From a virus: 64,000 nt of DNA. Each line of letters opens with the position of its first letter. The first letter of the stretch is position 1. Position numbers and translations under genes: made by a program. Under the pieces are notes generated by a model. That model had not been told where the DNA came from, did no database searches, and worked only from the letters and a program-made list of their open reading frames with translations. Below, piece after piece: positions 1 to 64,000 of the stretch. The stretch is taken from the IMG/VR virus record IMGVR_UViG_3300042691_016646, positions 25,580-89,579 of that record. The stretch is one strand, 5' to 3'.

Positions 1-1
1 C

Positions 2-478
2 TTGAAAGACATGTGCGTAAACTTGTTTGGATTCAAGCCAGATAATGTATATGGCACAGATGATCAAAAAAATGAATTAACAAGTATCAAATGGGAAGAT
101 ATACCAAATAATAATGATAATAAATCGGGATATATGACACATAGAGAATTTTTGGAGCATTTTGGAACAAAGATTATACGAAAAATAAAGTCAACCGCTT
201 GGGTAGATGCTACAATAAATAAGGTATTGAGTGAAAAATCTCGGTTAGCAATTATACCAGATGTACGATTTCCTAATGAGGTAAAATCTATAAAAGACAA
301 TGGAGGTATTGTCATACGTCTTACAAGGAATATATTCAACAGTGATTCTGAGTCCGAATCATCACTAGATAGTGATAAATTTGATTGGCATAATTTTGAT
401 ATGGTCATTGATAATCATAATATGACACTAGAAACTTTATGTTGTGAACTTAAAAATAATACTTTTTGGAGAATTTGA
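2..478 (+). CDS. Deoxynucleoside monophosphate kinase, C-terminal part (truncated by window edge)
   Basis: Phosphorylates dNMPs to dNDPs for phage DNA synthesis. The reading frame is open to the left edge of the window, so only the C-terminal 158 residues are visible and the N-terminal P-loop (Walker A) should lie outside. The diagnostic part is the central stretch SRLAIIPDVRFPNEV followed by IKDNGGIVIRLTR; the DVRFPNE signature is typical of phage dNMP kinases of the T4 gp1/T5 type. The motif REFLEHFGT before it also fits. Residues 112-126 are a Ser/Asp/Glu-rich insertion. The stop codon directly abuts the ATG of the next gene, consistent with one operon of nucleotide and DNA metabolism. Family assignment is fairly sure; substrate range is not visible. 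Confidence 0.8.
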   Translation: MKDMCVNLFGFKPDNVYGTDDQKNELTSIKWEDIPNNNDNKSGYMTHREFLEHFGTKIIRKIKSTAWVDATINKVLSEKSRLAIIPDVRFPNEVKSIKDNGGIVIRLTRNIFNSDSESESSLDSDKFDWHNFDMVIDNHNMTLETLCCELKNNTFWRI

Positions 479-1498
479 ATGCTAGTAACATACATAAGGT
501 CATCTAGTTATAACAATTACGCCTATTGCCAAATGCAATACTTTATAACCTATGTTCTGGGTCATCAACCTGACAGTGGCAAGAAAGCAGAACTTGGAAC
601 AATAGTGCATAAAGTTTTAGAGGTATTAGCCAAATTAAAGTTATATCAGCAAACCAATGAGAAAAAACTAAAGTTATCAATCACAGATGATGCACTTGGA
701 GACATATCTATCAAAAAGAATGAGTTTCTTCAAAGCAGTCTAGTGGAGCAATTAATATCTAAAAGTTTTGAGTTTTATACATCTAGCTCCAAAAACTCTT
801 TTACAAACTCGGATAAAAAGCAATGTGCTGAATTAGTCTGGAACACATTAAAATATAATGATGGACAATTTGATCCAAGACATAGGAAGATAGTGGCAGC
901 AGAACCACATTTTGATATCCCAATCGATGAAGATTGGGCATTTTATGAATACGAAATAAATGGTGAGAAAGTAAAGGGACAGTTAGCCATAAAGGGAACT
1001 ATTGATTTAGTCACTGAAACTGATGATGGAATAATAGAGGTAATAGATTGGAAAACCGGCAAAAGGTTAGATTGGGCTACTGGCGAAGAAAAAACATACG
1101 AAAAGCTATGTGCAGATCCACAATTATTACTATATAATTATGCAATTTCTAAGCTGTTTCCAGACTATAAACAGTCTATAATGAGTATCTTTTTCATAAA
1201 AGATGGCGGTCCTTTTTCAATGTGTTTTGATGAAAGTGATCAGAATAAGTTCAAAAAGATGCTAAAAAACAGATTTTTAGATATAAAACAAAACAATACA
1301 CCGCAGCCAATATCACAGAACAGAGATAATTGGAAATGCACTAAATTATGCCATTATTGCAAGCATAACTGGCCGGGGACAGATCAGAATATGTGTATAT
1401 ACATAGAGAATAACTTAAAAACTAATGGTATGGATCACACTATTAAGGAATGCACAAGGGAAGGCTTTAACATAGGATTTTACTCCGCTCCGGGTTAA
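479..1498 (+). CDS. PD-(D/E)XK nuclease of the Cas4/RecB type, probable Fe-S cluster
   Basis: Predicted DNA exonuclease acting in recombination or end processing. The nuclease core is visible as GTIDLV (Asp176) followed by EVIDWKTG (Asp190, Lys192), preceded by a conserved His44 in GTIVHKVLE and followed by the QLLLYNYA helix at about residue 215 (motif QxxxY). One cysteine near the N-terminus (Cys17, YAYCQMQY) and a C-terminal cluster (Cys287, Cys291, Cys294, Cys306) match the four-cysteine arrangement that holds a 4Fe-4S cluster in Cas4/AddB-like nucleases. The length of 339 residues fits a stand-alone phage member rather than a helicase fusion. It starts one base after the upstream stop codon. 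There are no CRISPR genes nearby, so a CRISPR adaptation role is not supported. Confidence 0.8.
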   Translation: MLVTYIRSSSYNNYAYCQMQYFITYVLGHQPDSGKKAELGTIVHKVLEVLAKLKLYQQTNEKKLKLSITDDALGDISIKKNEFLQSSLVEQLISKSFEFYTSSSKNSFTNSDKKQCAELVWNTLKYNDGQFDPRHRKIVAAEPHFDIPIDEDWAFYEYEINGEKVKGQLAIKGTIDLVTETDDGIIEVIDWKTGKRLDWATGEEKTYEKLCADPQLLLYNYAISKLFPDYKQSIMSIFFIKDGGPFSMCFDESDQNKFKKMLKNRFLDIKQNNTPQPISQNRDNWKCTKLCHYCKHNWPGTDQNMCIYIENNLKTNGMDHTIKECTREGFNIGFYSAPG

Positions 1499-1499
1499 T

Positions 1500-2375
1500 A
1501 TGGATAAATTACTAACAATAGGAATGGCAACACACGATGACTATGATGGAGTATTTTTCTCCATACAGTCATTACGCATGTATCATGATATATGTAATAC
1601 AAACAATGTAGAATTTATTGTTTTAGACAATAACTCTGCTAGTGAACATGGAAAAGCTTGCAAATCATTTATTGAAAATCAAGTACACGGAAAGTACATC
1701 ATTAATACTGATCAAAATAGTTCTTTCAACAAATACAAGATAGTAGACCACGCCACTGGGAAATATGTATTAATTATAGATTGCCATGTGTTAATAGAAA
1801 AAAATGGAATAGATAATTTATTAAAATACTTCCAAGACAATCCAAACTGTAAAGACTTAATACAAGGACCGCTATGGTACGATGATTTAAAAAATATATC
1901 AACACACTTTGATCCCACATGGCGTGGCGATATGTTTGGGATATGGGCTACAAACAAGGAAAAATATGACACTGGCCTCCCGTTTGAAATACCAATGCAG
2001 GGTATGGGTATGCTTGCGTTCGAAAGATCAAACTGGGTTGGTATCAATCAACACTTTAAAGGTTTTGGTGCAGAAGAAGGATATATAGCAGAAAAGTTCA
2101 AAAGAAGAGGAGGCAAAAACATATGCCTTCCATACTTAAAGTGGAACCATAGATTTGGTAGACCTAACGGTGTAAAATATCCACTAATTCTAGAAGATAG
2201 AATTTGGAATTATTTTATAGGATGGCTAGAGATAACACAAAATCCAAATGACATAATGATATCAAGTATATACAACTATTTTAGAAATAGAATACCAAAA
2301 GACAAACTAGATAATATGCTTCAAGAAGCTATATCAACATTAGGAGACAAAAATGCCACTTCCAAAGAGAAATAA
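1500..2375 (+). CDS. Glycosyltransferase family 2-like (GT-A fold)
   Basis: Predicted sugar transferase. The N-terminal half is a GT-A nucleotide-sugar domain: LTIGMATHDDYDGVFFSIQSL, the VLDNNS strand at about residue 41, and DCH (94-96) at the place of the metal-binding DXD. The C-terminal half has FKGFGAEEGYIAEKF (about 187-200) and a downstream His217, a pattern like the acceptor-side motif of polypeptide N-acetylgalactosaminyltransferases and related GT2/GT27/GT60 enzymes. Peptide glycosylation is therefore possible, but this is inference. It sits alone among replication genes, about 7 kb upstream of the main glycosyltransferase block, and its 3' end overlaps the next gene by 23 bases. 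Confidence 0.72.
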   Translation: MDKLLTIGMATHDDYDGVFFSIQSLRMYHDICNTNNVEFIVLDNNSASEHGKACKSFIENQVHGKYIINTDQNSSFNKYKIVDHATGKYVLIIDCHVLIEKNGIDNLLKYFQDNPNCKDLIQGPLWYDDLKNISTHFDPTWRGDMFGIWATNKEKYDTGLPFEIPMQGMGMLAFERSNWVGINQHFKGFGAEEGYIAEKFKRRGGKNICLPYLKWNHRFGRPNGVKYPLILEDRIWNYFIGWLEITQNPNDIMISSIYNYFRNRIPKDKLDNMLQEAISTLGDKNATSKEK

Positions 2376-3396
2376 AGATGAAAATAAAGATAAATTTGTT
2401 TCAAGATGCATGAGTAATGAAACTATGAAAAGTGAATATCCAAATTCACAACAGAGAGTAGCAATTTGCATAGATCAAGCAACAGCCGATTGCGGCTGTA
2501 TAGAAGCGGCAGATTTCAAACTACAGGTTGAAGCATTTGGTTATGAAGAAGAAATTAACGAAAATAATCTTCATATACCATTAGCAGCAGAATATGAAGA
2601 CTTTGGAGAGATAACAGAAGAATACGATATAGCGGCAGAAAGACCCGGATTATGGGAAAACATTCGTAAGAAGAAAGAGCGAGAAGGTAAGAAGTATAAA
2701 CCAGCAAAACCGGGAGATCCAGACCGTCCAGATCCAAAATCTTGGAAAAAGGCACAGTCTGAAGATGGCAGTGAAATGGCTATTGAACAAATACAAAAGA
2801 TGCATGATCAACTTATGGAAATCGTTATGAAATTAAAAACTATGTCTTTAGACGTAGAATTCCAAGATTGGACCAAGGATATGATTTCTAAGGCTGAGAT
2901 TTATGTACAAAACGTATATGACTTTGTTAAGTATTATGAACCCGGTAAGTATGAAGATGAATACACCGACAAAGAAAAAGACGATGAAGAAGAAGTAGAA
3001 GAGCCTTCAGAAGTTGAGACAGAAGAACCAGAAATGGAAATGGAAGAAGGTGCCTATGAATATCAAGATCCAAAGACCGGAGAAATCTATACTTATAGGC
3101 GAAAAGGTTATTATGAAAGAGATGGAAGAACTTTAATGTATATGGGTGAAGCAAGCGAATACCAAGGAAGAAAGGTAACGCTCAACAAACCATTTAGAAC
3201 TCCTAGTGGCCCCAAGAAATTTGCGGTTTATGTCAAAAATGAAAGTGGCAATGTTGTTATTGTAAGGTTTGGTGATCCAAACATGACCATCAAAAAGAAC
3301 ATTCCAGAAAGACGAAAAAGCTTTAGAGCTAGACATAACTGCGACAATCCGGGTCCAAAATGGAAAGCCAGATATTGGGCTTGTAAGAGTTGGTGA
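2353..3396 (+). CDS. Phage protein with N-terminal CMS-type motif and basic C-terminal motif, function unknown
   Basis: I do not recognise a specific function. Residues 1-45 carry MPLPKRNKDENKDKFVSRCM followed by the EYPNSQQRVAICIDQA segment, a short module seen in various phage head-associated or protease-linked proteins. The middle (about 205-240) is very acidic and coiled. The C-terminal 90 residues (RPFRTPSG-like KPFRTPSGPKKFAVYVKN, GDPNMTIKKN, ERRKSFRARHNCDNPGPKW, ending CKSW) are a compact basic module with two cysteines that I associate with marine phage structural or prohead-type proteins. The gene overlaps the upstream glycosyltransferase by 23 bases in another frame. A capsid-related role would be odd in this replication operon, so function is left open. 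Confidence 0.55.
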   Translation: MPLPKRNKDENKDKFVSRCMSNETMKSEYPNSQQRVAICIDQATADCGCIEAADFKLQVEAFGYEEEINENNLHIPLAAEYEDFGEITEEYDIAAERPGLWENIRKKKEREGKKYKPAKPGDPDRPDPKSWKKAQSEDGSEMAIEQIQKMHDQLMEIVMKLKTMSLDVEFQDWTKDMISKAEIYVQNVYDFVKYYEPGKYEDEYTDKEKDDEEEVEEPSEVETEEPEMEMEEGAYEYQDPKTGEIYTYRRKGYYERDGRTLMYMGEASEYQGRKVTLNKPFRTPSGPKKFAVYVKNESGNVVIVRFGDPNMTIKKNIPERRKSFRARHNCDNPGPKWKARYWACKSW

Positions 3397-3418
3397 GCTT
3401 CATAACGGTGGGATTCTA

Positions 3419-4066
3419 GTGTCTAAAAGAATACAAGATATAGATGTGTTAATTCAGCAGAAGAAGATAAATACTCTCACATACACAGATAATCCAAAAT
3501 TTCTTGAAGTTAAGTACAACTTAGATTGGAAAAATATACTAGATCCCCCACCGGCCAATGATAGTATAATAGTAGCAAATGAATTAAATTACTTATCTAG
3601 ACTTACATCTAAGATTTCAGATAATCAAAAAAAATTAATAAAATCAGTTGATAAAGATCCAAAATATTTATTCAATGATGTTTTGTTGAAAAAAGAACTT
3701 GACTTTCCAGATGAAATGTTTGACAGATATTACAGTATTTTAAAAAATTGCATTCTTAATGTCAAATATCATTTTAATAGAGTAAGACCAGAGTATTTGG
3801 GAGATTTATTAAGTAAAAAAATCTATGTTATAGAATCAGATACAACAAAAACTCCATCGTATCCTTCTGGTCATACTTGTTATGCCATGCTAGCTTGCAT
3901 ATTATGTTCAGAATTATATCCCAGTTTGATATCAGAATTTAGAGAATGCGTAAAAATTACAGCTTTTTGCAGAGAAATGCAAGGAGTACATTACCCATCA
4001 GACAACAAAGCGTCTGTACTTTTTACAGAGTCGATAATTAGTCAGTTGCAAAAAGAACTTGCGTAA
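3419..4066 (+). CDS. PAP2-superfamily phosphatase, soluble
   Basis: All three signature motifs of the PAP2/acid phosphatase superfamily are present in order: KxxxxxxRP (Lys116 to Pro124 in KYHFNRVRP), PSGH (149-152) and RxxxxxHxxxD (Arg185, His191, Asp195). This is the catalytic set that forms a phosphohistidine intermediate. There are no clear transmembrane helices, so it resembles class A acid phosphatase-like soluble members rather than membrane lipid phosphatases. Start codon is GTG at 3419; no better ATG exists before the conserved core. It lies between a protein of unknown function and the polymerase, so a role in nucleotide or nucleotide-sugar dephosphorylation is plausible but not shown. 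Confidence 0.75.
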   Translation: MSKRIQDIDVLIQQKKINTLTYTDNPKFLEVKYNLDWKNILDPPPANDSIIVANELNYLSRLTSKISDNQKKLIKSVDKDPKYLFNDVLLKKELDFPDEMFDRYYSILKNCILNVKYHFNRVRPEYLGDLLSKKIYVIESDTTKTPSYPSGHTCYAMLACILCSELYPSLISEFRECVKITAFCREMQGVHYPSDNKASVLFTESIISQLQKELA

Positions 4067-4109
4067 GCTACAATAAGCTGAACCACGTTAATTTGAACAG
4101 GAGAGTTGC

Positions 4110-5732
4110 ATGAAATGGTTTCCACTTAAAAATTATACCCATTATAGTCTATTGCGTGGTTTTTCTAAGCCAGAAGAATTGGCCCAAAAGTGTAAAAATA
4201 ATGGATATACAGCATGTGGTATCTGTGATTATAAAACACTATCCGGCGCAGTAGCCTTTTATAAGGCTTGCAAAAAGCAGGGGATAAAGCCCATTATTGG
4301 ATGCTCCTTTGATTTTGCTACACTCTTTGCTAAGAACAAAGAGGGTTGGTATGAATTGATTGAAATGGTTTCGGCGTTGGACGAAAACGGTAAACTCCCA
4401 AGAGATTTTGATAGTCTAGAGGTCAGTAAAAATCTTATTAGTATTAGTGCTTTTAATAGCCAAAGCGACTCTATGCCTATTAGTTATTATACTAATCGTG
4501 AAGATGCCAAGCTTCATAGAATATTATTATGTTCAGACATGAAGACTACTCTACCTAAAATAAAAAAGAGTATTAAACCAGACGGTAGTGTAGATTCGAA
4601 GTATCCACAAGAACATATGGATAAACTAGTATATTTTATGCAAGACTCATTCTATGTAAAAAATAAGAGTGAATCTGAAGGTCTAGATACATCTAAGCTA
4701 AAAACGATTTACGATCAATGCGAAGACTATGATATTCTTAGTAAGCCAATGCTTCCAAAATTTGAATGTCCAAAGGGTGCATCAGAAGAAGATTATCTCA
4801 AAGAATTATGCCGTGTTGGCTGGAAGAAAATATTAATAGATCAAAACAAGGTATCAAAAGAAGAAGATAAGCAGAAGTATCTTAGTAGATTTAAAGAAGA
4901 GTTTGACGTTATTAAGGATGCTAATCTATTCGGATATTTCTTAATTGTGCATGATATTATACAGCACGTTAATGATATGGGGTGGCTTTCTGGTCCCGGT
5001 AGAGGGTCTGCCGCCGGATGTTTGATTTCATACTTAATTGGTATCACAAAGATTGACCCAATAGAGTTTGACCTTCTATTTGCACGATTTTATAACGCTG
5101 GACGAAATACGGCTGATCACATATCTTTACCAGATATTGATATGGACGTTCCCGGCACTAAACGTGATGAAATTATATCATATATAAAAGACAAGTATGG
5201 TCATGAAAGAGTAAGCCAAATGTTAACGTTTGGTAGATTACAGGGAAAGAGTGCAATAAAAGAAATATTGCGTGTTAATGAAGCCTGCTCTTTTGCGGAG
5301 ATGAATGCTATCAGCAATTGCATTCCAGACGAGGCTAAGATTTCAGATCAATTAGCAGAAATGGACGATGAAGATAGATCTATCATAAAGTGGGCATTGA
5401 TAAATAATGCCGATGCACTACGGGACTTTTGTAGATTATCAGAAGACGGTAAGTTAGAAGGAGAGTATGCTGAATATTTTGAGCAAGCTATTCAAATAGA
5501 GGGTACATTTAAAACTCAAGGTAAACATGCCGCTGGAGTGGTTATATCTGCTGAACCTTTACAGCAAGTATGTCCAATGGTAAAGCAAAAGGGATCATCT
5601 GAAAAGATTGCCGGATTAGAAATGTCAGATTTAGAAGCGTTAGGCCATGTAAAGTTTGACGTTTTAGGTATTAATCTTCTTGATAAAATTATGAAAATAG
5701 AGGAGATCGTTGATGATAGACAAAATAAATGA
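4110..5732 (+). CDS. DNA polymerase III alpha subunit, N-terminal half (PHP and palm domains)
   Basis: N-terminal half of a bacterial-type (family C) replicative polymerase. The PHP domain is at residues 1-70 and about 180-280; its first metal motif, HxH in active PHP domains, reads KNY here, so the PHP site looks inactive. GPGRGSAAGCLISYLIG (295-311) and PDIDMD (341-346, with catalytic Asp344 and Asp346) form the palm, and KFDVLG (Asp517) supplies the third catalytic aspartate, equivalent to E. coli Asp401, Asp403 and Asp555. The ORF stops about 20 residues after the last one, and the rest of alpha is encoded at 7247-8815. No intein sequence is present at the break. A good ribosome site (aggag) precedes the ATG. 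Confidence 0.9.
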   Translation: MKWFPLKNYTHYSLLRGFSKPEELAQKCKNNGYTACGICDYKTLSGAVAFYKACKKQGIKPIIGCSFDFATLFAKNKEGWYELIEMVSALDENGKLPRDFDSLEVSKNLISISAFNSQSDSMPISYYTNREDAKLHRILLCSDMKTTLPKIKKSIKPDGSVDSKYPQEHMDKLVYFMQDSFYVKNKSESEGLDTSKLKTIYDQCEDYDILSKPMLPKFECPKGASEEDYLKELCRVGWKKILIDQNKVSKEEDKQKYLSRFKEEFDVIKDANLFGYFLIVHDIIQHVNDMGWLSGPGRGSAAGCLISYLIGITKIDPIEFDLLFARFYNAGRNTADHISLPDIDMDVPGTKRDEIISYIKDKYGHERVSQMLTFGRLQGKSAIKEILRVNEACSFAEMNAISNCIPDEAKISDQLAEMDDEDRSIIKWALINNADALRDFCRLSEDGKLEGEYAEYFEQAIQIEGTFKTQGKHAAGVVISAEPLQQVCPMVKQKGSSEKIAGLEMSDLEALGHVKFDVLGINLLDKIMKIEEIVDDRQNK

Positions 5733-6237
5733 ATTGATAAACATATCTAGTTCTAGGGACGAAGTGTTCTTAAGTATTTTGAATACTTTTTCTAATAAGT
5801 CGGTTAATATTTTTCAAATTGGTGCCATAGAAACACTAGATAATTATTTATTTAGGATAGGTTCTGGTTGGTCAGATATAGTATTTGGTAACTATATAAA
5901 GAAAAATGGTGGAACATTTACTATAGCAGATATATCTTTAGACCACTTAGCACACTCAAATTTAATTGCCAGCCAGTTAGGTTATAATGTCAATCTTTGT
6001 TATGGCAACGGATTAGATCATATTACTCCAGAATACAATATTTATTATCTAGATGGAAGTATAGATCCAGCCGAAACCAAAAATCAGTTTGATAAAATAT
6101 TATCTTTTAACCTAAAAGATATCTATATATGTGTTGATGATTTTTCCATTAAAGGAACAACAATAGATCTTTCCATATATCCATTTAAAATTCACAAGAT
6201 AGAAAAGGGGCTAGGAGTATTACATTATCATGGCTAA
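5713..6237 (+). CDS. Small Rossmann-like protein resembling a class I methyltransferase
   Basis: 174 residues beginning MIDKINELIN. ATG at 5713 is preferred; a TTG lies one codon upstream. It starts inside the 3' end of the polymerase N-half. Features fit a reduced SAM-dependent methyltransferase fold: VNIFQIGAIET (motif I position but without GxGxG), FTIADIS (motif II acidic strand end), IYYLDGS (motif IV position) and a C-terminal IYICVDDFS strand. Missing glycine residues make SAM binding uncertain. It is one of three ORFs inserted between the two polymerase halves, and overlaps the following exonuclease gene by 8 bases. It could equally be a degenerate cargo gene of the glycosylation type. 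Confidence 0.5.
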   Translation: MIDKINELINISSSRDEVFLSILNTFSNKSVNIFQIGAIETLDNYLFRIGSGWSDIVFGNYIKKNGGTFTIADISLDHLAHSNLIASQLGYNVNLCYGNGLDHITPEYNIYYLDGSIDPAETKNQFDKILSFNLKDIYICVDDFSIKGTTIDLSIYPFKIHKIEKGLGVLHYHG

Positions 6238-6910
6238 TAGAGACTATATTATATTTGATTTTGAAACTGGAAGTAGAAATCCTCACAGAACCCAACCAAC
6301 ACAAATAGCTGCTATTGCTTTAGACGGCAGAAGCTTAACAGTAAAGGGGCAATTTAATAGTGAAATCAAGCCTATTTTTGACGAGGATAAGGCACGGGCA
6401 GCGGGATTCGATCCAGTAGAAGATGAAGCATTAAAGATCACTAAAAAGACTAGAGAGCAACTAGAACTAGCACCCTCTCTAAAAGCGGTATGGACTAAAT
6501 TTACTAAGTTTGTTGATCAGTATAATTGGAAAGGTGATGCATTTTTTAATCCTATCCCAGTTGGGTTCAATATCATTGGCTTCGATATGCATATAATTAA
6601 CCGTTTATGCAGAGACTTCGGACCTTGGGATAAAGAAAGAGAACAACAGAAACTATTTAGTAGAGTCTATAAGATAGATATAATGGATAATATATTCGCG
6701 TGGACAGAAAGCGATCCAAGTGTTAGATCTATTAGCATGGACTCACTACGAGAAAGAATGGGGCTATCATTTGACAATGCACACGACGCATTACAGGACG
6801 TTAAGGATGAAGCTAATATATTCATAAAGCTCATGAAGACTCATCGTGCGGTGTATCAGAATATGAATTTTGATAAGGCATTTGCTGACGGAAATTTATA
6901 TGTCAAATAA
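6230..6910 (+). CDS. DEDDh 3'-5' exonuclease (DnaQ/epsilon-like), probable proofreading subunit
   Basis: Predicted 3'-5' exonuclease. ExoI motif is IIFDFETGS with Asp10 and Glu12, ExoII is GFNIIGFDMH with Asp119, and ExoIII is AHDALQDV with His185 and Asp190, giving the complete DEDDh set. Length (226 residues) is that of a stand-alone epsilon-type protein. It sits between the two halves of the polymerase III alpha gene, and the PHP site of alpha lacks its metal ligands, so proofreading by this protein in trans is a reasonable inference. It overlaps the previous gene by 8 bases and the next by 11, indicating translational coupling. Confidence 0.85.
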   Translation: MANRDYIIFDFETGSRNPHRTQPTQIAAIALDGRSLTVKGQFNSEIKPIFDEDKARAAGFDPVEDEALKITKKTREQLELAPSLKAVWTKFTKFVDQYNWKGDAFFNPIPVGFNIIGFDMHIINRLCRDFGPWDKEREQQKLFSRVYKIDIMDNIFAWTESDPSVRSISMDSLRERMGLSFDNAHDALQDVKDEANIFIKLMKTHRAVYQNMNFDKAFADGNLYVK

Positions 6911-7250
6911 GATTTGCCCAAAATGTGGACAATTTAAGGATGAATCTGAATTTCGATATAGACAAAGATCAGAAGATAATTCCTTATTAAGAACATATAC
7001 AAATTGTAAATCTTGTGAGCATAAAATAAATACATTACTAATCAAACTTAAAAAGGAAAACAATCATACTAAACCGATCAAATGCGAATGTTGTGGAAAA
7101 AGTGGAAAATTACACTTAGATCATTGCCATAAAACAGATTTATTTCGCGGATGGCTATGCAATAATTGCAATGTAGGGATGAGTAGATTAGGAGATAACA
7201 TAGAGGGCTTAATTCAAGCATTGAATTACTTATTGTCGAGGAATAAATGA
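6900..7250 (+). CDS. HNH endonuclease of the T4 endonuclease VII type
   Basis: 116 residues from the ATG at 6900 (an in-frame ATG at 6870 is deep inside the exonuclease gene and less likely). An N-terminal zinc ribbon (ICPKCG and NCKSC) precedes the endonuclease VII core: CECCG (62-66), the catalytic LDHCHKT (Asp74, His75, His77) and FRGWLCNNCN (Cys87, Cys90, Asn91). This matches T4 gp49-like zinc ligands and active site. Proteins of this size are either Holliday-junction resolvases or free-standing HNH homing endonucleases. Its placement directly before the polymerase C-half (ATGA overlap at 7247-7250) suggests that it is the mobile element responsible for the split. Confidence 0.85.
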   Translation: MSNKICPKCGQFKDESEFRYRQRSEDNSLLRTYTNCKSCEHKINTLLIKLKKENNHTKPIKCECCGKSGKLHLDHCHKTDLFRGWLCNNCNVGMSRLGDNIEGLIQALNYLLSRNK

Positions 7251-8815
7251 TCGATATTGATTATAATGATAAAGCAACTTGGCAGTTATTCGCAGAAGGT
7301 AAAACTAAGGGTATCTTTCAATTAGAAAGTAACCTTGGAAAGTCTTGGTCTAAAAAATTAGCACCAACCAATCTAGAAGAACTTTCTGCATTAATTGCTA
7401 TTATTAGACCGGGAACTTTGAAAGCTTTCGTTGATGGCAAAAGCATGACCCAGCGATATGTAGACAGAAAGCATGGAAGGGAAGAAGTAACCTATTTACA
7501 TCCGGCACTAGAAGACATATTAAAGCCAACATATGGAGTTCTTGTATATCAAGAACAATCCATGCGTATAGCTGAAAAAATTGCTGGATTTAATCTACAA
7601 GAAGCTGATGTTCTTCGTAAGGCTATCGGAAAGAAGAAAGCCGATCTTATGAATGAAGTCAAAAAATCATTTATAGCAGGAGCAGAGCGAGTAGGAACCG
7701 TTTCTAAGGAAGACGCTGAACAAATCTTCGGATGGATTGAAAAGTCTGCACGATATGCTTTCAATAAGTCGCACAGCGTTTCATATGCAGTATGCTCCTA
7801 TTGGAGTGCGTATTTTAAGGCCCACAATACCAAAGAGTTCTTCTTATCATATCTATACTATGCTAACGAAAAACAAGACCCTCATCAAGAAGTCTACGAA
7901 TTAATATCAGAAGCAAAACTGTTCGATATTGAGACTAGAACACCAAGTTTGACCAATTTTGATCGTAAGTTCAATATCAAGGATGGAAAGATATACTTTG
8001 GTATTAAAGATATAAAGTCATTAACTGGTGCTACTGGCGATAAGTTAATTGAGACTATTATAGTCGCAGAACAAGATTTAGGAAAAAGCGTCGATAAGTT
8101 TACTTGGCTAGAAATTCTATTATTTATCGGGGCAAATATTAGCTCTACATCTTTTAAGGCTCTAGCTTCTATAGGATTCTTTAGAACCATCAAAGGCAGT
8201 GTAAGCCGAAACAAAGCTTTGTATGACTACGAGATATATAGGACTCTTACCAAATCAGAACAAACTTGGATATTAAACAACTATACCACTAAAAAATGGA
8301 ATACATTTATGGATTGCTTAAAGGACTTAGCACCTACCAAAAAGGAGGGTGGAGGAACTAGCAAAGCCGATAGAAAACAAGCTATAGAAAATGAAATACA
8401 ATTATTAGCTAATCCACCGTATGACTTAGAAGATGATCCAAGTTGGATAATAGATCAAGAAATTAAATTCTTAGGTTGTCCAGTTACTATGACCAAGGTT
8501 GAGACTTCTGACACTTCTGCCGCCAATACAACTTGCAAAGAGATTGTGAATGGTAAAAAGGGCAAAGATATGTGCATAGTAGCAAATATACACAGACTGT
8601 CAGACTATACAATAACTAAGGGAGAATCAAAAGGGCAAGTTATGTCATTCCTAACAATAGAAGATGACACATGTATATTAGATAGCGTAATAGCATTTCC
8701 AAAAGTGAGAGAAAAATATAAGTATATTCTGTATGAAGGTAATAATTTAATATTTTGTGGGTCAGTCGGCGTCAATGATACATCTTTTATTGTTGAAAAA
8801 ATTCATGAAGTATGA
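7247..8815 (+). CDS. DNA polymerase III alpha subunit, C-terminal half (fingers, helix-hairpin-helix, OB-fold)
   Basis: Continues the family C polymerase from 4110-5732. The order of motifs is that of E. coli alpha after residue 600: GIFQLES (22-28), IRPGTL (53-58), DRKHGREE (73-80), YQEQSMRIA (101-109), DVLRKAIGKKK (121-131) and AFNKSHSVSYA (171-181). The C-terminus (about 440-515) is an OB-fold (MCIVANIHRL, MSFLTIEDDT). Together the two halves total 1062 residues, close to a full phage alpha, with almost no missing sequence at the joint. The FNKSHS site where cyanobacterial split inteins interrupt DnaE is intact here. The ORF has its own ATG coupled to the HNH stop (ATGA) and no intein C-terminal motif. 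Confidence 0.9.
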   Translation: MIDIDYNDKATWQLFAEGKTKGIFQLESNLGKSWSKKLAPTNLEELSALIAIIRPGTLKAFVDGKSMTQRYVDRKHGREEVTYLHPALEDILKPTYGVLVYQEQSMRIAEKIAGFNLQEADVLRKAIGKKKADLMNEVKKSFIAGAERVGTVSKEDAEQIFGWIEKSARYAFNKSHSVSYAVCSYWSAYFKAHNTKEFFLSYLYYANEKQDPHQEVYELISEAKLFDIETRTPSLTNFDRKFNIKDGKIYFGIKDIKSLTGATGDKLIETIIVAEQDLGKSVDKFTWLEILLFIGANISSTSFKALASIGFFRTIKGSVSRNKALYDYEIYRTLTKSEQTWILNNYTTKKWNTFMDCLKDLAPTKKEGGGTSKADRKQAIENEIQLLANPPYDLEDDPSWIIDQEIKFLGCPVTMTKVETSDTSAANTTCKEIVNGKKGKDMCIVANIHRLSDYTITKGESKGQVMSFLTIEDDTCILDSVIAFPKVREKYKYILYEGNNLIFCGSVGVNDTSFIVEKIHEV

Positions 8816-8830
8816 TAGTTGTTTTTTTCT

Positions 8831-8862
8831 TGTGTCGCTGCTAATATAATAAGATAAGGAGA
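8831..8862 (+). promoter_or_regulatory. Possible promoter before SSB gene
   Basis: The 52-base gap before the SSB start contains TGTGTCGCTG then TAATATAATAAG, a TATAAT-like -10 box, followed by AAGGAG at 8856-8861 as a strong ribosome site. It is one of the few non-coding gaps in the rightward unit. The -35 region is not convincing. Confidence 0.3.
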
Positions 8863-8867
8863 GATTG

Positions 8868-9179
8868 ATGAATATATGTTCTTTTACCGGATACCTTACA
8901 GAAAATCCAAGAGTATCTGTTGTCAATGATATTGTTTTGGCAGAATTTACCATGGTGGTCTATACATATCGCAAGACTAAGAGTGGCGAGAAGAATAGGA
9001 TACCTACTTATATACAGTGTGAGGCATGGCATACTGGTGCCGAAACCTTAGAGAAGTATGCTACAAAGGGTACAAAACTTGTTGTTAATGCATCTGCCAA
9101 GCATCCATCAAAAGACAGTTATGAAATAGTATTTAGGGTAAATGAGTTTGATTTCTGTCATGGTGATATTGAGGATTAA
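8868..9179 (+). CDS. ssb: Single-stranded DNA-binding protein
   Basis: Coats single-stranded DNA at the replication fork. The 103-residue protein is essentially one OB-fold of the bacterial SSB family: MNICSFTGYLTENPRV at the start, LAEFTMVV, then YIQCEAWHTGAETLEKYATKG, the hallmark SSB segment with a Trp, and KLVVNASAKH. Bacterial SSBs are longer and end in an acidic tip for partner binding; here the tail is only CHGDIED. ATG at 8868 is chosen (an in-frame TTG sits at 8865) because of the AAGGAG spacing. It follows the polymerase, exonuclease and HNH genes and so completes a replisome block. Confidence 0.85.
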   Translation: MNICSFTGYLTENPRVSVVNDIVLAEFTMVVYTYRKTKSGEKNRIPTYIQCEAWHTGAETLEKYATKGTKLVVNASAKHPSKDSYEIVFRVNEFDFCHGDIED

Positions 9180-9821
9180 ATGATACCAAATAATATTATA
9201 TTAACTTACAAAAATGATAAGATTCCAAAGTATGTTTTTGATAATATAAAACTACTAAATCCAGAAAAGAATATACTGTTTTTTACAGATGAAGATGTGG
9301 TAAAATTTCTTCTAAAAGAATATGACTCATCGTATGTTGACTTTTTCCATGGCGTAAAACTTGGATGCACTAAAGGAGATTTTTTTAGATATTGTTACTT
9401 GTTAAAGTTTGGTGGATATTACTGCGATGTTGATATTAAACATGTAGAACCTATTGATCATTATACAGCAGATAATCTTGAATTTTTTAGTGTTAATTCT
9501 GCAATAGGTCCAATGACATTTCAAGCTTTATTATATTGCGAAAGCGAACACCCAATTATATTAGATTGTATAAAAGATATAATGAATCCAGAAACAGCCA
9601 AAGATTTATTTTATCAAACAACAGAACATATGTACAAAAATATAAAAAAATACTTAGACATCACATCTATGATTCAACCAACAGTATATATGATAAATAA
9701 TAAAGCTATACAAATAGCTCAAGAATATCAATTAAATTCGACATATGTATGTATTTACGGAAATAAAATAATAGCATTGTCGAGATATCCAGAATATCAA
9801 AGGGAAGTAGGATTCATATGA
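9180..9821 (+). CDS. Glycosyltransferase with DXD motif (Gly_transf_sug/GT32-like)
   Basis: Predicted capsule/OCH1-type glycosyltransferase. IPNNIILTYKN at the N-terminus, KGDFFRYCYLLKFGGYYCDVD (about 65-85) is the family signature: Arg70 and the DVD metal/sugar-nucleotide motif at 83-85. Enzymes of this group transfer mannose, galactose or related sugars. First gene of an unbroken block of glycosyltransferase-like genes; its start codon abuts the SSB stop codon and its end overlaps the next gene by ATGA. No membrane segment is seen, so it should act in the host cytoplasm. Confidence 0.8.
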   Translation: MIPNNIILTYKNDKIPKYVFDNIKLLNPEKNILFFTDEDVVKFLLKEYDSSYVDFFHGVKLGCTKGDFFRYCYLLKFGGYYCDVDIKHVEPIDHYTADNLEFFSVNSAIGPMTFQALLYCESEHPIILDCIKDIMNPETAKDLFYQTTEHMYKNIKKYLDITSMIQPTVYMINNKAIQIAQEYQLNSTYVCIYGNKIIALSRYPEYQREVGFI

Positions 9822-11488
9822 GAAAACCAAGAATATTATTTTGCAGCGAAGCTACATTTTTGAACACCGGATATGCTACATATACTAGAGAGATTTTGAA
9901 TTATCTCCACAGTACTGGTAAATATGAACTTGCAGAAATGGCTTCTTATGGAGAAAGAAATGATCCACGGGCATCATCTATACCGTGGAAATTTTATGGC
10001 GTTGTCCCAGATGCTTCGTGTTCTGAGGAAGAAAAAAATCAGTATAATCAACAGCCAGTAGCACAATTTGGTGAGTTAATGTTCGAATCTGTTTGTCTTG
10101 ACTTTCTTCCAGATATAGTGTGTGATATTCGTGATTTTTGGATGTTAGACTTTGCAGAAAGATCGCCATTTAGAAAATATTTTAAATGGTGCATTATGCC
10201 AACCGTAGATGCTAGACCACAAGCAAGACAATGGATAGCAACTTATGAATCTGCTGATGCATGTTTGACATATTCTGAATGGGCTGGAGAAGTATTGAAG
10301 CAACAATCGGGTGAAAAAATCAAGTATATAGGAATTTCACCGCCATCGGCCCATCATGCTTATCGCCCCATAGAAGACAAAGAAGGGTTAAGATCATCTA
10401 TGGGTATTGATCCTAACGCAAAGATCATTGGCACCGTAATGAGAAACCAGCGTCGTAAATTATATCCAGATCTTTTTCAAGCATTTAGATTATTATTAGA
10501 CAGAGTAGAAGACAATTCTAATTATTATTTGTATTGCCATACCAGTTATCCCGATCTTGGATGGGATATACCAGAGCTATTACAACAATATCAATTGTCC
10601 TCTAAGGTATATTTTACATATATATGTGGCCAAACCGGCAAACCATTTCCATCCTTATTCAAAGGTGCCATAGCACAATCTCCATTTACTGGACAATTTG
10701 GTGCATCATTGTCTAATGTCAAAAATGGTGTAGAATATGAAGATTTGTCTAAGATAATTAACTTGTTCGATCTTTATGTTCAATATGCTAACTGTGAAGG
10801 TTTTGGATTACCGCAAGTTGAAGCAGCGGCATGTGGCATCCCAGTAATGGCTACAGATTATTCTGCTATGGAAAGTGTAGTAAGAAATCTTGGCGGTATA
10901 CCATTGGCCCCAAAAGCTTTGTACAAAGAGTTAGAAACTGGATGTTTCAGAGCAGTACCAGATAACGAATTAGCCGCACAAAAGTTTAAAGAATTTTTTG
11001 AACAACCAATCGGTATAAGAAAGAGAATGGGCTTTGAAACAAGACAAGCATTTTTGAAACATTATCAATGGGATCAAAGCGGAAGGGCTTGGGAAAAATT
11101 CTTTGATTCTGTAGAAATCTCAGACAATTTCGAAAATTGGAAACAACCACCAAGAATAGTAACGGCTAAACCAAAACCCGATCCAATTCCGACTAATGTC
11201 AATTATAAGGATTTAGCCAAATGGTTGATAGTTGAAGTTCTTGGAGAGCCAGAACGATTAAATTCATATTTTGAGTCTAGAATTGTAAGAGATTTAACAT
11301 ACAAAAATCACACAGCTACTACTGGCGGTATGTACTTTAATGAAAGTTCTTCCATGTTTGATGGTAAACAAAATAGAAGTCCTTTCGATTTTAGTATAGC
11401 ATATGATCAGTTAGCATATTTGTCGCAAAGACGAAATTATTGGGAAGAAAAGAGAATAGAAATGTTGAAAGCTAGAGGTATGATATGA
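9818..11488 (+). CDS. Glycosyltransferase family 4-like (GT-B fold)
   Basis: 556 residues. N-terminal Rossmann domain opens with RKPRILFCSEATFLNTGYATY, and the C-terminal nucleotide-sugar domain has NCEGFGLPQVEAAACGIPVMA at about residues 325-345, the EX7E motif typical of GT4. NQRRKLYPDLFQAFRLL (about 210) is the usual domain-linker strand. About 120 residues beyond the GT-B fold (after residue 430) have no recognised domain. ATGA overlaps at both ends suggest translational coupling with neighbouring sugar-transfer genes. Donor and acceptor cannot be read from the sequence. Confidence 0.85.
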   Translation: MRKPRILFCSEATFLNTGYATYTREILNYLHSTGKYELAEMASYGERNDPRASSIPWKFYGVVPDASCSEEEKNQYNQQPVAQFGELMFESVCLDFLPDIVCDIRDFWMLDFAERSPFRKYFKWCIMPTVDARPQARQWIATYESADACLTYSEWAGEVLKQQSGEKIKYIGISPPSAHHAYRPIEDKEGLRSSMGIDPNAKIIGTVMRNQRRKLYPDLFQAFRLLLDRVEDNSNYYLYCHTSYPDLGWDIPELLQQYQLSSKVYFTYICGQTGKPFPSLFKGAIAQSPFTGQFGASLSNVKNGVEYEDLSKIINLFDLYVQYANCEGFGLPQVEAAACGIPVMATDYSAMESVVRNLGGIPLAPKALYKELETGCFRAVPDNELAAQKFKEFFEQPIGIRKRMGFETRQAFLKHYQWDQSGRAWEKFFDSVEISDNFENWKQPPRIVTAKPKPDPIPTNVNYKDLAKWLIVEVLGEPERLNSYFESRIVRDLTYKNHTATTGGMYFNESSSMFDGKQNRSPFDFSIAYDQLAYLSQRRNYWEEKRIEMLKARGMI

Positions 11489-12597
11489 AAGTACTATACA
11501 TAGGTCATTACAAAGAAAATAGCGGGTGGTCACAAGCTGCCATGGATTTAATTCAAGCTATAGATTCCGCTGGTATAGATATTGTATGTAGAAACATAAA
11601 GTTAACATCAAAAACATTCAATACGCCAAATAAAATAAAAGAGTTAGAAAATAAATCTCTTGATAACATTGATATATGTATTCAGCATTTATTACCTCAT
11701 CATTTAGTGGGAACATCAAAGTTTAAGAAAAATATAGCATATTATGTCGGGGAATCCACAACATTAAAGTACAATAATTGGAAATCCAACCTGCATATTA
11801 TGGACGAGATTTGGGTTCCGAACCAAACTCAATTAAATAATATGAAAAAAGATGGTTTCAATAACTTGAAATGTGTACCACACGCATTTGATTTAGCTAA
11901 ATATTCACAGAAACAAACTTCACAAATAAATTTTGGTGATAAAAATAACACTTTTAAATTCTATTATATAGCAGACTTAAACCAGCGAAAAAATATAGAA
12001 TCCGTAATAAAATGTTTTCATAGTGAATTTTTTAGACACGAACCAGTTTCTTTAGTATTGAAGGTAAAAAAGTTTGGTGTTAATCCAATAGAGCTACAAA
12101 AACAGGTTCAAAACATGTGTCTTACTATTAAGAATACATTAAGAATCTATCCATCGATAGATGACTACCATAAGGAAATAATTATTACTGATGATATGTC
12201 ATCTGAAGAAATTAATATTTTGCACCAATCGTGCGATTGCATGGTTAATACAACTCATGGCGAGGGATGGTCTATACCATCATTTGATGCCATGTGTTTT
12301 GGAAAGACTCCGATATGCAGTAATGAGGGTGGTCCAAAAGAATTTATTAAAGATAAAAACACCGGTACTCTAATAAGTGGTATATATTCTGTTTGCGAAC
12401 ACTCGGACTCCGCATTTCCAAATATATTCACAGGAAGAGAGTCTTGGTTTGTTCCAGATGAGGAAGAAATAAAGTCAGCTATGAGATTTTACTATGAGAA
12501 TAAAGATTCTATAGATAGAAATAAGGGTCTTGAGAATGCAAAACAATTCTCATACGAAAATGTTGGTAACTTGATAAAGGAATTACTAAATGCTTAA
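11485..12597 (+). CDS. Glycosyltransferase (GT-B fold, GT4-like)
   Basis: 370 residues. KVLYIGHYKENSGWSQAAMD starts the N-terminal Rossmann fold. FYYIADLNQRKNIESVIKCF (about 157-176) marks the beginning of the second domain, and THGEGWSIPSFDAMCFGKTP (about 257-276) is the sugar-nucleotide binding loop. EFIKDKNTGTLI follows as in GT4 members. It overlaps both neighbours by four to eight bases. It is one of three consecutive GT-B enzymes, which suggests successive additions to one glycan, although this is inferred from gene order only. Confidence 0.82.
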   Translation: MKVLYIGHYKENSGWSQAAMDLIQAIDSAGIDIVCRNIKLTSKTFNTPNKIKELENKSLDNIDICIQHLLPHHLVGTSKFKKNIAYYVGESTTLKYNNWKSNLHIMDEIWVPNQTQLNNMKKDGFNNLKCVPHAFDLAKYSQKQTSQINFGDKNNTFKFYYIADLNQRKNIESVIKCFHSEFFRHEPVSLVLKVKKFGVNPIELQKQVQNMCLTIKNTLRIYPSIDDYHKEIIITDDMSSEEINILHQSCDCMVNTTHGEGWSIPSFDAMCFGKTPICSNEGGPKEFIKDKNTGTLISGIYSVCEHSDSAFPNIFTGRESWFVPDEEEIKSAMRFYYENKDSIDRNKGLENAKQFSYENVGNLIKELLNA

Positions 12598-13582
12598 TAA
12601 TATAACTAGTAGAATAATAGATATAGCTAATAGTGAACAAAAGAAAAAATACAATATTTTAACCTTTCCTACTCACGAAAGGTATGAAACAGAGCTATGT
12701 AAAACAGAACATGAATTTTACTCTATAAACATTTCTAATGCTAAAAAGTGGAATGTCAATCAGACAGAGGTTCCAACAAATTATCACATATTGCCAGAAA
12801 ATCAATTATGTAATTATCTAAATTTTGACTTGATCCTTGTACAAAGTAAATTTGGACAATTTCAAACAGCACAAGACATAAATAGACAATTGGGTTTACC
12901 AATAATATGCCTAGAGCATACATTGCCAACTCCACCATCTATGACTGAAAAACAAGTGGCTCAAATGAGAACTATGCGTGGAGATGTAAATGTATTTATT
13001 TCTGAATTTTCTAGACAAGCTTGGGGAATAGATGGTATTGTTATACACCACGGTTTAGATACTAATACTTTTAGACCCACTGGGCAAACACGCGACAGTA
13101 CAGTCCTTACGGTAGCAAATGATTTTGTAAATAGAGATTATTGCTTAAATTTTAGCGGATGGAAACGTGTTACCAACGGGTTAAACGTCAAACTTGTTGG
13201 GGATACTCCCGGCTTATCCACGGCAGCACCTAATATAAATAGTTTAGTAGATTCGTATAATTCATGCTCAGTCTATTTTAATAGCTCAGTATTAAGTCCA
13301 ATACCAATGTCTTTGCTAGAGGCGATGTCGTGTGGATGTGCTGTAGTATCAACAGCAACTTGCATGATACCAGAAATCATTACTAACGGAAAAAATGGTT
13401 TTATATCTAATAATGAAACAGAACTTAGATCCTATATTGAGCTATTACTAAAAGATGATGATCTTAGATCAGAAGTTGGAGAAAATGCACGTAAAACAAT
13501 AGAATCCAAGTTTTCGGAAAGTCAATTCGTAAGTAATTGGAATGCATTATTTAACAAAGTTTATGAGGAATCAATAAGATGA
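12590..13582 (+). CDS. Glycosyltransferase family 4-like (GT-B fold)
   Basis: 330 residues. The acceptor-side domain is short; the donor domain carries SPIPMSLLEAMSCGCAVVST (about 237-256), the typical EX7E region of GT4, followed by PEIITNGKNGFISN, also canonical. ICLEHTLPTPPSMTEKQ and VIHHGLDTNTFRP (about 150) are the inter-domain strands normally seen as HGVD/HNGID in this family. The start overlaps the upstream glycosyltransferase by eight bases and the stop overlaps the next gene by ATGA. Confidence 0.85.
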   Translation: MLNNITSRIIDIANSEQKKKYNILTFPTHERYETELCKTEHEFYSINISNAKKWNVNQTEVPTNYHILPENQLCNYLNFDLILVQSKFGQFQTAQDINRQLGLPIICLEHTLPTPPSMTEKQVAQMRTMRGDVNVFISEFSRQAWGIDGIVIHHGLDTNTFRPTGQTRDSTVLTVANDFVNRDYCLNFSGWKRVTNGLNVKLVGDTPGLSTAAPNINSLVDSYNSCSVYFNSSVLSPIPMSLLEAMSCGCAVVSTATCMIPEIITNGKNGFISNNETELRSYIELLLKDDDLRSEVGENARKTIESKFSESQFVSNWNALFNKVYEESIR

Positions 13583-13995
13583 AAATACAGATTATTAAAG
13601 ATATATCAGATTGTATAGATGGTTATAATCCAGTACTTATAGAAGACGATAATCTAAATATAGACGTTCCAGATAATTCAATTTCTTCTATTTTAATGAT
13701 CAATACTATAGAACTAATTTCATATAAAAATATCGATGCTTTCTTGAATAAAATTAGACAATTGTTAAGGCTAAACGGTACGTTAGTAATAACAGGCGTA
13801 GACATAAATTGTTTGTCAGTAGATTGTGTCAATAGAGTTTTAGATTGTGCAGTAATGAATGAAGTTATATATAATCGCAAGGCCATCTATGATTGCAAAG
13901 AACTATCAGATAAACTAACCTCTCTAGGCATCAAAACGGATAAATTATTATTTAAGGGATCAACGTATGAACTACACGCCACAAGAAAAAATTAG
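13579..13995 (+). CDS. Partial methyltransferase-like domain
   Basis: 138 residues resembling only the C-terminal half of a class I SAM-dependent methyltransferase: VPDNSISSILMINTIELISY (motif IV/V region), then the helix ENIDAFLNKIRQLLR-like stretch and LNGTLVITGVD (motif VI). The N-terminal motif I (GxGxG) that binds SAM is absent, with only about 35 residues before the recognisable part. It is therefore either a decayed or a deliberately reduced domain. It is translationally coupled to the upstream glycosyltransferase, and such short domains accompany sugar-modification genes in other phages (general knowledge, not checked here). Confidence 0.55.
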   Translation: MKIQIIKDISDCIDGYNPVLIEDDNLNIDVPDNSISSILMINTIELISYKNIDAFLNKIRQLLRLNGTLVITGVDINCLSVDCVNRVLDCAVMNEVIYNRKAIYDCKELSDKLTSLGIKTDKLLFKGSTYELHATRKN

Positions 13996-14692
13996 TAATA
14001 CTAGTTGTAAAGATTGTACGTTTGCAATTTATGATGGCATTACTCAAACTGGATGTAAAGATAATAGAATTATCAAATTTAAAGATGATATAATAGAAGC
14101 CTATGATAATGACAAAGAGTTTTTTGTAATAAAGAGACTATGTACTTTATATAGAACTAAAGAGTGGAATGAAGGAATTGCAGATATTGAAAAGGCTAAA
14201 AATGAATCACAAGTAACCTTTGACTTATTAATTAACTGCGATAACATTGACATAGAAATGTATGAATATATTAATGCCCTACTTTCAACATTACACTCTA
14301 AGATTCAAATTAAATTATTTTATTCCTATAAATCATCTCTTGAAACAAAAAATCAATTAAAAAATCTTTTCTATAATCATCCATCTATTACAGTATCTAT
14401 GTATTTTGATAAAAAAGAATATATTTACTTGAATGTTATGAAAAGTTCTAGTATGTTTCATGTTTTACTTGATGAAAGCAATTATCTAGACATAGAAAAA
14501 TTTCTATATAAAATCAATGAATATATAACTGAAGATATGAGGAAAGCTATTATCTTTAAAAGAAACAACCAAACAGCTATTTTAAGTTTGATATGCAGAA
14601 CACTATTTCCAAATTTATACTTAGATTATGATAATGAATATTTAAATATGGAAAAACAAACTAGAGAAGAGGGCTTATATATTGAGCTGTAA
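13967..14692 (+). CDS. Protein of unknown function with N-terminal Cys motif, in glycosyltransferase block
   Basis: 241 residues not recognised with certainty. The N-terminus has three cysteines (SCKDCTFAIYDGITQTGC) that could bind a metal. From residue 85 the alternating strands and helices (VTFDLLINCDN, KIQIKLFYSY, SITVSMYF) look like a GT-A-like or other alpha/beta fold, but no DXD is obvious. The gene overlaps the upstream methyltransferase-like ORF by 29 bases and lies between sugar-transfer genes, so a role in the same pathway is likely. Start is the only reasonable ATG. Confidence 0.5.
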   Translation: MNYTPQEKISNTSCKDCTFAIYDGITQTGCKDNRIIKFKDDIIEAYDNDKEFFVIKRLCTLYRTKEWNEGIADIEKAKNESQVTFDLLINCDNIDIEMYEYINALLSTLHSKIQIKLFYSYKSSLETKNQLKNLFYNHPSITVSMYFDKKEYIYLNVMKSSSMFHVLLDESNYLDIEKFLYKINEYITEDMRKAIIFKRNNQTAILSLICRTLFPNLYLDYDNEYLNMEKQTREEGLYIEL

Positions 14693-14693
14693 A

Positions 14694-15458
14694 ATGGCAA
14701 GATTAAAACAACAAAAAAAGAAATCTACAAAAAAAATTATATCTTCACAAAATGAAGGTTCAAGTATCAGTGTAGTAATATTATGTGATTTGCCGGGATA
14801 TAGAATGAAGTCTTATGGACCTTCATCTCTGATACAAATTAACAAAAAACTACTGATAGATACGCAAATAGAATGTATAATAAAATGCTTCAATAAATAT
14901 GAAATAATTGTTTGTACCGGATTTGACAGCGAAAAAATAGTTAAGCATATAAGATCAAAATATAAAAATATCAATATACGCATAGTTGAAAATCAAATTT
15001 TTTCATCATGTAACTCATGCGAAGGCGTAAGATTAGCTATCAACAATACTCTGAACAGCAAAGTTCTCATTTTTGATGGTAGCCTGCTCATAAACAAAAA
15101 AACTTTGTCTTTGATAGATACTAATAAAAATTGTGTCATAGTAGAACAAAATCCATCAGAAAATTTAGAAATTGGAATAAATGTTAACAAAGAAAATATT
15201 GCAGAACATTTTTCTTTTGGTGCATATAAAACATGGTCTGAAGTATTATATTTAAATGGATATGATTCTATAGACACATTTAGAAAGTTTTTAAATCATC
15301 AAGACAGCAAAAAAAGATTTGTTTTTGAAGCTTTAAATGACTTAATAAAAAATAGCTATCAAATTTATTGTATAGATAACAAAATACCAGTATATAAAAT
15401 TAACAATGTGAAAACTTATCACAGCATAAAGGACAATCATGAAATTTTTAATATCTAA
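14694..15458 (+). CDS. Nucleotidyltransferase-like protein (MobA/sugar-1-phosphate nucleotidyltransferase fold)
   Basis: 254 residues from ATG at 14694. After a basic N-terminus (ARLKQQKKKSTKK) the fold begins ISVVILCDLPGYRMKSYGPS then LIQINKKLLIDTQIECI, resembling the GGxGTRL...KPLL...PLI order of NTP transferases but with the signature glycine/lysine loop poorly conserved. VLIFDGSLLI (about 125) stands at the position of the catalytic Asp. If active it would make or handle a nucleotide sugar for the neighbouring transferases; loss of the signature loop makes catalysis uncertain. Its start overlaps the previous stop. Confidence 0.55.
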   Translation: MARLKQQKKKSTKKIISSQNEGSSISVVILCDLPGYRMKSYGPSSLIQINKKLLIDTQIECIIKCFNKYEIIVCTGFDSEKIVKHIRSKYKNINIRIVENQIFSSCNSCEGVRLAINNTLNSKVLIFDGSLLINKKTLSLIDTNKNCVIVEQNPSENLEIGINVNKENIAEHFSFGAYKTWSEVLYLNGYDSIDTFRKFLNHQDSKKRFVFEALNDLIKNSYQIYCIDNKIPVYKINNVKTYHSIKDNHEIFNI

Positions 15459-16245
15459 TTATAGTTCTCCTTGGAATACCGAACCGTTTTATTTTAACGC
15501 CGCTTTTTCACTGATTGGTGTTCAGTCTAAAATTTTCAACCCACAGTCAAGTATATATGATGAATGTGATGCATTTTTACCAGATGTGATAATTACACAT
15601 GTCAGCCACATATCAAAAGATATGCTACATTATATAGTTAACAACAAAAAGATCACATTAATGATCAACACTGATAATATTAAGCTGGAAGATTTGAATC
15701 AGTTGTCCTCTTCTCTTGAAAAAACAGGTATAACAGCCATATTTTTTGGAAAAGAAGATATACAACTAACCAATGGAAAATATGTAAAAATTCTTCAATC
15801 AGCAGATATCTTTCTCAATAATGGGAGAGGCGACTACAAGATAAATAAACTCATTTTTGTAAACTCACAAGACGATATATCTGAGATAGATGGTAGTTAT
15901 CATTATACTTCAAGTTTACCAGAGTTATCTAATTATGTAGATTTTATTTTTCCTATTAATATACTAACAACATTGTTTTCTAACTATGACGAAATAGTAT
16001 TCAAAGATCCATCATATATTGGATCTCAAACAGCATTCAATGCGATATATAGTGGCACAAAAGTTATTTTTGATACAAAAGAATCCAATGACTTGGAACA
16101 AATCAATAGTATTTTTAAAGGTGGAAAACTATTGTCATCAGTAAAAAATAAACACACTTGTTTGCATAGAGTCAAATCTTTGTTGTCACAGCTGAATTGT
16201 AAAGATATAATAGAGAAACTAGAAAGTGAAATTTCAAAACTATGA
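15439..16245 (+). CDS. Putative GT-B-like protein, divergent
   Basis: 268 residues. Opens with KFLISNYSSPWNTEPFYFNAAFSLIG, and has strands DVIITHVSHI, ITLMINTDNI and AIFFGKED typical of the N-terminal Rossmann domain of a GT-B glycosyltransferase. The C-terminal part (YIGSQTAFNAIYSGTKVIFD, about 195) resembles the donor-binding loop in position, but the GEGxxxxxxE motif is missing. It overlaps its upstream gene by 20 bases with an AAGGA site before the ATG, and the next gene by ATGA. Assignment rests on fold-like pattern and neighbours only. Confidence 0.5.
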   Translation: MKFLISNYSSPWNTEPFYFNAAFSLIGVQSKIFNPQSSIYDECDAFLPDVIITHVSHISKDMLHYIVNNKKITLMINTDNIKLEDLNQLSSSLEKTGITAIFFGKEDIQLTNGKYVKILQSADIFLNNGRGDYKINKLIFVNSQDDISEIDGSYHYTSSLPELSNYVDFIFPINILTTLFSNYDEIVFKDPSYIGSQTAFNAIYSGTKVIFDTKESNDLEQINSIFKGGKLLSSVKNKHTCLHRVKSLLSQLNCKDIIEKLESEISKL

Positions 16246-16991
16246 GTGTTACAGTAATATTGAGTGGTTTCAAAAGACCATACTCTGCACAGCAACAATA
16301 TAATGCTATTATAAATCAAACATATAAACCATCAGAGATTATTTTTTGGCAAAATGATTCTGATAAAAAGATTGAATTTCCACCAAGTGTAACATCTAGA
16401 TGCAAATATATTCGGTCAACAGAAAATTATGGAGTTTGGGGAAGATTTGCAATAGCCATGATGGCTAGAAGTGATTATGTGTGCATAATAGATGATGACA
16501 CTATACCCGGATTAAGATGGTTAGAAAATTGCATATCAACCATTAAGGAAAATAATGGTATATTGACTACTAGGGGCGTAATTGCTAACCCTAATAAATT
16601 GAACCAATATCCGGGTCCAGACAGCTATACAGCATTTGGCTGGTGTAATCCTAATGAAAAAACAGTTCAAGTAGACATAGGGTGCCACTGCTGGTTTTTT
16701 GACAGAGATGTATTAAGAGCTTTTTGGGCAGAAGCTCCTCATGCTTTACCTATGAATTATGGTGAAGACATGCATTTGTCATATGTTGCACAAAAACATT
16801 TTAATCTAAAAACATATGTCCCTCCACACCCACAAAACGATACTTCATTATGGGGATCTCAGCCAGATACTGGCAAGAAATATGGAGAAGATGCTGTAGC
16901 CATATCGTGGAATAGTGTTGCAAATCAAGGGATGAATGATTATTGGAATTTCATATTAAGTAATGGATTCAAACCATTGAGGACAGAATGA
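16242..16991 (+). CDS. Glycosyltransferase family 2-like (GT-A fold)
   Basis: 249 residues. SVTVILSGFKRPYSAQQQYN opens a GT-A domain; KPSEIIFWQNDSD is the second strand; YVCIIDDDTIPG (residues 80-90) contains the metal-binding DDD at 84-86. HALPMNYGEDMHLSYVAQKH (about 172-190) supplies the acceptor-side ED pair usual in GT2 enzymes. A Cys/Trp-rich segment (VDIGCHCWFFDRDVLRAFW) precedes it. This is the clearest metal-dependent sugar transferase of the block. ATGA overlaps at both ends. Confidence 0.85.
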   Translation: MSVTVILSGFKRPYSAQQQYNAIINQTYKPSEIIFWQNDSDKKIEFPPSVTSRCKYIRSTENYGVWGRFAIAMMARSDYVCIIDDDTIPGLRWLENCISTIKENNGILTTRGVIANPNKLNQYPGPDSYTAFGWCNPNEKTVQVDIGCHCWFFDRDVLRAFWAEAPHALPMNYGEDMHLSYVAQKHFNLKTYVPPHPQNDTSLWGSQPDTGKKYGEDAVAISWNSVANQGMNDYWNFILSNGFKPLRTE

Positions 16992-17728
16992 AGTTTACTA
17001 CACCGCCAAATAAAGACTTTCTCTCAGATATTAAGATTTTGGAACATGCACTGAAAAATAAAGAAAATATTAGCTTTTCTAAATTTTGTGATGGCGAATG
17101 GTCTGTTATATGTAATCAGCAAATAGATAACAAAGAATTTTGGTTTGATCCAAGTAGTGAAAAGGATCAAATAAAAAGACAGGCTCTAATTAGTGCGTTT
17201 CAATATAAGAATCCAAGATATTTTATTGGAATTACTTGTACCAAAGTTTTTGGATTACAAACTCATAGATTTATGAAACAGATATGTAAGCAAGATGAAG
17301 AACACTTAACATGGGCAGATATATGGGTAAATTCAAACTATCAGTACTATATCAATAACATATTACCTTTGTATAAGAATAGAAATATAGTATTATTCTG
17401 TAATGAGGCTGGAAAAATAGATAAGTTACCATTTGTACCTTATATGGTGGTTCCTCTTAAAAACAATGCTTGGGAATACAATTGGGATTGGGTAGATAAT
17501 TCTAAGATGCTTCTATCTGCAATGCCAGAAAAAAATATGCTCTTTTTGTTTTGCTGTGGACCATTTGGCAATATATTATGTCATAAATTTACTGAATTAT
17601 GCGGCGATCACACTTATCTAGACATAGGGTCTACTTTAAATCCATTTTTGGGATCGGCTGGATTTGATAGACATTATTATCTTGGCAATAACTTCTTTTC
17701 AAACATGATTGGAGAATGGGACCAATGA
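16988..17728 (+). CDS. GT-D fold glycosyltransferase (DUF1792/SP_1767-like)
   Basis: 246 residues. ISFSKFCDGEWSVICN (about 28-43) matches the FxRFGDGE signature of GT-D enzymes, where the DxE (Asp35, Glu37) coordinates the metal and donor. The C-terminal YLDIGSTLNPFLG (about 212-224) matches the second conserved motif (D-x-G-S-x-x-D/N-P) of this family. GT-D transferases such as streptococcal DGT1 extend glycans on Ser-rich repeat glycoproteins, which is noteworthy beside Ser/Thr-rich virion proteins. The 3' end overlaps the next start codon (ATGA). Confidence 0.75.
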   Translation: MKFTTPPNKDFLSDIKILEHALKNKENISFSKFCDGEWSVICNQQIDNKEFWFDPSSEKDQIKRQALISAFQYKNPRYFIGITCTKVFGLQTHRFMKQICKQDEEHLTWADIWVNSNYQYYINNILPLYKNRNIVLFCNEAGKIDKLPFVPYMVVPLKNNAWEYNWDWVDNSKMLLSAMPEKNMLFLFCCGPFGNILCHKFTELCGDHTYLDIGSTLNPFLGSAGFDRHYYLGNNFFSNMIGEWDQ

Positions 17729-18210
17729 ATTTAGGAATATATCTATGTAACTTTTCAGACCAAGAGCAATTGATGCACGTTGGCTCTTTTGTAAATAAAA
17801 ATTTAAACTCTAAGGATATCTATGATATCAGCATTTTTTATGATAATATAGATTTTAACCCACATCATACCCCATGCGGTATGTTTAATTCTACAGACTT
17901 ATGGAGCTTTAATGGAAATTTAATAGTAACTTCATTAGATGCTTTGGCTACTTCTCTAAGGGTTGTAAATAATATTAACATATTTTATTATCACGGATGG
18001 GAAAAAACAAAAAATACATTACATTTAGTTATGTTAACAAAAAATGTCAAAATCATATGCAAGTCAGAAAAAGATGCTAAAGAAATTTATAGATTAACTG
18101 GCAAGAAGGCAATTGGAATATCAGAAAATTTTAATAATATCACAGATCTACTATCAAGGTGTGAAGATGAATACAAATCAAATAATAACAATGTATACCA
18201 AACAACATAA
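17725..18210 (+). CDS. Unknown protein, Rossmann-like, end of the glycosyltransferase block
   Basis: 161 residues from the ATG at 17725, which overlaps the upstream stop (ATGA); an in-frame ATG three codons earlier is less likely. Strands NLGIYLCNFSD, IYDISIFYDN, NLIVTSLDAL and NINIFYYHG followed by VKIICKSEKDAKEIYRLTGK suggest an N-terminal GT-B-like Rossmann domain with no donor domain. It is half the size of a normal transferase. Its last 44 bases overlap the start of a homing endonuclease, so the gene may have been shortened by that insertion, though the overlap could also be original. Confidence 0.5.
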   Translation: MNLGIYLCNFSDQEQLMHVGSFVNKNLNSKDIYDISIFYDNIDFNPHHTPCGMFNSTDLWSFNGNLIVTSLDALATSLRVVNNINIFYYHGWEKTKNTLHLVMLTKNVKIICKSEKDAKEIYRLTGKKAIGISENFNNITDLLSRCEDEYKSNNNNVYQTT

Positions 18211-18934
18211 GAGTACTTATGAAATTGCGGAAGAGTTGAATACTTACCCCAATCGCATAAGACGTATTCTTTTAAAAAGTGGTATTAATCTAAAAACCAA
18301 AAGCGAAGCTCAGAAGAATGCTATAGAAAGCGGAACTGCTGTTCATCCTACTAGTGGTAAGGTTAGAACTAAAGAGGAAAAGTTAAAGATTAGTTCTGGT
18401 CTTAAAAAGTATTGGGATGATATGTCGGATGAGATGTATAAGTCAAGAGTAGATCAGTCAAAAAAGAGATGGGAATCTCTATCAGATGTAGAGAAGGATA
18501 AGATGATGAGTGCTGCTATTAAGAGTATACAGGCGGCTGGTAAAGAAGGCTCTAAGCTAGAAAAATTTTTATATGAAGAAATTACCAAAGGTGGCTACGC
18601 TGTTCAATATCATAAGAAGCAACTCATTCAAAACCAAGACATGGAACTGGATATGTACATCCCGTCCATCAAGACTATAATAGAGGTAGACGGACCTTCT
18701 CACTTCTTGCCCATTTGGGGAGAAGAAAAACTGCAAAAGCAAATCAAAGCTGACACACAAAAAAGTGGTTTAATATTGAGTAAGGGAATGGTCATAATCA
18801 GAATAAAAAACTTATCTGACTCAGTGTGTTTAGCCGATAAAGAAAAGTTGAGACTTGACATTTTGAAATGCTTGGATACAATAAAAGGGTCGTTCCCCCC
18901 AAAATCAGAAAGGTACATAGAGATTGAAATATGA
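18167..18934 (+). CDS. Free-standing homing endonuclease, Vsr-like PD-(D/E)XK type
   Basis: 255 residues from ATG 18167. Residues 5-45 form a helix-turn-helix (KSTYEIAEELNTYPNRIRRILLKSGI); residues 66-125 hold repeated KISSGLKKYW and QSKKRWESLS elements like NUMOD3 DNA-binding modules. The nuclease is C-terminal: Glu132, Asp162 (MELDMYIPS), then IIEVDGPSHF with Glu173, Asp175 and His179, and Asp196 in KADTQKSG. This fits the Vsr-like EDxHD group of phage homing endonucleases. It overlaps the upstream gene by 44 bases and the next by ATGA, and interrupts the run between sugar-transfer and recombination genes. Confidence 0.75.
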   Translation: MNTNQIITMYTKQHKSTYEIAEELNTYPNRIRRILLKSGINLKTKSEAQKNAIESGTAVHPTSGKVRTKEEKLKISSGLKKYWDDMSDEMYKSRVDQSKKRWESLSDVEKDKMMSAAIKSIQAAGKEGSKLEKFLYEEITKGGYAVQYHKKQLIQNQDMELDMYIPSIKTIIEVDGPSHFLPIWGEEKLQKQIKADTQKSGLILSKGMVIIRIKNLSDSVCLADKEKLRLDILKCLDTIKGSFPPKSERYIEIEI

Positions 18935-19686
18935 GTGATATAGCAGCAATTTTTGAAGAAGTAGAACTCGCTACACCTAGTAATACAAATACCTCAGTAA
19001 AGGACATTGTTGTGACAGATGCACCATCGATGCTTTCACCAGAATGGCACGATTATGCGATGACACTGTTTCATCCATCGGAACTTGTAGACGGCCACCC
19101 TCTAGTAGCTGGTCTTAGGCGTGTAGCAGAGCTTATACTGGGGCAGATTGTTTATAGCGGACCAACGCAGGTCTTTCCAGTACAGCGTGATGATCATCAC
19201 GGCAGAGCTACGGTTATATTTAGCGTAGAGTTTGCTAATGGTGTTAGATATGCAGAAGTTGCAGATTCATGGGAAGGTAATACAGACGATAACTTTTGTG
19301 CTTATGCCGTTGCTATTGCTAGCACAAGAGCAGAAGCCAGAGCATTGCGTAAGGCTCTTAAAATCAAGGGTGTTGCCGCAGAAGAATTAACCAAGAAGGA
19401 TACTGCCAAGATTGTTAGAGAAATATCTAACAATAAAGCAGCAAGCGAAGGAGAGTATGACGATCAGAGTAGAATGAGTGATGCACAATACAACTTTATT
19501 GATGTAAAGTGTAAGCAACTCAATATCGATGGAGAGAAGCTATTCGCACGTTTTAATGTGGATAGCGGAAAAAAGGTTTCTAAAAAGATCGCTAGTGAGA
19601 TCATTGATTCACTAAACGATTATCAGCGTGATAAGAGTTCAATTCCACAAGATATTATAGGCTATAAACAGGAGTGGCGTAAATGA
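18931..19686 (+). CDS. Possible recombination/single-strand annealing protein (Rad52-like), unproven
   Basis: 251 residues. The central segment FCAYAVAIASTRAEARALRKALKI (about 122-144) has the helix in which Rad52-type annealing proteins place conserved Thr and Arg residues, preceded by strands RATVIFSVEFANG and RYAEVADSWEG. The C-terminal 60 residues (RMSDAQYNFIDVKCKQLNI) match a small helical domain often appended to phage recombination and ssDNA-related proteins. No catalytic motif is visible. Base composition is richer in G+C than the glycosyltransferase block just upstream. It is followed by a zinc-ribbon gene with four-base overlap, forming a pair. Confidence 0.4.
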   Translation: MSDIAAIFEEVELATPSNTNTSVKDIVVTDAPSMLSPEWHDYAMTLFHPSELVDGHPLVAGLRRVAELILGQIVYSGPTQVFPVQRDDHHGRATVIFSVEFANGVRYAEVADSWEGNTDDNFCAYAVAIASTRAEARALRKALKIKGVAAEELTKKDTAKIVREISNNKAASEGEYDDQSRMSDAQYNFIDVKCKQLNIDGEKLFARFNVDSGKKVSKKIASEIIDSLNDYQRDKSSIPQDIIGYKQEWRK

Positions 19687-20018
19687 AGATTCTATATACA
19701 ACAAAGAATGGCAGACTACAAGCAGAAATAGAGGGCGAATCACAGAAGGATCTATTTAATGAACTAAGTAGATTTCAAGAAGTATTTGAAGAAACCACAT
19801 GCAGTAAGTGTGGATCTGATGATATTCGATTTGTGGTGCGTACCGTTGATGATAACCAGTATTACGAACTTCGTTGTATGAAGTGCGGTGCTAGACTATC
19901 ATTTGGTGTCCACAAGAAGGGTGGCGGGTTATTCCCAAAGCGTAAGGATAACGAAGGTAACTGGCTACCCGATAACGGTTGGGTCAAATGGAATCCAAAG
20001 ACGGAGAAGCCCGAATGA
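19683..20018 (+). CDS. Small zinc-ribbon protein
   Basis: 111 residues. Two CxxC knuckles, CSKCGSDDIRF (about 40) and LRCMKCGARLSF (about 64), make a classic four-cysteine zinc ribbon. The remainder is short, with a basic, Lys- and Trp-rich C-terminus (GVHKKGGGLFPKRKD). It is translationally coupled (ATGA) to the recombination-type gene upstream and overlaps the next gene the same way. A nucleic-acid binding accessory role is the simple inference; no specific family function is recognised. Confidence 0.6.
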   Translation: MKILYTTKNGRLQAEIEGESQKDLFNELSRFQEVFEETTCSKCGSDDIRFVVRTVDDNQYYELRCMKCGARLSFGVHKKGGGLFPKRKDNEGNWLPDNGWVKWNPKTEKPE

Positions 20019-20299
20019 AATATTTAGCAGTACTATTTATGCTGATAGCATTATCCAAGGATGGATATGCTAATCAGATTTATTTAGTTCCTCAACCTCA
20101 ACAGATTATTGTTCAACAGCCAGTAATAATTACACAAACTATGGTATATCAAGCACCACAAGTATTTGTAACTGTTCCTGTGCCAGTGGTAGTTTATCCT
20201 CAACCAATTATTGATCAAAGAATTTATTGGGGCTATCCTTACTATACAACAACACCTATGCCGGTCATACAACATCGACATAGGTGCTGGAATTACTAA
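20015..20299 (+). CDS. Small exported Gln/Pro/Val/Tyr-rich protein with Sec signal peptide
   Basis: 94 residues from ATG 20015 (ATGA overlap with the zinc-ribbon gene; an earlier ATG at 19979 would bury the signal peptide). MKYLAVLFMLIALSKDGYAN is a clear signal peptide with a likely cleavage after GYA. The mature part is low-complexity: VPQPQQIIVQQPVIITQ, then alternating Val-Pro and Tyr-Pro pairs, ending in HRHRCWNY. I know no phage protein like it; it looks like small secreted bacterial proteins. It is the last gene of the rightward unit, followed ten bases later by the terminator. Confidence 0.6.
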   Translation: MKYLAVLFMLIALSKDGYANQIYLVPQPQQIIVQQPVIITQTMVYQAPQVFVTVPVPVVVYPQPIIDQRIYWGYPYYTTTPMPVIQHRHRCWNY

Positions 20300-20305
20300 G
20301 AATTT

Positions 20306-20333
20306 AAGGGGGCGGGAAACCGCCCCTTTATTT
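20306..20333 (+). terminator. Rho-independent terminator between convergent units
   Basis: Perfect 7-bp stem GGGGCGG / CCGCCCC with a GAAA tetraloop (20309-20326), extended by flanking A-T pairs and followed by TTTATTTC. It starts ten bases after the rightward unit's last stop codon and immediately follows the leftward stop at 20328-20330, so it can serve both directions, although the minus-strand U tract is weaker. Confidence 0.85.
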
Positions 20334-20423
20334 CATATATAAGAAAAACCAAGTTATAAAAGATCCCAATAGCATTCCTAATGAGCTTATAAAAAACAGG
20401 AATTTATTTATTGGATCTTTCAT
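20328..20423 (-). CDS. 31-residue single-span membrane peptide
   Basis: Small ORF at the end of the virion unit. ATG (20423-20421) overlaps the TGA of the upstream structural gene as ATGA, so it is translationally coupled. The product begins MKDPINKF and continues with one hydrophobic segment of about 21 residues (LFFISSLGMLLGSFITWFFL) ending YMK. N-terminal charge and length are those of small phage membrane peptides (pinholin-like, or superinfection or lysis modulators), but no function can be assigned. The terminator hairpin follows within two bases. Support is the coupling, the full-length hydrophobic span and the absence of any other use for this stretch. Confidence 0.55.
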   Translation of the reverse strand: MKDPINKFLFFISSLGMLLGSFITWFFLYMK

Positions 20424-21151
20424 AGGTATTCTACGGTGTAGTATAGTCCATAATTAGTTTTGCTTCCAATTGCTTCTGGTTCCGAACTAAGAGCAATATA
20501 CCAATCGTGTTGCATAGATTGATGAGCAATACCACTTTGAGAAGTATACCCAAGGGCTGAATCGCTATCAGTAGTGCTAGTATTTAATCCGCTCATGCCG
20601 GGAGAAGGTGTAAGTGCCAAATCAGTCTGAGCAGCTGGACTGCCAGCTGGACCCGGAGAAAATTCTTTCCATACAAAATCAGAAACACCCCTTAAAGCCA
20701 AGCTAGCCTTAGAAGGATCAGAAGAAGGCTTACGGGCTTCGTATACCCAAGTTGTAACTCCGCTTGCTGGCTTATCAATACCATGATCCCTTGCAAAGAT
20801 TCTTAATTTACCATTTTGAACACGAACAGGTGTGCTATGAGTAAATCTTACATTGAGTGGGCAAAGGTAATTAGATAATTTATCTAGATCTATAGGGGTG
20901 GCACTATTTACGCTGACTGTACCTTTGCTGGAATTATTGACTCCACTGGCGACTTTAGCGGTATTATTTAATCTTGGCCCCGAATTTGTACCATCAGCAT
21001 TAGTAATCCATGTGGTACTCTGCTGGGAACCTACTGGAACTGAAACACCAAAATCCAACCCGTAGAATCCTATACCGGATCCTAAATCGTGCCTAATTAA
21101 ATTATCTCCACCGGCAGACAAGAAATTACCATAAAATTTGATTTCAGCCAT
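20420..21151 (-). CDS. Virion structural protein, unknown
   Basis: 243 residues, soluble, no signal or membrane segment. Rich in Ser, Gly and Thr and in short beta strands (ISFYGLDFGVSVPVG-type, CPLNVRFTHSTPVRV, LRIFARDHG), as is usual for tail tip or decoration proteins. Last large gene of the virion unit, directly after the 1122-residue protein, and preceded by GGGAG at a good spacing and by a copy of the putative late promoter motif (21175-21196). Extra promoter capacity for a 3'-terminal gene suggests that the protein is needed in quantity. No family is recognised. Confidence 0.6.
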   Translation of the reverse strand: MAEIKFYGNFLSAGGDNLIRHDLGSGIGFYGLDFGVSVPVGSQQSTTWITNADGTNSGPRLNNTAKVASGVNNSSKGTVSVNSATPIDLDKLSNYLCPLNVRFTHSTPVRVQNGKLRIFARDHGIDKPASGVTTWVYEARKPSSDPSKASLALRGVSDFVWKEFSPGPAGSPAAQTDLALTPSPGMSGLNTSTTDSDSALGYTSQSGIAHQSMQHDWYIALSSEPEAIGSKTNYGLYYTVEYL

Positions 21152-21174
21152 AGAATTCTCCCTATATTTGTGGG

Positions 21175-21196
21175 TTATATTGTAATATACACTTTT
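21175..21196 (-). promoter_or_regulatory. Putative late promoter motif, third (diverged) copy
   Basis: Minus-strand AAAAGTGTATATTACAATATAA, sharing GTGTATA and the following A/T pattern with the copies at 53337-53358 and 59593-59614. Its GTGTATA ends 35 bases before the ATG at 21151, against 39 in the other two. Confidence 0.4.
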
Positions 21197-21197
21197 A

Positions 21198-24100
21198 TTA
21201 GATTGACGTTATTTCTAAGTTAACATATCTTGCTGGTGGCACAGAGTACCCTTCCCATGTAACTCCAGCCTCTGGATAATTCAATATATCATTGGCAAAA
21301 AATAGAAAAATATCATATTTTCCAGTATCATTTTTGCTTAATGAAAAAGTTGTTGTTTTAGTGCCAGTAACGAAACCACGATTATTTCCTTCTCCATTAT
21401 TATCTTCTGGAGTAATTTTTTTGGCACCATAAAATCCTATTTTATCTGTAACCAATTTTTCTATTACTTTTCCGCTGTTTAATTTGATAATAGCAGGAAT
21501 ACCACCAGTAGATGGTAATGTAGCTGGAATTGGTCCACTAAAAAATGGATTACTAGTTCCATTATTTGAGGTTTCTCCGTAAGCCTCAATCCCCTCATTC
21601 TCCTCGTCAAGAGTCAACCCTGTTATTCCTCCATTGCCACTTATTTCAGAAATAATAAATTTTGCTGGTTTTGTACCTATTGAAAAAGTGACTGGATCAT
21701 TTTCTTTATAACCAGTACCACCACTTTCAATTACAATAGAAGTTGGACTAGCTCCAATAACTTTCTTAATATATGTAAAACCGCCATTAGTAAGTAACAT
21801 ATTTCTACGAATTTTGTTCTTACGTGTTGGTATAGTTTTTTGAGTTTGAACCGGCGTTCCGGGTGACAAAGTAACCTCTTCAAAATCTACAGATGTACCA
21901 GAAGCATTAAACTGCATGGGCGTAAAATATCTACTATCATATATAGTGTCAGGACAATGATCATATACAGCGCACCATAGAGCAGTAGACCCTAACTCTT
22001 TAATTTGGTCTGTTCCTAAACTACCACCCCACTGAACAATATCAAAAGTTCGATTTTGACCACCTAAATCTTGAATAAATAATGACAATCCAGTAAAAAA
22101 GCTAGAAAATCCTCCACCAGCTATATTAGTTTTACTATATGCTAACATGCCGAGCATATTAGAAGTTTTTAGCTCTATCGCTCCTCCATTTGGCAATGAG
22201 AATGTACCTTTAGTACCAATTATTCCCATTACATTAGAGCTTTCATTAGTACTAGCATTTGGTAGTAACTCTGGACCACCGTCTGGAGTGTCGGCTCTAA
22301 CTGGTGGACCAATAGTAGAAAAATCAACCCCATTTGACAACCTATTACAAAAAGATATTCTACCTTCTACTGATCCATCAGCCTCAAGCTGTGGCCTTGA
22401 TGTTAATTCCATTCTAGTCCATGCTTTACCAAAAAAACCAGCATCTGCACTAAATCCAGCTTTGTTAGCACCTATAACAGTCAAGTTTGCTGCTAAGTTG
22501 GAATATCCACCGTTTATGGCTCTTTGTGATCCAAGACCTTCATTCTTTATGTAGGTATCAGACAAAGCTAATTCTACTGAGAGTGGAGTAAACTGTAGAT
22601 TAGTAGAATCAGTTGGAGATAAAGCGTATACATCTTTCCCTCCAGATGCTTTGATCCAATCTCCCTTTATTGGATCCATCATGTATTTAATTAAACTGTC
22701 ACAATAAGTAGATTTGGGAATCATAGCCAATACTAACTTTGACATTTGTAATGTTTGATTACGAGAAGAATTTAGTGCGATTTGTGCTGGCATATGATAA
22801 AAATATACATCTTTTAAATTAAACTTTCCTACTTGAACTGTATTTGTATATTGATTAAAATTGAGACTGCCGGGATCATATATCTTCATACTAGGATTAG
22901 CTGATGTTGCTGATTTGATATCTCTGGTTCTTGTAACACCGGCAGATGCATATCCGTTAGGAAAATACATACCCCAGCTTACAGGAACACTATTTGCTGC
23001 TACTCCAGTATCTGCATCATATATTTCAGTTCTTTTGATAACAGTATTTAATAATCTATTTGGACCAGCATTATTGCCTCCTAAGTCTTTAGTAATTATA
23101 TCAGCATCATAAAATTGCATATAATTTAAACTAGGAAAATTATTTAAAGAGTAGGAAGTGAAATTATTAATTGCTGAGTCATTTATTCCACCCATATTTA
23201 TTGATCCATTGCTATTCAGACTGTATTCAATTTTATCTGAATCGCCAGTGTAATATAAATTCAATAGTCTCAATCTACCTAAATCATTATTAGCTACATT
23301 ATCAGTAAAAGATGTACTCGGTAGACTATCGTAAAATCGACTACGAACATGGTCTTGATAGTTAGATGGCTCAAGAAATCTAGTATCATTGTAGTTTCTA
23401 AAAAATCCCTTTGCATTTACTATATATTTTTGTATTTGTGACCATTCTATAGTTAACTTTTTAGCAACAGATGATCCATTTGTAAGTGGAACTGGCACCC
23501 AATCTCCGTTTATCTGGCTGGCCAAGCAAATTTCACCTTTAACATAAGATCGTGGACTTCTATTAACAAGAATAATTTTTTCTTTTTCAGATGTATTGCA
23601 CCCCATTGAACACGGAACACATAAGTGTGGATTTCCTTTTTCTGTACTCATAACCATAGCAATGCCGCTATTAAATGGAGTTTTTAATGATTCGTTGTCA
23701 ACATTGTCAACATTCAAAGGTAAATCGGCTAACGATACACCGGGAAGGTCATCTAAAAGTTTACAATATGTTTGAGTAGTTCCTGACTCCCACTCTCCAG
23801 TGCCTCTGTTAAAATGCATCCTTAATGGACCAGCAACAGTATTATTAGGATTTTTTATTCCACCAACATCTGGGGCAGAAAAAGCTCCCGGTCCAAGATT
23901 TTCACTTAAATTAAAAGCGTGTTGTCTTCCAGTTGCTGTCATCCCTACACCAGCAACAACTGGCGGCTGAAACGCTAAACTCCTGTTATTGCCATCACCC
24001 TTAGACTGTAAAAATAAACTTACTACACCACTTGAAGCTGTCGTTAAAATAGAATACCCATTAACATCAAAATTTATACATCCAGATAAACTGTTATTAA

Positions 24101-24566
24101 TTTTAGACCATATGTATTTTATATTGTATGCTTCTAAACTGCCATCATCTTTTATCCAGCCCTTTTGAAATAAATCAAATTTTTCTTGAAATAATTGTAA
24201 AGTATTGTATACTGTTCCTCCACCCGTTCCGTTTGATCCGCTAGGAGTCCAAAAAATATTGTCTTCATCTGAACCAGAATTAGTAGTATATAAATATCGC
24301 TTGGTATCTTTTTCAAATCTATATATTATTAATGTGGCACTATCCCCAATGAGCTTTGGCTTGATGCTATCCAACCCGCCGCTCAAATACTCACTAATAT
24401 CTGGATCATTTTCTTCTCTCCCGTTCTTGCGTCTTTTCCCAAATTTTTCTATACTATTTCTAGTGTATGAAGCTAATCCTATGTCATGCAATTTTTTATC
24501 AGATGTAACATAGTAATGATAATTTCTTACGCTAGATCCAGAACGTGAGTTAAAAAATTCTGTCAT
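21198..24566 (-). CDS. Large tail/baseplate-type structural protein
   Basis: 1122 residues. AAGGA precedes the ATG. No enzymatic motif is seen. Near residue 930 it carries IVIESGGTGYKENDPVTFSI followed by GNGGITGLTLDEENEG, the GGxGY repeat that recurs in phage structural proteins and forms small beta-prisms. A CxxCSMGC cysteine group lies near residue 317. The rest is Asn/Ser/Gly-rich beta-type sequence without internal repeats that I can see. Position after the 1572-residue protein and other giants points to the tail tip, baseplate or fibre region. Not recognised as a named family. Confidence 0.65.
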   Translation of the reverse strand: MTEFFNSRSGSSVRNYHYYVTSDKKLHDIGLASYTRNSIEKFGKRRKNGREENDPDISEYLSGGLDSIKPKLIGDSATLIIYRFEKDTKRYLYTTNSGSDEDNIFWTPSGSNGTGGGTVYNTLQLFQEKFDLFQKGWIKDDGSLEAYNIKYIWSKINNSLSGCINFDVNGYSILTTASSGVVSLFLQSKGDGNNRSLAFQPPVVAGVGMTATGRQHAFNLSENLGPGAFSAPDVGGIKNPNNTVAGPLRMHFNRGTGEWESGTTQTYCKLLDDLPGVSLADLPLNVDNVDNESLKTPFNSGIAMVMSTEKGNPHLCVPCSMGCNTSEKEKIILVNRSPRSYVKGEICLASQINGDWVPVPLTNGSSVAKKLTIEWSQIQKYIVNAKGFFRNYNDTRFLEPSNYQDHVRSRFYDSLPSTSFTDNVANNDLGRLRLLNLYYTGDSDKIEYSLNSNGSINMGGINDSAINNFTSYSLNNFPSLNYMQFYDADIITKDLGGNNAGPNRLLNTVIKRTEIYDADTGVAANSVPVSWGMYFPNGYASAGVTRTRDIKSATSANPSMKIYDPGSLNFNQYTNTVQVGKFNLKDVYFYHMPAQIALNSSRNQTLQMSKLVLAMIPKSTYCDSLIKYMMDPIKGDWIKASGGKDVYALSPTDSTNLQFTPLSVELALSDTYIKNEGLGSQRAINGGYSNLAANLTVIGANKAGFSADAGFFGKAWTRMELTSRPQLEADGSVEGRISFCNRLSNGVDFSTIGPPVRADTPDGGPELLPNASTNESSNVMGIIGTKGTFSLPNGGAIELKTSNMLGMLAYSKTNIAGGGFSSFFTGLSLFIQDLGGQNRTFDIVQWGGSLGTDQIKELGSTALWCAVYDHCPDTIYDSRYFTPMQFNASGTSVDFEEVTLSPGTPVQTQKTIPTRKNKIRRNMLLTNGGFTYIKKVIGASPTSIVIESGGTGYKENDPVTFSIGTKPAKFIISEISGNGGITGLTLDEENEGIEAYGETSNNGTSNPFFSGPIPATLPSTGGIPAIIKLNSGKVIEKLVTDKIGFYGAKKITPEDNNGEGNNRGFVTGTKTTTFSLSKNDTGKYDIFLFFANDILNYPEAGVTWEGYSVPPARYVNLEITSI

Positions 24567-24579
24567 TTGTTTTTCCTTA

Positions 24580-27500
24580 TCAAGTATTGTAGAATTCTTT
24601 TCTTGCTTCTTGATTGATGTTTAAAGTATTTGGCATATTAGGATTGAATTCTTGTGAATATGGACTAAATACTTCAGAGAATGATGCCCCGCCAGTTTTG
24701 TATGATCTGTTATTATAAAGAAGATTTCCCTTCTCGCCAGCAAAATGATTAATGGAGTCTAACAAAGCAGATTCAGACGTAGGTCCAACAGCTAGTGAGT
24801 GATCAACAACATTAACTGATTGACTATTTGGACTATCACCAAAATTACTTCCAAAATTTCCACCGCCAAGCACAGAAGAATATGACTGACTTTCATATTC
24901 ATTAACAGAAGCCACTATGTAATTATTCATTTCTGGCATTCTTACCGGTGTTCCATTATTACCAAATAGGTTAATTGCTCCAATAGTATTAACGCTAGAC
25001 TGAGATTTACCAAGACCTTTTCTAATCAGTGAGTTTCTTTCATCTCTTAATCTTTGACGCTCTCTACTAATTTTAGAAATCATATCTTGTTTTTGTTTTT
25101 GTAATTTTCCAAAACTTGCAGTATATAGATCCAACTTATAAGTTGTTCTTAGTCCAGCCTCAGATACATCTACAGATATATTTGTAACAAGTGGGCCACC
25201 ATCTTCTAATGCCTGACAAAGTGACCTATCTGGAATTCCTGGGAAAGTAAAACCACCTCGCTCAGAGAACAACAATAAACTATTTGAAAATTGAGCTTGC
25301 AGCACACCAGCACTATTCATCAATTCATATCCAGCATAATTCCAAGGAGCTAGATTTTCATCTTTAATAAATTCTACTCTACCTCCAACATTTACGTATG
25401 CATTTCCTTGAGGGTCTACTTGAGAAGATATCCATGGGCCATAACATCTTTCGTTAGACATTAATGGTAGTACTACTAAGTCTGGATATACAGGAGATGG
25501 TGATGCCATTTGTATTTGATAAGGAAAACCAAATTGCATAGCATATTTTGCTTTTTTTGCTGCTAACCATGCCCGACTACTAACCTCTGATGAAAAAACT
25601 GGTAAATTTAATGCGTTACTTTGACCAGCCTCACTTGCATATGCAAGACTAGAAAACTCTGGTAATCCCTTTACAACGTCGATAGTAAGATAATGCTTGA
25701 TACTCTTAGTATCTCCCTCTTGATTAATAGCATCCCTGAACCTTGCATCTTTGGTAGCAGATACTTTACTTGGTAAAGTAATCAATGCATATACAAATCT
25801 AGTATCTAAATCTTGTAATCTAGTGTTTACTATATGACTTTCTAATTCTTGAGAAAAAGGTCTATCATAATCTAGCCTATTTGCAGTACCATCTTGACTT
25901 GTTGTGGGAGAATAATTATATTCAATAAATCTAAAACTATCTACATAACATCCAGTACCGGGAATTAAATCAGATACACTAGTTCTAGAAGATCCAGCCT
26001 TCCATCCAGAACATGGAATGAAAATTTTTCGCGGTCTAGAAACCTTACTTCTTGATGTAGGAGCATTACCAAAAACTGCTATGTCCCTATTTATTAATTT
26101 TGGTGCCATGTATAATTTTTCTTCAACAGTACATTTTACAAATAAACATTGTTTGCTTGCTGAAGGATCGTTATCTCTTCGGTCTGCATCGGCAGTAGCG
26201 AATGACTCCCATCGATCTTCACCTGTATTTTCTAAAAATTCACAAAGATCTGGAACCATACCTCTTGGTGTAATAAGTTGCTGAGTAAAATCTTCAGCAT
26301 TCATAGAATTTACTGCTAAGTGTTGACTATGATCAAATCTAACATATGCCGATAATCTACCATTTTCATCCAAAAAATTAGTAGCATCTTGTGGAATTAA
26401 CAATTGATATACAGCTTTTGGTACAACAGAGTCTGGTAAGGATTGTAATTGAGCAACACTCAAAGTATTTGTATAAAGATCAAATGGAAAGTAACCGCCT
26501 AAATTGGTTGGAGTATAATTAAATTCATATTTATCAGCAACGGGATTAAAATTTACTCTTAATGCTCCAACGTATTTGTTTTGATTGTCATCAATTCCAC
26601 TGGTCAGAAAAGAATTCATGGATCCTCGTCTATCTCCTCTGACAATTTCTTTAAATGCTTCAGAAAATTCTTCATTAATACCAGAAGTTACTGGTCTAGG
26701 TTTGAATCCAAATGGTCCAGTTGCATATTCTCCACCGGCTGCGTTACCATTCCATGCTATAGAGTCTTCATAATGTAAATTGACTTTGCTAGGAATTTTC
26801 ACTAAGAATTTTTTACCTAAGTTATCATCCGCTACTTTTTTAATAAATTCATAAACTTTTAAAGCATTTTCTGTACCCTTTTTAGCTAAACGTGGCAAAA
26901 CCGCTCCGATCCTATGTAGTCCATCTTCCACATTATTGAGTAAATCTAAGTTGGGAGGAGTTTGATTTAATGCATTTTTAATAGCATCATAATATGTTTT
27001 TTCTTGTTGAGATAGTTCGCCGTAATTTATTTGTTCTAGTTCTGCTAATTGTGTATTTCTAACATCATCCCAAGTATCAGCATCCGCACCTCTAATAGAA
27101 GCGGCACCTGTTATCATGCCTGTTATTCTAGATTGTAGCTTGGTTAACCCACCCTCTGGTATTCCAAGTTTTGTCATTCGTTTATAATATAATGGATATC
27201 CATATGGCGGATTGCAGGAGCTAGATGGTAAACCATCAGATCCAAATCGCAATCCACTTGGAGCATATGTATCAAAAACAGAACGAGGAACAGTAACTGC
27301 ATAGTTACTGGCTATTGGTCGAGCGGGAACACCTCCAAAATTTGGAGTTTGACTAAGGGCAGCACCCTCAAATGTATCACCATCTTCTATAGATTCTAAA
27401 TACGTATCATTATATTGTTGTAGAAAATTTTTCCAACACTCATAAGATACTGACGCGCATCGTAATTCCATCTCTGTAGCAACATAATATGCACCAACCC

Positions 27501-29298
27501 CTTTTACATTTAATCCAGTAGTATCTAATAGTATTTGTTGGTATGATCCCCAGCCCTTTGGTATACTAATTGCATTTTGTCCAAGCATACCATAATACGG
27601 CAAAACTTGTTGTTCGACCTGTTTTTCAAGTGTCCATTGTTTCCAATCGGCATCGTCGCCCTCACCGCCGCTACGTTTGCTTCTTGCATTTGCCATACCT
27701 CTATCTGTATTGGTAGAAAAACAATACATATCAACTTCTTGCGCACCAACTACAAATTTGTCAGTTGTTACATTGGACAATTCATATCCAACATCTTGAT
27801 TTTCAACTAAAATACCAACACCAGACAGACTATCTATATAATTTTTAATAGCACCATATACAGGAGGAGATGATCGGTCTATGCTAGACAATCTGATGAT
27901 ACCAGCAATTAATTTGTTTGGATCCGAACTTTGATTGTTATATATATATTGACAAGCTGGATGATTTATAACCGGAAGCAAAGAAACAAATAAATCTCTA
28001 CTAGCTACATCGCATACTTCTAAGGCTAAATCTAATAAATTGATTTGATCAAAATCTAAATAGTACATTGTAGGCAATGTGGGAAGTCCGCTGAAATCAA
28101 CAACATAGTTATATCCTCTAAAATTGATAAGACCGCCATATCCCTTATTGATATATTCTTGAGGCAAAGTATATTCTAATGACATTAAAGCATTCATTCC
28201 CTGTACTAATCTGTAGAAGGGCATACCTTGCGGTCCTCTTCTGGACATACCAGTTCCAGTATATGGAAAGGACGGCTTAGAAGATCCAAACGCCGGAAAT
28301 AATCCTTCGCTTTGACCAATCCAAGAATCCATTGGATCACTTGCGCTAATCGATCCGCTATATGTGACATAACCATTAGTTGGATTTACATATTTTTTTA
28401 ACAAATTAAACCCACCAAAAGCTGAGTTTAATTGTCCAGAAAGTTCTGTAGAAAAATTATGCTCTAAAAATCCATAAACATTAAATATGTTTTTAGTATT
28501 GAATGTACTTCCAGCATAATTATTCAAGACTACCACGACATTAGATAAAATTTCTCTGGGGTCAGTAACTTGTACAGAATACAATGGATTTCCACCGGGA
28601 CCACGGTTTTGAACATAAGATTGTAATATACCACCAAAGACTATATGACCAGAACCTCTGCCGGGACTAGTTACTGCATTATTAAAATCATATATTGTAT
28701 TATTTTCTAAATTAACATATTGATTTGCAGCCAAAGATCTAAAACTATCTTTGTTAAATGATCCATTTGCAGTAATAGTAACTGCCTCTAATGTATTAGT
28801 ATTATATATAGTATCAAAAGTGTACACGTAAGCTTCTTCTACAGTTGCAAAGTTAGATCCAAATTTAAAAAATACGGGGCTTCCAGCCATTGGAGGAACA
28901 AACCCATCACCATTTCCACTATGATAAACATCATCTCCTTGTCCTTGAGCGGTGTTGTCAGACTTGTTATATTCATCAACTACTAGGTCAACAGAAAGAG
29001 ATGAGCTACTGTCTCCAAATCCACCATTCATGCTGAAATTTCTTATGGAAGCTCCTAAGAATGTTTGCTGCGGATAGCCTCTATCATAAGTCTTTGGTGT
29101 AGTTGCATCTAACGTCCAACCTCCACCACCTAAACCTTGCGGTATGACACTACCACTTTTACTAGGCCAAGATGTGCCATAAAATCCACTAGCTGGTATT
29201 ATAGAAGAAATTTGACCATTATTTACAATACCAGCGTATGGTATAGGAACTGGGTTAGGATTACCATAAATACCAGATGTTAGTTCTGTTCTAGTCAT
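24580..29298 (-). CDS. Giant tail/baseplate-type structural protein
   Basis: About 1572 residues. ATG at 29298, one base after the upstream stop (TAACATG), is preferred; an upstream in-frame start at 29331 is only a TTG inside the previous gene. Sequence is mostly beta-rich and Asn/Gly/Ser-rich. Around residues 1385-1430 there is a charged coiled-coil (KLQKQKQDMISKISRERQRL) and the C-terminus ends in an Asn/Ser-rich flexible tail. Segment ITGMITGAASIRGADADTWD and the following Gln/Glu-rich helices (about 745-800) form a helical region. No lysozyme or peptidase motif is seen. Predicted hub or baseplate wedge-like role by position only. Confidence 0.62.
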   Translation of the reverse strand: MTRTELTSGIYGNPNPVPIPYAGIVNNGQISSIIPASGFYGTSWPSKSGSVIPQGLGGGGWTLDATTPKTYDRGYPQQTFLGASIRNFSMNGGFGDSSSSLSVDLVVDEYNKSDNTAQGQGDDVYHSGNGDGFVPPMAGSPVFFKFGSNFATVEEAYVYTFDTIYNTNTLEAVTITANGSFNKDSFRSLAANQYVNLENNTIYDFNNAVTSPGRGSGHIVFGGILQSYVQNRGPGGNPLYSVQVTDPREILSNVVVVLNNYAGSTFNTKNIFNVYGFLEHNFSTELSGQLNSAFGGFNLLKKYVNPTNGYVTYSGSISASDPMDSWIGQSEGLFPAFGSSKPSFPYTGTGMSRRGPQGMPFYRLVQGMNALMSLEYTLPQEYINKGYGGLINFRGYNYVVDFSGLPTLPTMYYLDFDQINLLDLALEVCDVASRDLFVSLLPVINHPACQYIYNNQSSDPNKLIAGIIRLSSIDRSSPPVYGAIKNYIDSLSGVGILVENQDVGYELSNVTTDKFVVGAQEVDMYCFSTNTDRGMANARSKRSGGEGDDADWKQWTLEKQVEQQVLPYYGMLGQNAISIPKGWGSYQQILLDTTGLNVKGVGAYYVATEMELRCASVSYECWKNFLQQYNDTYLESIEDGDTFEGAALSQTPNFGGVPARPIASNYAVTVPRSVFDTYAPSGLRFGSDGLPSSSCNPPYGYPLYYKRMTKLGIPEGGLTKLQSRITGMITGAASIRGADADTWDDVRNTQLAELEQINYGELSQQEKTYYDAIKNALNQTPPNLDLLNNVEDGLHRIGAVLPRLAKKGTENALKVYEFIKKVADDNLGKKFLVKIPSKVNLHYEDSIAWNGNAAGGEYATGPFGFKPRPVTSGINEEFSEAFKEIVRGDRRGSMNSFLTSGIDDNQNKYVGALRVNFNPVADKYEFNYTPTNLGGYFPFDLYTNTLSVAQLQSLPDSVVPKAVYQLLIPQDATNFLDENGRLSAYVRFDHSQHLAVNSMNAEDFTQQLITPRGMVPDLCEFLENTGEDRWESFATADADRRDNDPSASKQCLFVKCTVEEKLYMAPKLINRDIAVFGNAPTSRSKVSRPRKIFIPCSGWKAGSSRTSVSDLIPGTGCYVDSFRFIEYNYSPTTSQDGTANRLDYDRPFSQELESHIVNTRLQDLDTRFVYALITLPSKVSATKDARFRDAINQEGDTKSIKHYLTIDVVKGLPEFSSLAYASEAGQSNALNLPVFSSEVSSRAWLAAKKAKYAMQFGFPYQIQMASPSPVYPDLVVLPLMSNERCYGPWISSQVDPQGNAYVNVGGRVEFIKDENLAPWNYAGYELMNSAGVLQAQFSNSLLLFSERGGFTFPGIPDRSLCQALEDGGPLVTNISVDVSEAGLRTTYKLDLYTASFGKLQKQKQDMISKISRERQRLRDERNSLIRKGLGKSQSSVNTIGAINLFGNNGTPVRMPEMNNYIVASVNEYESQSYSSVLGGGNFGSNFGDSPNSQSVNVVDHSLAVGPTSESALLDSINHFAGEKGNLLYNNRSYKTGGASFSEVFSPYSQEFNPNMPNTLNINQEARKEFYNT

Positions 29299-29299
29299 G

Positions 29300-29716
29300 T
29301 TAAACCCTATACTGTCTACTATACATTTCAAATCTAAAAGAGGCTGTTATCAAAGAATTATATACATTAAATCTTGGGCTACTGCCCATAGAAACATTAG
29401 TTATACCAGCACCTCCTAATGCTGAACCAACAGCACCAGCACTTCCAATCGGTGCGTAATGTATATAGTCATTATACTCTTTAAAATCAGTAATCCCATT
29501 TACTCTAGATGCATACCCATTAGAAATTCCAACAGTCTCAAATGTCAAGCCATTAGGTGCTATTGGGCTAGGAGGTCGCGCAACAGACACCGCATCATAA
29601 GTAAGTCCATAGGTTACTCCTCGCATATCATTTGTTAATTGAGGAGATATACGACTATCGTTAGCATCTAATCCTTCTGATGGATTATTATTAATATTTT
29701 CTGAATCTGTTGGCAT
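29300..29716 (-). CDS. Small structural protein between baseplate-type giants
   Basis: 138 residues starting MPTDSENINNNP at 29716, where ATG overlaps the upstream TAA (TAATG); a longer frame from 29779 would lie inside the previous gene. N-terminal half is disordered (Asn/Ser/Pro-rich), C-terminal half contains GSAGAVGSALGGAGITNVSMG, then RFNVYNSLITASFRFEMYSRQ, a likely beta hairpin. Function unknown; placed with tail/baseplate genes on both sides and expressed with them by translational coupling. Confidence 0.55.
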   Translation of the reverse strand: MPTDSENINNNPSEGLDANDSRISPQLTNDMRGVTYGLTYDAVSVARPPSPIAPNGLTFETVGISNGYASRVNGITDFKEYNDYIHYAPIGSAGAVGSALGGAGITNVSMGSSPRFNVYNSLITASFRFEMYSRQYRV

Positions 29717-31566
29717 TATCTTCCTACCTCGTATGTCCAGTTGATTTGTAATGAATATCTTCCAGTACTTGGATCCCAACTTTCTGATGGCGGGCTAACA
29801 AAATATTTTCTTATTCCTGCTTCTTGTATAGGACTATAAGCATGTATAATAGAATTAATTTGAGTTTTAAATGGTTCATTTAAACTTGGTTTTGATAAAA
29901 CTGATTGTTGCCTAATTCTATTAACAAGAGTTCCAGCACCAGATGTATAATATTTATCCATAACTAATTCAATACTTAAGTTTCGTTGATATTCTGTTCT
30001 TCCGCCTATATATTGTAAAACTGGACCGTGCTGTCTGCCAATGACCGGTATAACTGCAAATACATCGCCGGGGTAAGTATCGTTGCAAGTGATATTTTCC
30101 GACAAAGCCCCGCTAACAATATTTTGTAATCTAGTATCATATTCAATATCGTAAGTGATCTCTCCAGTAAATTGATTACTAGATAGTGATACGGATAATG
30201 GTATAAAGTTAAGAGGTAAATGTAAGACGGACTGTGCGCGACGGTACAAATAACAATTGGGGCCATAAGTACCACTGTTACTTATTTGATTCCATTTATA
30301 ACGAGCATTTTCATGGGCAGTGTTTAGAGGGGCAACTCCAAATTGCGTCTGTGTGCTAGCATTGGATCCGCCATATTGAGTTGATCCAGCATGTACGCTA
30401 GATAATCCTTTGATGCTTCCATTGACAGTAACTTTATGTAAAGCACTATCATAACTTTTAGATACTCCCATATTAAAATTTTCATAAGCATTTCCACTAG
30501 ACATTAACCAAGTATCATTGACAGTAATGGTTCCGGCAGTGGTATCTATTGATTCTGTTCGTAAATGATTATAACCTCCCCATATAGTTTTAGCAATATT
30601 TAAAAATCCGCTACCAAAATATGGACCTAAATTATATTCTGGAAATTGCTCATAACCAGTTGAATTATTTGTTGAAACATTATCATTATCTTTAAGTACA
30701 GTATTATAAATGTACTGTTTGGCTTGCTCCCAAGCTTCTCGCCGTTTGATTGGACCTGTACCGTTTTCAGTGTAATACATAGTACGACCAGTGGCCGTAA
30801 TATTTCTTGTAACACGATAAGTTCTAAGAGATCCTATATGATTAGGTGGCAAAATTGTTGGATTAGCAACGTTAGTATTAGTAGTTCCATTTCCCTCTTC
30901 TACTTCCAAAGACCAGCTTTCACTATAATCTTCAATAAACCCGCTAGCATCTAAAGCATTTAGTAATGTCAAATTTCTGTCATTTGATCTTATTGGTATT
31001 CTACTTGAACCAGTTGGACTTATAGTAGAATTAGTAATACCATCTGATATAATTTTATTGCTATTATCTAACAAAACCTCTGCGCGTAAATTAATAGTAT
31101 ATTTGCAATTTGTGATATAAGCACCCTCTTCAAAAGATATAGACTGAACTGTTGGGTGAAATTTCAAAATTGGGGTATCTGTCATTGCGCTATCTGATTC
31201 CGGCCTATTACTAACAGGTAATAATTCGCAAAGTTGTCCATCTCTTTTAAATAATTCTCTAAGCATATTTTGCTTATGAATTATAGAACTCATAGCATTA
31301 TCAAAATGAACTGCTTCAGTTGCCGGTCTAGCATAAGTTTGTTGGAATGCAGACTGTACCGTCGCTGGTGAATTGTGAGAAGTTGATCCACCGCCAATTA
31401 TATAAAATGGGCTACCTTCATCTGGTAGAATAGTACCATTAAGAGTTATATCATAATAACTACCAAGCATACCGGCTTTATTTCTAATAACATTTTGAGT
31501 TATAGAAATAAGTGGAGTGGGTCTAATGAGACAGGGGGTAGATTCATCATAATAAACAGCTAGCAT
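29716..31566 (-). CDS. Tail/baseplate-type structural protein
   Basis: 616 residues. The ATG overlaps the upstream stop codon (TAATG). Sequence starts LAVYYDESTPCLIRPTPLI and has VQSISFEEGAYITNCKYTIN (about 143-162), a pattern in which an EG-acidic turn precedes a beta strand, seen in phage baseplate and tail hub proteins. About ten further beta-rich segments follow, ending in SLQINWTYEVGR. No enzymatic motif. Neighbours are the 2198-residue FG-GAP protein and a small coupled ORF. Assignment to baseplate is by position and composition. Confidence 0.6.
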   Translation of the reverse strand: MLAVYYDESTPCLIRPTPLISITQNVIRNKAGMLGSYYDITLNGTILPDEGSPFYIIGGGSTSHNSPATVQSAFQQTYARPATEAVHFDNAMSSIIHKQNMLRELFKRDGQLCELLPVSNRPESDSAMTDTPILKFHPTVQSISFEEGAYITNCKYTINLRAEVLLDNSNKIISDGITNSTISPTGSSRIPIRSNDRNLTLLNALDASGFIEDYSESWSLEVEEGNGTTNTNVANPTILPPNHIGSLRTYRVTRNITATGRTMYYTENGTGPIKRREAWEQAKQYIYNTVLKDNDNVSTNNSTGYEQFPEYNLGPYFGSGFLNIAKTIWGGYNHLRTESIDTTAGTITVNDTWLMSSGNAYENFNMGVSKSYDSALHKVTVNGSIKGLSSVHAGSTQYGGSNASTQTQFGVAPLNTAHENARYKWNQISNSGTYGPNCYLYRRAQSVLHLPLNFIPLSVSLSSNQFTGEITYDIEYDTRLQNIVSGALSENITCNDTYPGDVFAVIPVIGRQHGPVLQYIGGRTEYQRNLSIELVMDKYYTSGAGTLVNRIRQQSVLSKPSLNEPFKTQINSIIHAYSPIQEAGIRKYFVSPPSESWDPSTGRYSLQINWTYEVGR

Positions 31567-34500
31567 TATTTACCTCTTACACTTAAGTTAAGATTGTCGC
31601 TTGGACTTCCTATCCCGCTAGTATATAAGCCTAAAGATTCAAGTGCGGTTCCAGAAGAAACCTGTGCAAATAATGGCATACCGGATAGGCTAGAATCAGC
31701 ATCCCCGGTTTTTACATCGCTATACAATCCTAATGTATTATACACATATGCTGAATTTTCGACACTTATAAGAAGGGGTAATTGAGAGCTTGGCGGTATG
31801 TGACCGCCGCTAATATGTAAGTTTAATGTATCATTTATTAGCTTACCATATTGATAATATCCATAAATTGATTCAATATATGGTCTATGAGAAATAAAGC
31901 CTTTTGTGGACGGGTCTTGCCCAGATACCTCTAGGAATATTTCACCTTTGCTATTTGTGATTACACTACCACTAGCATGATATCGTGTATTGTCACCAAT
32001 ATTAGTAAAGTATAATGATGCGAATGGATTACCATACTGATCTCTGTCACCAAAGACTTTTGCAGATATCCAAGCCCCACTATTTGGTATAGAAGGTCTT
32101 TGAGATTTAAGCATAATGTCCTTAGCATAAGTAGCACCAACATTTAGCATAGATCCAGATGCAAAATTGCATCCAGCTATTATGCAATAGTCGGCATCGC
32201 TTCTATATGGACGAGACAAGTATATGTCTCTTCCAAACCTTTCTCCGCTTCCCTTTGCGTAATTGTCTCCATCTGGATTATATGGATATGAAACCAATTT
32301 TTCTACTAACTTCCAAGATTGAGTTTTGTTTTCCCAATCTGTAATTTTATTTTCATATACATATATAGCACCAATGTTATTGATGTATGCATTATCTATG
32401 TTAAGCTGATCTCTTATTCCAGAATCTCCTAGATCATAAATAGATAATTGTGGTATATCAAACTGAGGGTTAAAATTTTTCCTAGCAAAAGCTCCATCGT
32501 CATAATAAAAATCGTAGTAATTACCATAACTATGATTTGGCGATCCTATTATAATAACGTCATTCTGCATATCAACTGAATGACCGAAATGGTCTGAATA
32601 AATTCCCACTCCACTAAGTTGTCCCATCAATGAATTAGGTCTAATCTTTTTAGTATTTTCCCATTTGTTTTCTGAAGATTTTTCAAACATGTATACTGCA
32701 CCGGCACCACCATCTTGACCCAAACGCAGAGGGGTATTATCTCCCCAAGCATTTAATGATTCTGAATCAAAGGCAGAAAATGGAGATCCAATTAGTATTT
32801 TATTGCCACGGGCAGAAACAGAATATCCAAATAAATCTCCAACATAACCAGATGGGAACTTATCAAAATCTAGATAATCATAACCTTTGTCTTTTACTAT
32901 AGCGGGAACTCCACCGCCAATAGTTGCATCAGCGTAAGAAACGCCATCAATAACTCCACTAATTCGTGAAGTAGTAGAATGATTAATTTGTTTAGGTAAA
33001 AATCCACTTATTGCATATAATTTTATCTCTTCTATCTTTTTTGGATCAGTTTCTCCATCCCATGGTAATGCTGCCCCAACAATATACTTAGGAATGTATT
33101 GAGATTCATAAGAATTTATTGGTGCTGATGGCAGATTTGGATAGTTACCAAAATTTTTATTAATGCCAAGATAAGGTGCTTTAGAATGATATTTATTTGG
33201 ACTTCCACGTTCTGATGAAGTTAACTTGGTATATACATTAAATTGTCTACCAGCATTTTCTGAAAAGAATTCTGTTTCTGGATACAAGCTTCTAATAAAT
33301 GAATATGTGTCTTGTGGAATAACATTATTTTCAGTAACATATCTGCCTTGTAAAATACTAGAGTCAGTTATGACTGTTATTCTAGATCTAGCAAATCCAG
33401 CATCAAAATCAGAAAAAATTTCTAATTCTTGTGCTACTACAACTGGACCATCTTCTATTAATTGATTTCCCAAAAACTCACATCCAGATTTACAATATTT
33501 TGTATTATCTGTACTAATTGTTCTAACAACTTCAACAATTTCACGACTTTCTTCTACTGGATCAGAAATTCTATAAAATGAAATTCCTACAGGCACATCA
33601 ATGGTAGATACAACTGCTTTTTCATAAATAGGTATTAATACTCCCGAAATGCCGATTAATCTTACACTTTTTGGAGATTTATCATTTTTTAATCTAGGCA
33701 TGACACATGAAACATAAATGTTTACATTATCAGTATTAGAGACTTGAAAATCTTGAAAGCATGTTCCGCCGCCACAATTTATTGTATTGAATGATGTATT
33801 AATAGTTTGAGATTCAAATAAACTTCTATTTTCATCCAGCTCATATATTCCAATTGTACCTAAATCTGGATATGTTCCGGTTGGAGTTACTGATGATTTA
33901 TCTACATTAACAGTTAGAGCATGTGATTCGGCGGGATCTTGAGAGTCTGTAGTAACAAATAATCTATATCCAGATCCCGGCAGTACTGGTACATTTATTT
34001 TTACAATACCGGCATTAATATCCCAGTTATCATTGTTGTATTCTTTTGGAATTTCATCATAAACAGGATAATCTATATATGCTAGCGGAACAGCACCATC
34101 ATTTAATTTGAATGGATAAAATGATCCATTACCAGAAAAATAATTTATTTTCTTGTTTTTAACATTACTAAAGTATTGACCACCTATTTGATGATTTTGA
34201 TTTATTGAAAAAGAACCAAAGCCAGATAGTGGATATTCTCCATTATACTTTTGCAATAATTCCAAATTTATACCTAACTTCTCTAGGAATGTCTTTGTTT
34301 GAATAATACTAGATATTGTATTATCGCAAGTAATTATCAATCTTCTATTTCCCAATAATAACCAAAGAGATAGATTATCAATTTGCGAGTTAGAAGGTTG
34401 AGAAATTAAGTTTGGTAACCATGCGACGTTATAAGTGCTATCTAAAACATTAACATTATATGTAATATTATTATCTGCACCTAAAGCATCTTTTAACAAA

Positions 34501-37500
34501 GAATTGCTATATGCATCATAAAAAGACTCCCATCCATTCCAATTCAACTGCGCTATATATGATCGTCCAAATACAGTTTTAGAAAAAGAAATTAAATTTT
34601 GATAGAATAAGATGTTTTCATCATTTGATCCCTGTTTTAATTGAGACTCTATAACAAGACTAGGTATGATATCAATTTTAGAAGTTGGTTGATTTTTGTA
34701 AGAGTATTCTAAAGCAAAATATGATTTATCTGAAATTTCTTCTCTAGACAAATATGGTGTAATATCAATTTTCGGAGAACCTTTAGCTTGTAAAACACCG
34801 CCAAGTTCGTCTGTTGGAATATAAAATAAAGGAGTATTGGTTCTGTTATTAATATTGTATAAAATGCTGTTATAGTCATGACCAACCCTGCTGCCAGAAC
34901 TAAAAGCGAAGTTAAGCTCTTCACTCATAGGAGAACCAAATTCATAATAGTTATTAGAACCTGCTGTAATTGTATCGTAGACAATACGTGTTCCAGAAAC
35001 CGCAGGTATGGCTGGATATATAATTTCTTGTTTTACTTTTTCAGCTGCTACTAGTATTGGTATCGGTTCAAAATTTTTAGTTGGTTTTGGTTCAAAGGCT
35101 ACATCCCCACAGGCTGGAGTATATGATCCAAATATTAAAGGCCAATTATAACCATATATTAATAATCCACCATTTGTACAACAAGAAGCATTCCATTCTG
35201 CCCTTAAGTCTCCGTAATTTTTTAATGGCATCTGACATTTGGTTTGTATTTGTATTTTTGTTTGATCAATTGAACAATCATCAACTTCTTTGCAGGGCAT
35301 TTCTTCAAAGTATGGATAATATATTTTGATGTCAGCAACACCACTACCTCTAACTGGAGATCTTGTTACATAAGTACTTGTTAATCCTTGTGGAGTAAAA
35401 GATGGAACAATATTGTTAAATGAAGAGTATCCACTTGGAAGTGATTCATATTCATTTCTAGCTGGAACAATTCTCATTCTAGATTGTAATTTAGATAACA
35501 AATCATTTAAGATGTTGTTTGATTGAGAATATATTCCATTGGCTTCCCACCTTGGATCATTTCCAACCAATACTAAATTTCTGTCTCCAAGTGCTAACCA
35601 ATTTTTAATCTTATCCAAGATTTCTTCACTAAGAGCGGAAACCGCTGGCGTTATTATAAAGATCAATCCAGCATCCTGCGGAATTTCAGAATCATCGAAT
35701 TGAGTTTTTACATAATTTTTGTCAGAAAAAATTTGAGCTAAATAATTAAAGTGTCCAGAATCTGCCGTGTTTGAACTAATATTCTCATGTAAATTTCCAA
35801 ACTTACCATACTCAATAGCTTTGTTATGAGGATAATATTTTCTAGATTCAAATACGTGTACTGACCCTGTATACAAACTTGCTGACCAAGATGGATGAAT
35901 TCTACCAGCGGGAATTCCTTCGGATCCTAGATATCTAGCTTGTAAAGTCTTTCCATTTGGTGCATGTCCATCTGTATTATAATAAACATCTGCATTGTTA
36001 TGAAAATTAAGACTATCCGTTGGTGCGCCAGCTACTACTACTGTGCCATTTTCATTGGTGTCTACACTATAACCTAGTCTAGAAGTTGGTGCGTGTTCTT
36101 GTGCGACAAATGACCAGCCACCAGCCGGTTGCATATTGCTATAATCAAATGTATATATATTTTGATATTCTTCTACATTATTATCTAATCTAGCTTGAAA
36201 TTTGTCTTCTGGATCTAATGATAGATATAGAGCTTTTTTGTCTTCTAATAATTGAGGCTTACTGTAATATGCCGCAAGCTGTTTAGAATACTTGTCTGAC
36301 CTTTTAGATGCAACCCAATCAGCAATTTGATAGTTGTAAAAGTAATTACGCGCTTCGTAATTCCTTTCATACATCATGACTGCTTGATTGATATATGGAG
36401 AACCAATTACTACAAGTTCGCCGTCATCACTTATACTAACTGCGTGTCCAAATCTATCATTGTAATCTCTTGTTACATTGGGAGAAGAAATTGCTTGAAT
36501 TAAATTCCATGATCCACTTTCTTTTTCAAAAATATATACTTTTCCACCACTGTCTGGTGGGATGTTAAAATTTTTGTCATACTTGTTAAATGTTCCGACA
36601 TTATTAGAGAAAAATCTTACTTGATTACTTTCAACTAATCGTCCAGTATCTAGAACTTCACCTAAAATCAATTTGGACATGTCTATCCAATCAGTATCGC
36701 CTTCTGTCAAATATTCATATACTATTCCAGATGATTGAACGCCATAAAAGTCTTTTAACCCACTAGCAAAACTATATTTCTGATAAAAGTCAATGAATCT
36801 ATCTAATGCTGGCTCTAAGGCTTCTCTACCACCCATTGAAAAACTTCCATCGATACAAATACCTAGCATCGGTGGAATCCCACTATTTATACTATTGTTG
36901 TAAGGAAAAGCTTCCAAAAATGAAGAAGTAATTCCACTCAATGTTCCATTAATAGAGGACTCTGATAATGGGTATCCAAAGTTTTTACTTATACGTTTTA
37001 ATGTAATAAAATCCGGTTTTTCTGGAAAGACGGGATCAGATTCGTCAGAGTTAGCGGTTGGTACGCAAACAATAATTTTGACATCAAACTCTACTCTAGG
37101 ATCAGAAAAATAGTTGAATACCAAATCTTTATTAGCTATGCTAGACAAAATATTTTCATATGTTTTTACTTTCCAAGGCGCACCGGGTGATGGGTCCGGT
37201 AAAATATAACTAAACTCGTCAGTAAAAATCATCAAACCAATAGATACTTTAGATGGTGGATCATCTTCAAAAGTTCTTGTCCATCTTGCACCAACTCCAC
37301 CAACTACCAATATTTCTTGTTTATCTTCTCCTAAAGATTTTATATTTTCATTTACAGAGAGATCTACAGAATGTCCAAACTGTCTTCCGTCCTGACCCAC
37401 AAACCATGATGTTTGTACACCAGTGAAATCAGACGGCAACCCATTGATAAAAATATTTGACTCTATCGCATAATCACCTAGCAATCCAGATGGTAAAGTT

Positions 37501-38162
37501 AATTCTGTCTCAAGACTCCATTCTGACTTATAATTATCAAGCGGCCAATCAACAGTAGATGGTCTGGCATCTCTTCTATACAAGAATACTTTGCCAGCTT
37601 CTTCATATGTGGTAGATCCAGATGTAACTGGCATCTTTGGACATCCAATAGCTAACAAATCATTTTTAGACGCGACAGATTTACCATATTCTCCACCGGC
37701 AAAAACGTTATCAACTAATCTAAATCCACTATAATCATTGCTGATTTCGTCAGTTTCGTTTTTATTGTACTCTACTTCTAGAATTTCTGTTGGAATCTTT
37801 ATAGCGTTTGAAGATCCAGATTTACCTGTTATATTAACGACGTAGGGCAAGTTGGGAGCCAAGCCAGTATATTTTCTTATACCGTAAAAATGACCACTAT
37901 ATGGCATAGGATCAAAAACAACTGAGTCATATGTGCTTTCAGTTACAAAAGAAATATTATTTTCCGTAGTAATTATATTTTGATTTTCCGCCGCTATGTA
38001 CTGCAATGAGTTACTATCTATAGTATGCTTAAATGATCCACTAGGAAATGTAAGATTGGTATAAGTATTTTTAGCTCTAAATACGCCACCGTCTACACAT
38101 ATCTCTGGATAATACCACTTAATTCCATGAATATCTACTATGGCTTCTGTGCAATAACTCAT
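31566..38162 (-). CDS. 2198-residue tail protein with seven FG-GAP repeats and a vWA/MIDAS motif
   Basis: Seven FG-GAP-type repeats (YGKSVA, QFGHSVDL, RFGHAVSI, RLGYSVDT, LFGYSVSA, HFGHSVDM, RFGRDIYL) sit near residues 158, 263, 569, 696, 1778, 1858 and 1975. Several are followed by a LLAIGCP- or VVIGSP-like GAP strand and a GxVYxFE strand, as in integrin alpha propellers. Between repeats 2 and 3, IDGSFSMGG (Asp438) matches the DxSxS MIDAS of vWA domains. A roughly 1000-residue insert lies between repeats 4 and 5 and contains a duplicated Rossmann-like module (about 810-960 and 1240-1390). The last 120 residues are LxLxxxG beta repeats shared with the upstream 1501-residue protein. A cell-surface adhesion role at the tail tip is inferred. 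ATGA overlap with the upstream gene. Confidence 0.72.
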   Translation of the reverse strand: MSYCTEAIVDIHGIKWYYPEICVDGGVFRAKNTYTNLTFPSGSFKHTIDSNSLQYIAAENQNIITTENNISFVTESTYDSVVFDPMPYSGHFYGIRKYTGLAPNLPYVVNITGKSGSSNAIKIPTEILEVEYNKNETDEISNDYSGFRLVDNVFAGGEYGKSVASKNDLLAIGCPKMPVTSGSTTYEEAGKVFLYRRDARPSTVDWPLDNYKSEWSLETELTLPSGLLGDYAIESNIFINGLPSDFTGVQTSWFVGQDGRQFGHSVDLSVNENIKSLGEDKQEILVVGGVGARWTRTFEDDPPSKVSIGLMIFTDEFSYILPDPSPGAPWKVKTYENILSSIANKDLVFNYFSDPRVEFDVKIIVCVPTANSDESDPVFPEKPDFITLKRISKNFGYPLSESSINGTLSGITSSFLEAFPYNNSINSGIPPMLGICIDGSFSMGGREALEPALDRFIDFYQKYSFASGLKDFYGVQSSGIVYEYLTEGDTDWIDMSKLILGEVLDTGRLVESNQVRFFSNNVGTFNKYDKNFNIPPDSGGKVYIFEKESGSWNLIQAISSPNVTRDYNDRFGHAVSISDDGELVVIGSPYINQAVMMYERNYEARNYFYNYQIADWVASKRSDKYSKQLAAYYSKPQLLEDKKALYLSLDPEDKFQARLDNNVEEYQNIYTFDYSNMQPAGGWSFVAQEHAPTSRLGYSVDTNENGTVVVAGAPTDSLNFHNNADVYYNTDGHAPNGKTLQARYLGSEGIPAGRIHPSWSASLYTGSVHVFESRKYYPHNKAIEYGKFGNLHENISSNTADSGHFNYLAQIFSDKNYVKTQFDDSEIPQDAGLIFIITPAVSALSEEILDKIKNWLALGDRNLVLVGNDPRWEANGIYSQSNNILNDLLSKLQSRMRIVPARNEYESLPSGYSSFNNIVPSFTPQGLTSTYVTRSPVRGSGVADIKIYYPYFEEMPCKEVDDCSIDQTKIQIQTKCQMPLKNYGDLRAEWNASCCTNGGLLIYGYNWPLIFGSYTPACGDVAFEPKPTKNFEPIPILVAAEKVKQEIIYPAIPAVSGTRIVYDTITAGSNNYYEFGSPMSEELNFAFSSGSRVGHDYNSILYNINNRTNTPLFYIPTDELGGVLQAKGSPKIDITPYLSREEISDKSYFALEYSYKNQPTSKIDIIPSLVIESQLKQGSNDENILFYQNLISFSKTVFGRSYIAQLNWNGWESFYDAYSNSLLKDALGADNNITYNVNVLDSTYNVAWLPNLISQPSNSQIDNLSLWLLLGNRRLIITCDNTISSIIQTKTFLEKLGINLELLQKYNGEYPLSGFGSFSINQNHQIGGQYFSNVKNKKINYFSGNGSFYPFKLNDGAVPLAYIDYPVYDEIPKEYNNDNWDINAGIVKINVPVLPGSGYRLFVTTDSQDPAESHALTVNVDKSSVTPTGTYPDLGTIGIYELDENRSLFESQTINTSFNTINCGGGTCFQDFQVSNTDNVNIYVSCVMPRLKNDKSPKSVRLIGISGVLIPIYEKAVVSTIDVPVGISFYRISDPVEESREIVEVVRTISTDNTKYCKSGCEFLGNQLIEDGPVVVAQELEIFSDFDAGFARSRITVITDSSILQGRYVTENNVIPQDTYSFIRSLYPETEFFSENAGRQFNVYTKLTSSERGSPNKYHSKAPYLGINKNFGNYPNLPSAPINSYESQYIPKYIVGAALPWDGETDPKKIEEIKLYAISGFLPKQINHSTTSRISGVIDGVSYADATIGGGVPAIVKDKGYDYLDFDKFPSGYVGDLFGYSVSARGNKILIGSPFSAFDSESLNAWGDNTPLRLGQDGGAGAVYMFEKSSENKWENTKKIRPNSLMGQLSGVGIYSDHFGHSVDMQNDVIIIGSPNHSYGNYYDFYYDDGAFARKNFNPQFDIPQLSIYDLGDSGIRDQLNIDNAYINNIGAIYVYENKITDWENKTQSWKLVEKLVSYPYNPDGDNYAKGSGERFGRDIYLSRPYRSDADYCIIAGCNFASGSMLNVGATYAKDIMLKSQRPSIPNSGAWISAKVFGDRDQYGNPFASLYFTNIGDNTRYHASGSVITNSKGEIFLEVSGQDPSTKGFISHRPYIESIYGYYQYGKLINDTLNLHISGGHIPPSSQLPLLISVENSAYVYNTLGLYSDVKTGDADSSLSGMPLFAQVSSGTALESLGLYTSGIGSPSDNLNLSVRGK

Positions 38163-41100
38163 TTTTTACAGTCTCCGTAACATGCTAAATTAACTCCTCT
38201 TATATTATCATCAGCATCGACATATGCATAGACATTATCTACAGATGTTATACCCTGACCAATGTTATCACTATCCCATTTTATTGTAGCACTTTTAGAG
38301 GCTAAATTGTCGGAGATAGGATAATTTAATGTCACCAGCGGCAAATTTCCAGAAATGTTAGTTTTAACCGGATCGAAACTAGATAAGAATAAATTAAATG
38401 AGTTAGATGTATTCCCAATAAATTGTTGATCATTATAAATATGCAATGACATAACCGAAGATGGGTATGCATTAATTGATCTATTTATTCCGCGTACACG
38501 TAAATTTAGTATATTATCAGCTGGTTGATAACCTTCCGGTCCTAAATTACAAAGATTTAAATAGTCATTTGAATTAAATGCCATGCCAGACACATAGAGT
38601 GGCATAACAGTTTCATTCATAAGTTGCCCACTGACATTAAGACCTAGACCCCTAAATGGTAGAGATCCAAACATGCCAGTAAAAACTTGTTCACTACTGT
38701 CAATAGAACCATTGCCAATAGTATATAGACTCAATATCTCTGGCGGCGTAAAATATCCACTGCTACTATTGTCAACGAATAAGTTCAAACCACTATTATG
38801 TATGCCGGTTGGTCCATGGCCAGTAACAAATAAATTGAGTGGCGGAAACCCACTAACAGGTGGGCCATTTTCTGGTGTGAATAGATTTAAAGTATTAAAT
38901 TGATAATAATATCCACTTGTATATAAGAACAAAGTTCCACTAGTGTGGCCATCAAGATAAATTGCATTGTTTGCTCTAATATTAGTATTATGAATTTTGA
39001 CTTTAGATTTATAAGGCGAACCAGATGGGTAAACAAGATCATATTGTAAGAACATCTGATTGACATCATTTAAGAGATACTTATCTCTGAATTCATTAAA
39101 ATATGATTCACTATCAAATGTAGCCCAAGGTTCAGATTTATCTAAAATATCATTGAATGTTAATTTACTAGTAATTTTTCTTATACACCCAGATGGTTCA
39201 AGATAATGAATAGATCTGTTTACCAATCCAAGAGATTTACTTGGACGTTCTTGTGATTCTTGAGTTGGCGCATAAATACTTACAATAAATTTAGGACCAA
39301 CTTTTCCATTTGGCCAAATAATATCATTATTAGTATGATGCTCTAATACAGTATCAACACAAAGAGAGTCTTCTCTAAAGTCATAACCCTTTGGTAAATT
39401 TTTAGATATACGCGGAGCTAACCCGTAAAATCTTGATTGATCTTCAGATGGAATATCAGATATGTCGAATCTCAAAAAATCATTTTCTATCTGAGTATGA
39501 TAAGATACACCAGATAAATGTATGTTGGATGGTAAGGTTTTATTTGTTAACTGAGAATATCCAGAACCCGGATGGTCTAGACTAAACGTAATATAATCTT
39601 TTCCTTCTCGCTTTGTGTAGGAATCAAAATCTGATGAAAAACTACATATCTTAAACGCACCAAGCTTCCATCTAGATATATCATCATCTATATTAGATGC
39701 TAATACACTATAAGAATCAAAGAAATCATTTGCAGTAATTTGATTTAAAAATCTATTAGGATTAGAATCTACTATATGACAACCACTTGAATAACCAATT
39801 TCATGCAAAAACATTGGTATAGATCCAAGTGATGTAAAATAATTAGAATATCCAAAGAAATTGTTTGTACTGCTACTATATGAATTAATAGTTACTTCAC
39901 CTCTAAATCGATCAAATGGTTTTATCAATTGATTGTCGGTGTATAATTTGAATTTTTTAGTGGCACTGTTATAAGTTATCAATATTGGGAGCGGGAAAGA
40001 ATATTGTGAAATTTTGATTGTATCAACTATTGTAGATATTGTGGAGTTGGTATTTTTTACTTTTAGTGTTAAGTTTTCATTCTCTACAACTATTGCAATA
40101 GACCAATCTCCATCTTCGCAGCACATTATTAAATGATTGTTTAGCTCACCGCTCGATACTTTGTCGGGAGTATATCGAAAGAATAATACAAAATCATTAT
40201 TTGAGCTAGTCAAAAAATTGGTATTTACATAATCGTTTCCAATACGCAAAGCTCTATCAAAATTATCATATACACTGTTGTTCCAAGATAATGATGAATA
40301 ATCTGTTGTAATACCATCAATTAGCTGCTGAGAAGAATATCTCCATCCAAAATTACTTAATATATCTAAATCATCGTTTATAGATGCCCCTACCGCTACT
40401 TTATTATGATCATATATATTTTGACCATCGCAGTTTGTAAAATCTATGTAAGAATTTAAAAATAAAGCGTCAGACTGCTGATGATTAAAAGAGAAATCAA
40501 ATCTTTCACGGTCAAAATCTCCTCCAACAAATATATCTCCAGTATGACCTCTCCACCTTCTGGCAAAATTGGTAGATAAGTAACTAGGAGATGAGAATCC
40601 AACTACTAATCCGCTAGGCTGTTCGTTGCTTGATATTGTGCCGCTTCCATCTGGTAGTAGTGTTATTATTTTTTGTACAGCATTTCGGTTAGATGGACTA
40701 CCTAAAGTATGAAGATGTAGAGCATTGGCTGGTTTGTAATATAAGATCAAACTAACATGAGCTATAGAAGCCCCGCTAGGTATCGGACATATATCTATAT
40801 ATAGATTTTCAAAATACGGACTTAAAGAATATTTATTGTATCCTAATTTATTTGGGTCAGAATATATATCTAATGGTATTATATATTCTTTAAATGATGT
40901 ACTGTCTACTAAGATTGAAGTATTTAGTACGTAGTGATCACCCAGCGAAGATATATCATTCAAGAAAAACTCACTGCCATCAGATATACTACTGCTAGAA
41001 ATACTCAAGTTAGGTTTTTTAAAACCAGATACATCTGGAATACTACTTGAGATTGTGGGTAAAGATCCACTATTTTGTAAGAATCCACCAATGGCTGGAG

Positions 41101-42664
41101 TGACATATAATAACTTATCGTCACTATATCCAACTATGTCGATTGGATAATCAGAATTACTAGGGTGCTTGCGGGCTATAACTTTTAACTCAGCATAGTC
41201 TACTTCAAAGTAGTCTTGATATTGATACTGTTGTTTTGTAGCATCGTCAAAGACTTTATTTCCACCAAAATTAAATGCACCGCCAGCATATACGTTTAAT
41301 TCATCGCGATCCGTATCAAATTTAAGAATTAATCTACCGCTGTCAACATTTGGTAATGACCCGCTGAGACTGATATAATCTCCATAATCCGTATTTACAT
41401 GTCTAATTTTTTGCAACAGCGTATTAGATGACAATACATCTTGATTACTGTGTTCATAATCTGGCGTTCTCCATACGCTACTAGCCTCTGGATATATACC
41501 ATTGTTAAACTCATTCGTAAACAATGTATTTGGTAATATTATTTTTTTAATTCTTTCAGACTTGTCCCGAACTTTTACAAAGCAGTTCAATGCATTGTCT
41601 TTTCGAACTCCAACACCTCCACTATTTCCAATCTCAATAGCAGAAATAAGCAATGCATTGTATGGATTTGGACTAGGGGCATCTTTGATACATAGTTGCT
41701 CGTAACCCAAATTAAATCGATCATCAAATGGACGCTGTGGACAATCTACAGATACACTAAAGTTGCATGTATATGGTTTATTTTCTAAAAATAGTGGACT
41801 GCCAGAATCCATGTATGGATAACCAGAACTCCATGTCGTTTGATTCACTTTATTTATATTAGCTTGTGATATATATGTAGTAAAGTTATTATCACCTTCT
41901 ACAAATATATCATCATACTTAATGATCAAATTGCCGCTTGGATCATTAAGAGTAATATCATATATTTTGTATCTCTGAGGTCTTCTCAATAAATAATTGT
42001 CAAATGGTGCATATGCCCTTAAAGCGAAATAGCTAAACTTGGGATTAGCAAGTGGATATGTTACTCTAAATTTGTATTCTAAATCTCCAGACGCAAGAGC
42101 TTGATTAAGAAATACAAAACTTCTAGCATCATCAGATGTTAAAAATCCATTGGAATTATTATCAGTGTAATTACCCGCAAAAATTCCTTCATCAATACTT
42201 GTATATATATTGGTAGATTGAGCTTGTGAATTGCTTATATTGACGTTGGTATCAGTAAACTTATTTTTAAATGATATGTCACCAATAGGATATAGCTTAG
42301 ATGATGCTTGAAAAGATAATTTACTTCCACTAAATTTATCAGTTTTTGTAGTTTGAAAATTACTAGAGGACAAAAATCTATTATTTACGCCAAGTGTGGC
42401 AGATGTTGACCCGAGAATTTTACCAACAGCGGATTCATATAAGTCTTCCTTTGGAGAGAAATTAACATTCTCATGAGCCACTACTTTTCCAACACTAGTT
42501 AATGCTTGAGTAAGATTTCTAAATATTGAAGCAGAAGAAGAAACTTTAGCAGATGAAGATATACGGCAAGAAAAGCCATGATTGAATGGAGATATATTAG
42601 CAGATATTTTACTATCTGATTGTAAGATAATATTAGTATTTATATTACAAACTGAGCAACTCAT
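38159..42664 (-). CDS. 1501-residue distal tail structural protein with C-terminal LxLxxxG repeats
   Basis: Follows the tape measure gene directly (stop and start abut), the usual place of distal tail and tail-tip proteins. The first 1200 residues are beta-rich and Ser/Asn-rich; segments such as ILITYNSATKKFKLYTDNQ (about 890) with PLPILITYN resemble concanavalin/LamG-like jelly rolls that often mediate carbohydrate binding, a weak match. From about 1240 to 1430 it has repeated short strands (LNLFVTGHG, LNLFVDNSS, LSLYTIGNG, LGLNVSGQL, MPLYVSGMA) with 20-30 residue spacing. Ends in a cysteine-containing VNLACYGDCKK. Not assigned to a named family. Confidence 0.6.
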   Translation of the reverse strand: MSCSVCNINTNIILQSDSKISANISPFNHGFSCRISSSAKVSSSASIFRNLTQALTSVGKVVAHENVNFSPKEDLYESAVGKILGSTSATLGVNNRFLSSSNFQTTKTDKFSGSKLSFQASSKLYPIGDISFKNKFTDTNVNISNSQAQSTNIYTSIDEGIFAGNYTDNNSNGFLTSDDARSFVFLNQALASGDLEYKFRVTYPLANPKFSYFALRAYAPFDNYLLRRPQRYKIYDITLNDPSGNLIIKYDDIFVEGDNNFTTYISQANINKVNQTTWSSGYPYMDSGSPLFLENKPYTCNFSVSVDCPQRPFDDRFNLGYEQLCIKDAPSPNPYNALLISAIEIGNSGGVGVRKDNALNCFVKVRDKSERIKKIILPNTLFTNEFNNGIYPEASSVWRTPDYEHSNQDVLSSNTLLQKIRHVNTDYGDYISLSGSLPNVDSGRLILKFDTDRDELNVYAGGAFNFGGNKVFDDATKQQYQYQDYFEVDYAELKVIARKHPSNSDYPIDIVGYSDDKLLYVTPAIGGFLQNSGSLPTISSSIPDVSGFKKPNLSISSSSISDGSEFFLNDISSLGDHYVLNTSILVDSTSFKEYIIPLDIYSDPNKLGYNKYSLSPYFENLYIDICPIPSGASIAHVSLILYYKPANALHLHTLGSPSNRNAVQKIITLLPDGSGTISSNEQPSGLVVGFSSPSYLSTNFARRWRGHTGDIFVGGDFDRERFDFSFNHQQSDALFLNSYIDFTNCDGQNIYDHNKVAVGASINDDLDILSNFGWRYSSQQLIDGITTDYSSLSWNNSVYDNFDRALRIGNDYVNTNFLTSSNNDFVLFFRYTPDKVSSGELNNHLIMCCEDGDWSIAIVVENENLTLKVKNTNSTISTIVDTIKISQYSFPLPILITYNSATKKFKLYTDNQLIKPFDRFRGEVTINSYSSSTNNFFGYSNYFTSLGSIPMFLHEIGYSSGCHIVDSNPNRFLNQITANDFFDSYSVLASNIDDDISRWKLGAFKICSFSSDFDSYTKREGKDYITFSLDHPGSGYSQLTNKTLPSNIHLSGVSYHTQIENDFLRFDISDIPSEDQSRFYGLAPRISKNLPKGYDFREDSLCVDTVLEHHTNNDIIWPNGKVGPKFIVSIYAPTQESQERPSKSLGLVNRSIHYLEPSGCIRKITSKLTFNDILDKSEPWATFDSESYFNEFRDKYLLNDVNQMFLQYDLVYPSGSPYKSKVKIHNTNIRANNAIYLDGHTSGTLFLYTSGYYYQFNTLNLFTPENGPPVSGFPPLNLFVTGHGPTGIHNSGLNLFVDNSSSGYFTPPEILSLYTIGNGSIDSSEQVFTGMFGSLPFRGLGLNVSGQLMNETVMPLYVSGMAFNSNDYLNLCNLGPEGYQPADNILNLRVRGINRSINAYPSSVMSLHIYNDQQFIGNTSNSFNLFLSSFDPVKTNISGNLPLVTLNYPISDNLASKSATIKWDSDNIGQGITSVDNVYAYVDADDNIRGVNLACYGDCKK

Positions 42665-45600
42665 TTATGATCCTAATACTGAACTATTTCTTTTAAGTGA
42701 TCCACCTTGAGAATCCTTGAACTCTCTTTCTATTGCTGCTAATATGTCTTTTCTAGTATCTTCTTTGAGCATTTTTAACAATCCAGAACTATCATTAATA
42801 TTTACATTGACATTTGAATTAGAACTTAATGTGATATTAATACCTTTAAGTTTATCGACGGCTTCAGATATTTGTGATCCAAAAGAAGTAGCAAATTTAG
42901 ATAATCCATCAGTTATACCCGCAAACATTCCAGCAAAAGAACCACCACCTTGAGGTTGACCTCCATCTCTGAAGTATTGAACCATTCCGCCCTTTGCCAT
43001 TCCAACTGCTTGCCCAGCGGCTGGTGGAGGAGAAGAGTTACCATTCATTGCTTGTAAAATTTGCAAGTTATTATCACGTTGAACAGCGGCGCGATTAACC
43101 ACAAATTCACCCGGAGTTAACATTGCTGGCACAGTGTCCGTTCCGCGAGGAACGAAGATACCACGACTTGCATAAATTAATCCGCCGCGAGACTTGAATT
43201 CGGCAGCACTCTTATTTTCAGAAGCCAACCCTTCTTCTGCTTTTGCTCTTCCTCTTGCCATAGTTTCATCAAACTTAACTTGCGCTGCTGTTACATTCAT
43301 TGTAGCAGTTGTGACTTGCATTTCTGCCATTTCTGTTCCAAGTTGCCCAGTTTCTCCTAGCATACCGCCAAGTTCTCTTAATCTAGATTTACTTGCTTCT
43401 TCTTCTGCTGTAGTACCGGCCATAACTTGTGCTGCTCTCATATCAGTTACACCTCTGGCTGATAGTGCAGCACCGGCAGCACTTTCTACTAATCCACCGG
43501 CACCACCAAGTTGTTGACCATATAATTCTTGAACACCGGCTTCTTGCTGACGTTGAATATCTTGATATGCCATGCCTAAAGCGTCAGCACCATAATAATT
43601 TTGTAGACGAGTATCTCCACTAGCAATTGCGGCTGTAGCACCAACAGCTGATTGCTTCTTGAAAAATTCTTCTACATCTCCCTTAATTAAAGATTCCATA
43701 GATTCTTTCTCAAGTTTATTCTTTTCTTGGGTAATCTTTAATTGTTCTTCTTCTAATTTAATCAATCCTCTAATTGTTTCTATTTGTGTCTTGTATGCTT
43801 TCTCTAAGTCTTTTTGTGACTCATCAGCGACTACACCGGCAGTTCTATCCATACCACCACGTTCAGTCCTACGGGCTTCGACGTTAGCAAATCCGCCTCT
43901 AATTTCTGCATTTCTAGCTCTTAATTCTTGAATACTACCAGTTCTCATAGCCGTCAAACCAAGACGATTGCCCTCTACGTTAGACTTACCAAGAATATTA
44001 GCCCGTCTTTCTTCAGCACTTACAGCTTTACCGCCATACTTGGCTTGTACTTCTCTTCCTTCTAAAGTTAAATCTAGTGCTTCTTGTTGAGCAGCAACTA
44101 AATTACGTTCAGCATCAATTCTCTTTTTTGTAAAATCTATAAGTACCTGTTCGGCTCTAGCTCTATCTTGCTCAATTTTCTGAAGATCTTCAAACATTTT
44201 TTTCTGTACTTCAGTTAATTTATTGCCAAAAACGCTTAAATCTCCAGCAATAATTTGGTCAACATCAGTATCGCTTAAATCCATTCCTCCGATTGCCGCT
44301 TTAAGACTCTTTGCGCCTTCTTCATCCATCCCTTTTGTAAGTTCATCAGCAAACTTTTTCTTTATTTCATCAGAACTTAGACCCTTGAAATCTGCTTCGG
44401 CCATTGAATTTTTAATATTATCAAAGGCTTTGTTGTAATTTTGTTGAGCAGATGTAAATGCTGCCACATTACCTTCAAATTTCTTAATATATTCTTCACC
44501 AACACCAAATTCGCGTAAGTTAGAAGATACATTACTAACTGCATCTTTAATTTCATTTGGATCCATAGCTTGTGCGGCACTACTCATTGACTGCTGTAAA
44601 AATTCAATATCACTGCCAAGTGTAGATCCGCCTACCTCAAATCCAGCAGAAAATCTATCCATCGTAGCTGATAGTGCGGATGATGTTGCCGTTGCTGAAC
44701 GTAATCCTAAATTCATAGCATCATACAATTCTTTCTGACGCTTGACTTCCTTTTCAATATTTTCTATTTCTTTGTTAACTTGTTTAAGTTGTGCTTCCAT
44801 CTGTGATGCTGCTGCAAATGCGGCTTTTGCTCCAGCCTCATCGCCAGAAGACTGTAGTTGATTACCTAATAATCTTTGTTCACTAATTTGTTTCTGTAAC
44901 CCATTAGTTGCCTCTGCTCTAACAGCATTTATATTTTTTCCTCTAGCTACGCCAGATCTAATAGCAGCTTGTCGGGCTGGACTTTCAATATTGAATGCTT
45001 CTTGTTGTTGTTTTGCGGCATTATTTATTTGATCTGCACTTTCTTTTCCTAGTCGCGCATTACGCGCTCCAGTAGTCTCCATAAATGGATTTAAACCACC
45101 TAAAGCTCCAACATTTCTTAGGAAACCACTGTCACTATAAGCATTGGATCTATTTTTTAAATTTTCAGTAGCGAAAGTATTTGCTCGTCCCATTTGAGCA
45201 TTTGCTTCTCCTGTTTTAGCTCTAATTTTCGCAAGAGCTTCAGAAGCAGAAATGGTGCCATTTTTAAAATCATCCATAGCGGTAGCTGCAACTTTTTGAG
45301 CTTCATCTAAAGCTTTTTGAGTTTTAACCGCACCGGCTTGAGCCGCAGCTAAAGCCACGGCACTATCAGTTGTTGTTAAAAATGACGATGATACTCCTAA
45401 AATTCCAACTCCTAAACCAACAAGTCCACCAATCACTGTACCTATTACTGGAATAAAACTACCAATAGCGGCACCAGCTGCTGTTGCTGCTAATACTCCA
45501 CCAATCGCTCCAGAGCCTTGTTGAAAATCTGCCTTTTCGCGGGCAGCTGTTTTAGCCCCCTCTACATCTCCCGACTCTATAGATTGTTTTAATCTTCCGT

Positions 45601-48600
45601 CAAAATTATAAATACTTTCTGCAATGACATTAAAGGCTTGTTGAGCAAGATATGCCCCTCCAGCAACAGCTAATAATGGTCCAGCTATTTTAGATATTGC
45701 ATTAACAGTTTTCATAATGCCAACAGTTGCGTCCCTACCAAATCCTAAGCCTTGAGCAGCACTGATGACAGCTTTTTTGCCGCCAGTACCAAGGCCACCA
45801 CCACCTAAAAATTTCATTACGCTCTGAGCTTTTAGCTCTACGCCAAATGCTTGTAAAGCAAAAGCTACTCCAGCCACTGTAGTAACCAATCCCAATAAAG
45901 AATGAGACATTGTAGTCAAAGCGGATGAGTTTTCATCAAGTGGCGGAAGCATAGCTTGTAATGATGCAGTAACCATTGATATAGCTATAGCTGCACCGCC
46001 AACGTCTGATGGCATCATGCTACCTAATCCGCCAGATCTCTGAGATTGTCTTTCCTTATTTGCAGTTCTTGCTCTAGCAAATTCATTTTCTCTAGCTGAT
46101 ATTGCATCTGCTTTTTGTTTTTGTAGTTGATTCCAGCTATCAGCGCGACTATTAGCGCGAGTGTCACTATCTTTAAAATTGGATTGTGTTCCACCTTGTA
46201 AAGTATCTTTTGTGAGTTGACTAGCAGCTTGTTTGTTGGATTTAGCTTGTTGTATCAAGGCATTTTGTTTATCCATCAACTGAGTTTGTTTTTCTATAGT
46301 TGCTTGATGTTTTTTCTGTATACCCTCAAATTTTTGTTCTTCAGCCAAAGCCCTTTGATCTACTTCAATTCGCTTGGACTCAGCATCCATTTTCATCTGA
46401 ACAATTCTATTGGCAGCTGTTCCAGTTGCAGCAGCTTTTCCTTGTTGTGTTGCTAATTTTGCCAGAGCTTGATCATAAGCACTTATTCTTGCATCCAAAG
46501 CGGCAGATTCTTGATATAAACCATCCGTTACTTGCTTTTGTTTTTCTAGCGAAGTAGACAATACTTTAGAATAACTACCAGTTTTCTTGATTTCTTGTGC
46601 TGTAGCAGCAATTTCACGTTGAATTTCCCCATTATCAGCTAATCCAGAAATTTTAGATTTAACATTACTTGATGTTACTGCGCCACCAGCTTTATTAGTC
46701 GTAGTTGCTGTTGCAGCAGTTGCTGCCGCAGAAGATGCTGGAGAAGTTGCTGAAGATGAAGCTGTTTCACTTGCTGTAGTACCAATTGCTTTTGCGCCCG
46801 AAGTCAAAGCATCAACATAATCTTGCATACGTATTTGAATTACAGCACTTGATGCTCCCTGCTTCAACATTTGTGTTACAAGTTGTGAATATGCCGAAGA
46901 TAATTGAGCGGCTTGCTTAAAAGATAAATTATTAGCATTTGCATAATCTACTAATGATTTACTTAAATCTGGAGTAACGGCTTTTAATACTTGGAATTGT
47001 TTACGGCCCTCTTCAACACTAACATCCATAACGGAAAAAGTACCAGTTAATTTACTGATTATTTTATTCAATACTGTAGGAGCTTTTATATCAAAGCCGG
47101 GAATATTTGAGTCGCTAACAATTGATTTTGCCCCAGTTCCAGAAGTTCCAGCGGCAAAACGCTGAACAACTCCACCCTTGGCGTATTTACCAACTTTATT
47201 CATACGATTTAAATTACCGTATCCTATATTTTGTGCAGATGATCTGTTAACAACAAATTCACCGGGAGTTAATAGGGCCGGAACGGTATCAGTACCAACT
47301 CCACCACCAGCAGCAAACTTAGAGATAGGACCACCAAAAAACTTTTTCTTTACATTGATACCAGCTAAAACACCGTTATTGATTGAGTTTACAATCTTAC
47401 TAGATATACTACCGCTTCCCATATCTCCATCGATAATCTTACTGGAGTATGAGGCTTTAGCATCAGCTTGTCTTAATTTACCTATAGCTCCAGCATTACC
47501 AAATAATGCCGCCAATCTCTGTCTATTTCCTTGTAAAGAAGACGCAGGAAAATCGAATACAGCATTACCAGAAGCTGGTCTAGCACCAGTTAAAGCATCG
47601 ATTACACCTTCATATAAATACCCGGAAGTAGTTCTTATGGCACCTGCATCAGATTGAATTCTTTTTGCTGCTGCCGATAACAGTGCATCATTACTATCAA
47701 CTGGTGGAATGTCTAATAACTTTTTAGACGAAACTTCATTAGCTACGGATGCAACCGCTTCAGATAGTTTAGTTTTTACATTGTTCTGAATAATTTGACT
47801 TAAAGAGCCAGACTTTATATCTCCAATAGATGGATAAAATGTTTGTATGTTTCCAGCTTCTAAAATTCCTTTGGCAAAAAATGTATCTGATTTACCAGCC
47901 ATTTTGTCGCCTTTGTTTTTATACGGCTTAACTCCAGCTAATGATAACAATTCAGAATTTGTTATATTAAAACTTTTACTTTTAAATGGTTTTAAACCAT
48001 CTGGAGTGCCTTCTTTATTCATAAAGAATGCGCCAATACTTCCATCAGCTACAGAAAATCTTAATTCATCTTTATCTCGACCAGATGTATATTTTGCTTT
48101 TTTATCTTTTTTTCCAAGAGATTGTGTTTTTTGTGGACCTCTAGCCATAGCCAGCTTCTGAGCCGTGGTCATAGGTCCACCATTTTCATAACGATTTTCA
48201 TTCATCGCAGCAAGAGTACCAGCACCCATCTTATTAACGCTACTCTTGCGTATAACAAATTCACCCGGAGCTAGCATCGCTGGAACAGTATCTCCATTAC
48301 CAGAACCGGGAACTAGACCACCCCTAGCAAAACCAAGAACTTTACCACCTTTATTATAAGCTCTACCAGAAGTGGCACCGCTCATCATTCCGCCCAAGAA
48401 ACCTCCCATACCCTTCACTAATTTAAAAGCCGCCAAAGCTGCTAACATTGGAAGCAATGGCTTAATAGAGTCACCAATCTTTATGAGGGCAGATGCTAAA
48501 CTAAGAGCAGTATTAGCCATTACTTGAAAAGTAGATGTTTCAGTAACACTACGAATAAGTGCCAAAAACTCTTCTTTGACTTTCATAATTCTAATAGCTA

Positions 48601-49702
48601 ATGCCGCTTGTGCTGATGCAGCATCATTAGTCAAAGAATCACCGGCTTTCATAGCAACATTTAACGCGGACTGAGCGGTAGAAAATTGCTGTAAAAGTGG
48701 AAGAACTTTACCAATTTGTCTGAATCCACCAAGCTCTTCAGCTATACTAATAAAAGTAAGATCACCTTCTCCAAGTCCACTTAGGGCTTCACTTAGTCGT
48801 TTAATAGCCTCATATGGACCAACAAATTTACCGTCTAAGTCAGTAAGTTCAACACCAAATTGTTTTAAGAACTCAATAGTCTTGGGTCGTTGAATACGTG
48901 TAAAGATAGTACGCAAACCTGTACCAATACTTTCGGCACTTTCTCGCGTTGTGGCTCTTACGCTTGTAAATAATGCTAATAGTTCATTTAGATTACCACC
49001 AGAAGCTTTAAACACACCACCAGTTCTACGAACAACGTCAATTAAGTCACTAGCTTCTACAGCGAATGCACCAGCAACAGCATTAATAGAACCAAGCTGC
49101 TGTTCTAAAGCTCCAACTCCCTGCTGGAATTGTGCTAAGATAGCAATGGCACCTTCGGCAGTTTCTGTGATACTATCAAAGTTAGGGGCAAGTGCCGCTT
49201 TTGCTAGTGTCTTTAGTGCAATAGATGTATCTTCAGCGGTCAAACCAGCCTGTGCTAAGACTGTAGAAACTTCTAACAAATCAGAAGATGCTACACCAAA
49301 ACCAGTAGACAGACTAGTAATTTGCTTTGTTAATCCGCGAAGCTGACCAACACTTTTACCAGTAACTTGAGAGACTTTAATTAACTGTCTTTCAAAATCA
49401 ATAGCACTATTAACAGCACTATTGAGAGTACTAGTAAATAAACCAACTGCTCTTGTGGCTACAGAAAAAGCAGCAAAACGCCTAATGGACAAAGCAAATG
49501 CCTTGCCCATGCGTTCTGCTGCCGTTGTTGCTTGATTAACCTGTTGAGTTACTTGCTGTAATTGACGCTGTGCTTGTGGGCTATTCTGAATTTGTACATT
49601 AACATTTACACCCTGTAACTGGCTCTGAATTTGTTGTACAACTTGCCTAACGTTATTTGGAGCTTGTAACTGTAATTGTGCGGTCAGTACGAATCTTGAC
49701 AT
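42665..49702 (-). CDS. Tail tape measure protein
   Basis: 2345 residues; sets tail length by occupying the tube during assembly. N-terminus is Gln-rich helical (RQLQQVTQQVNQATTAAERM); residues 60-400 match the conserved tape measure core (GKSVGQLRGLTKQITSLSTG, AVEASDLIDVVRRTGGVF, LIALFTSV-type helices). Hydrophobic alanine/glycine-rich segments at about 1330-1430 could cross a membrane on ejection. Long helical coiled regions follow. Three copies of GDTVPAMLxPGEFV are spread through the protein near nt 48250, 47250 and 43110. By the rough 0.15 nm per residue rule, tail length would be about 350 nm. AAGGAG site before ATG. Confidence 0.92.
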   Translation of the reverse strand: MSRFVLTAQLQLQAPNNVRQVVQQIQSQLQGVNVNVQIQNSPQAQRQLQQVTQQVNQATTAAERMGKAFALSIRRFAAFSVATRAVGLFTSTLNSAVNSAIDFERQLIKVSQVTGKSVGQLRGLTKQITSLSTGFGVASSDLLEVSTVLAQAGLTAEDTSIALKTLAKAALAPNFDSITETAEGAIAILAQFQQGVGALEQQLGSINAVAGAFAVEASDLIDVVRRTGGVFKASGGNLNELLALFTSVRATTRESAESIGTGLRTIFTRIQRPKTIEFLKQFGVELTDLDGKFVGPYEAIKRLSEALSGLGEGDLTFISIAEELGGFRQIGKVLPLLQQFSTAQSALNVAMKAGDSLTNDAASAQAALAIRIMKVKEEFLALIRSVTETSTFQVMANTALSLASALIKIGDSIKPLLPMLAALAAFKLVKGMGGFLGGMMSGATSGRAYNKGGKVLGFARGGLVPGSGNGDTVPAMLAPGEFVIRKSSVNKMGAGTLAAMNENRYENGGPMTTAQKLAMARGPQKTQSLGKKDKKAKYTSGRDKDELRFSVADGSIGAFFMNKEGTPDGLKPFKSKSFNITNSELLSLAGVKPYKNKGDKMAGKSDTFFAKGILEAGNIQTFYPSIGDIKSGSLSQIIQNNVKTKLSEAVASVANEVSSKKLLDIPPVDSNDALLSAAAKRIQSDAGAIRTTSGYLYEGVIDALTGARPASGNAVFDFPASSLQGNRQRLAALFGNAGAIGKLRQADAKASYSSKIIDGDMGSGSISSKIVNSINNGVLAGINVKKKFFGGPISKFAAGGGVGTDTVPALLTPGEFVVNRSSAQNIGYGNLNRMNKVGKYAKGGVVQRFAAGTSGTGAKSIVSDSNIPGFDIKAPTVLNKIISKLTGTFSVMDVSVEEGRKQFQVLKAVTPDLSKSLVDYANANNLSFKQAAQLSSAYSQLVTQMLKQGASSAVIQIRMQDYVDALTSGAKAIGTTASETASSSATSPASSAAATAATATTTNKAGGAVTSSNVKSKISGLADNGEIQREIAATAQEIKKTGSYSKVLSTSLEKQKQVTDGLYQESAALDARISAYDQALAKLATQQGKAAATGTAANRIVQMKMDAESKRIEVDQRALAEEQKFEGIQKKHQATIEKQTQLMDKQNALIQQAKSNKQAASQLTKDTLQGGTQSNFKDSDTRANSRADSWNQLQKQKADAISARENEFARARTANKERQSQRSGGLGSMMPSDVGGAAIAISMVTASLQAMLPPLDENSSALTTMSHSLLGLVTTVAGVAFALQAFGVELKAQSVMKFLGGGGLGTGGKKAVISAAQGLGFGRDATVGIMKTVNAISKIAGPLLAVAGGAYLAQQAFNVIAESIYNFDGRLKQSIESGDVEGAKTAAREKADFQQGSGAIGGVLAATAAGAAIGSFIPVIGTVIGGLVGLGVGILGVSSSFLTTTDSAVALAAAQAGAVKTQKALDEAQKVAATAMDDFKNGTISASEALAKIRAKTGEANAQMGRANTFATENLKNRSNAYSDSGFLRNVGALGGLNPFMETTGARNARLGKESADQINNAAKQQQEAFNIESPARQAAIRSGVARGKNINAVRAEATNGLQKQISEQRLLGNQLQSSGDEAGAKAAFAAASQMEAQLKQVNKEIENIEKEVKRQKELYDAMNLGLRSATATSSALSATMDRFSAGFEVGGSTLGSDIEFLQQSMSSAAQAMDPNEIKDAVSNVSSNLREFGVGEEYIKKFEGNVAAFTSAQQNYNKAFDNIKNSMAEADFKGLSSDEIKKKFADELTKGMDEEGAKSLKAAIGGMDLSDTDVDQIIAGDLSVFGNKLTEVQKKMFEDLQKIEQDRARAEQVLIDFTKKRIDAERNLVAAQQEALDLTLEGREVQAKYGGKAVSAEERRANILGKSNVEGNRLGLTAMRTGSIQELRARNAEIRGGFANVEARRTERGGMDRTAGVVADESQKDLEKAYKTQIETIRGLIKLEEEQLKITQEKNKLEKESMESLIKGDVEEFFKKQSAVGATAAIASGDTRLQNYYGADALGMAYQDIQRQQEAGVQELYGQQLGGAGGLVESAAGAALSARGVTDMRAAQVMAGTTAEEEASKSRLRELGGMLGETGQLGTEMAEMQVTTATMNVTAAQVKFDETMARGRAKAEEGLASENKSAAEFKSRGGLIYASRGIFVPRGTDTVPAMLTPGEFVVNRAAVQRDNNLQILQAMNGNSSPPPAAGQAVGMAKGGMVQYFRDGGQPQGGGSFAGMFAGITDGLSKFATSFGSQISEAVDKLKGINITLSSNSNVNVNINDSSGLLKMLKEDTRKDILAAIEREFKDSQGGSLKRNSSVLGS

Positions 49703-49735
49703 AATTCTCCTTTACTGATGCCACACAACTCTATC

Positions 49736-50626
49736 TCATTCACTATCCGTTGCTGTTGACTTCTTTTTCTTGGATGTTGGTTTTTCGGCTTCTTCTGTTT
49801 CTTCTGGCTTAATTTCCTTATCTTGGTCATCTACATAAACAACGCTCGGAATATAATTACCATTTTCGTCAAGAACATTACCATCTTTATCTACTCGCTT
49901 ACCATCTTCGTTGAGCCAGTATCCGTTCTTGTCTATTCTGCGACCTTGAGTATCTACAGTTTCGCCCTTGTCATTAACTAGACTTAAATCCTCGTTGACA
50001 AAGTGGAACATTTTAAGGAATTTATTTTCCGGCTGCTTTGCCTCAAAGTCCTTATCTACAGCGTACATCATACCCGCAAGTGCTGATGCAGCACTAAAAG
50101 CTATCTGATCGTCAGACCTTTCTTTATAATCATCTAAACTGTTATACACTTTCTGACCATTTTCATAAAAGGCAGAATGTGCTACTAGATAGTCAAATCT
50201 GACATTATCTGAGATGGATTCTGCGGTGTTTTGCTCAAGGCTCATTTTCTCTGCAATTAAGTCTCTAAGCTCATTTCGCTTAATTCTCATCTGAATAGCA
50301 ATATCCTTGCCTTCTGATGCTTTTAGCTTTTTACCACCATTCCCGCTAACATACAATCTTTTTTCTAAATCAGAGATTTCTTGAACAACCTTTCTTTGCT
50401 CTTCGTCTTTACCTTCGTCCCAAATCCCCTGCTCTTTCATAAATTTTTCAAGTTCCTTCTTGGTCATAATTCCTTCACGAACACAATCTGTCCAAGCTTT
50501 TGCTCCGACTCGTTGAGCTTGAGAAATTAATGCGCTACTGGGGCGTTTAACTACTAACTTGACGTTTTCATCTTTGCCATTCTTATTTAAAACTACATCT
50601 ACTATCTTTTCCTTATCCTGTGACAT
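49736..50626 (-). CDS. Tail assembly chaperone-like protein B with seven-residue repeat
   Basis: 296 residues from ATG 50626; the upstream in-frame TTG at 50638 is part of its ribosome site (TTGGAGG). Residues from about 40-180 are paralogous to the protein at 50981-52009: both share a helix ending in a G/EIMTxxEL-like turn, a short acidic MxExGIW-like segment and later a SLDDY motif. Six exact seven-residue units with a Gly in the fourth position (NDKGETV, DTQGRRI, DKNGYWL, NEDGKRV, DKDGNVL, DENGNYI) occupy nt 49976-49851. The C-terminus is acidic then Lys-rich. It lies immediately before the tape measure gene, the normal place of tail assembly chaperones. Confidence 0.6.
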   Translation of the reverse strand: MSQDKEKIVDVVLNKNGKDENVKLVVKRPSSALISQAQRVGAKAWTDCVREGIMTKKELEKFMKEQGIWDEGKDEEQRKVVQEISDLEKRLYVSGNGGKKLKASEGKDIAIQMRIKRNELRDLIAEKMSLEQNTAESISDNVRFDYLVAHSAFYENGQKVYNSLDDYKERSDDQIAFSAASALAGMMYAVDKDFEAKQPENKFLKMFHFVNEDLSLVNDKGETVDTQGRRIDKNGYWLNEDGKRVDKDGNVLDENGNYIPSVVYVDDQDKEIKPEETEEAEKPTSKKKKSTATDSE

Positions 50627-50638
50627 GGGTTCCTCCAA

Positions 50639-50968
50639 TTATTTGTTAGGATTTATTACTGGAATTTTAAGTTGATATCTTGTCCACTCTACTTCATATT
50701 GAGCTAACTCAGCATCAATATTTCTAGCTTGATTATTACCACGATCTAAGATTTCTGATCTAACCTTATTATAAAGATTCTTCATCATCTCTTGATCTTT
50801 AGTAAGTGGCTCTTTGGATTCACTATTCCACAAGAATCCAAAATTCTCTTCTATAGTGCTTAAAGCACCAATCATAGTCGTCTGTATTTTCTTTTTTAGA
50901 ATTTTAGACAATCTATCTCTTGAGTCAGATTTGTATTTTGAGTCTCTAATCTTTTTATAATCGTCCAT
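50639..50968 (-). CDS. Small helical protein between the two chaperone-like genes
   Basis: 109 residues (110 if the adjacent upstream ATG at 50971 is used; the second ATG has the better spacing from AAGGAGG). Mostly alpha-helical and charged: DDYKKIRDSKYKSDSRDRLS, a KKK segment and QARNIDAELAQYEVEWTRYQ. No domain recognised. It sits between paralogous chaperone-like genes just upstream of the tape measure, so a role in tail assembly is inferred from position. Thirteen bases separate it from the next start. Confidence 0.55.
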   Translation of the reverse strand: MDDYKKIRDSKYKSDSRDRLSKILKKKIQTTMIGALSTIEENFGFLWNSESKEPLTKDQEMMKNLYNKVRSEILDRGNNQARNIDAELAQYEVEWTRYQLKIPVINPNK

Positions 50969-50980
50969 CATATCCTCCTT

Positions 50981-52009
50981 CTATATTCCTTGTCGAGTAG
51001 CCTGCATTTGAATATTTTGTCGCTGATCGGGCAAGTGTTGTTCTTGAATGCTGTCAAGTTGTCTAAGAGCAGCAAATCTTTGAGCTTTAATAATATTAGC
51101 TTGAGTATTATTTAAACTATTAATTTTATCTGTAGTTTGCTTATTGCTAGACATTACATACACTTCACCAGCATTTTTTATTTTTTCATTGTTTGTTTGG
51201 TTTTCAAATTCACGTTCATAGCGTTCTTTTTCTCGTTTCTTATGCTGAACTATGAACCATCCATCTAGCATATCATCATCTTCTATAACTTCTTTATTGG
51301 GACAGTCCATTGATTCTTGTATATTATCATACATTTGTGACCAAATTAATAAACTTTTTTGATTATGTGTTAATTCTGTATTTGGTGGATTAGCAAAAAG
51401 TGAAATGTTACTTTTCTCACGAACTATCCATAGCGATTTCCATGGATCATTTCGTGCTAAATCTCTACATTTAGTATCGCTCAAAAAATGAGACTGCCAC
51501 TCATCTATAACATATTGTAAAGATATCTCATCAAAATCATATGGTTGATTATCACAATATGTAGTGTTTTTTATTATCCAAGCTAGTCTTTCTGTTGAGG
51601 CTACTCCTTCGCATGTATTTTGATGATACATGTATTTTTTATTGAGATGGCTAGACAACTGAAGCTCACCAGCACGTAAGTATTTTCTTATACTATTAAC
51701 CATCATCGTATTATCTCTATTATTATAGATTTCAACTTTAAGACGTTCAAGATCATTTTTCAGTGATTCTTCCTTTTTATTATCATGAATAGTCCACAGT
51801 TCATTTTCTAACATCCACTGATCCATATCCTCTTCTGTCATTATTTCTTCTGAATAAGCTTTGTCATAAGCAGATTTATAGATTTGGCAAGATTTGAAGT
51901 TTTGCTCAACTGTGATAGGGTGTATTTCCAATTCTATATTATTATGGTTAATAAATACTTTTCCAGATCGTATCATAGAAACGAAAAACTCCCGCTCATG
52001 ATGCTTCAT
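50981..52009 (-). CDS. Tail assembly chaperone-like protein A
   Basis: 342 residues, helical and highly charged, no enzymatic motif. Shares a region with the product at 49736-50626: SAYDKAYSEEIMTEEDMDQW is the counterpart of AKAWTDCVREGIMTKKELEK there, followed by ENELWTIHDNK against EQGIWDEGKDE and a later NTCEG against NTAES. So the two genes are a duplicated pair flanking the 109-residue gene. The N-terminal 30 residues are different. The start codon lies inside a terminator-like hairpin that follows the tail tube gene, so expression is likely kept low relative to the tube. Confidence 0.6.
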   Translation of the reverse strand: MKHHEREFFVSMIRSGKVFINHNNIELEIHPITVEQNFKSCQIYKSAYDKAYSEEIMTEEDMDQWMLENELWTIHDNKKEESLKNDLERLKVEIYNNRDNTMMVNSIRKYLRAGELQLSSHLNKKYMYHQNTCEGVASTERLAWIIKNTTYCDNQPYDFDEISLQYVIDEWQSHFLSDTKCRDLARNDPWKSLWIVREKSNISLFANPPNTELTHNQKSLLIWSQMYDNIQESMDCPNKEVIEDDDMLDGWFIVQHKKREKERYEREFENQTNNEKIKNAGEVYVMSSNKQTTDKINSLNNTQANIIKAQRFAALRQLDSIQEQHLPDQRQNIQMQATRQGI

Positions 52010-52032
52010 ACAGCTTTCTCACAAGCGGGAGT
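51984..52032 (-). terminator. Terminator/attenuator-like hairpin overlapping the next start codon
   Basis: Minus-strand arms ACTCCCGCTTGTGA (52032-52019) and TCATGAGCGGGAGT (52001-51988) pair over 14 positions (two G-U), with nine consecutive Watson-Crick pairs at the base and a 17-base loop holding the ATG at 52009. TTTTT then CGTTTC follows (from 51988). It lies after the tail tube gene, within the 5' end of the downstream ORF. Confidence 0.65.
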
Positions 52033-52037
52033 CTCAT
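51996..52037 (-). CDS. Possible 13-residue leader peptide before chaperone-like gene A
   Basis: Short ORF beginning ATGAGACTCCCGCTT with a good AAGGA site six bases upstream; product MRLPLVRKLYEAS. Its stop codon (TGA, 51998-51996) lies ten bases past the ATG of the next gene, in another frame. It runs through the left arm and loop of a terminator-like hairpin. Ribosomes on this leader could open the hairpin and reinitiate at 52009. Regulation is inferred; no experiment can be read from sequence. Confidence 0.4.
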   Translation of the reverse strand: MRLPLVRKLYEAS

Positions 52038-52081
52038 TTTGTTTCCTTAAAAATCCTATTAAGTTTTAGCTAAACGATATA

Positions 52082-53308
52082 TTACTGACCATTAAACTTA
52101 AATCCACCAACTGGAGCAACAGTGCTTCCGGCTGGATCCAAGGGGTGGAAAACGCTTAGAGCATTAAAGGTGCTATAACTATATGTAGTTGTTACATTAC
52201 CACCACCAGCGTCACCGCCCGTATAGTTAATAGATGATAATCTGTTTTTATTACCAAGGTCAAAACATGTACCATCATGTAATCTGATTAAGATGGTTTC
52301 ATTTGGAGTATTATTTCCATAATTTTCTGTACCGAGAGCATAACTTACCCCATTCACAGTACCGCCCTTAATGCCTTCTTCTAATGCCTGTACAAAGTCC
52401 CCAGAAGCACAAAGAGCTTCAATTTCACATGTAACTTCTACAGGGAAATTTGCATATCTTGTATATGGAGCTTTTCTTCCAAGTTCCTGTACACTTTCAC
52501 GATTTAAGTCACAACTTATGCTAATATTCTGTAAGTGTACTCTAGGTACTCCAGTAGCGGCTGTTCCGCCCGTCCAAGCATTGCCAGTAGTAGTTCCTAC
52601 AACTCCCTTGATTGATACGGGAAGCACAGAACCATTTAAAGCAACATTTTCTCTTCTTTGTACTCCACCTCTGAATGCTGGACCTCCAGCACCACCGCTA
52701 AAATTGCCGGGACCGTCATAGTAATTTGTTCCAGATGTAAGAGTTCTAACAACAGCATTGGTTGCTACTGATGGACTAGTATTCCATTGCTTGTGGTTGC
52801 CAACCAATGTAAGTGACTCAGTAGCATTGCCATCTACAGGAATAGTATAACCAATACTACTAACATACATTCCGCTCATTAAAACTTCTATTGGTGTAGC
52901 TGAATCATCGCCAACGTGAGAAACAGTATCCGAGAAAATGCCTAGACCAACATTGCATCTGTATTTTGTTCTAGCGACTAGAGAAGCTTTAGCGGCACCG
53001 GTTGTAGAATTATCAGTTGCCACGGCGGCTGTTGCAACGTGATACATTAATGGATAACCATCAAGTACCTTTTCAAGAGTTACTTCAACGTCTGGCACAC
53101 CTTCAATATTTTCATAAATATGAATTTGACCTAGTTCAAATACTTGCTCTAAATTAAATGTTGTATTGATACCTACGCTTTGTACGCCGTGTAAAACTGT
53201 TGCAGCACCGTAATTTGATAAAGCACCGGTTTGTGCATTAGTTTGCTGTGGGTGAAGGGCCACTGCTTGGCAAGCATAAAAAATTCTATTATTGTTTGAA
53301 GCGGGCAT
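52082..53308 (-). CDS. Tail tube protein candidate
   Basis: 408 residues. MSGMYVSSIGYTIPVDGN then ESLTLVGNHKQW (about 143-170) is the beta-strand and loop pattern of phage major tail proteins, in which a hairpin packs the tube ring; VEVTCEIEALC and ETILIRLHDGTCFDLGNKNR add the following strands. It is Gly/Thr/Ala-rich and free of Lys clusters. It sits just before the chaperone-like genes and the tape measure, the standard location. A strong AGGAGAG site, an upstream 22-base promoter-like motif and a terminator-like hairpin after the gene all fit an abundant protein. Identity as tube is well supported by position and moderately by pattern. Confidence 0.68.
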   Translation of the reverse strand: MPASNNNRIFYACQAVALHPQQTNAQTGALSNYGAATVLHGVQSVGINTTFNLEQVFELGQIHIYENIEGVPDVEVTLEKVLDGYPLMYHVATAAVATDNSTTGAAKASLVARTKYRCNVGLGIFSDTVSHVGDDSATPIEVLMSGMYVSSIGYTIPVDGNATESLTLVGNHKQWNTSPSVATNAVVRTLTSGTNYYDGPGNFSGGAGGPAFRGGVQRRENVALNGSVLPVSIKGVVGTTTGNAWTGGTAATGVPRVHLQNISISCDLNRESVQELGRKAPYTRYANFPVEVTCEIEALCASGDFVQALEEGIKGGTVNGVSYALGTENYGNNTPNETILIRLHDGTCFDLGNKNRLSSINYTGGDAGGGNVTTTYSYSTFNALSVFHPLDPAGSTVAPVGGFKFNGQ

Positions 53309-53336
53309 AATTCTCTCCTATTTTAAGATGGTAAGC

Positions 53337-53358
53337 TCTAGTTAGTTATACACTAAAA
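53337..53358 (-). promoter_or_regulatory. Putative late promoter motif upstream of tail tube gene
   Basis: Minus-strand TTTTAGTGTATAACTAAC followed by TAGA; 17 of 22 positions match the copy at 59593-59614. Both end 28 bases before their ATG. Likely a phage-specific promoter, inferred from conservation and equal spacing. Confidence 0.5.
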
Positions 53359-54330
53359 TTATATTGATGTTTCGATTGTTTCTAATGTCATTCTCACAAT
53401 ACCAGCGTAAAAATTACTATTTACTACTTTCATATTTTGAACACTAGAGTTTTTAAGGCGTAAATTTCCGCGATAGTAATTTTCTACCAAGTCTGGGTAT
53501 CTTAAAGCTCCAGAAACAGGAAAACCATGATAATCCAACGGAAAAGACCCACTCCTTGCTATAGCATTACTATTAAACATATATATAGTTTTATCATTTT
53601 GTAAGGATATAATATCTACTAATTTATTACGAGTATATTCATCTTCAGCTAAACAGTGGAACAAAATGTCGGTATCTACCCACTGACCACCGCCGAGTTG
53701 ATAACCTTTCAATGTTCTTCTTGGAACAATCTCAATGGCTATAGCAGGCAATTGAATTCTAGCTTCTGCGGGAATATCATATTTACCTTTATTAAGATCA
53801 TCAAAGTCTTCCCCTAAGTTTAGGGATGAATACTGAACTTCTGTTAACCAAGGTAAACTATTAGCATATACTACATTTATATATCTATAACTATATTCAG
53901 CTTTTACTACACTATTTGTTGGGATTATGTTATTAAATACAACGCGACCATTGAAATAATCTACTTTGTGAGCATATGTTCCACTAGTATTTGATGGATA
54001 AAATACATTATTTACATATATTCCAGAAATACCGGGTATAGCATGATTATTCCCTACTATGGGAGGAGGATTGTAAGAAACGCCACTTTGCCAAATCCAG
54101 TTTTGTCTAAATCCCTCCCAAGCCTTACCGCTTGGAAAAGATGAATTAGAAGATATTCTTAGTTTACTATAATCTATTCCTTCTGGAGATAATTCCCCAA
54201 GTGAAACATTCATATAGTTACCCTTTTCTAAAAGGGACCACTCTAAAAATTCAACAATATTATCTTGCAACTCATTGTTAAGAGTTGTGTCGAATACGCT
54301 ATCAAAACCCTTTAAGTTTAAATAATTCAT
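53359..54330 (-). CDS. Tail/neck structural protein, tail-terminator position
   Basis: 323 residues, beta-rich. Notable stretch SGIYVNNVFYPSNTSGTYAH then VDYFNGRVVFNNIIPTNSVV, and KAEYSYRYINVVYAN, repeated beta hairpins as in tail completion and neck proteins. ALAIEIVPRRTLKGYQLGGG-type segment (about 205) and DILFHCLAEDEYTRNKLVDI follow. Placement immediately before the tail tube is where tail-terminator or sheath genes occur; there is no sheath-like fold. Stop is about 50 bases from the next start. Function inferred from position. Confidence 0.55.
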   Translation of the reverse strand: MNYLNLKGFDSVFDTTLNNELQDNIVEFLEWSLLEKGNYMNVSLGELSPEGIDYSKLRISSNSSFPSGKAWEGFRQNWIWQSGVSYNPPPIVGNNHAIPGISGIYVNNVFYPSNTSGTYAHKVDYFNGRVVFNNIIPTNSVVKAEYSYRYINVVYANSLPWLTEVQYSSLNLGEDFDDLNKGKYDIPAEARIQLPAIAIEIVPRRTLKGYQLGGGQWVDTDILFHCLAEDEYTRNKLVDIISLQNDKTIYMFNSNAIARSGSFPLDYHGFPVSGALRYPDLVENYYRGNLRLKNSSVQNMKVVNSNFYAGIVRMTLETIETSI

Positions 54331-54331
54331 T

Positions 54332-54967
54332 TTAGTTTAGTATTTTTTCAAAGATCTTGGCTATTTGTTTTTCTTGTTCGGCCCCTACTAATGAGCGAGT
54401 TATAAAGTTATTGTCTTGAGTACCAGAAAATTGTGGAGGCACTCTAAAAGATCCGCCAGATTTCATATTTCCTAGTTTAGATCTGCCTAAACCAGTTTGT
54501 GGGTTGTATTGATAACCAACTACTATTATTTCATCACCCCTATTTAATAACCAATCTAACCAATGTAGGTCGCCACCTAAATAAGTTGAATGCCCTTGTG
54601 GAAGTCCAATGAGATTAGCAAAATTATCTGGTTGTATATTGATCTCAATTCCGCCATTTTTTAGTTTACTGTCATATGGAACTATAGATACGGAACATGA
54701 GTTAACAACAGCGGATATTATACTATTTATAATCGAAGATGGGTCAATAGTTATACCGAATTGTCCAACTAATGATTGGGGGTCACTAGAAGATAAAGAA
54801 CTAATTTCTGGTTGATTAGATATCCATGAAGGAATTAAGAGTTTGATTTCATTAAATATTTTAGTCTTGTTTGATTTCATTAAGGAATTAAAATTCGAAG
54901 AAATAGCAGATAATATTTTGCTCTCTACTTCATCTACTGAATCTAATAATTTTAGAGAGATACTCAT
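54332..54967 (-). CDS. Tail completion/neck-type protein, unknown
   Basis: 211 residues. Helical N-terminus (KLLDSVDEVESKILSAISSN), then IVPYDSKLKNGGIEINIQPD, and a long C-terminal region with WLDWLLNRGDEIIVVGYQYN followed by GRSKLGNMKSGGSFRVPPQF. The N-terminal helices plus WLLNRGD turn resemble small minor-tail proteins acting between head connector and tube. It overlaps the upstream gene by four bases. No family firmly recognised. Confidence 0.5.
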   Translation of the reverse strand: MSISLKLLDSVDEVESKILSAISSNFNSLMKSNKTKIFNEIKLLIPSWISNQPEISSLSSSDPQSLVGQFGITIDPSSIINSIISAVVNSCSVSIVPYDSKLKNGGIEINIQPDNFANLIGLPQGHSTYLGGDLHWLDWLLNRGDEIIVVGYQYNPQTGLGRSKLGNMKSGGSFRVPPQFSGTQDNNFITRSLVGAEQEKQIAKIFEKILN

Positions 54968-55446
54968 GCTCTACTCCATAAACAAGAAAAATATCTATCT
55001 TGTCTTAATCCAACTGGTATATGCTCACCCATTCTTTCAAATCTCATTTCTTTGTAGTCTTCTATTCCTTTATGGACTATTAAAGCTTTAGATTTCAATA
55101 TTAGTGGCAAATCTTTCATAAAGCCGATTGTTTGTATCACATTATTGGGAACTTGTATATCTCCAGCAACGTTGATCCAATCTCTTGGATTCCAGTATAC
55201 TTTTAATTTTATCTCATTATATACTTCTACTTCCCTTATGATTTTATTGGATCGCTCATAATCTGGATTGTTTATACGATGAGCATTAATAGAATTTCTT
55301 TCTGGTATATTATTGCTAGGATTATATATTACTTCTTCTATTTTATTGGTAGTAACAAGTTTACAAACTACTCCAAATATGTCAAAAGTAGAATCTATAA
55401 CATCATAGTACTTGTCGAATACACTTTCTGGTACGTTTACTGGCAT
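54964..55446 (-). CDS. Head-tail connector-type protein, unknown
   Basis: 160 residues. N-terminus PESVFDKYYDVIDSTFDIFG then CKLVTTNKIEEV, central KVYWNPRDWINVAGDIQVPN (about 82-101), and a C-terminal ERMGEHIPVGLRQDRYFSCL motif. Small size, charged helices and location between fibre-like and tube genes suit a connector or tail completion protein. Overlaps its downstream gene by ATGA-type four bases. Assigned only by context. Confidence 0.45.
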   Translation of the reverse strand: MPVNVPESVFDKYYDVIDSTFDIFGVVCKLVTTNKIEEVIYNPSNNIPERNSINAHRINNPDYERSNKIIREVEVYNEIKLKVYWNPRDWINVAGDIQVPNNVIQTIGFMKDLPLILKSKALIVHKGIEDYKEMRFERMGEHIPVGLRQDRYFSCLWSRA

Positions 55447-55454
55447 ATTAATAC

Positions 55455-55967
55455 CTATATATTAGTGTTTATAGCTTCTAATTCTTCTGTTGTAGTTGCC
55501 ATATTTATTGATTGTTTTATGGATGCATATGAATTACTTAAAGATGCTCTTGCTTGTCCGTATTGCAACATTAACGTAGTTAGATCTTGTAAAGATAGTG
55601 AATGTGAAGCCCCATCTAAATCTACAATAGATGTGGGATTATTCATACCCATTAAAGACGCTTCCTTAGCCAATGTGAAAGCTCCATTCAAAAGAGTAAC
55701 GTCAGATATATCTATACCGAGATTATATCCATCTGGAGTTTCCCATCCAGTTCTAAGTCTTACTTTCCAAGATTCATCTAATAACTTAATTTTTTCTAAT
55801 TTTATTTTTTCAAGAGGCCACTGATCTATAATATTACTAATTTGTAATAATTGAGACTCAGATGGCATATTGTCTATAAAATATTCTATATCAATAGTAG
55901 AATTTCTTTCCACTATAGCTTTAATAGGTATAATATTTTGTAATTTAGATAATAAAATGTTTAACAT
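55455..55967 (-). CDS. DUF4376-like protein (tail fibre assembly type)
   Basis: 170 residues. The C-terminal half (about 88-168) matches the DUF4376 pattern of phage tail-fibre-associated proteins: TLAKEASLMG, SIVDLDGASHSLSLQDLTTL, YGQARASLSNSYASIKQSI, then a TTTEELEAINT ending, which in the family is a helix hairpin read ADALRAHRDRL-like followed by LdaI. The N-terminal half is a beta-alpha segment. Overlap of seven bases with the upstream 699-residue fibre-like gene supports a fibre chaperone or accessory role. Confidence 0.6.
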   Translation of the reverse strand: MLNILLSKLQNIIPIKAIVERNSTIDIEYFIDNMPSESQLLQISNIIDQWPLEKIKLEKIKLLDESWKVRLRTGWETPDGYNLGIDISDVTLLNGAFTLAKEASLMGMNNPTSIVDLDGASHSLSLQDLTTLMLQYGQARASLSNSYASIKQSINMATTTEELEAINTNI

Positions 55968-58060
55968 TCGTATGTTCCCATAATTCCATAGCTGCCTACT
56001 ACCCTGTTACCATATACTACGGGCGAACCAAGTCTAGATTTTTCTATAGCATGATACTTTTCATATCCAACCGGCTGACAGTATATAGAGGCGGAAATAG
56101 TTTTTTGTAATCCATCTTGATAGTCTCCACCAATATTTTCTGTGGTTACTAAGCCATTGGTTCCAGATAGCACAATGGCAGCATAGTAATCAAAAGTTGC
56201 ATCGTTATCTATACTTTCTAAGATATTATTTATTTCTGGCTTTCTTATAATACCAAGAGTGTATTCTGATCTAACATATGGTATCAATATTTCTAGTATT
56301 ACTTTTAAGTCTATATTAGAATTTAAGCCATTAACTACAGAAACTTCTGATATGTATGGAATTTGCCTTATAACGTTGGTTGGATAAATCCACGAAAAGG
56401 TAAAATATGGATCATTATTGATTGAATTTACATCTGATCGAATTATTTTTTTGATTTTATTGTAAAAATTGCATATTAATCTATCAGATTCATTGTCAAG
56501 AAAACCAGAACTAGATGTTCTTATAGTGCCAATATATCTTCTGGTATTATTCCCAGATTTACAATATACTCCATCAACTGTTGATAAATTAATAGTTCTT
56601 GATGAGTTTACCGGTTCTATTTCTGGAGTCTCTGGATCATAAGGTGTGTACATTGACCAAGGAGTCAATTCAAAACTAATATCATTGTTATTTAAATATC
56701 CAAAAACATCATAGATAGTGTTTGGACTTAAAGAAGAAAAATTAGAAACTAACTTAGAATTAAATTGCATGGTCTGCCAAGAAGAGCCATTATACAATGA
56801 AATAGCATTACCAAGGTGTTGGGTTAAGTATAATGATGTTCCACTGCCACTATATGTAGAATCAGTCGAACTCAAAGAAAGTCGAGCATTCCATAAATTA
56901 TTATTTGGATTTGATATAAAGTTATTAATATTTGATATTCTGTTGTCTAAATAACCAGACACTGATGTAATCCTAGAATTTAATGCTCCAGATGCTGAGT
57001 TTATTACTCCAGACACTGCTGTAATTCTAGAATTTAACGCTCCCGATACAGAATATATGATTCCAGATACACCAGAAACAGAATTCATAGTATCGTCTAA
57101 ATCAAGAACTTGCGAATAACCTATTGTGCCAATTTCAATATGACCCAACCCATTTACTGCAAAAACATTGCTATTACTATTAACTTCAATAGCATTTATA
57201 TCTCTATAGACATTATCTGGTAAACCATTTGGTAAGAAGATCCTTAAAAATGTAACAGAGCTATCATCGTTGCCAACATCAAGATTTGGAATTTCTTGTG
57301 GTATATCATACTTATTTAATAGTCTAAAAGATGGATAGTCTGGGCCGCATGGAGGATTACAATAACCGGAAGGTCCAGCAAAGACCATGTTTGAATTTTG
57401 TTTTTTGAGTACAATATTTTGATTTACAATTCCACTGAGTTGCAACACTTGAGACAACTGTGAACTTAATTGATTTGGCTGAAAGTGTACTAGTTGTCTT
57501 CCACCGGAATAAGATGATAATCCATTATTACCAGAAGGAAAATATATGCCAGACTCACTAACGCTTATACCAGAAACTCTTAATTGTGAATAAGCTAAAC
57601 TTCCACCAATATCTAAAGCAACAGATGGAGAAGACTTATTAAGTCCTAATCTACTATTTCCAGAATTAAAAATAAGATTGTCATTGTATGATAATGAGTT
57701 GGAAGAAGTCCAAAAAGCCAAGCCACTACTTTGAGGAACTGGATTTATACCAGAAGTATTAAAAACAGAGTTGGTAGCTGGATAGTTTACATATACCTCT
57801 TTGGTTCCTTCTGTAAAATTTACAAGAGAATTGTTATTAGTAGATTTTACGGGAAAGCGTTGTATCTGATTAGATGAAGATACGTATAATCCAGAACCAA
57901 GTTCATACACAGTGCCGTCAGTGATCCCATAAAATAAAGCATCACCATTGGAATAACAAGATGAGAATGTAGAAAATCCGCGAGTGGCACCAGATAACGT
58001 AATGTTACCGGTGCCAATCACATAACTTAATTCTTTTATACGATCATATAACTTAATCAT
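55961..58060 (-). CDS. Tail fibre-like protein with SGxx coiled repeats
   Basis: 699 residues. Middle region (about 330-390) has repeated SGxIxSxSGALNSRITxVSG units (SGALNSRITAVSGVIN and SGALNSRITSVSGYLD), typical of trimeric fibre stalks. Before it, SGLYVSSSNQ and LGLNKSSPSVALDIGG match the bacteriophage fibre pattern GxNxxxPsyaLdIgG. Towards the C-terminus ATFDYYAAIVLSGTNGLVTT and a helical end point to a knob-like domain. No enzymatic motif. It follows a DUF4376-like partner gene downstream. Receptor-binding or decoration role inferred. Confidence 0.65.
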   Translation of the reverse strand: MIKLYDRIKELSYVIGTGNITLSGATRGFSTFSSCYSNGDALFYGITDGTVYELGSGLYVSSSNQIQRFPVKSTNNNSLVNFTEGTKEVYVNYPATNSVFNTSGINPVPQSSGLAFWTSSNSLSYNDNLIFNSGNSRLGLNKSSPSVALDIGGSLAYSQLRVSGISVSESGIYFPSGNNGLSSYSGGRQLVHFQPNQLSSQLSQVLQLSGIVNQNIVLKKQNSNMVFAGPSGYCNPPCGPDYPSFRLLNKYDIPQEIPNLDVGNDDSSVTFLRIFLPNGLPDNVYRDINAIEVNSNSNVFAVNGLGHIEIGTIGYSQVLDLDDTMNSVSGVSGIIYSVSGALNSRITAVSGVINSASGALNSRITSVSGYLDNRISNINNFISNPNNNLWNARLSLSSTDSTYSGSGTSLYLTQHLGNAISLYNGSSWQTMQFNSKLVSNFSSLSPNTIYDVFGYLNNNDISFELTPWSMYTPYDPETPEIEPVNSSRTINLSTVDGVYCKSGNNTRRYIGTIRTSSSGFLDNESDRLICNFYNKIKKIIRSDVNSINNDPYFTFSWIYPTNVIRQIPYISEVSVVNGLNSNIDLKVILEILIPYVRSEYTLGIIRKPEINNILESIDNDATFDYYAAIVLSGTNGLVTTENIGGDYQDGLQKTISASIYCQPVGYEKYHAIEKSRLGSPVVYGNRVVGSYGIMGTYEC

Positions 58061-58067
58061 ATTTTAT

Positions 58068-59033
58068 TTAGTAAGCTGTGTAGTTTGGATTTATAACTAC
58101 GGTAGGTGGATTACCACTACCTCCGGGTTCTGTACCAAATACAACTAAATCATTAACTATACCATCTAAATACGTGCCAGTGTCTTCACCCATAACAACA
58201 AAGCTCACAGATCGTAACTTTTGAGCATCATCGCCAACTCTAGATACCATAGCAACAGTGTTTTCACTAAAGTCTTCTCTACTAGCAGATGTACTTCTAC
58301 CATTACTATGACCAATAGCAACATAGTTGTTATCTTTTAAAATACCAGATGCAAATATAATAGTAAATTTGCCCCTATCTTCTTTTTTAATACCAGATAC
58401 ATTATAGGCATCTAGAACAGCTGGACTTCCATCTCCACCGATGCCACTACCTTGGAATCTGATCCAAGCTTTAGCAACTCCTCTAGATGAATTTAGAACA
58501 GATCTATCTTTTAAGAATGTAAATTGTGTTCCGCTACCAACATTAATAGTTTCTCTAAGTGGGTCTGTTGAGTATATAAATTGTAATCCTTTGCCGGTTG
58601 TAGATTGTACTATGGAACTACCACTAGCGTTGACCCATTTATTTCCTAGAGCAACATTCTGTGTAAATGCTCTGCCACCATCGGCTGGAACATATTGTGG
58701 GTGAGGATCGCCAATATTTAGTTGAGCTAATCCTGTATGAGAAATTGCCATAGCTCCGGGGTAAGCTACATATTGTATAGAATCATCTGAGAATTTTATA
58801 CCAGAATCCACAATTAAATGTCCAGTATCTCCATCGCCGTCAGTTCTTTTAATTCTAACATTTTTGATAAATGGATAACTATAAAAGTCCCCACTGCTAA
58901 CAATAGGAACTATAGAATCAATTGTATCAATTATACTGATACGAACATCAGCGGCTGATATTTGTCCAGCATTATTATCTGCTAAAACTCCAGTTACATA
59001 TGCTATCAAAGCATCCTTATTTTTAGCCGTCAT
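58068..59033 (-). CDS. Fibre/hinge-like structural protein
   Basis: 321 residues. Around residues 98-125, ISHTGLAQLNIGDPHPQYVP followed by DGGRAFTQNVALGN is a pattern widespread in fibre, hinge and baseplate-upper proteins (the GDPHPQYvp...rgltgpvsi motif). The C-terminal half is beta-rich (VSFVVMGEDTGTYLDGIVND). AGGC/GGAGG site precedes the ATG. It lies beside the 699-residue fibre-like gene, with seven bases between them, so the two probably form one fibre assembly. Confidence 0.62.
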   Translation of the reverse strand: MTAKNKDALIAYVTGVLADNNAGQISAADVRISIIDTIDSIVPIVSSGDFYSYPFIKNVRIKRTDGDGDTGHLIVDSGIKFSDDSIQYVAYPGAMAISHTGLAQLNIGDPHPQYVPADGGRAFTQNVALGNKWVNASGSSIVQSTTGKGLQFIYSTDPLRETINVGSGTQFTFLKDRSVLNSSRGVAKAWIRFQGSGIGGDGSPAVLDAYNVSGIKKEDRGKFTIIFASGILKDNNYVAIGHSNGRSTSASREDFSENTVAMVSRVGDDAQKLRSVSFVVMGEDTGTYLDGIVNDLVVFGTEPGGSGNPPTVVINPNYTAY

Positions 59034-59045
59034 TTCGAGCCTCCA

Positions 59046-59564
59046 TTAATATCTAAAATAACCACCCCGAGAATCGTAATCGCCATGCGTTCTTACGACA
59101 TAATCACTAGCGGGACTATATGGGCCAAGAATTGCATGTCCAGCAATACTATTGCCAGCGCGATAATCTAATAACAGTTTAGAATATTTATCAGATAGAT
59201 CTTTATATAGAATAGATAACGTAGATGCTACTCCACGTAGATCTATTGCTGAAGGACCATCTTTTATAGATATAGCATTTGAAGCTTCTGTTTTTAACTC
59301 ACTTCCAATTATAATACATGCTGATTTAAGAGCAGTAAGATTTATGAAGGCGTTATCTATCATACCTTCAGTTGGATCTGGAGATAACCCACCGTTAGCA
59401 ATATCTATAATGTATGAATTAGTAAAATCTGTTTCAATTGACAGCAATTGTGCGCTAACTAGAATAGATGTTTCTATTCTTTCGTCAGAATACTTGTATT
59501 TTTCTTGGTCAAGGTCATTTATTAGATGCCTAACAATTAATGGTATTTGACTACGCCAAGACAT
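59046..59564 (-). CDS. Small helical protein at neck/adaptor position
   Basis: 172 residues, largely helical: WRSQIPLIVRHLINDLDQEK at the start, IETSILVSAQLLSIETDFTN, FINLTALKSACIIIGSELKT and LSILYKDLSDKYSKLLLDYR. This four-helix arrangement with a Gly/Ser/Tyr-rich C-terminal tail resembles head-tail adaptor and head-completion proteins (HK97 gp6/T4 gp13-like). The position upstream of fibre-like genes does not contradict this. A putative late promoter lies 28 bases upstream of the ATG. Assignment by pattern only. Confidence 0.5.
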   Translation of the reverse strand: MSWRSQIPLIVRHLINDLDQEKYKYSDERIETSILVSAQLLSIETDFTNSYIIDIANGGLSPDPTEGMIDNAFINLTALKSACIIIGSELKTEASNAISIKDGPSAIDLRGVASTLSILYKDLSDKYSKLLLDYRAGNSIAGHAILGPYSPASDYVVRTHGDYDSRGGYFRY

Positions 59565-59592
59565 AATGTGTCCCTGTTATTAGGTTAGTTTA

Positions 59593-59614
59593 TCTAGTAT
59601 AGTATACACCAAAA
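59593..59614 (-). promoter_or_regulatory. Putative late promoter motif
   Basis: Minus-strand TTTTGGTGTATACTATAC followed by TAGA, 17 of 22 positions matching the motif before the tail tube gene, with the same 28-base distance to the ATG at 59564. It occupies almost the whole gap after the previous gene's stop codon. Confidence 0.5.
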
Positions 59615-60214
59615 CTAAATACTATCTAATTCTTCGTCATTTTCTGGAACTGGTTCATTTGCTAGCAATTTACGGGACTTTTTAATAGCCCTGCCTACTA
59701 GTAATTTACCAAGAGCGTCCATAAATGGTAAGTTTCTACGCTTGGCTTCATCTCTTAGCCACCCAACAATAGTATCTATATTTTGCTCACACCAATCGTT
59801 GCCCTTTTCATTCATTTCTAGAGCATGACGCTTACAAGAGCAACTGTCTGTCATTTGAATACCAACACTTTTAATCATCTTAGACAGAACAGTGCCGGGA
59901 TGATTGGGGTTTTCTTCTAGAGTCTTTGGATAAAGTGATCGCAAATATACAGCAGGATTATTACTCATTAATTCCTCTAATTTTTTTTCCGCTTGAGATT
60001 TAGTCCAATCACCAATTAATGTATAATTGTCTCCACTCCATAAATTGGCAGTAACAGATAATGGTAATATTTGTACGTTTAACGTCTTGGTTTTAGGGTT
60101 ATCTATAAATATTAGATCTATACTATCAGTAGTAATAGCATTAGGATTGATTATCCTTCCGCTGTTATCAGAATATGGTGGTGGCTGAATTGTTACTTGA
60201 TTTTTAAGTTTCAT
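59615..60214 (-). CDS. Conserved phage protein with CxC...H...C motif, unknown
   Basis: 199 residues. Middle part has TVLSKMIKSVGIQMTDSCSC then KRHALEMNEKGNDWCEQNID and VGWLRDEAKRRNLPF, a distinct block with CxC, His and Cys that could bind a metal, and whose pattern (MN..G..WC..N...I..WL..EA..R) looks like a conserved family. The C-terminus is helical and acidic (ELDSI). N-terminus is Pro/Ile-rich beta. I do not know its function. An A/T-rich stretch with a TATA-type core (60250-60270) lies in the 51-base gap before its ATG, too diverged from the 22-base motif to list separately. Confidence 0.5.
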   Translation of the reverse strand: MKLKNQVTIQPPPYSDNSGRIINPNAITTDSIDLIFIDNPKTKTLNVQILPLSVTANLWSGDNYTLIGDWTKSQAEKKLEELMSNNPAVYLRSLYPKTLEENPNHPGTVLSKMIKSVGIQMTDSCSCKRHALEMNEKGNDWCEQNIDTIVGWLRDEAKRRNLPFMDALGKLLVGRAIKKSRKLLANEPVPENDEELDSI

Positions 60215-60265
60215 ATTTATTCCTTTCAGATATAACTTATCCTTTTACTTATATTATAGGTATTT

Positions 60266-63200
60266 TTACAGTCTAAAACAGGGGGTTATTTCAAATCCTT
60301 GTGATTGATTTGTTGGAAATGCTGGTGGAAGACAGTTACAATTGGGCATATTAATATATGAATTTTCCAAAGTGCTTGTAAAGCATCCATTTTGTATTGG
60401 TGTAAAATATACTGGATGAACTTTGACCCAGTTTCCATCAACTGCCATCCATTGGCAAGCACCACAGTTAAAACATGTTCCTTGTATGCAAATTGACATA
60501 TCGGAAAGAGACTCGCAATTTTCTACACAAGTTCCGGCATTATCGCATACATAGCATTTGCTAGCATTGCACTTATCTCTGCATACACCATCTACGCATA
60601 TGTCACAATCTAATGCAACGCATGGTGGATCACATGCTGCTGATGGATTATCTGGATCTGTTGGTGGAACACAACTAGGACCATTAGGTGGACAACACAA
60701 ACCGCCCACTAGACTCCAATCGCATGGGCAGCACACCGAACCCATAGGACATAATCCGGGTATACCGCCGCAATCTCCAATGTTTGGATCATCGGTAGGA
60801 TTAGGAGTATTAGTAGGAGAAGAAGTGGTAGAATTACCGGGATCATTCGTTGTGCTTGAATTTGGATCATCCGTTCCGGTTGGATTAACTGTACCGGTAG
60901 TAGTTGGTGACGATGTGGTTCCAGTTGTAGTTGATGGATGTGAAGTAGTATTAGTTGTGGAAGTGGCAGTAGTACTAGTACTAGAAGTAGAAGTAGAAGT
61001 AGAAGTTGTGGTAGTTCCACAAGACATACAATTATCGTGTGGTCCACTAACTAAATTATGAATAAAAGGATCATAAGATCCTACAGTGATACATTTCACT
61101 TCTGGAGGTTCTGATGTCGTGGTGGTACCAGTGGTTCCAGTAGTACCAGTGGTATTAGTTGTCATAGTAGTACTAGGCATAGCTGTAGTCGATATGGGAG
61201 GACATTCGCTACAACTTAAACTAGGACTAGTAACCGCTATGTGAATAGCTGGATTATATTCATATAAAGGAATACAGAATATTGGATCTGGATGCTGAGT
61301 AGTTGTAAACGGCGGACTAGTGGTTGTAATTATCTTATCTGTAACACAATAATATTTATTAGGATCTATAGTAGTAGTAGAAGTAGAAGTAGTGTAAGAT
61401 GTGTTAGGTGGAAAATATGTTGTGCTAGTTGGAACAATAACTTTATTCATAACGCAAATAAAGTAAGCTGGCGGTGGATTGTCTGTAGTTGATGTCGATG
61501 TACTACTACTAGTGCTACTAGTACTACTAGTACTACTAGTACTACTAGTCGATGTGCTTGTGCTGCTGGTTGTAGTGCTAGGAGAAATCGTAGTAGGTGG
61601 CGATAAAGTAGTGCTAGTAGTAGTTGATGTACTAGAAGATGTACTAGAAGATGTACTAGAAGATGTACTAGAAGATGTGCTAGTTGTAGTGCTGGTGCTT
61701 GGTTGACTAGTCGTGGTGCTGGTACTAGTAGATGAACTACTACTTGTTGTAGTTGGTTGTTGCGTAGTAGATGTAGTAGTTGACGGCGGTGGATCTGTTG
61801 GTAATACAGTAGTACTAGTTGAGGTAGAGGTACTAGTCGAGGTTGATGGCTCAATGGTGGTAGAAGTACTAGTTGAGGTTGAAGTGCTAGTTGAGGTTGA
61901 TGGCTCAATGGTGGTAGAAGTACTAGTAGTAGTTATCGATATGTTGGGAATAATTATGTAAATAATAACTGGTATGCCAGATATACCATTAAATGTCTGT
62001 GTTATCTTAATAAGATATATACCGCTTGATAAGCCGCTAAGAGAATAATTAGTAGAGTTAGTTTGTTCTAGCGTGGTCCATGTTTTACCACCGTCGTTAG
62101 AAATTTCTAATTTATAAGATGTAGTTCCAAAACCGGGGGTATTTAATCCGGGTTGCCATGTAATTACTACTGAGGTTGGTGTTGTATAAGTTAAATCAAC
62201 ATCTCTTACTGGTCCAGATGTATTATATATAATAGGTCCAATAATATCGGAAAATGGCCCAATCCCACTAGACGTTTGAGTAGCCATTCTAATGATATAA
62301 CCAGTAAAGTTAGTAGATGATAATACATAACTTAATGAATTTGCTGGTATGATTATTCTCGTCCAATCATTACTATTTTCATTTTGGTATTCTAAAATAT
62401 AATTTGTTATAGTTTGTCCACTAATTGTTACTGGTCGTGTCCATAATATATTTATTGAACCATTATTTGGATTAGCTACTATATTAGTTGGTGGACCAAC
62501 AAGGTAAGGATAAAATATGTCTGAGAATGGTCCCACGCCACCGGCAGTTTGAGTAGCCATCTTAAAGCTATATATTCCACTAATAGATGACAAAACATAA
62601 CTTAATTGACTTGGCGGAATTATTATGCTAGTCCAATTTCCGCCATTTTGTGTTTGGTACTCTAATACATAATTAGTAATAGTCTGATTATGACTTATAG
62701 TTGGTGGTATCCAAGATATGTTAACTGAATTTCCACTGAGTGTATAGATAATATTTTTTGGTGGACCCAAAAGAGATGGATTTATTGTTGTGGAGGTTGT
62801 GGGGGGAGGGTCAACAATTTCACAACATGGACCATGGACAGTCATTATGCTTGGAGATAATGACAAGTCTGGCAATTTATCGCAACATTTTATGTTTGTG
62901 TTTTGACATATGCTATCTATTTGAATTTTAAATTTTTTATTTTCTACATTTAATACTGTAGAGTCACACTCTAAAGGTAAATAGAAATTTGTAATGTCTT
63001 CAGTTCCGTTACTATTGAATGTTCTATGACATAATAATTTATCAGTAGAATAATCATAAATTGAGATTATAATAGAGTTATATAACTTTGTTTTACCTTC
63101 ACAAAGTAAATCAAAACCAGTTATATTTAGGTTTTCATTTAAAAGATACTTTTCTGTAGTGGTAAGAAACGTATGTCCGTAATTTAGATTGATATCTTGG

Positions 63201-63316
63201 TCATGTACCAGCTTTAGAACTATTTCACCTTGAGTATGTAGTATCTTCAATCCAAGTCCATATTCTGAATACTTGGTTCCTTTAGGTAAATTTATTGATC
63301 CACATAAACAAGTCAT
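60266..63316 (-). CDS. FnIII-containing, mucin-like Ser/Thr-rich virion surface protein with Cys-rich C-terminus
   Basis: 1016 residues. N-terminal domain of about 180 residues, then three fibronectin III domains starting near 183 (LGPPKNIIYTLSG), 273 (VGPPTNIVANP) and 367 (GPVRDVDLTY), each with the conserved Trp (ISWIPP, ILWTRP, ITWQPG). Residues about 462-625 are an almost pure Ser/Thr stretch with TTIEPSTSTST-type repeats; a second, shorter one is near 767-842. The C-terminus (about 846-1000) has many Cys pairs (CCPCDW, CDICVDGVCR, CYVCDNAGTC), like small disulfide knots. No signal peptide. Likely on the virion exterior; the Ser/Thr region is a candidate for O-glycosylation by the encoded transferases. 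The start overlaps the upstream stop (ATGA). Confidence 0.72.
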   Translation of the reverse strand: MTCLCGSINLPKGTKYSEYGLGLKILHTQGEIVLKLVHDQDINLNYGHTFLTTTEKYLLNENLNITGFDLLCEGKTKLYNSIIISIYDYSTDKLLCHRTFNSNGTEDITNFYLPLECDSTVLNVENKKFKIQIDSICQNTNIKCCDKLPDLSLSPSIMTVHGPCCEIVDPPPTTSTTINPSLLGPPKNIIYTLSGNSVNISWIPPTISHNQTITNYVLEYQTQNGGNWTSIIIPPSQLSYVLSSISGIYSFKMATQTAGGVGPFSDIFYPYLVGPPTNIVANPNNGSINILWTRPVTISGQTITNYILEYQNENSNDWTRIIIPANSLSYVLSSTNFTGYIIRMATQTSSGIGPFSDIIGPIIYNTSGPVRDVDLTYTTPTSVVITWQPGLNTPGFGTTSYKLEISNDGGKTWTTLEQTNSTNYSLSGLSSGIYLIKITQTFNGISGIPVIIYIIIPNISITTTSTSTTIEPSTSTSTSTSTSTSTTIEPSTSTSTSTSTSTTVLPTDPPPSTTTSTTQQPTTTSSSSSTSTSTTTSQPSTSTTTSTSSSTSSSTSSSTSSSTSTTTSTTLSPPTTISPSTTTSSTSTSTSSTSSTSSTSSTSSSTSTSTTDNPPPAYFICVMNKVIVPTSTTYFPPNTSYTTSTSTTTIDPNKYYCVTDKIITTTSPPFTTTQHPDPIFCIPLYEYNPAIHIAVTSPSLSCSECPPISTTAMPSTTMTTNTTGTTGTTGTTTTSEPPEVKCITVGSYDPFIHNLVSGPHDNCMSCGTTTTSTSTSTSSTSTTATSTTNTTSHPSTTTGTTSSPTTTGTVNPTGTDDPNSSTTNDPGNSTTSSPTNTPNPTDDPNIGDCGGIPGLCPMGSVCCPCDWSLVGGLCCPPNGPSCVPPTDPDNPSAACDPPCVALDCDICVDGVCRDKCNASKCYVCDNAGTCVENCESLSDMSICIQGTCFNCGACQWMAVDGNWVKVHPVYFTPIQNGCFTSTLENSYINMPNCNCLPPAFPTNQSQGFEITPCFRL
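61492..61927 (-). repeat. Tandem repeats encoding Ser/Thr-rich linker
   Basis: Low-complexity coding repeats: 9-base units (tactactag, + strand, 61510-61550), about four 12-base units (gtactagaagat, 61629-61676) and a direct 35-base repeat at 61839-61873 and 61893-61927, a 54-base period. Units stay in frame. Such arrays can change length by slippage or unequal exchange. Confidence 0.75.
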
Positions 63317-64000
63317 ATACCACCTACTTGAGATATACAGTCACAAGGATCTCCACCGCTACCACAAAAACCGTCACAACAAAAACACTGTAGTTCTCCA
63401 TTAATATTATAACATTGTGAGTATATTACATCGCAACCTTCATTGGGACACTGCATTCTGCAATCTACTCCTGCGCCTCCAGAACAAACCAATCCAGTTC
63501 CATATTCTAAAAATGTTGGTGCAGATATAGTACCCGGTATAACACATTGATTGCTACAACATATTTCTCCATCAACACAAACACTTTCACAAGTCTCTGT
63601 TTCTTCATTGTATACTTCGCATGGTCCACAGTGTTCACAACAATTACAACCTGACGGGTCACCACTAAACATCCAATATGGAGGATCGTCACATCCGCAC
63701 GATTCATCTGGTGGGTTAAGAACAAACCCCAATACGCACGGTACATTTACGCTAGCAGACCATTTGGATGAACATGGAGATATATCTGCTGAAGGATTAC
63801 AAGAAATAACAGCTGATATCACATCGCCACACGATAGTGTTCCATTGCAAGTCCAAGTATTATCTCCTGTCTTGGTACATGAAAATGAATGTTTACGTTT
63901 GCCGCAAAGCGATCCAAAATCTAAAGTTGTATTTCCGTCCCAATTACAACAATCTCCTTGTGAGGTTGTACTTGTGCTAGTAGTTGGACTTTCTGTAGTA
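63313..64000 (-). CDS. Cys-rich, Ser/Thr-linker surface-type protein, 5' end outside window
   Basis: The frame is open through the right edge of the window; a GTG at 63822 is not required as start because upstream codons continue as TTSTSTTSQGDCCNW and further. It has the same make-up as the neighbouring FnIII protein: a Ser/Thr linker (ESPTTSTSTTS) followed by a Cys-rich domain (CGCDDPPYW, CNCCEHCGPC, CESVCVDGEICCSNQC, CSGGAGVDCRMQC, CFCCDGFC) with more than 25 cysteines. It overlaps the FnIII gene start by ATGA. Paired surface proteins of the virion are inferred. N-terminal part unknown. Confidence 0.6.
   Translation of the reverse strand, partial: TTESPTTSTSTTSQGDCCNWDGNTTLDFGSLCGKRKHSFSCTKTGDNTWTCNGTLSCGDVISAVISCNPSADISPCSSKWSASVNVPCVLGFVLNPPDESCGCDDPPYWMFSGDPSGCNCCEHCGPCEVYNEETETCESVCVDGEICCSNQCVIPGTISAPTFLEYGTGLVCSGGAGVDCRMQCPNEGCDVIYSQCYNINGELQCFCCDGFCGSGGDPCDCISQVGGI

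Follow-up and report, generated by a model that had tools for sequence, protein, structure and literature searches.

A seven-repeat FG-GAP protein with an inserted alpha/beta domain and a MIDAS-like motif in the tail cassette of an uncultured phage lineage

How far does a phage protein that recalls the head of an alpha-I integrin resemble it in its repeats, in its inserted domain and in its origin? The question is raised by an open reading frame (ORF) in a 64,000-nucleotide stretch of viral DNA (the window; positions 25,580 to 89,579 of IMG/VR record IMGVR_UViG_3300042691_016646), which a first-pass annotation had described as a phage tail protein with seven FG-GAP segments and a possibly permuted vWA domain between the second and the third. 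The ORF is present in the window as described and begins with ATG; its parts and its neighbours are collected in Table 1.

Table 1. Features of the propeller ORF and of neighbouring genes (window coordinates; residues are those of the propeller protein)
Feature	Position	Strand	Basis or remark
Tape-measure protein, 2,345 aa	42665..49702	-	PF10145 1.9e-24; phrog_28 6.9e-22
1,501-aa ORF, upstream	38159..42664	-	Overlaps propeller ORF at stop/start
Propeller ORF (P0001), seven FG-GAP repeats and three large inserts	31566..38162	-	2,198-aa ORF
FG-GAP repeat 1, residues 153-200	37563..37706	-	Motif position, model, leave-one-out profiles
FG-GAP repeat 2, strands A and B, residues 257-292	37287..37394	-	Motif, model, profiles
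Inserted alpha/beta domain with MIDAS-like motif, residues 293-537	36552..37286	-	B-C loop of blade 2
FTDEF, residues 313-317	37212..37226	-	C-terminal end of strand 304-313
DGSFS, residues 438-442	36837..36851	-	Directly after strand 432-437
FG-GAP repeat 2, strands C and D, residues 538-562	36477..36551	-	Past the insert
FG-GAP repeat 3, residues 563-600	36363..36476	-	Pfam, model, profiles
Helical insert, C-D loop of blade 3, residues 601-682	36117..36362	-	Model: five helices, 602-660
FG-GAP repeat 4, residues 683-780	35823..36116	-	Model, leave-one-out profiles
Insert of ~1,000 aa between repeats 4 and 5	32943..35822	-	DUF4350-like stretch inside
FG-GAP repeat 5, residues 1770-1845	32628..32855	-	FG-GAP_2 in relatives, leave-one-out profiles
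FG-GAP repeat 6, residues 1852-1958	32289..32609	-	FG-GAP_2 in relatives, leave-one-out profiles
FG-GAP repeat 7, residues 1970-2018	32109..32255	-	Leave-one-out profiles
616-aa ORF, downstream	29716..31566	-	Syntenic in relatives checked
1,583-aa ORF, downstream	24580..29331	-	Syntenic in relatives checked

The ORF is found near and downstream of the tape-measure gene, and this place in a tail cassette, recognised through PF10145 and phrog_28, agrees with the naming of its product as a probable tail protein. In most relatives the 1,501-aa ORF and the propeller ORF are fused in frame (3,650-4,170 aa), and the order of tape-measure gene, 1,501-aa ORF, propeller ORF and the 616-, 1,583- and 1,122-residue ORFs is kept across the diverged loci checked. 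The search for the architecture in other phages was successful in uncultured material, where the family is found in ~75 IMG/VR contigs, but four queries gave no relative among 50,697 phage records, while the positive control of the same search retrieved 1,308 records. The insert domain occurs in phage contigs of one SAR202 MAG and in none of 200 further genomes of the phylum of that MAG.

The seven FG-GAP segments counted earlier were recovered at their places, with the motifs EYGKS at residue 158, LGYS at 696 and FG at 262, 571, 1778, 1859 and 1976. Pfam FG-GAP_2 (PF14312) matches the window protein with an E value of 1.3e-14 (54.6 bits vs a cut-off of 23), and the last three repeats were matched by this family in 23 of 23 relatives. 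In a leave-one-out test, an HMM built from six blades was searched for the seventh in 61 relatives, and the left-out blade was recovered in 55, 49, 61, 30, 60, 60 and 40 of them for blades 1 to 7, respectively. Because matches outside the seven blades were 1-4 in total over the 61 proteins, leaving almost no eighth repeat, and reversed-sequence controls gave 0-1, the repeat number is seven and no more as judged by these profiles, which also rule out a chance occurrence of the motifs. By inspection, DxDxDG calcium loops are absent from the phage repeats (the A-B loops are, for example, SISDDGELVVIGSP), and PDB sequence profiles gave at best a weak integrin alpha-6 FG-GAP match to the protein (E 0.61). 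The repeats would probably form a closed seven-bladed ring, of which the structural model spans blades 1-4 together with the insert.

Repeat 2 is interrupted by an insert of 242-296 aa in every relative measured, and in the model this insert is flanked by the propeller strands 282-289 and 541-548, which places it in the B-C loop of blade 2. The DxSxS motif, which had been placed between repeats 2 and 3, does lie between their FG-GAP motifs, but the insert that carries it is inside repeat 2, after the second strand. The AlphaFold2 model of the insert is a confident alpha/beta domain (pLDDT 85, pTM 0.84), and the segments VSIGLMIFTD (304-313) and VKIIVCVPT (357-369) are predicted strands N-terminal to the DxSxS strand (432-437), as had been proposed. 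The motif residues Asp438, Ser440 and Ser442, which read [DE]x[ST]xS in the family, are among the most conserved positions of the insert. In the weighted family, position 438 is Asp in 83% and Glu in 17%, position 440 is Ser in 81% and Thr in 19%, and position 442 is Ser in 98%; since all three are conserved in this way, the motif is, on the alignment evidence, not due to chance. Asp315 is retained as D in 81% of the family and replaced by N in 15%.

The reading of the insert as a domain of the integrin (vWA) kind is supported only in part. A vWA feature is present in the conserved motif that directly follows a strand, and the vWA-profile score is highest at this window of the protein (27.0 vs 21.9 in the next region). 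The profile search of the insert did not bear out the earlier assignment, as Pfam VWA matched none of 23 family members, for which reason a vWA identity via Pfam was dropped, and hhalign to the vWA profile aligned 33-46 columns, limited to the DxSxS strand-helix. The vWA strand order is without a match, the DxSxS strand not being the first of the alpha/beta domain, and no significant linear fold match was obtained. A circular permutation is plausible from the predicted strand order, which fits, and from Asp315, which stands at the place of the vWA beta-4 Asp and is the candidate for it. The domain would start at canonical beta-4 (SIGLMIFTD315, a TDG-like strand), followed by beta-5 and beta-6; helix 401-418 would bridge the former ends and lead into canonical beta-1 (432-437), which bears the DxSxS MIDAS, and alpha-1 (452-466) and beta-2 (480-485) would form the last part.

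That the insert is indeed a true, circularly permuted vWA domain, forming a metal-dependent adhesion domain anchored by its base on the propeller like alpha-I, is a possibility that we hold only tentatively. The fitting order of predicted strands and helices, the conservation of Asp315 and DxSxS, each at a strand end, the DxSxS-alpha-1 segment as the best local match of the protein to vWA and the alpha-I integrins heading the fold search are all consistent with it, whereas the canonical beta-3 strand, the alpha-6 helix and the conserved MIDAS Thr are missing; for this Thr the family alignment holds no conserved candidate. Moreover, the profile alignment becomes no longer after permuting. In the permuted-domain scan, controlled with reversed and block-shuffled sequences, the local score stays at 26.8 at most cut points vs 26.2 for block-shuffled controls, and all of it comes from the DxSxS strand-helix. 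Foldseek cannot confirm a permuted vWA because it is order-dependent.

On the other hand, the insert may have a different Rossmann-like fold, such as an SGNH-hydrolase-like or a flavodoxin-like one, with a catalytic or structural D/E-x-S/T-x-S loop, and the protein would then carry an enzyme into the tail that acts on glycans of the surface and would not be an integrin-like adhesin; this we also regard as somewhat doubtful. The fold search with the isolated insert gave nothing below 1e-3, and its best matches were generic alpha/beta enzymes (HDAC10, 5e-3; Est2A SGNH esterase, 6.8e-3; flavodoxin, 0.044), which point to such a fold together with the Asp/Glu and Ser/Thr swaps tolerated in the motif and a DUF4350-like Rossmann stretch in the same protein. 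However, none of these matches is significant (TMq 0.34 or less), neither GDSx nor any other catalytic signature was found, and the succession of D-x-S-x-S, a hydrophobic residue and a helix is that of vWA.

In the Foldseek search of the model of blades 1-4 plus insert against the PDB, alpha-X/alpha-M integrins took the first four places (E from 4.9e-7 to 2.9e-6), whereas those integrins that lack the I domain came up only near 1e-2. This ranking alone is no proof of a matching I domain, because viral FG-GAP proteins of 279-411 aa, which are too short to accommodate such an insert domain in addition, scored equally well. Homology, with the integrin head related to or derived from the phage protein, could explain the shared repeat family, repeat number and flanking FG-GAP motif pair as well as the alpha-I integrins among the best fold matches, and is nevertheless highly improbable. 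The phage insert follows strand B and precedes C and D, whereas the integrin I domain is found after strand D, between blades 2 and 3; the alpha-M sequence gives strands C and D (GLCFLFGSN..KFPEAL..CPQ) and then the I domain EDSDIAFLIDGSGS. The phage repeats match FG-GAP_2 and are without DxDxDG calcium loops, which integrins have in several FG-GAP repeats. Further, a collagen-type vWA gave rise to the integrin I domain on a single occasion, in the common tunicate and vertebrate ancestor (PMC10659397). Because of the different insertion loop and this single chordate acquisition, direct homology was rejected and the likeness is most likely a convergence by independent invention, the origin which the first-pass annotation had also favoured.

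The other two inserts are likewise present in all relatives measured. The helical insert of blade 3 has 95-121 aa in all relatives measured. The blade 4-5 insert has 1,060-1,235 aa, and no relative with a shorter one, allowing one contiguous fold, was found among those measured. Its DUF4350-like (GATase-like Rossmann) stretch is at residues 820-904; 14 of 21 relatives matched DUF4350, with 4.6e-5 as the best value, the window protein being below the Pfam cut-off.

From its sequence and gene context, the propeller protein is most likely a distal-tail adhesin. We propose with moderate confidence that it belongs to the distal tail in a lineage of uncultured tailed phages, that the propeller is a display platform with three expanded loops and that the blade-2 insert is a metal-holding host-contact domain. 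The seven repeats would form the seven-bladed platform, and the blade-2 B-C loop would bear a Rossmann-like alpha/beta domain in which a divalent metal is most likely bound by the D/E-x-S/T-x-S loop and by Asp315, which stands at the end of another strand; like a MIDAS, this putative site would also contact a ligand on the host surface. On blade 3, the C-D loop would present a helical module; blade 4 would be followed by a further module, ~1,000 aa long, that includes a DUF4350-like Rossmann domain. The replacement of Ser442 by Gly in one close relative and the presence of Glu at 438 in one clade count against this proposal; Glu at the motif Asp position, or Gly for the last Ser, is unusual in MIDAS. 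The stronger version, in which the lineage independently evolved an alpha-I-integrin-like adhesion head with a circularly permuted vWA in the top loop of blade 2 of a seven-bladed FG-GAP propeller and a working MIDAS for metal-dependent host attachment, appears unlikely at present. If metal-dependent binding is true, it would be a clear convergence of phage attachment with animal cell adhesion, and would indicate the part with which a widespread but uncultured phage lineage binds its receptor.

FG-GAP propellers are already known in viruses. In BFVD, an FG-GAP-type propeller as found here is present in proteins of cyanophage S-TIM5 (H6WG31), uncultured Caudovirales (A0A6J5S3H5, A0A6J5L8L4) and Agrobacterium phage Atu_ph07 (A0A2L0UZX4) and in giant-virus FG-GAP proteins; in none of them did the comparison demonstrate an alpha-I-like insert, for which some of these targets (279-411 aa) are far too short, whereas the present protein has an alpha/beta insert. 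In Bacillus phage 0305phi8-36, a vWA domain was recognised by sequence in gp164, a baseplate/fibre gene (PMC2147016), for which an FG-GAP propeller was not reported, while here the propeller is present. No precedent was found in the literature searched for a propeller, encoded in a conserved phage tail cassette, that carries near the integrin position an alpha/beta domain whose MIDAS-like motif is conserved. With Pfam FG-GAP_2 proteins the repeat family is shared, and here seven repeats are split by three large inserts in a protein of ~2,200 aa. With alpha-X and alpha-M integrins, the phage protein shares seven FG-GAP repeats and a DxSxS alpha/beta domain between FG-GAP motifs 2 and 3; it differs from them in an insert whose vWA profile is undetectable beyond the DxSxS region, in two further large inserts and in a gene that stands beside a phage tape-measure gene.

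The minus-strand ORF at 31566-38162 encodes a protein of 2,198 amino acids, in which Pfam detected FG-GAP_2 (1.3e-14) and, under the cut-off, DUF4350 at residues 820-904. The motif positions reported in the first-pass annotation were correct in this protein. Its seven FG-GAP-type segments were also upheld on 61 aligned family members, using profiles made from six repeats with the seventh left out. The left-out repeat was found again in 30 to 61 members, varying by blade, with 1-4 matches beyond the seven places across all 61 members and 0-1 matches in the reversed-sequence control. This recovery, together with the near-absence of other or reversed matches, argues robustly at the profile level for exactly seven FG-GAP repeats. 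AlphaFold2 with 23 relatives modelled residues 118-800 at a pLDDT of 77. The seven blades may form a closed ring.

In all relatives measured, 242-296 amino acids separate the GAP strand of repeat 2 from the next strand. This insert carries DGSFS at residues 438-442. In the weighted family, position 438 is Asp (83%) or Glu (17%), position 440 Ser (81%) or Thr (19%), position 442 Ser (98%) and position 315 Asp (81%) or Asn (15%). DGSNG occurs in the near relative P0002 and KEQTGST in one clade, so [DE]x[ST]xS describes the family motif best. AlphaFold2 with 23 relatives predicted residues 292-537 as an alpha/beta domain with a pLDDT of 85 and a pTM of 0.84. Further, the C-D loop of the third blade holds an insert (residues 601-682) that is predicted to be helical, and blades 4 and 5 lie about 1,000 residues apart in all relatives measured (1,060-1,235 amino acids between fixed alignment points), with DUF4350-like sequence within this insert in 14 of 21 relatives. 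Given the helical and the ~1,000-residue inserts, the integrin comparison applies to only a part of the protein.

Predicted elements of the repeat-2 insert and other features of the window
Feature	Window position	Strand	Residues	Remark
Insert, first half			strand 304-313; helix 336-352; strands 357-369, 386-392; helix 401-418	AlphaFold2
Insert, second half			strand 432-437, then DxSxS; helix 452-466; strand 480-485; helix 492-503	AlphaFold2
LNLF-x-SG / LxLYxSG segments, propeller protein	31569-31826		2113-2198	
LNLF-x-SG / LxLYxSG segments, 1,501-aa ORF			1245-1360	near end
DNA polymerase III alpha, PHP + NTPase domain	4110-5732	+		
RNase_T exonuclease ORF	6230-6910			between polymerase pieces
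Endonuclease VII (HNH-type) ORF	6870-7250			between polymerase pieces
DNA polymerase III alpha, finger domain	7247-8815	+		

The proposal that the insert is a vWA domain finds support in its motif region: DxSxS followed by a helix points toward vWA, and a reference profile made from bacterial vWA loci gave its top local match among all windows of the protein at DxSxS (27.0 vs 21.9). This support does not extend further, as the profile alignment was confined to the DxSxS part, Pfam VWA matched none of 23 members, and a fold search with the insert alone yielded nothing beyond generic alpha/beta folds and no hit below 1e-3. When blades 1-4 with the insert were searched against PDB, the top four hits were alpha-X/alpha-M integrins (E 4.9e-7 to 2.9e-6) and I-domain-less integrins ranked lower, near 1e-2; this ranking is suggestive of a matching I domain but not proof, because viral FG-GAP proteins too short for such an insert reach equal E-values. 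The order of elements may reflect a circularly permuted vWA starting at canonical beta-4. In that case the DxSxS strand would correspond to beta-1, Asp315 would take the place of the beta-4 Asp, and both ends of the insert would lie at the domain base. In a permuted-profile scan over cut points the entire vWA score came from one segment, and Foldseek follows chain order.

In IMG/VR, the window protein retrieved 2 loci, a two-member alignment 10, a seven-member alignment 31 and the C-terminal part 73, with identities spanning 100% to about 31% and the longest contigs reaching 176 kb. Four queries had no match among 50,697 annotated phage records. The positive control, a query with the DNA polymerase encoded in the window, matched 1,308 of them; thus the search works and the phage lineage appears to be without cultured members. 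In locus L032 (contig IMGVR_UViG_3300050343_000214) the propeller frame is broken, with 131 stops over the matched stretch in one frame, probably through an assembly frameshift or gene decay. Two contigs of the SAR202 MAG OSU_TB57 (G001), C9 (L033) and C7 (L162), carry relatives of 4,000-4,400 amino acids; they offer a faint lead to the host, or else are misbinned phage contigs.

At the diverged loci checked, the gene order tape measure, 1,501 aa, propeller, 616, 1,583 and 1,122 is conserved. The propeller and 1,501-aa genes form one in-frame fusion in most relatives (a continuous single frame in loci L007, L008, L010-L014 and most others), and the split into two ORFs is common to L001, L002 and L004. 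At 38140-38180 (-) in the window, the 1,501-aa and 2,198-aa ORFs overlap by ATGA immediately 3' of AAAAAA, where a -1 slip would also fuse them. Short recurring segments are found at the end of each of these two proteins, possibly a common fibre-like beta repeat. Elsewhere, DNA polymerase III alpha is split in two pieces (4110-8815, +), and the RNase_T and Endonuclease VII ORFs between them suggest a mobile endonuclease at the split. Several glycosyltransferases of families 1 and 2 lie at 1500-2375 and 9818-16991 (+), on the strand opposite to the tail genes.

In siphophages, the distal tail and the parts that bind the host are usually encoded directly downstream of the tape-measure gene. The propeller protein would most likely serve as a tail-tip adhesin: its propeller may act as a scaffold and its loop inserts may touch the cell, the MIDAS-like domain putatively through a bound divalent metal. 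No paper describing a phage FG-GAP propeller with an I-like insert was found in the literature searched; a vWA domain is present in a baseplate/fibre protein of phage 0305phi8-36 (PMC2147016).

The insert had been placed between repeats 2 and 3, as in I-domain integrins. It does lie between the FG-GAP motifs of these two repeats, but within repeat 2 and in a different loop than in integrins: in the model it is flanked by strands 282-289 and 541-548, ahead of both outer strands, whereas in integrin alpha-M the outer strands (GLCFLFGSN and KFPEAL, by our own reading) precede the I domain. By propeller topology both insertion loops would be on the same face, and a functional likeness to alpha-I integrins is possible. 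A 2023 study reported that the I domain lies between blades 2 and 3, directly behind a structural proline, and goes back to a single acquisition in the ancestor that tunicates share with vertebrates (PMC10659397). The insertion events in the phage protein and in integrins differ, hence convergence rather than homology, as first suspected, is favoured for the likeness to alpha-I integrins.
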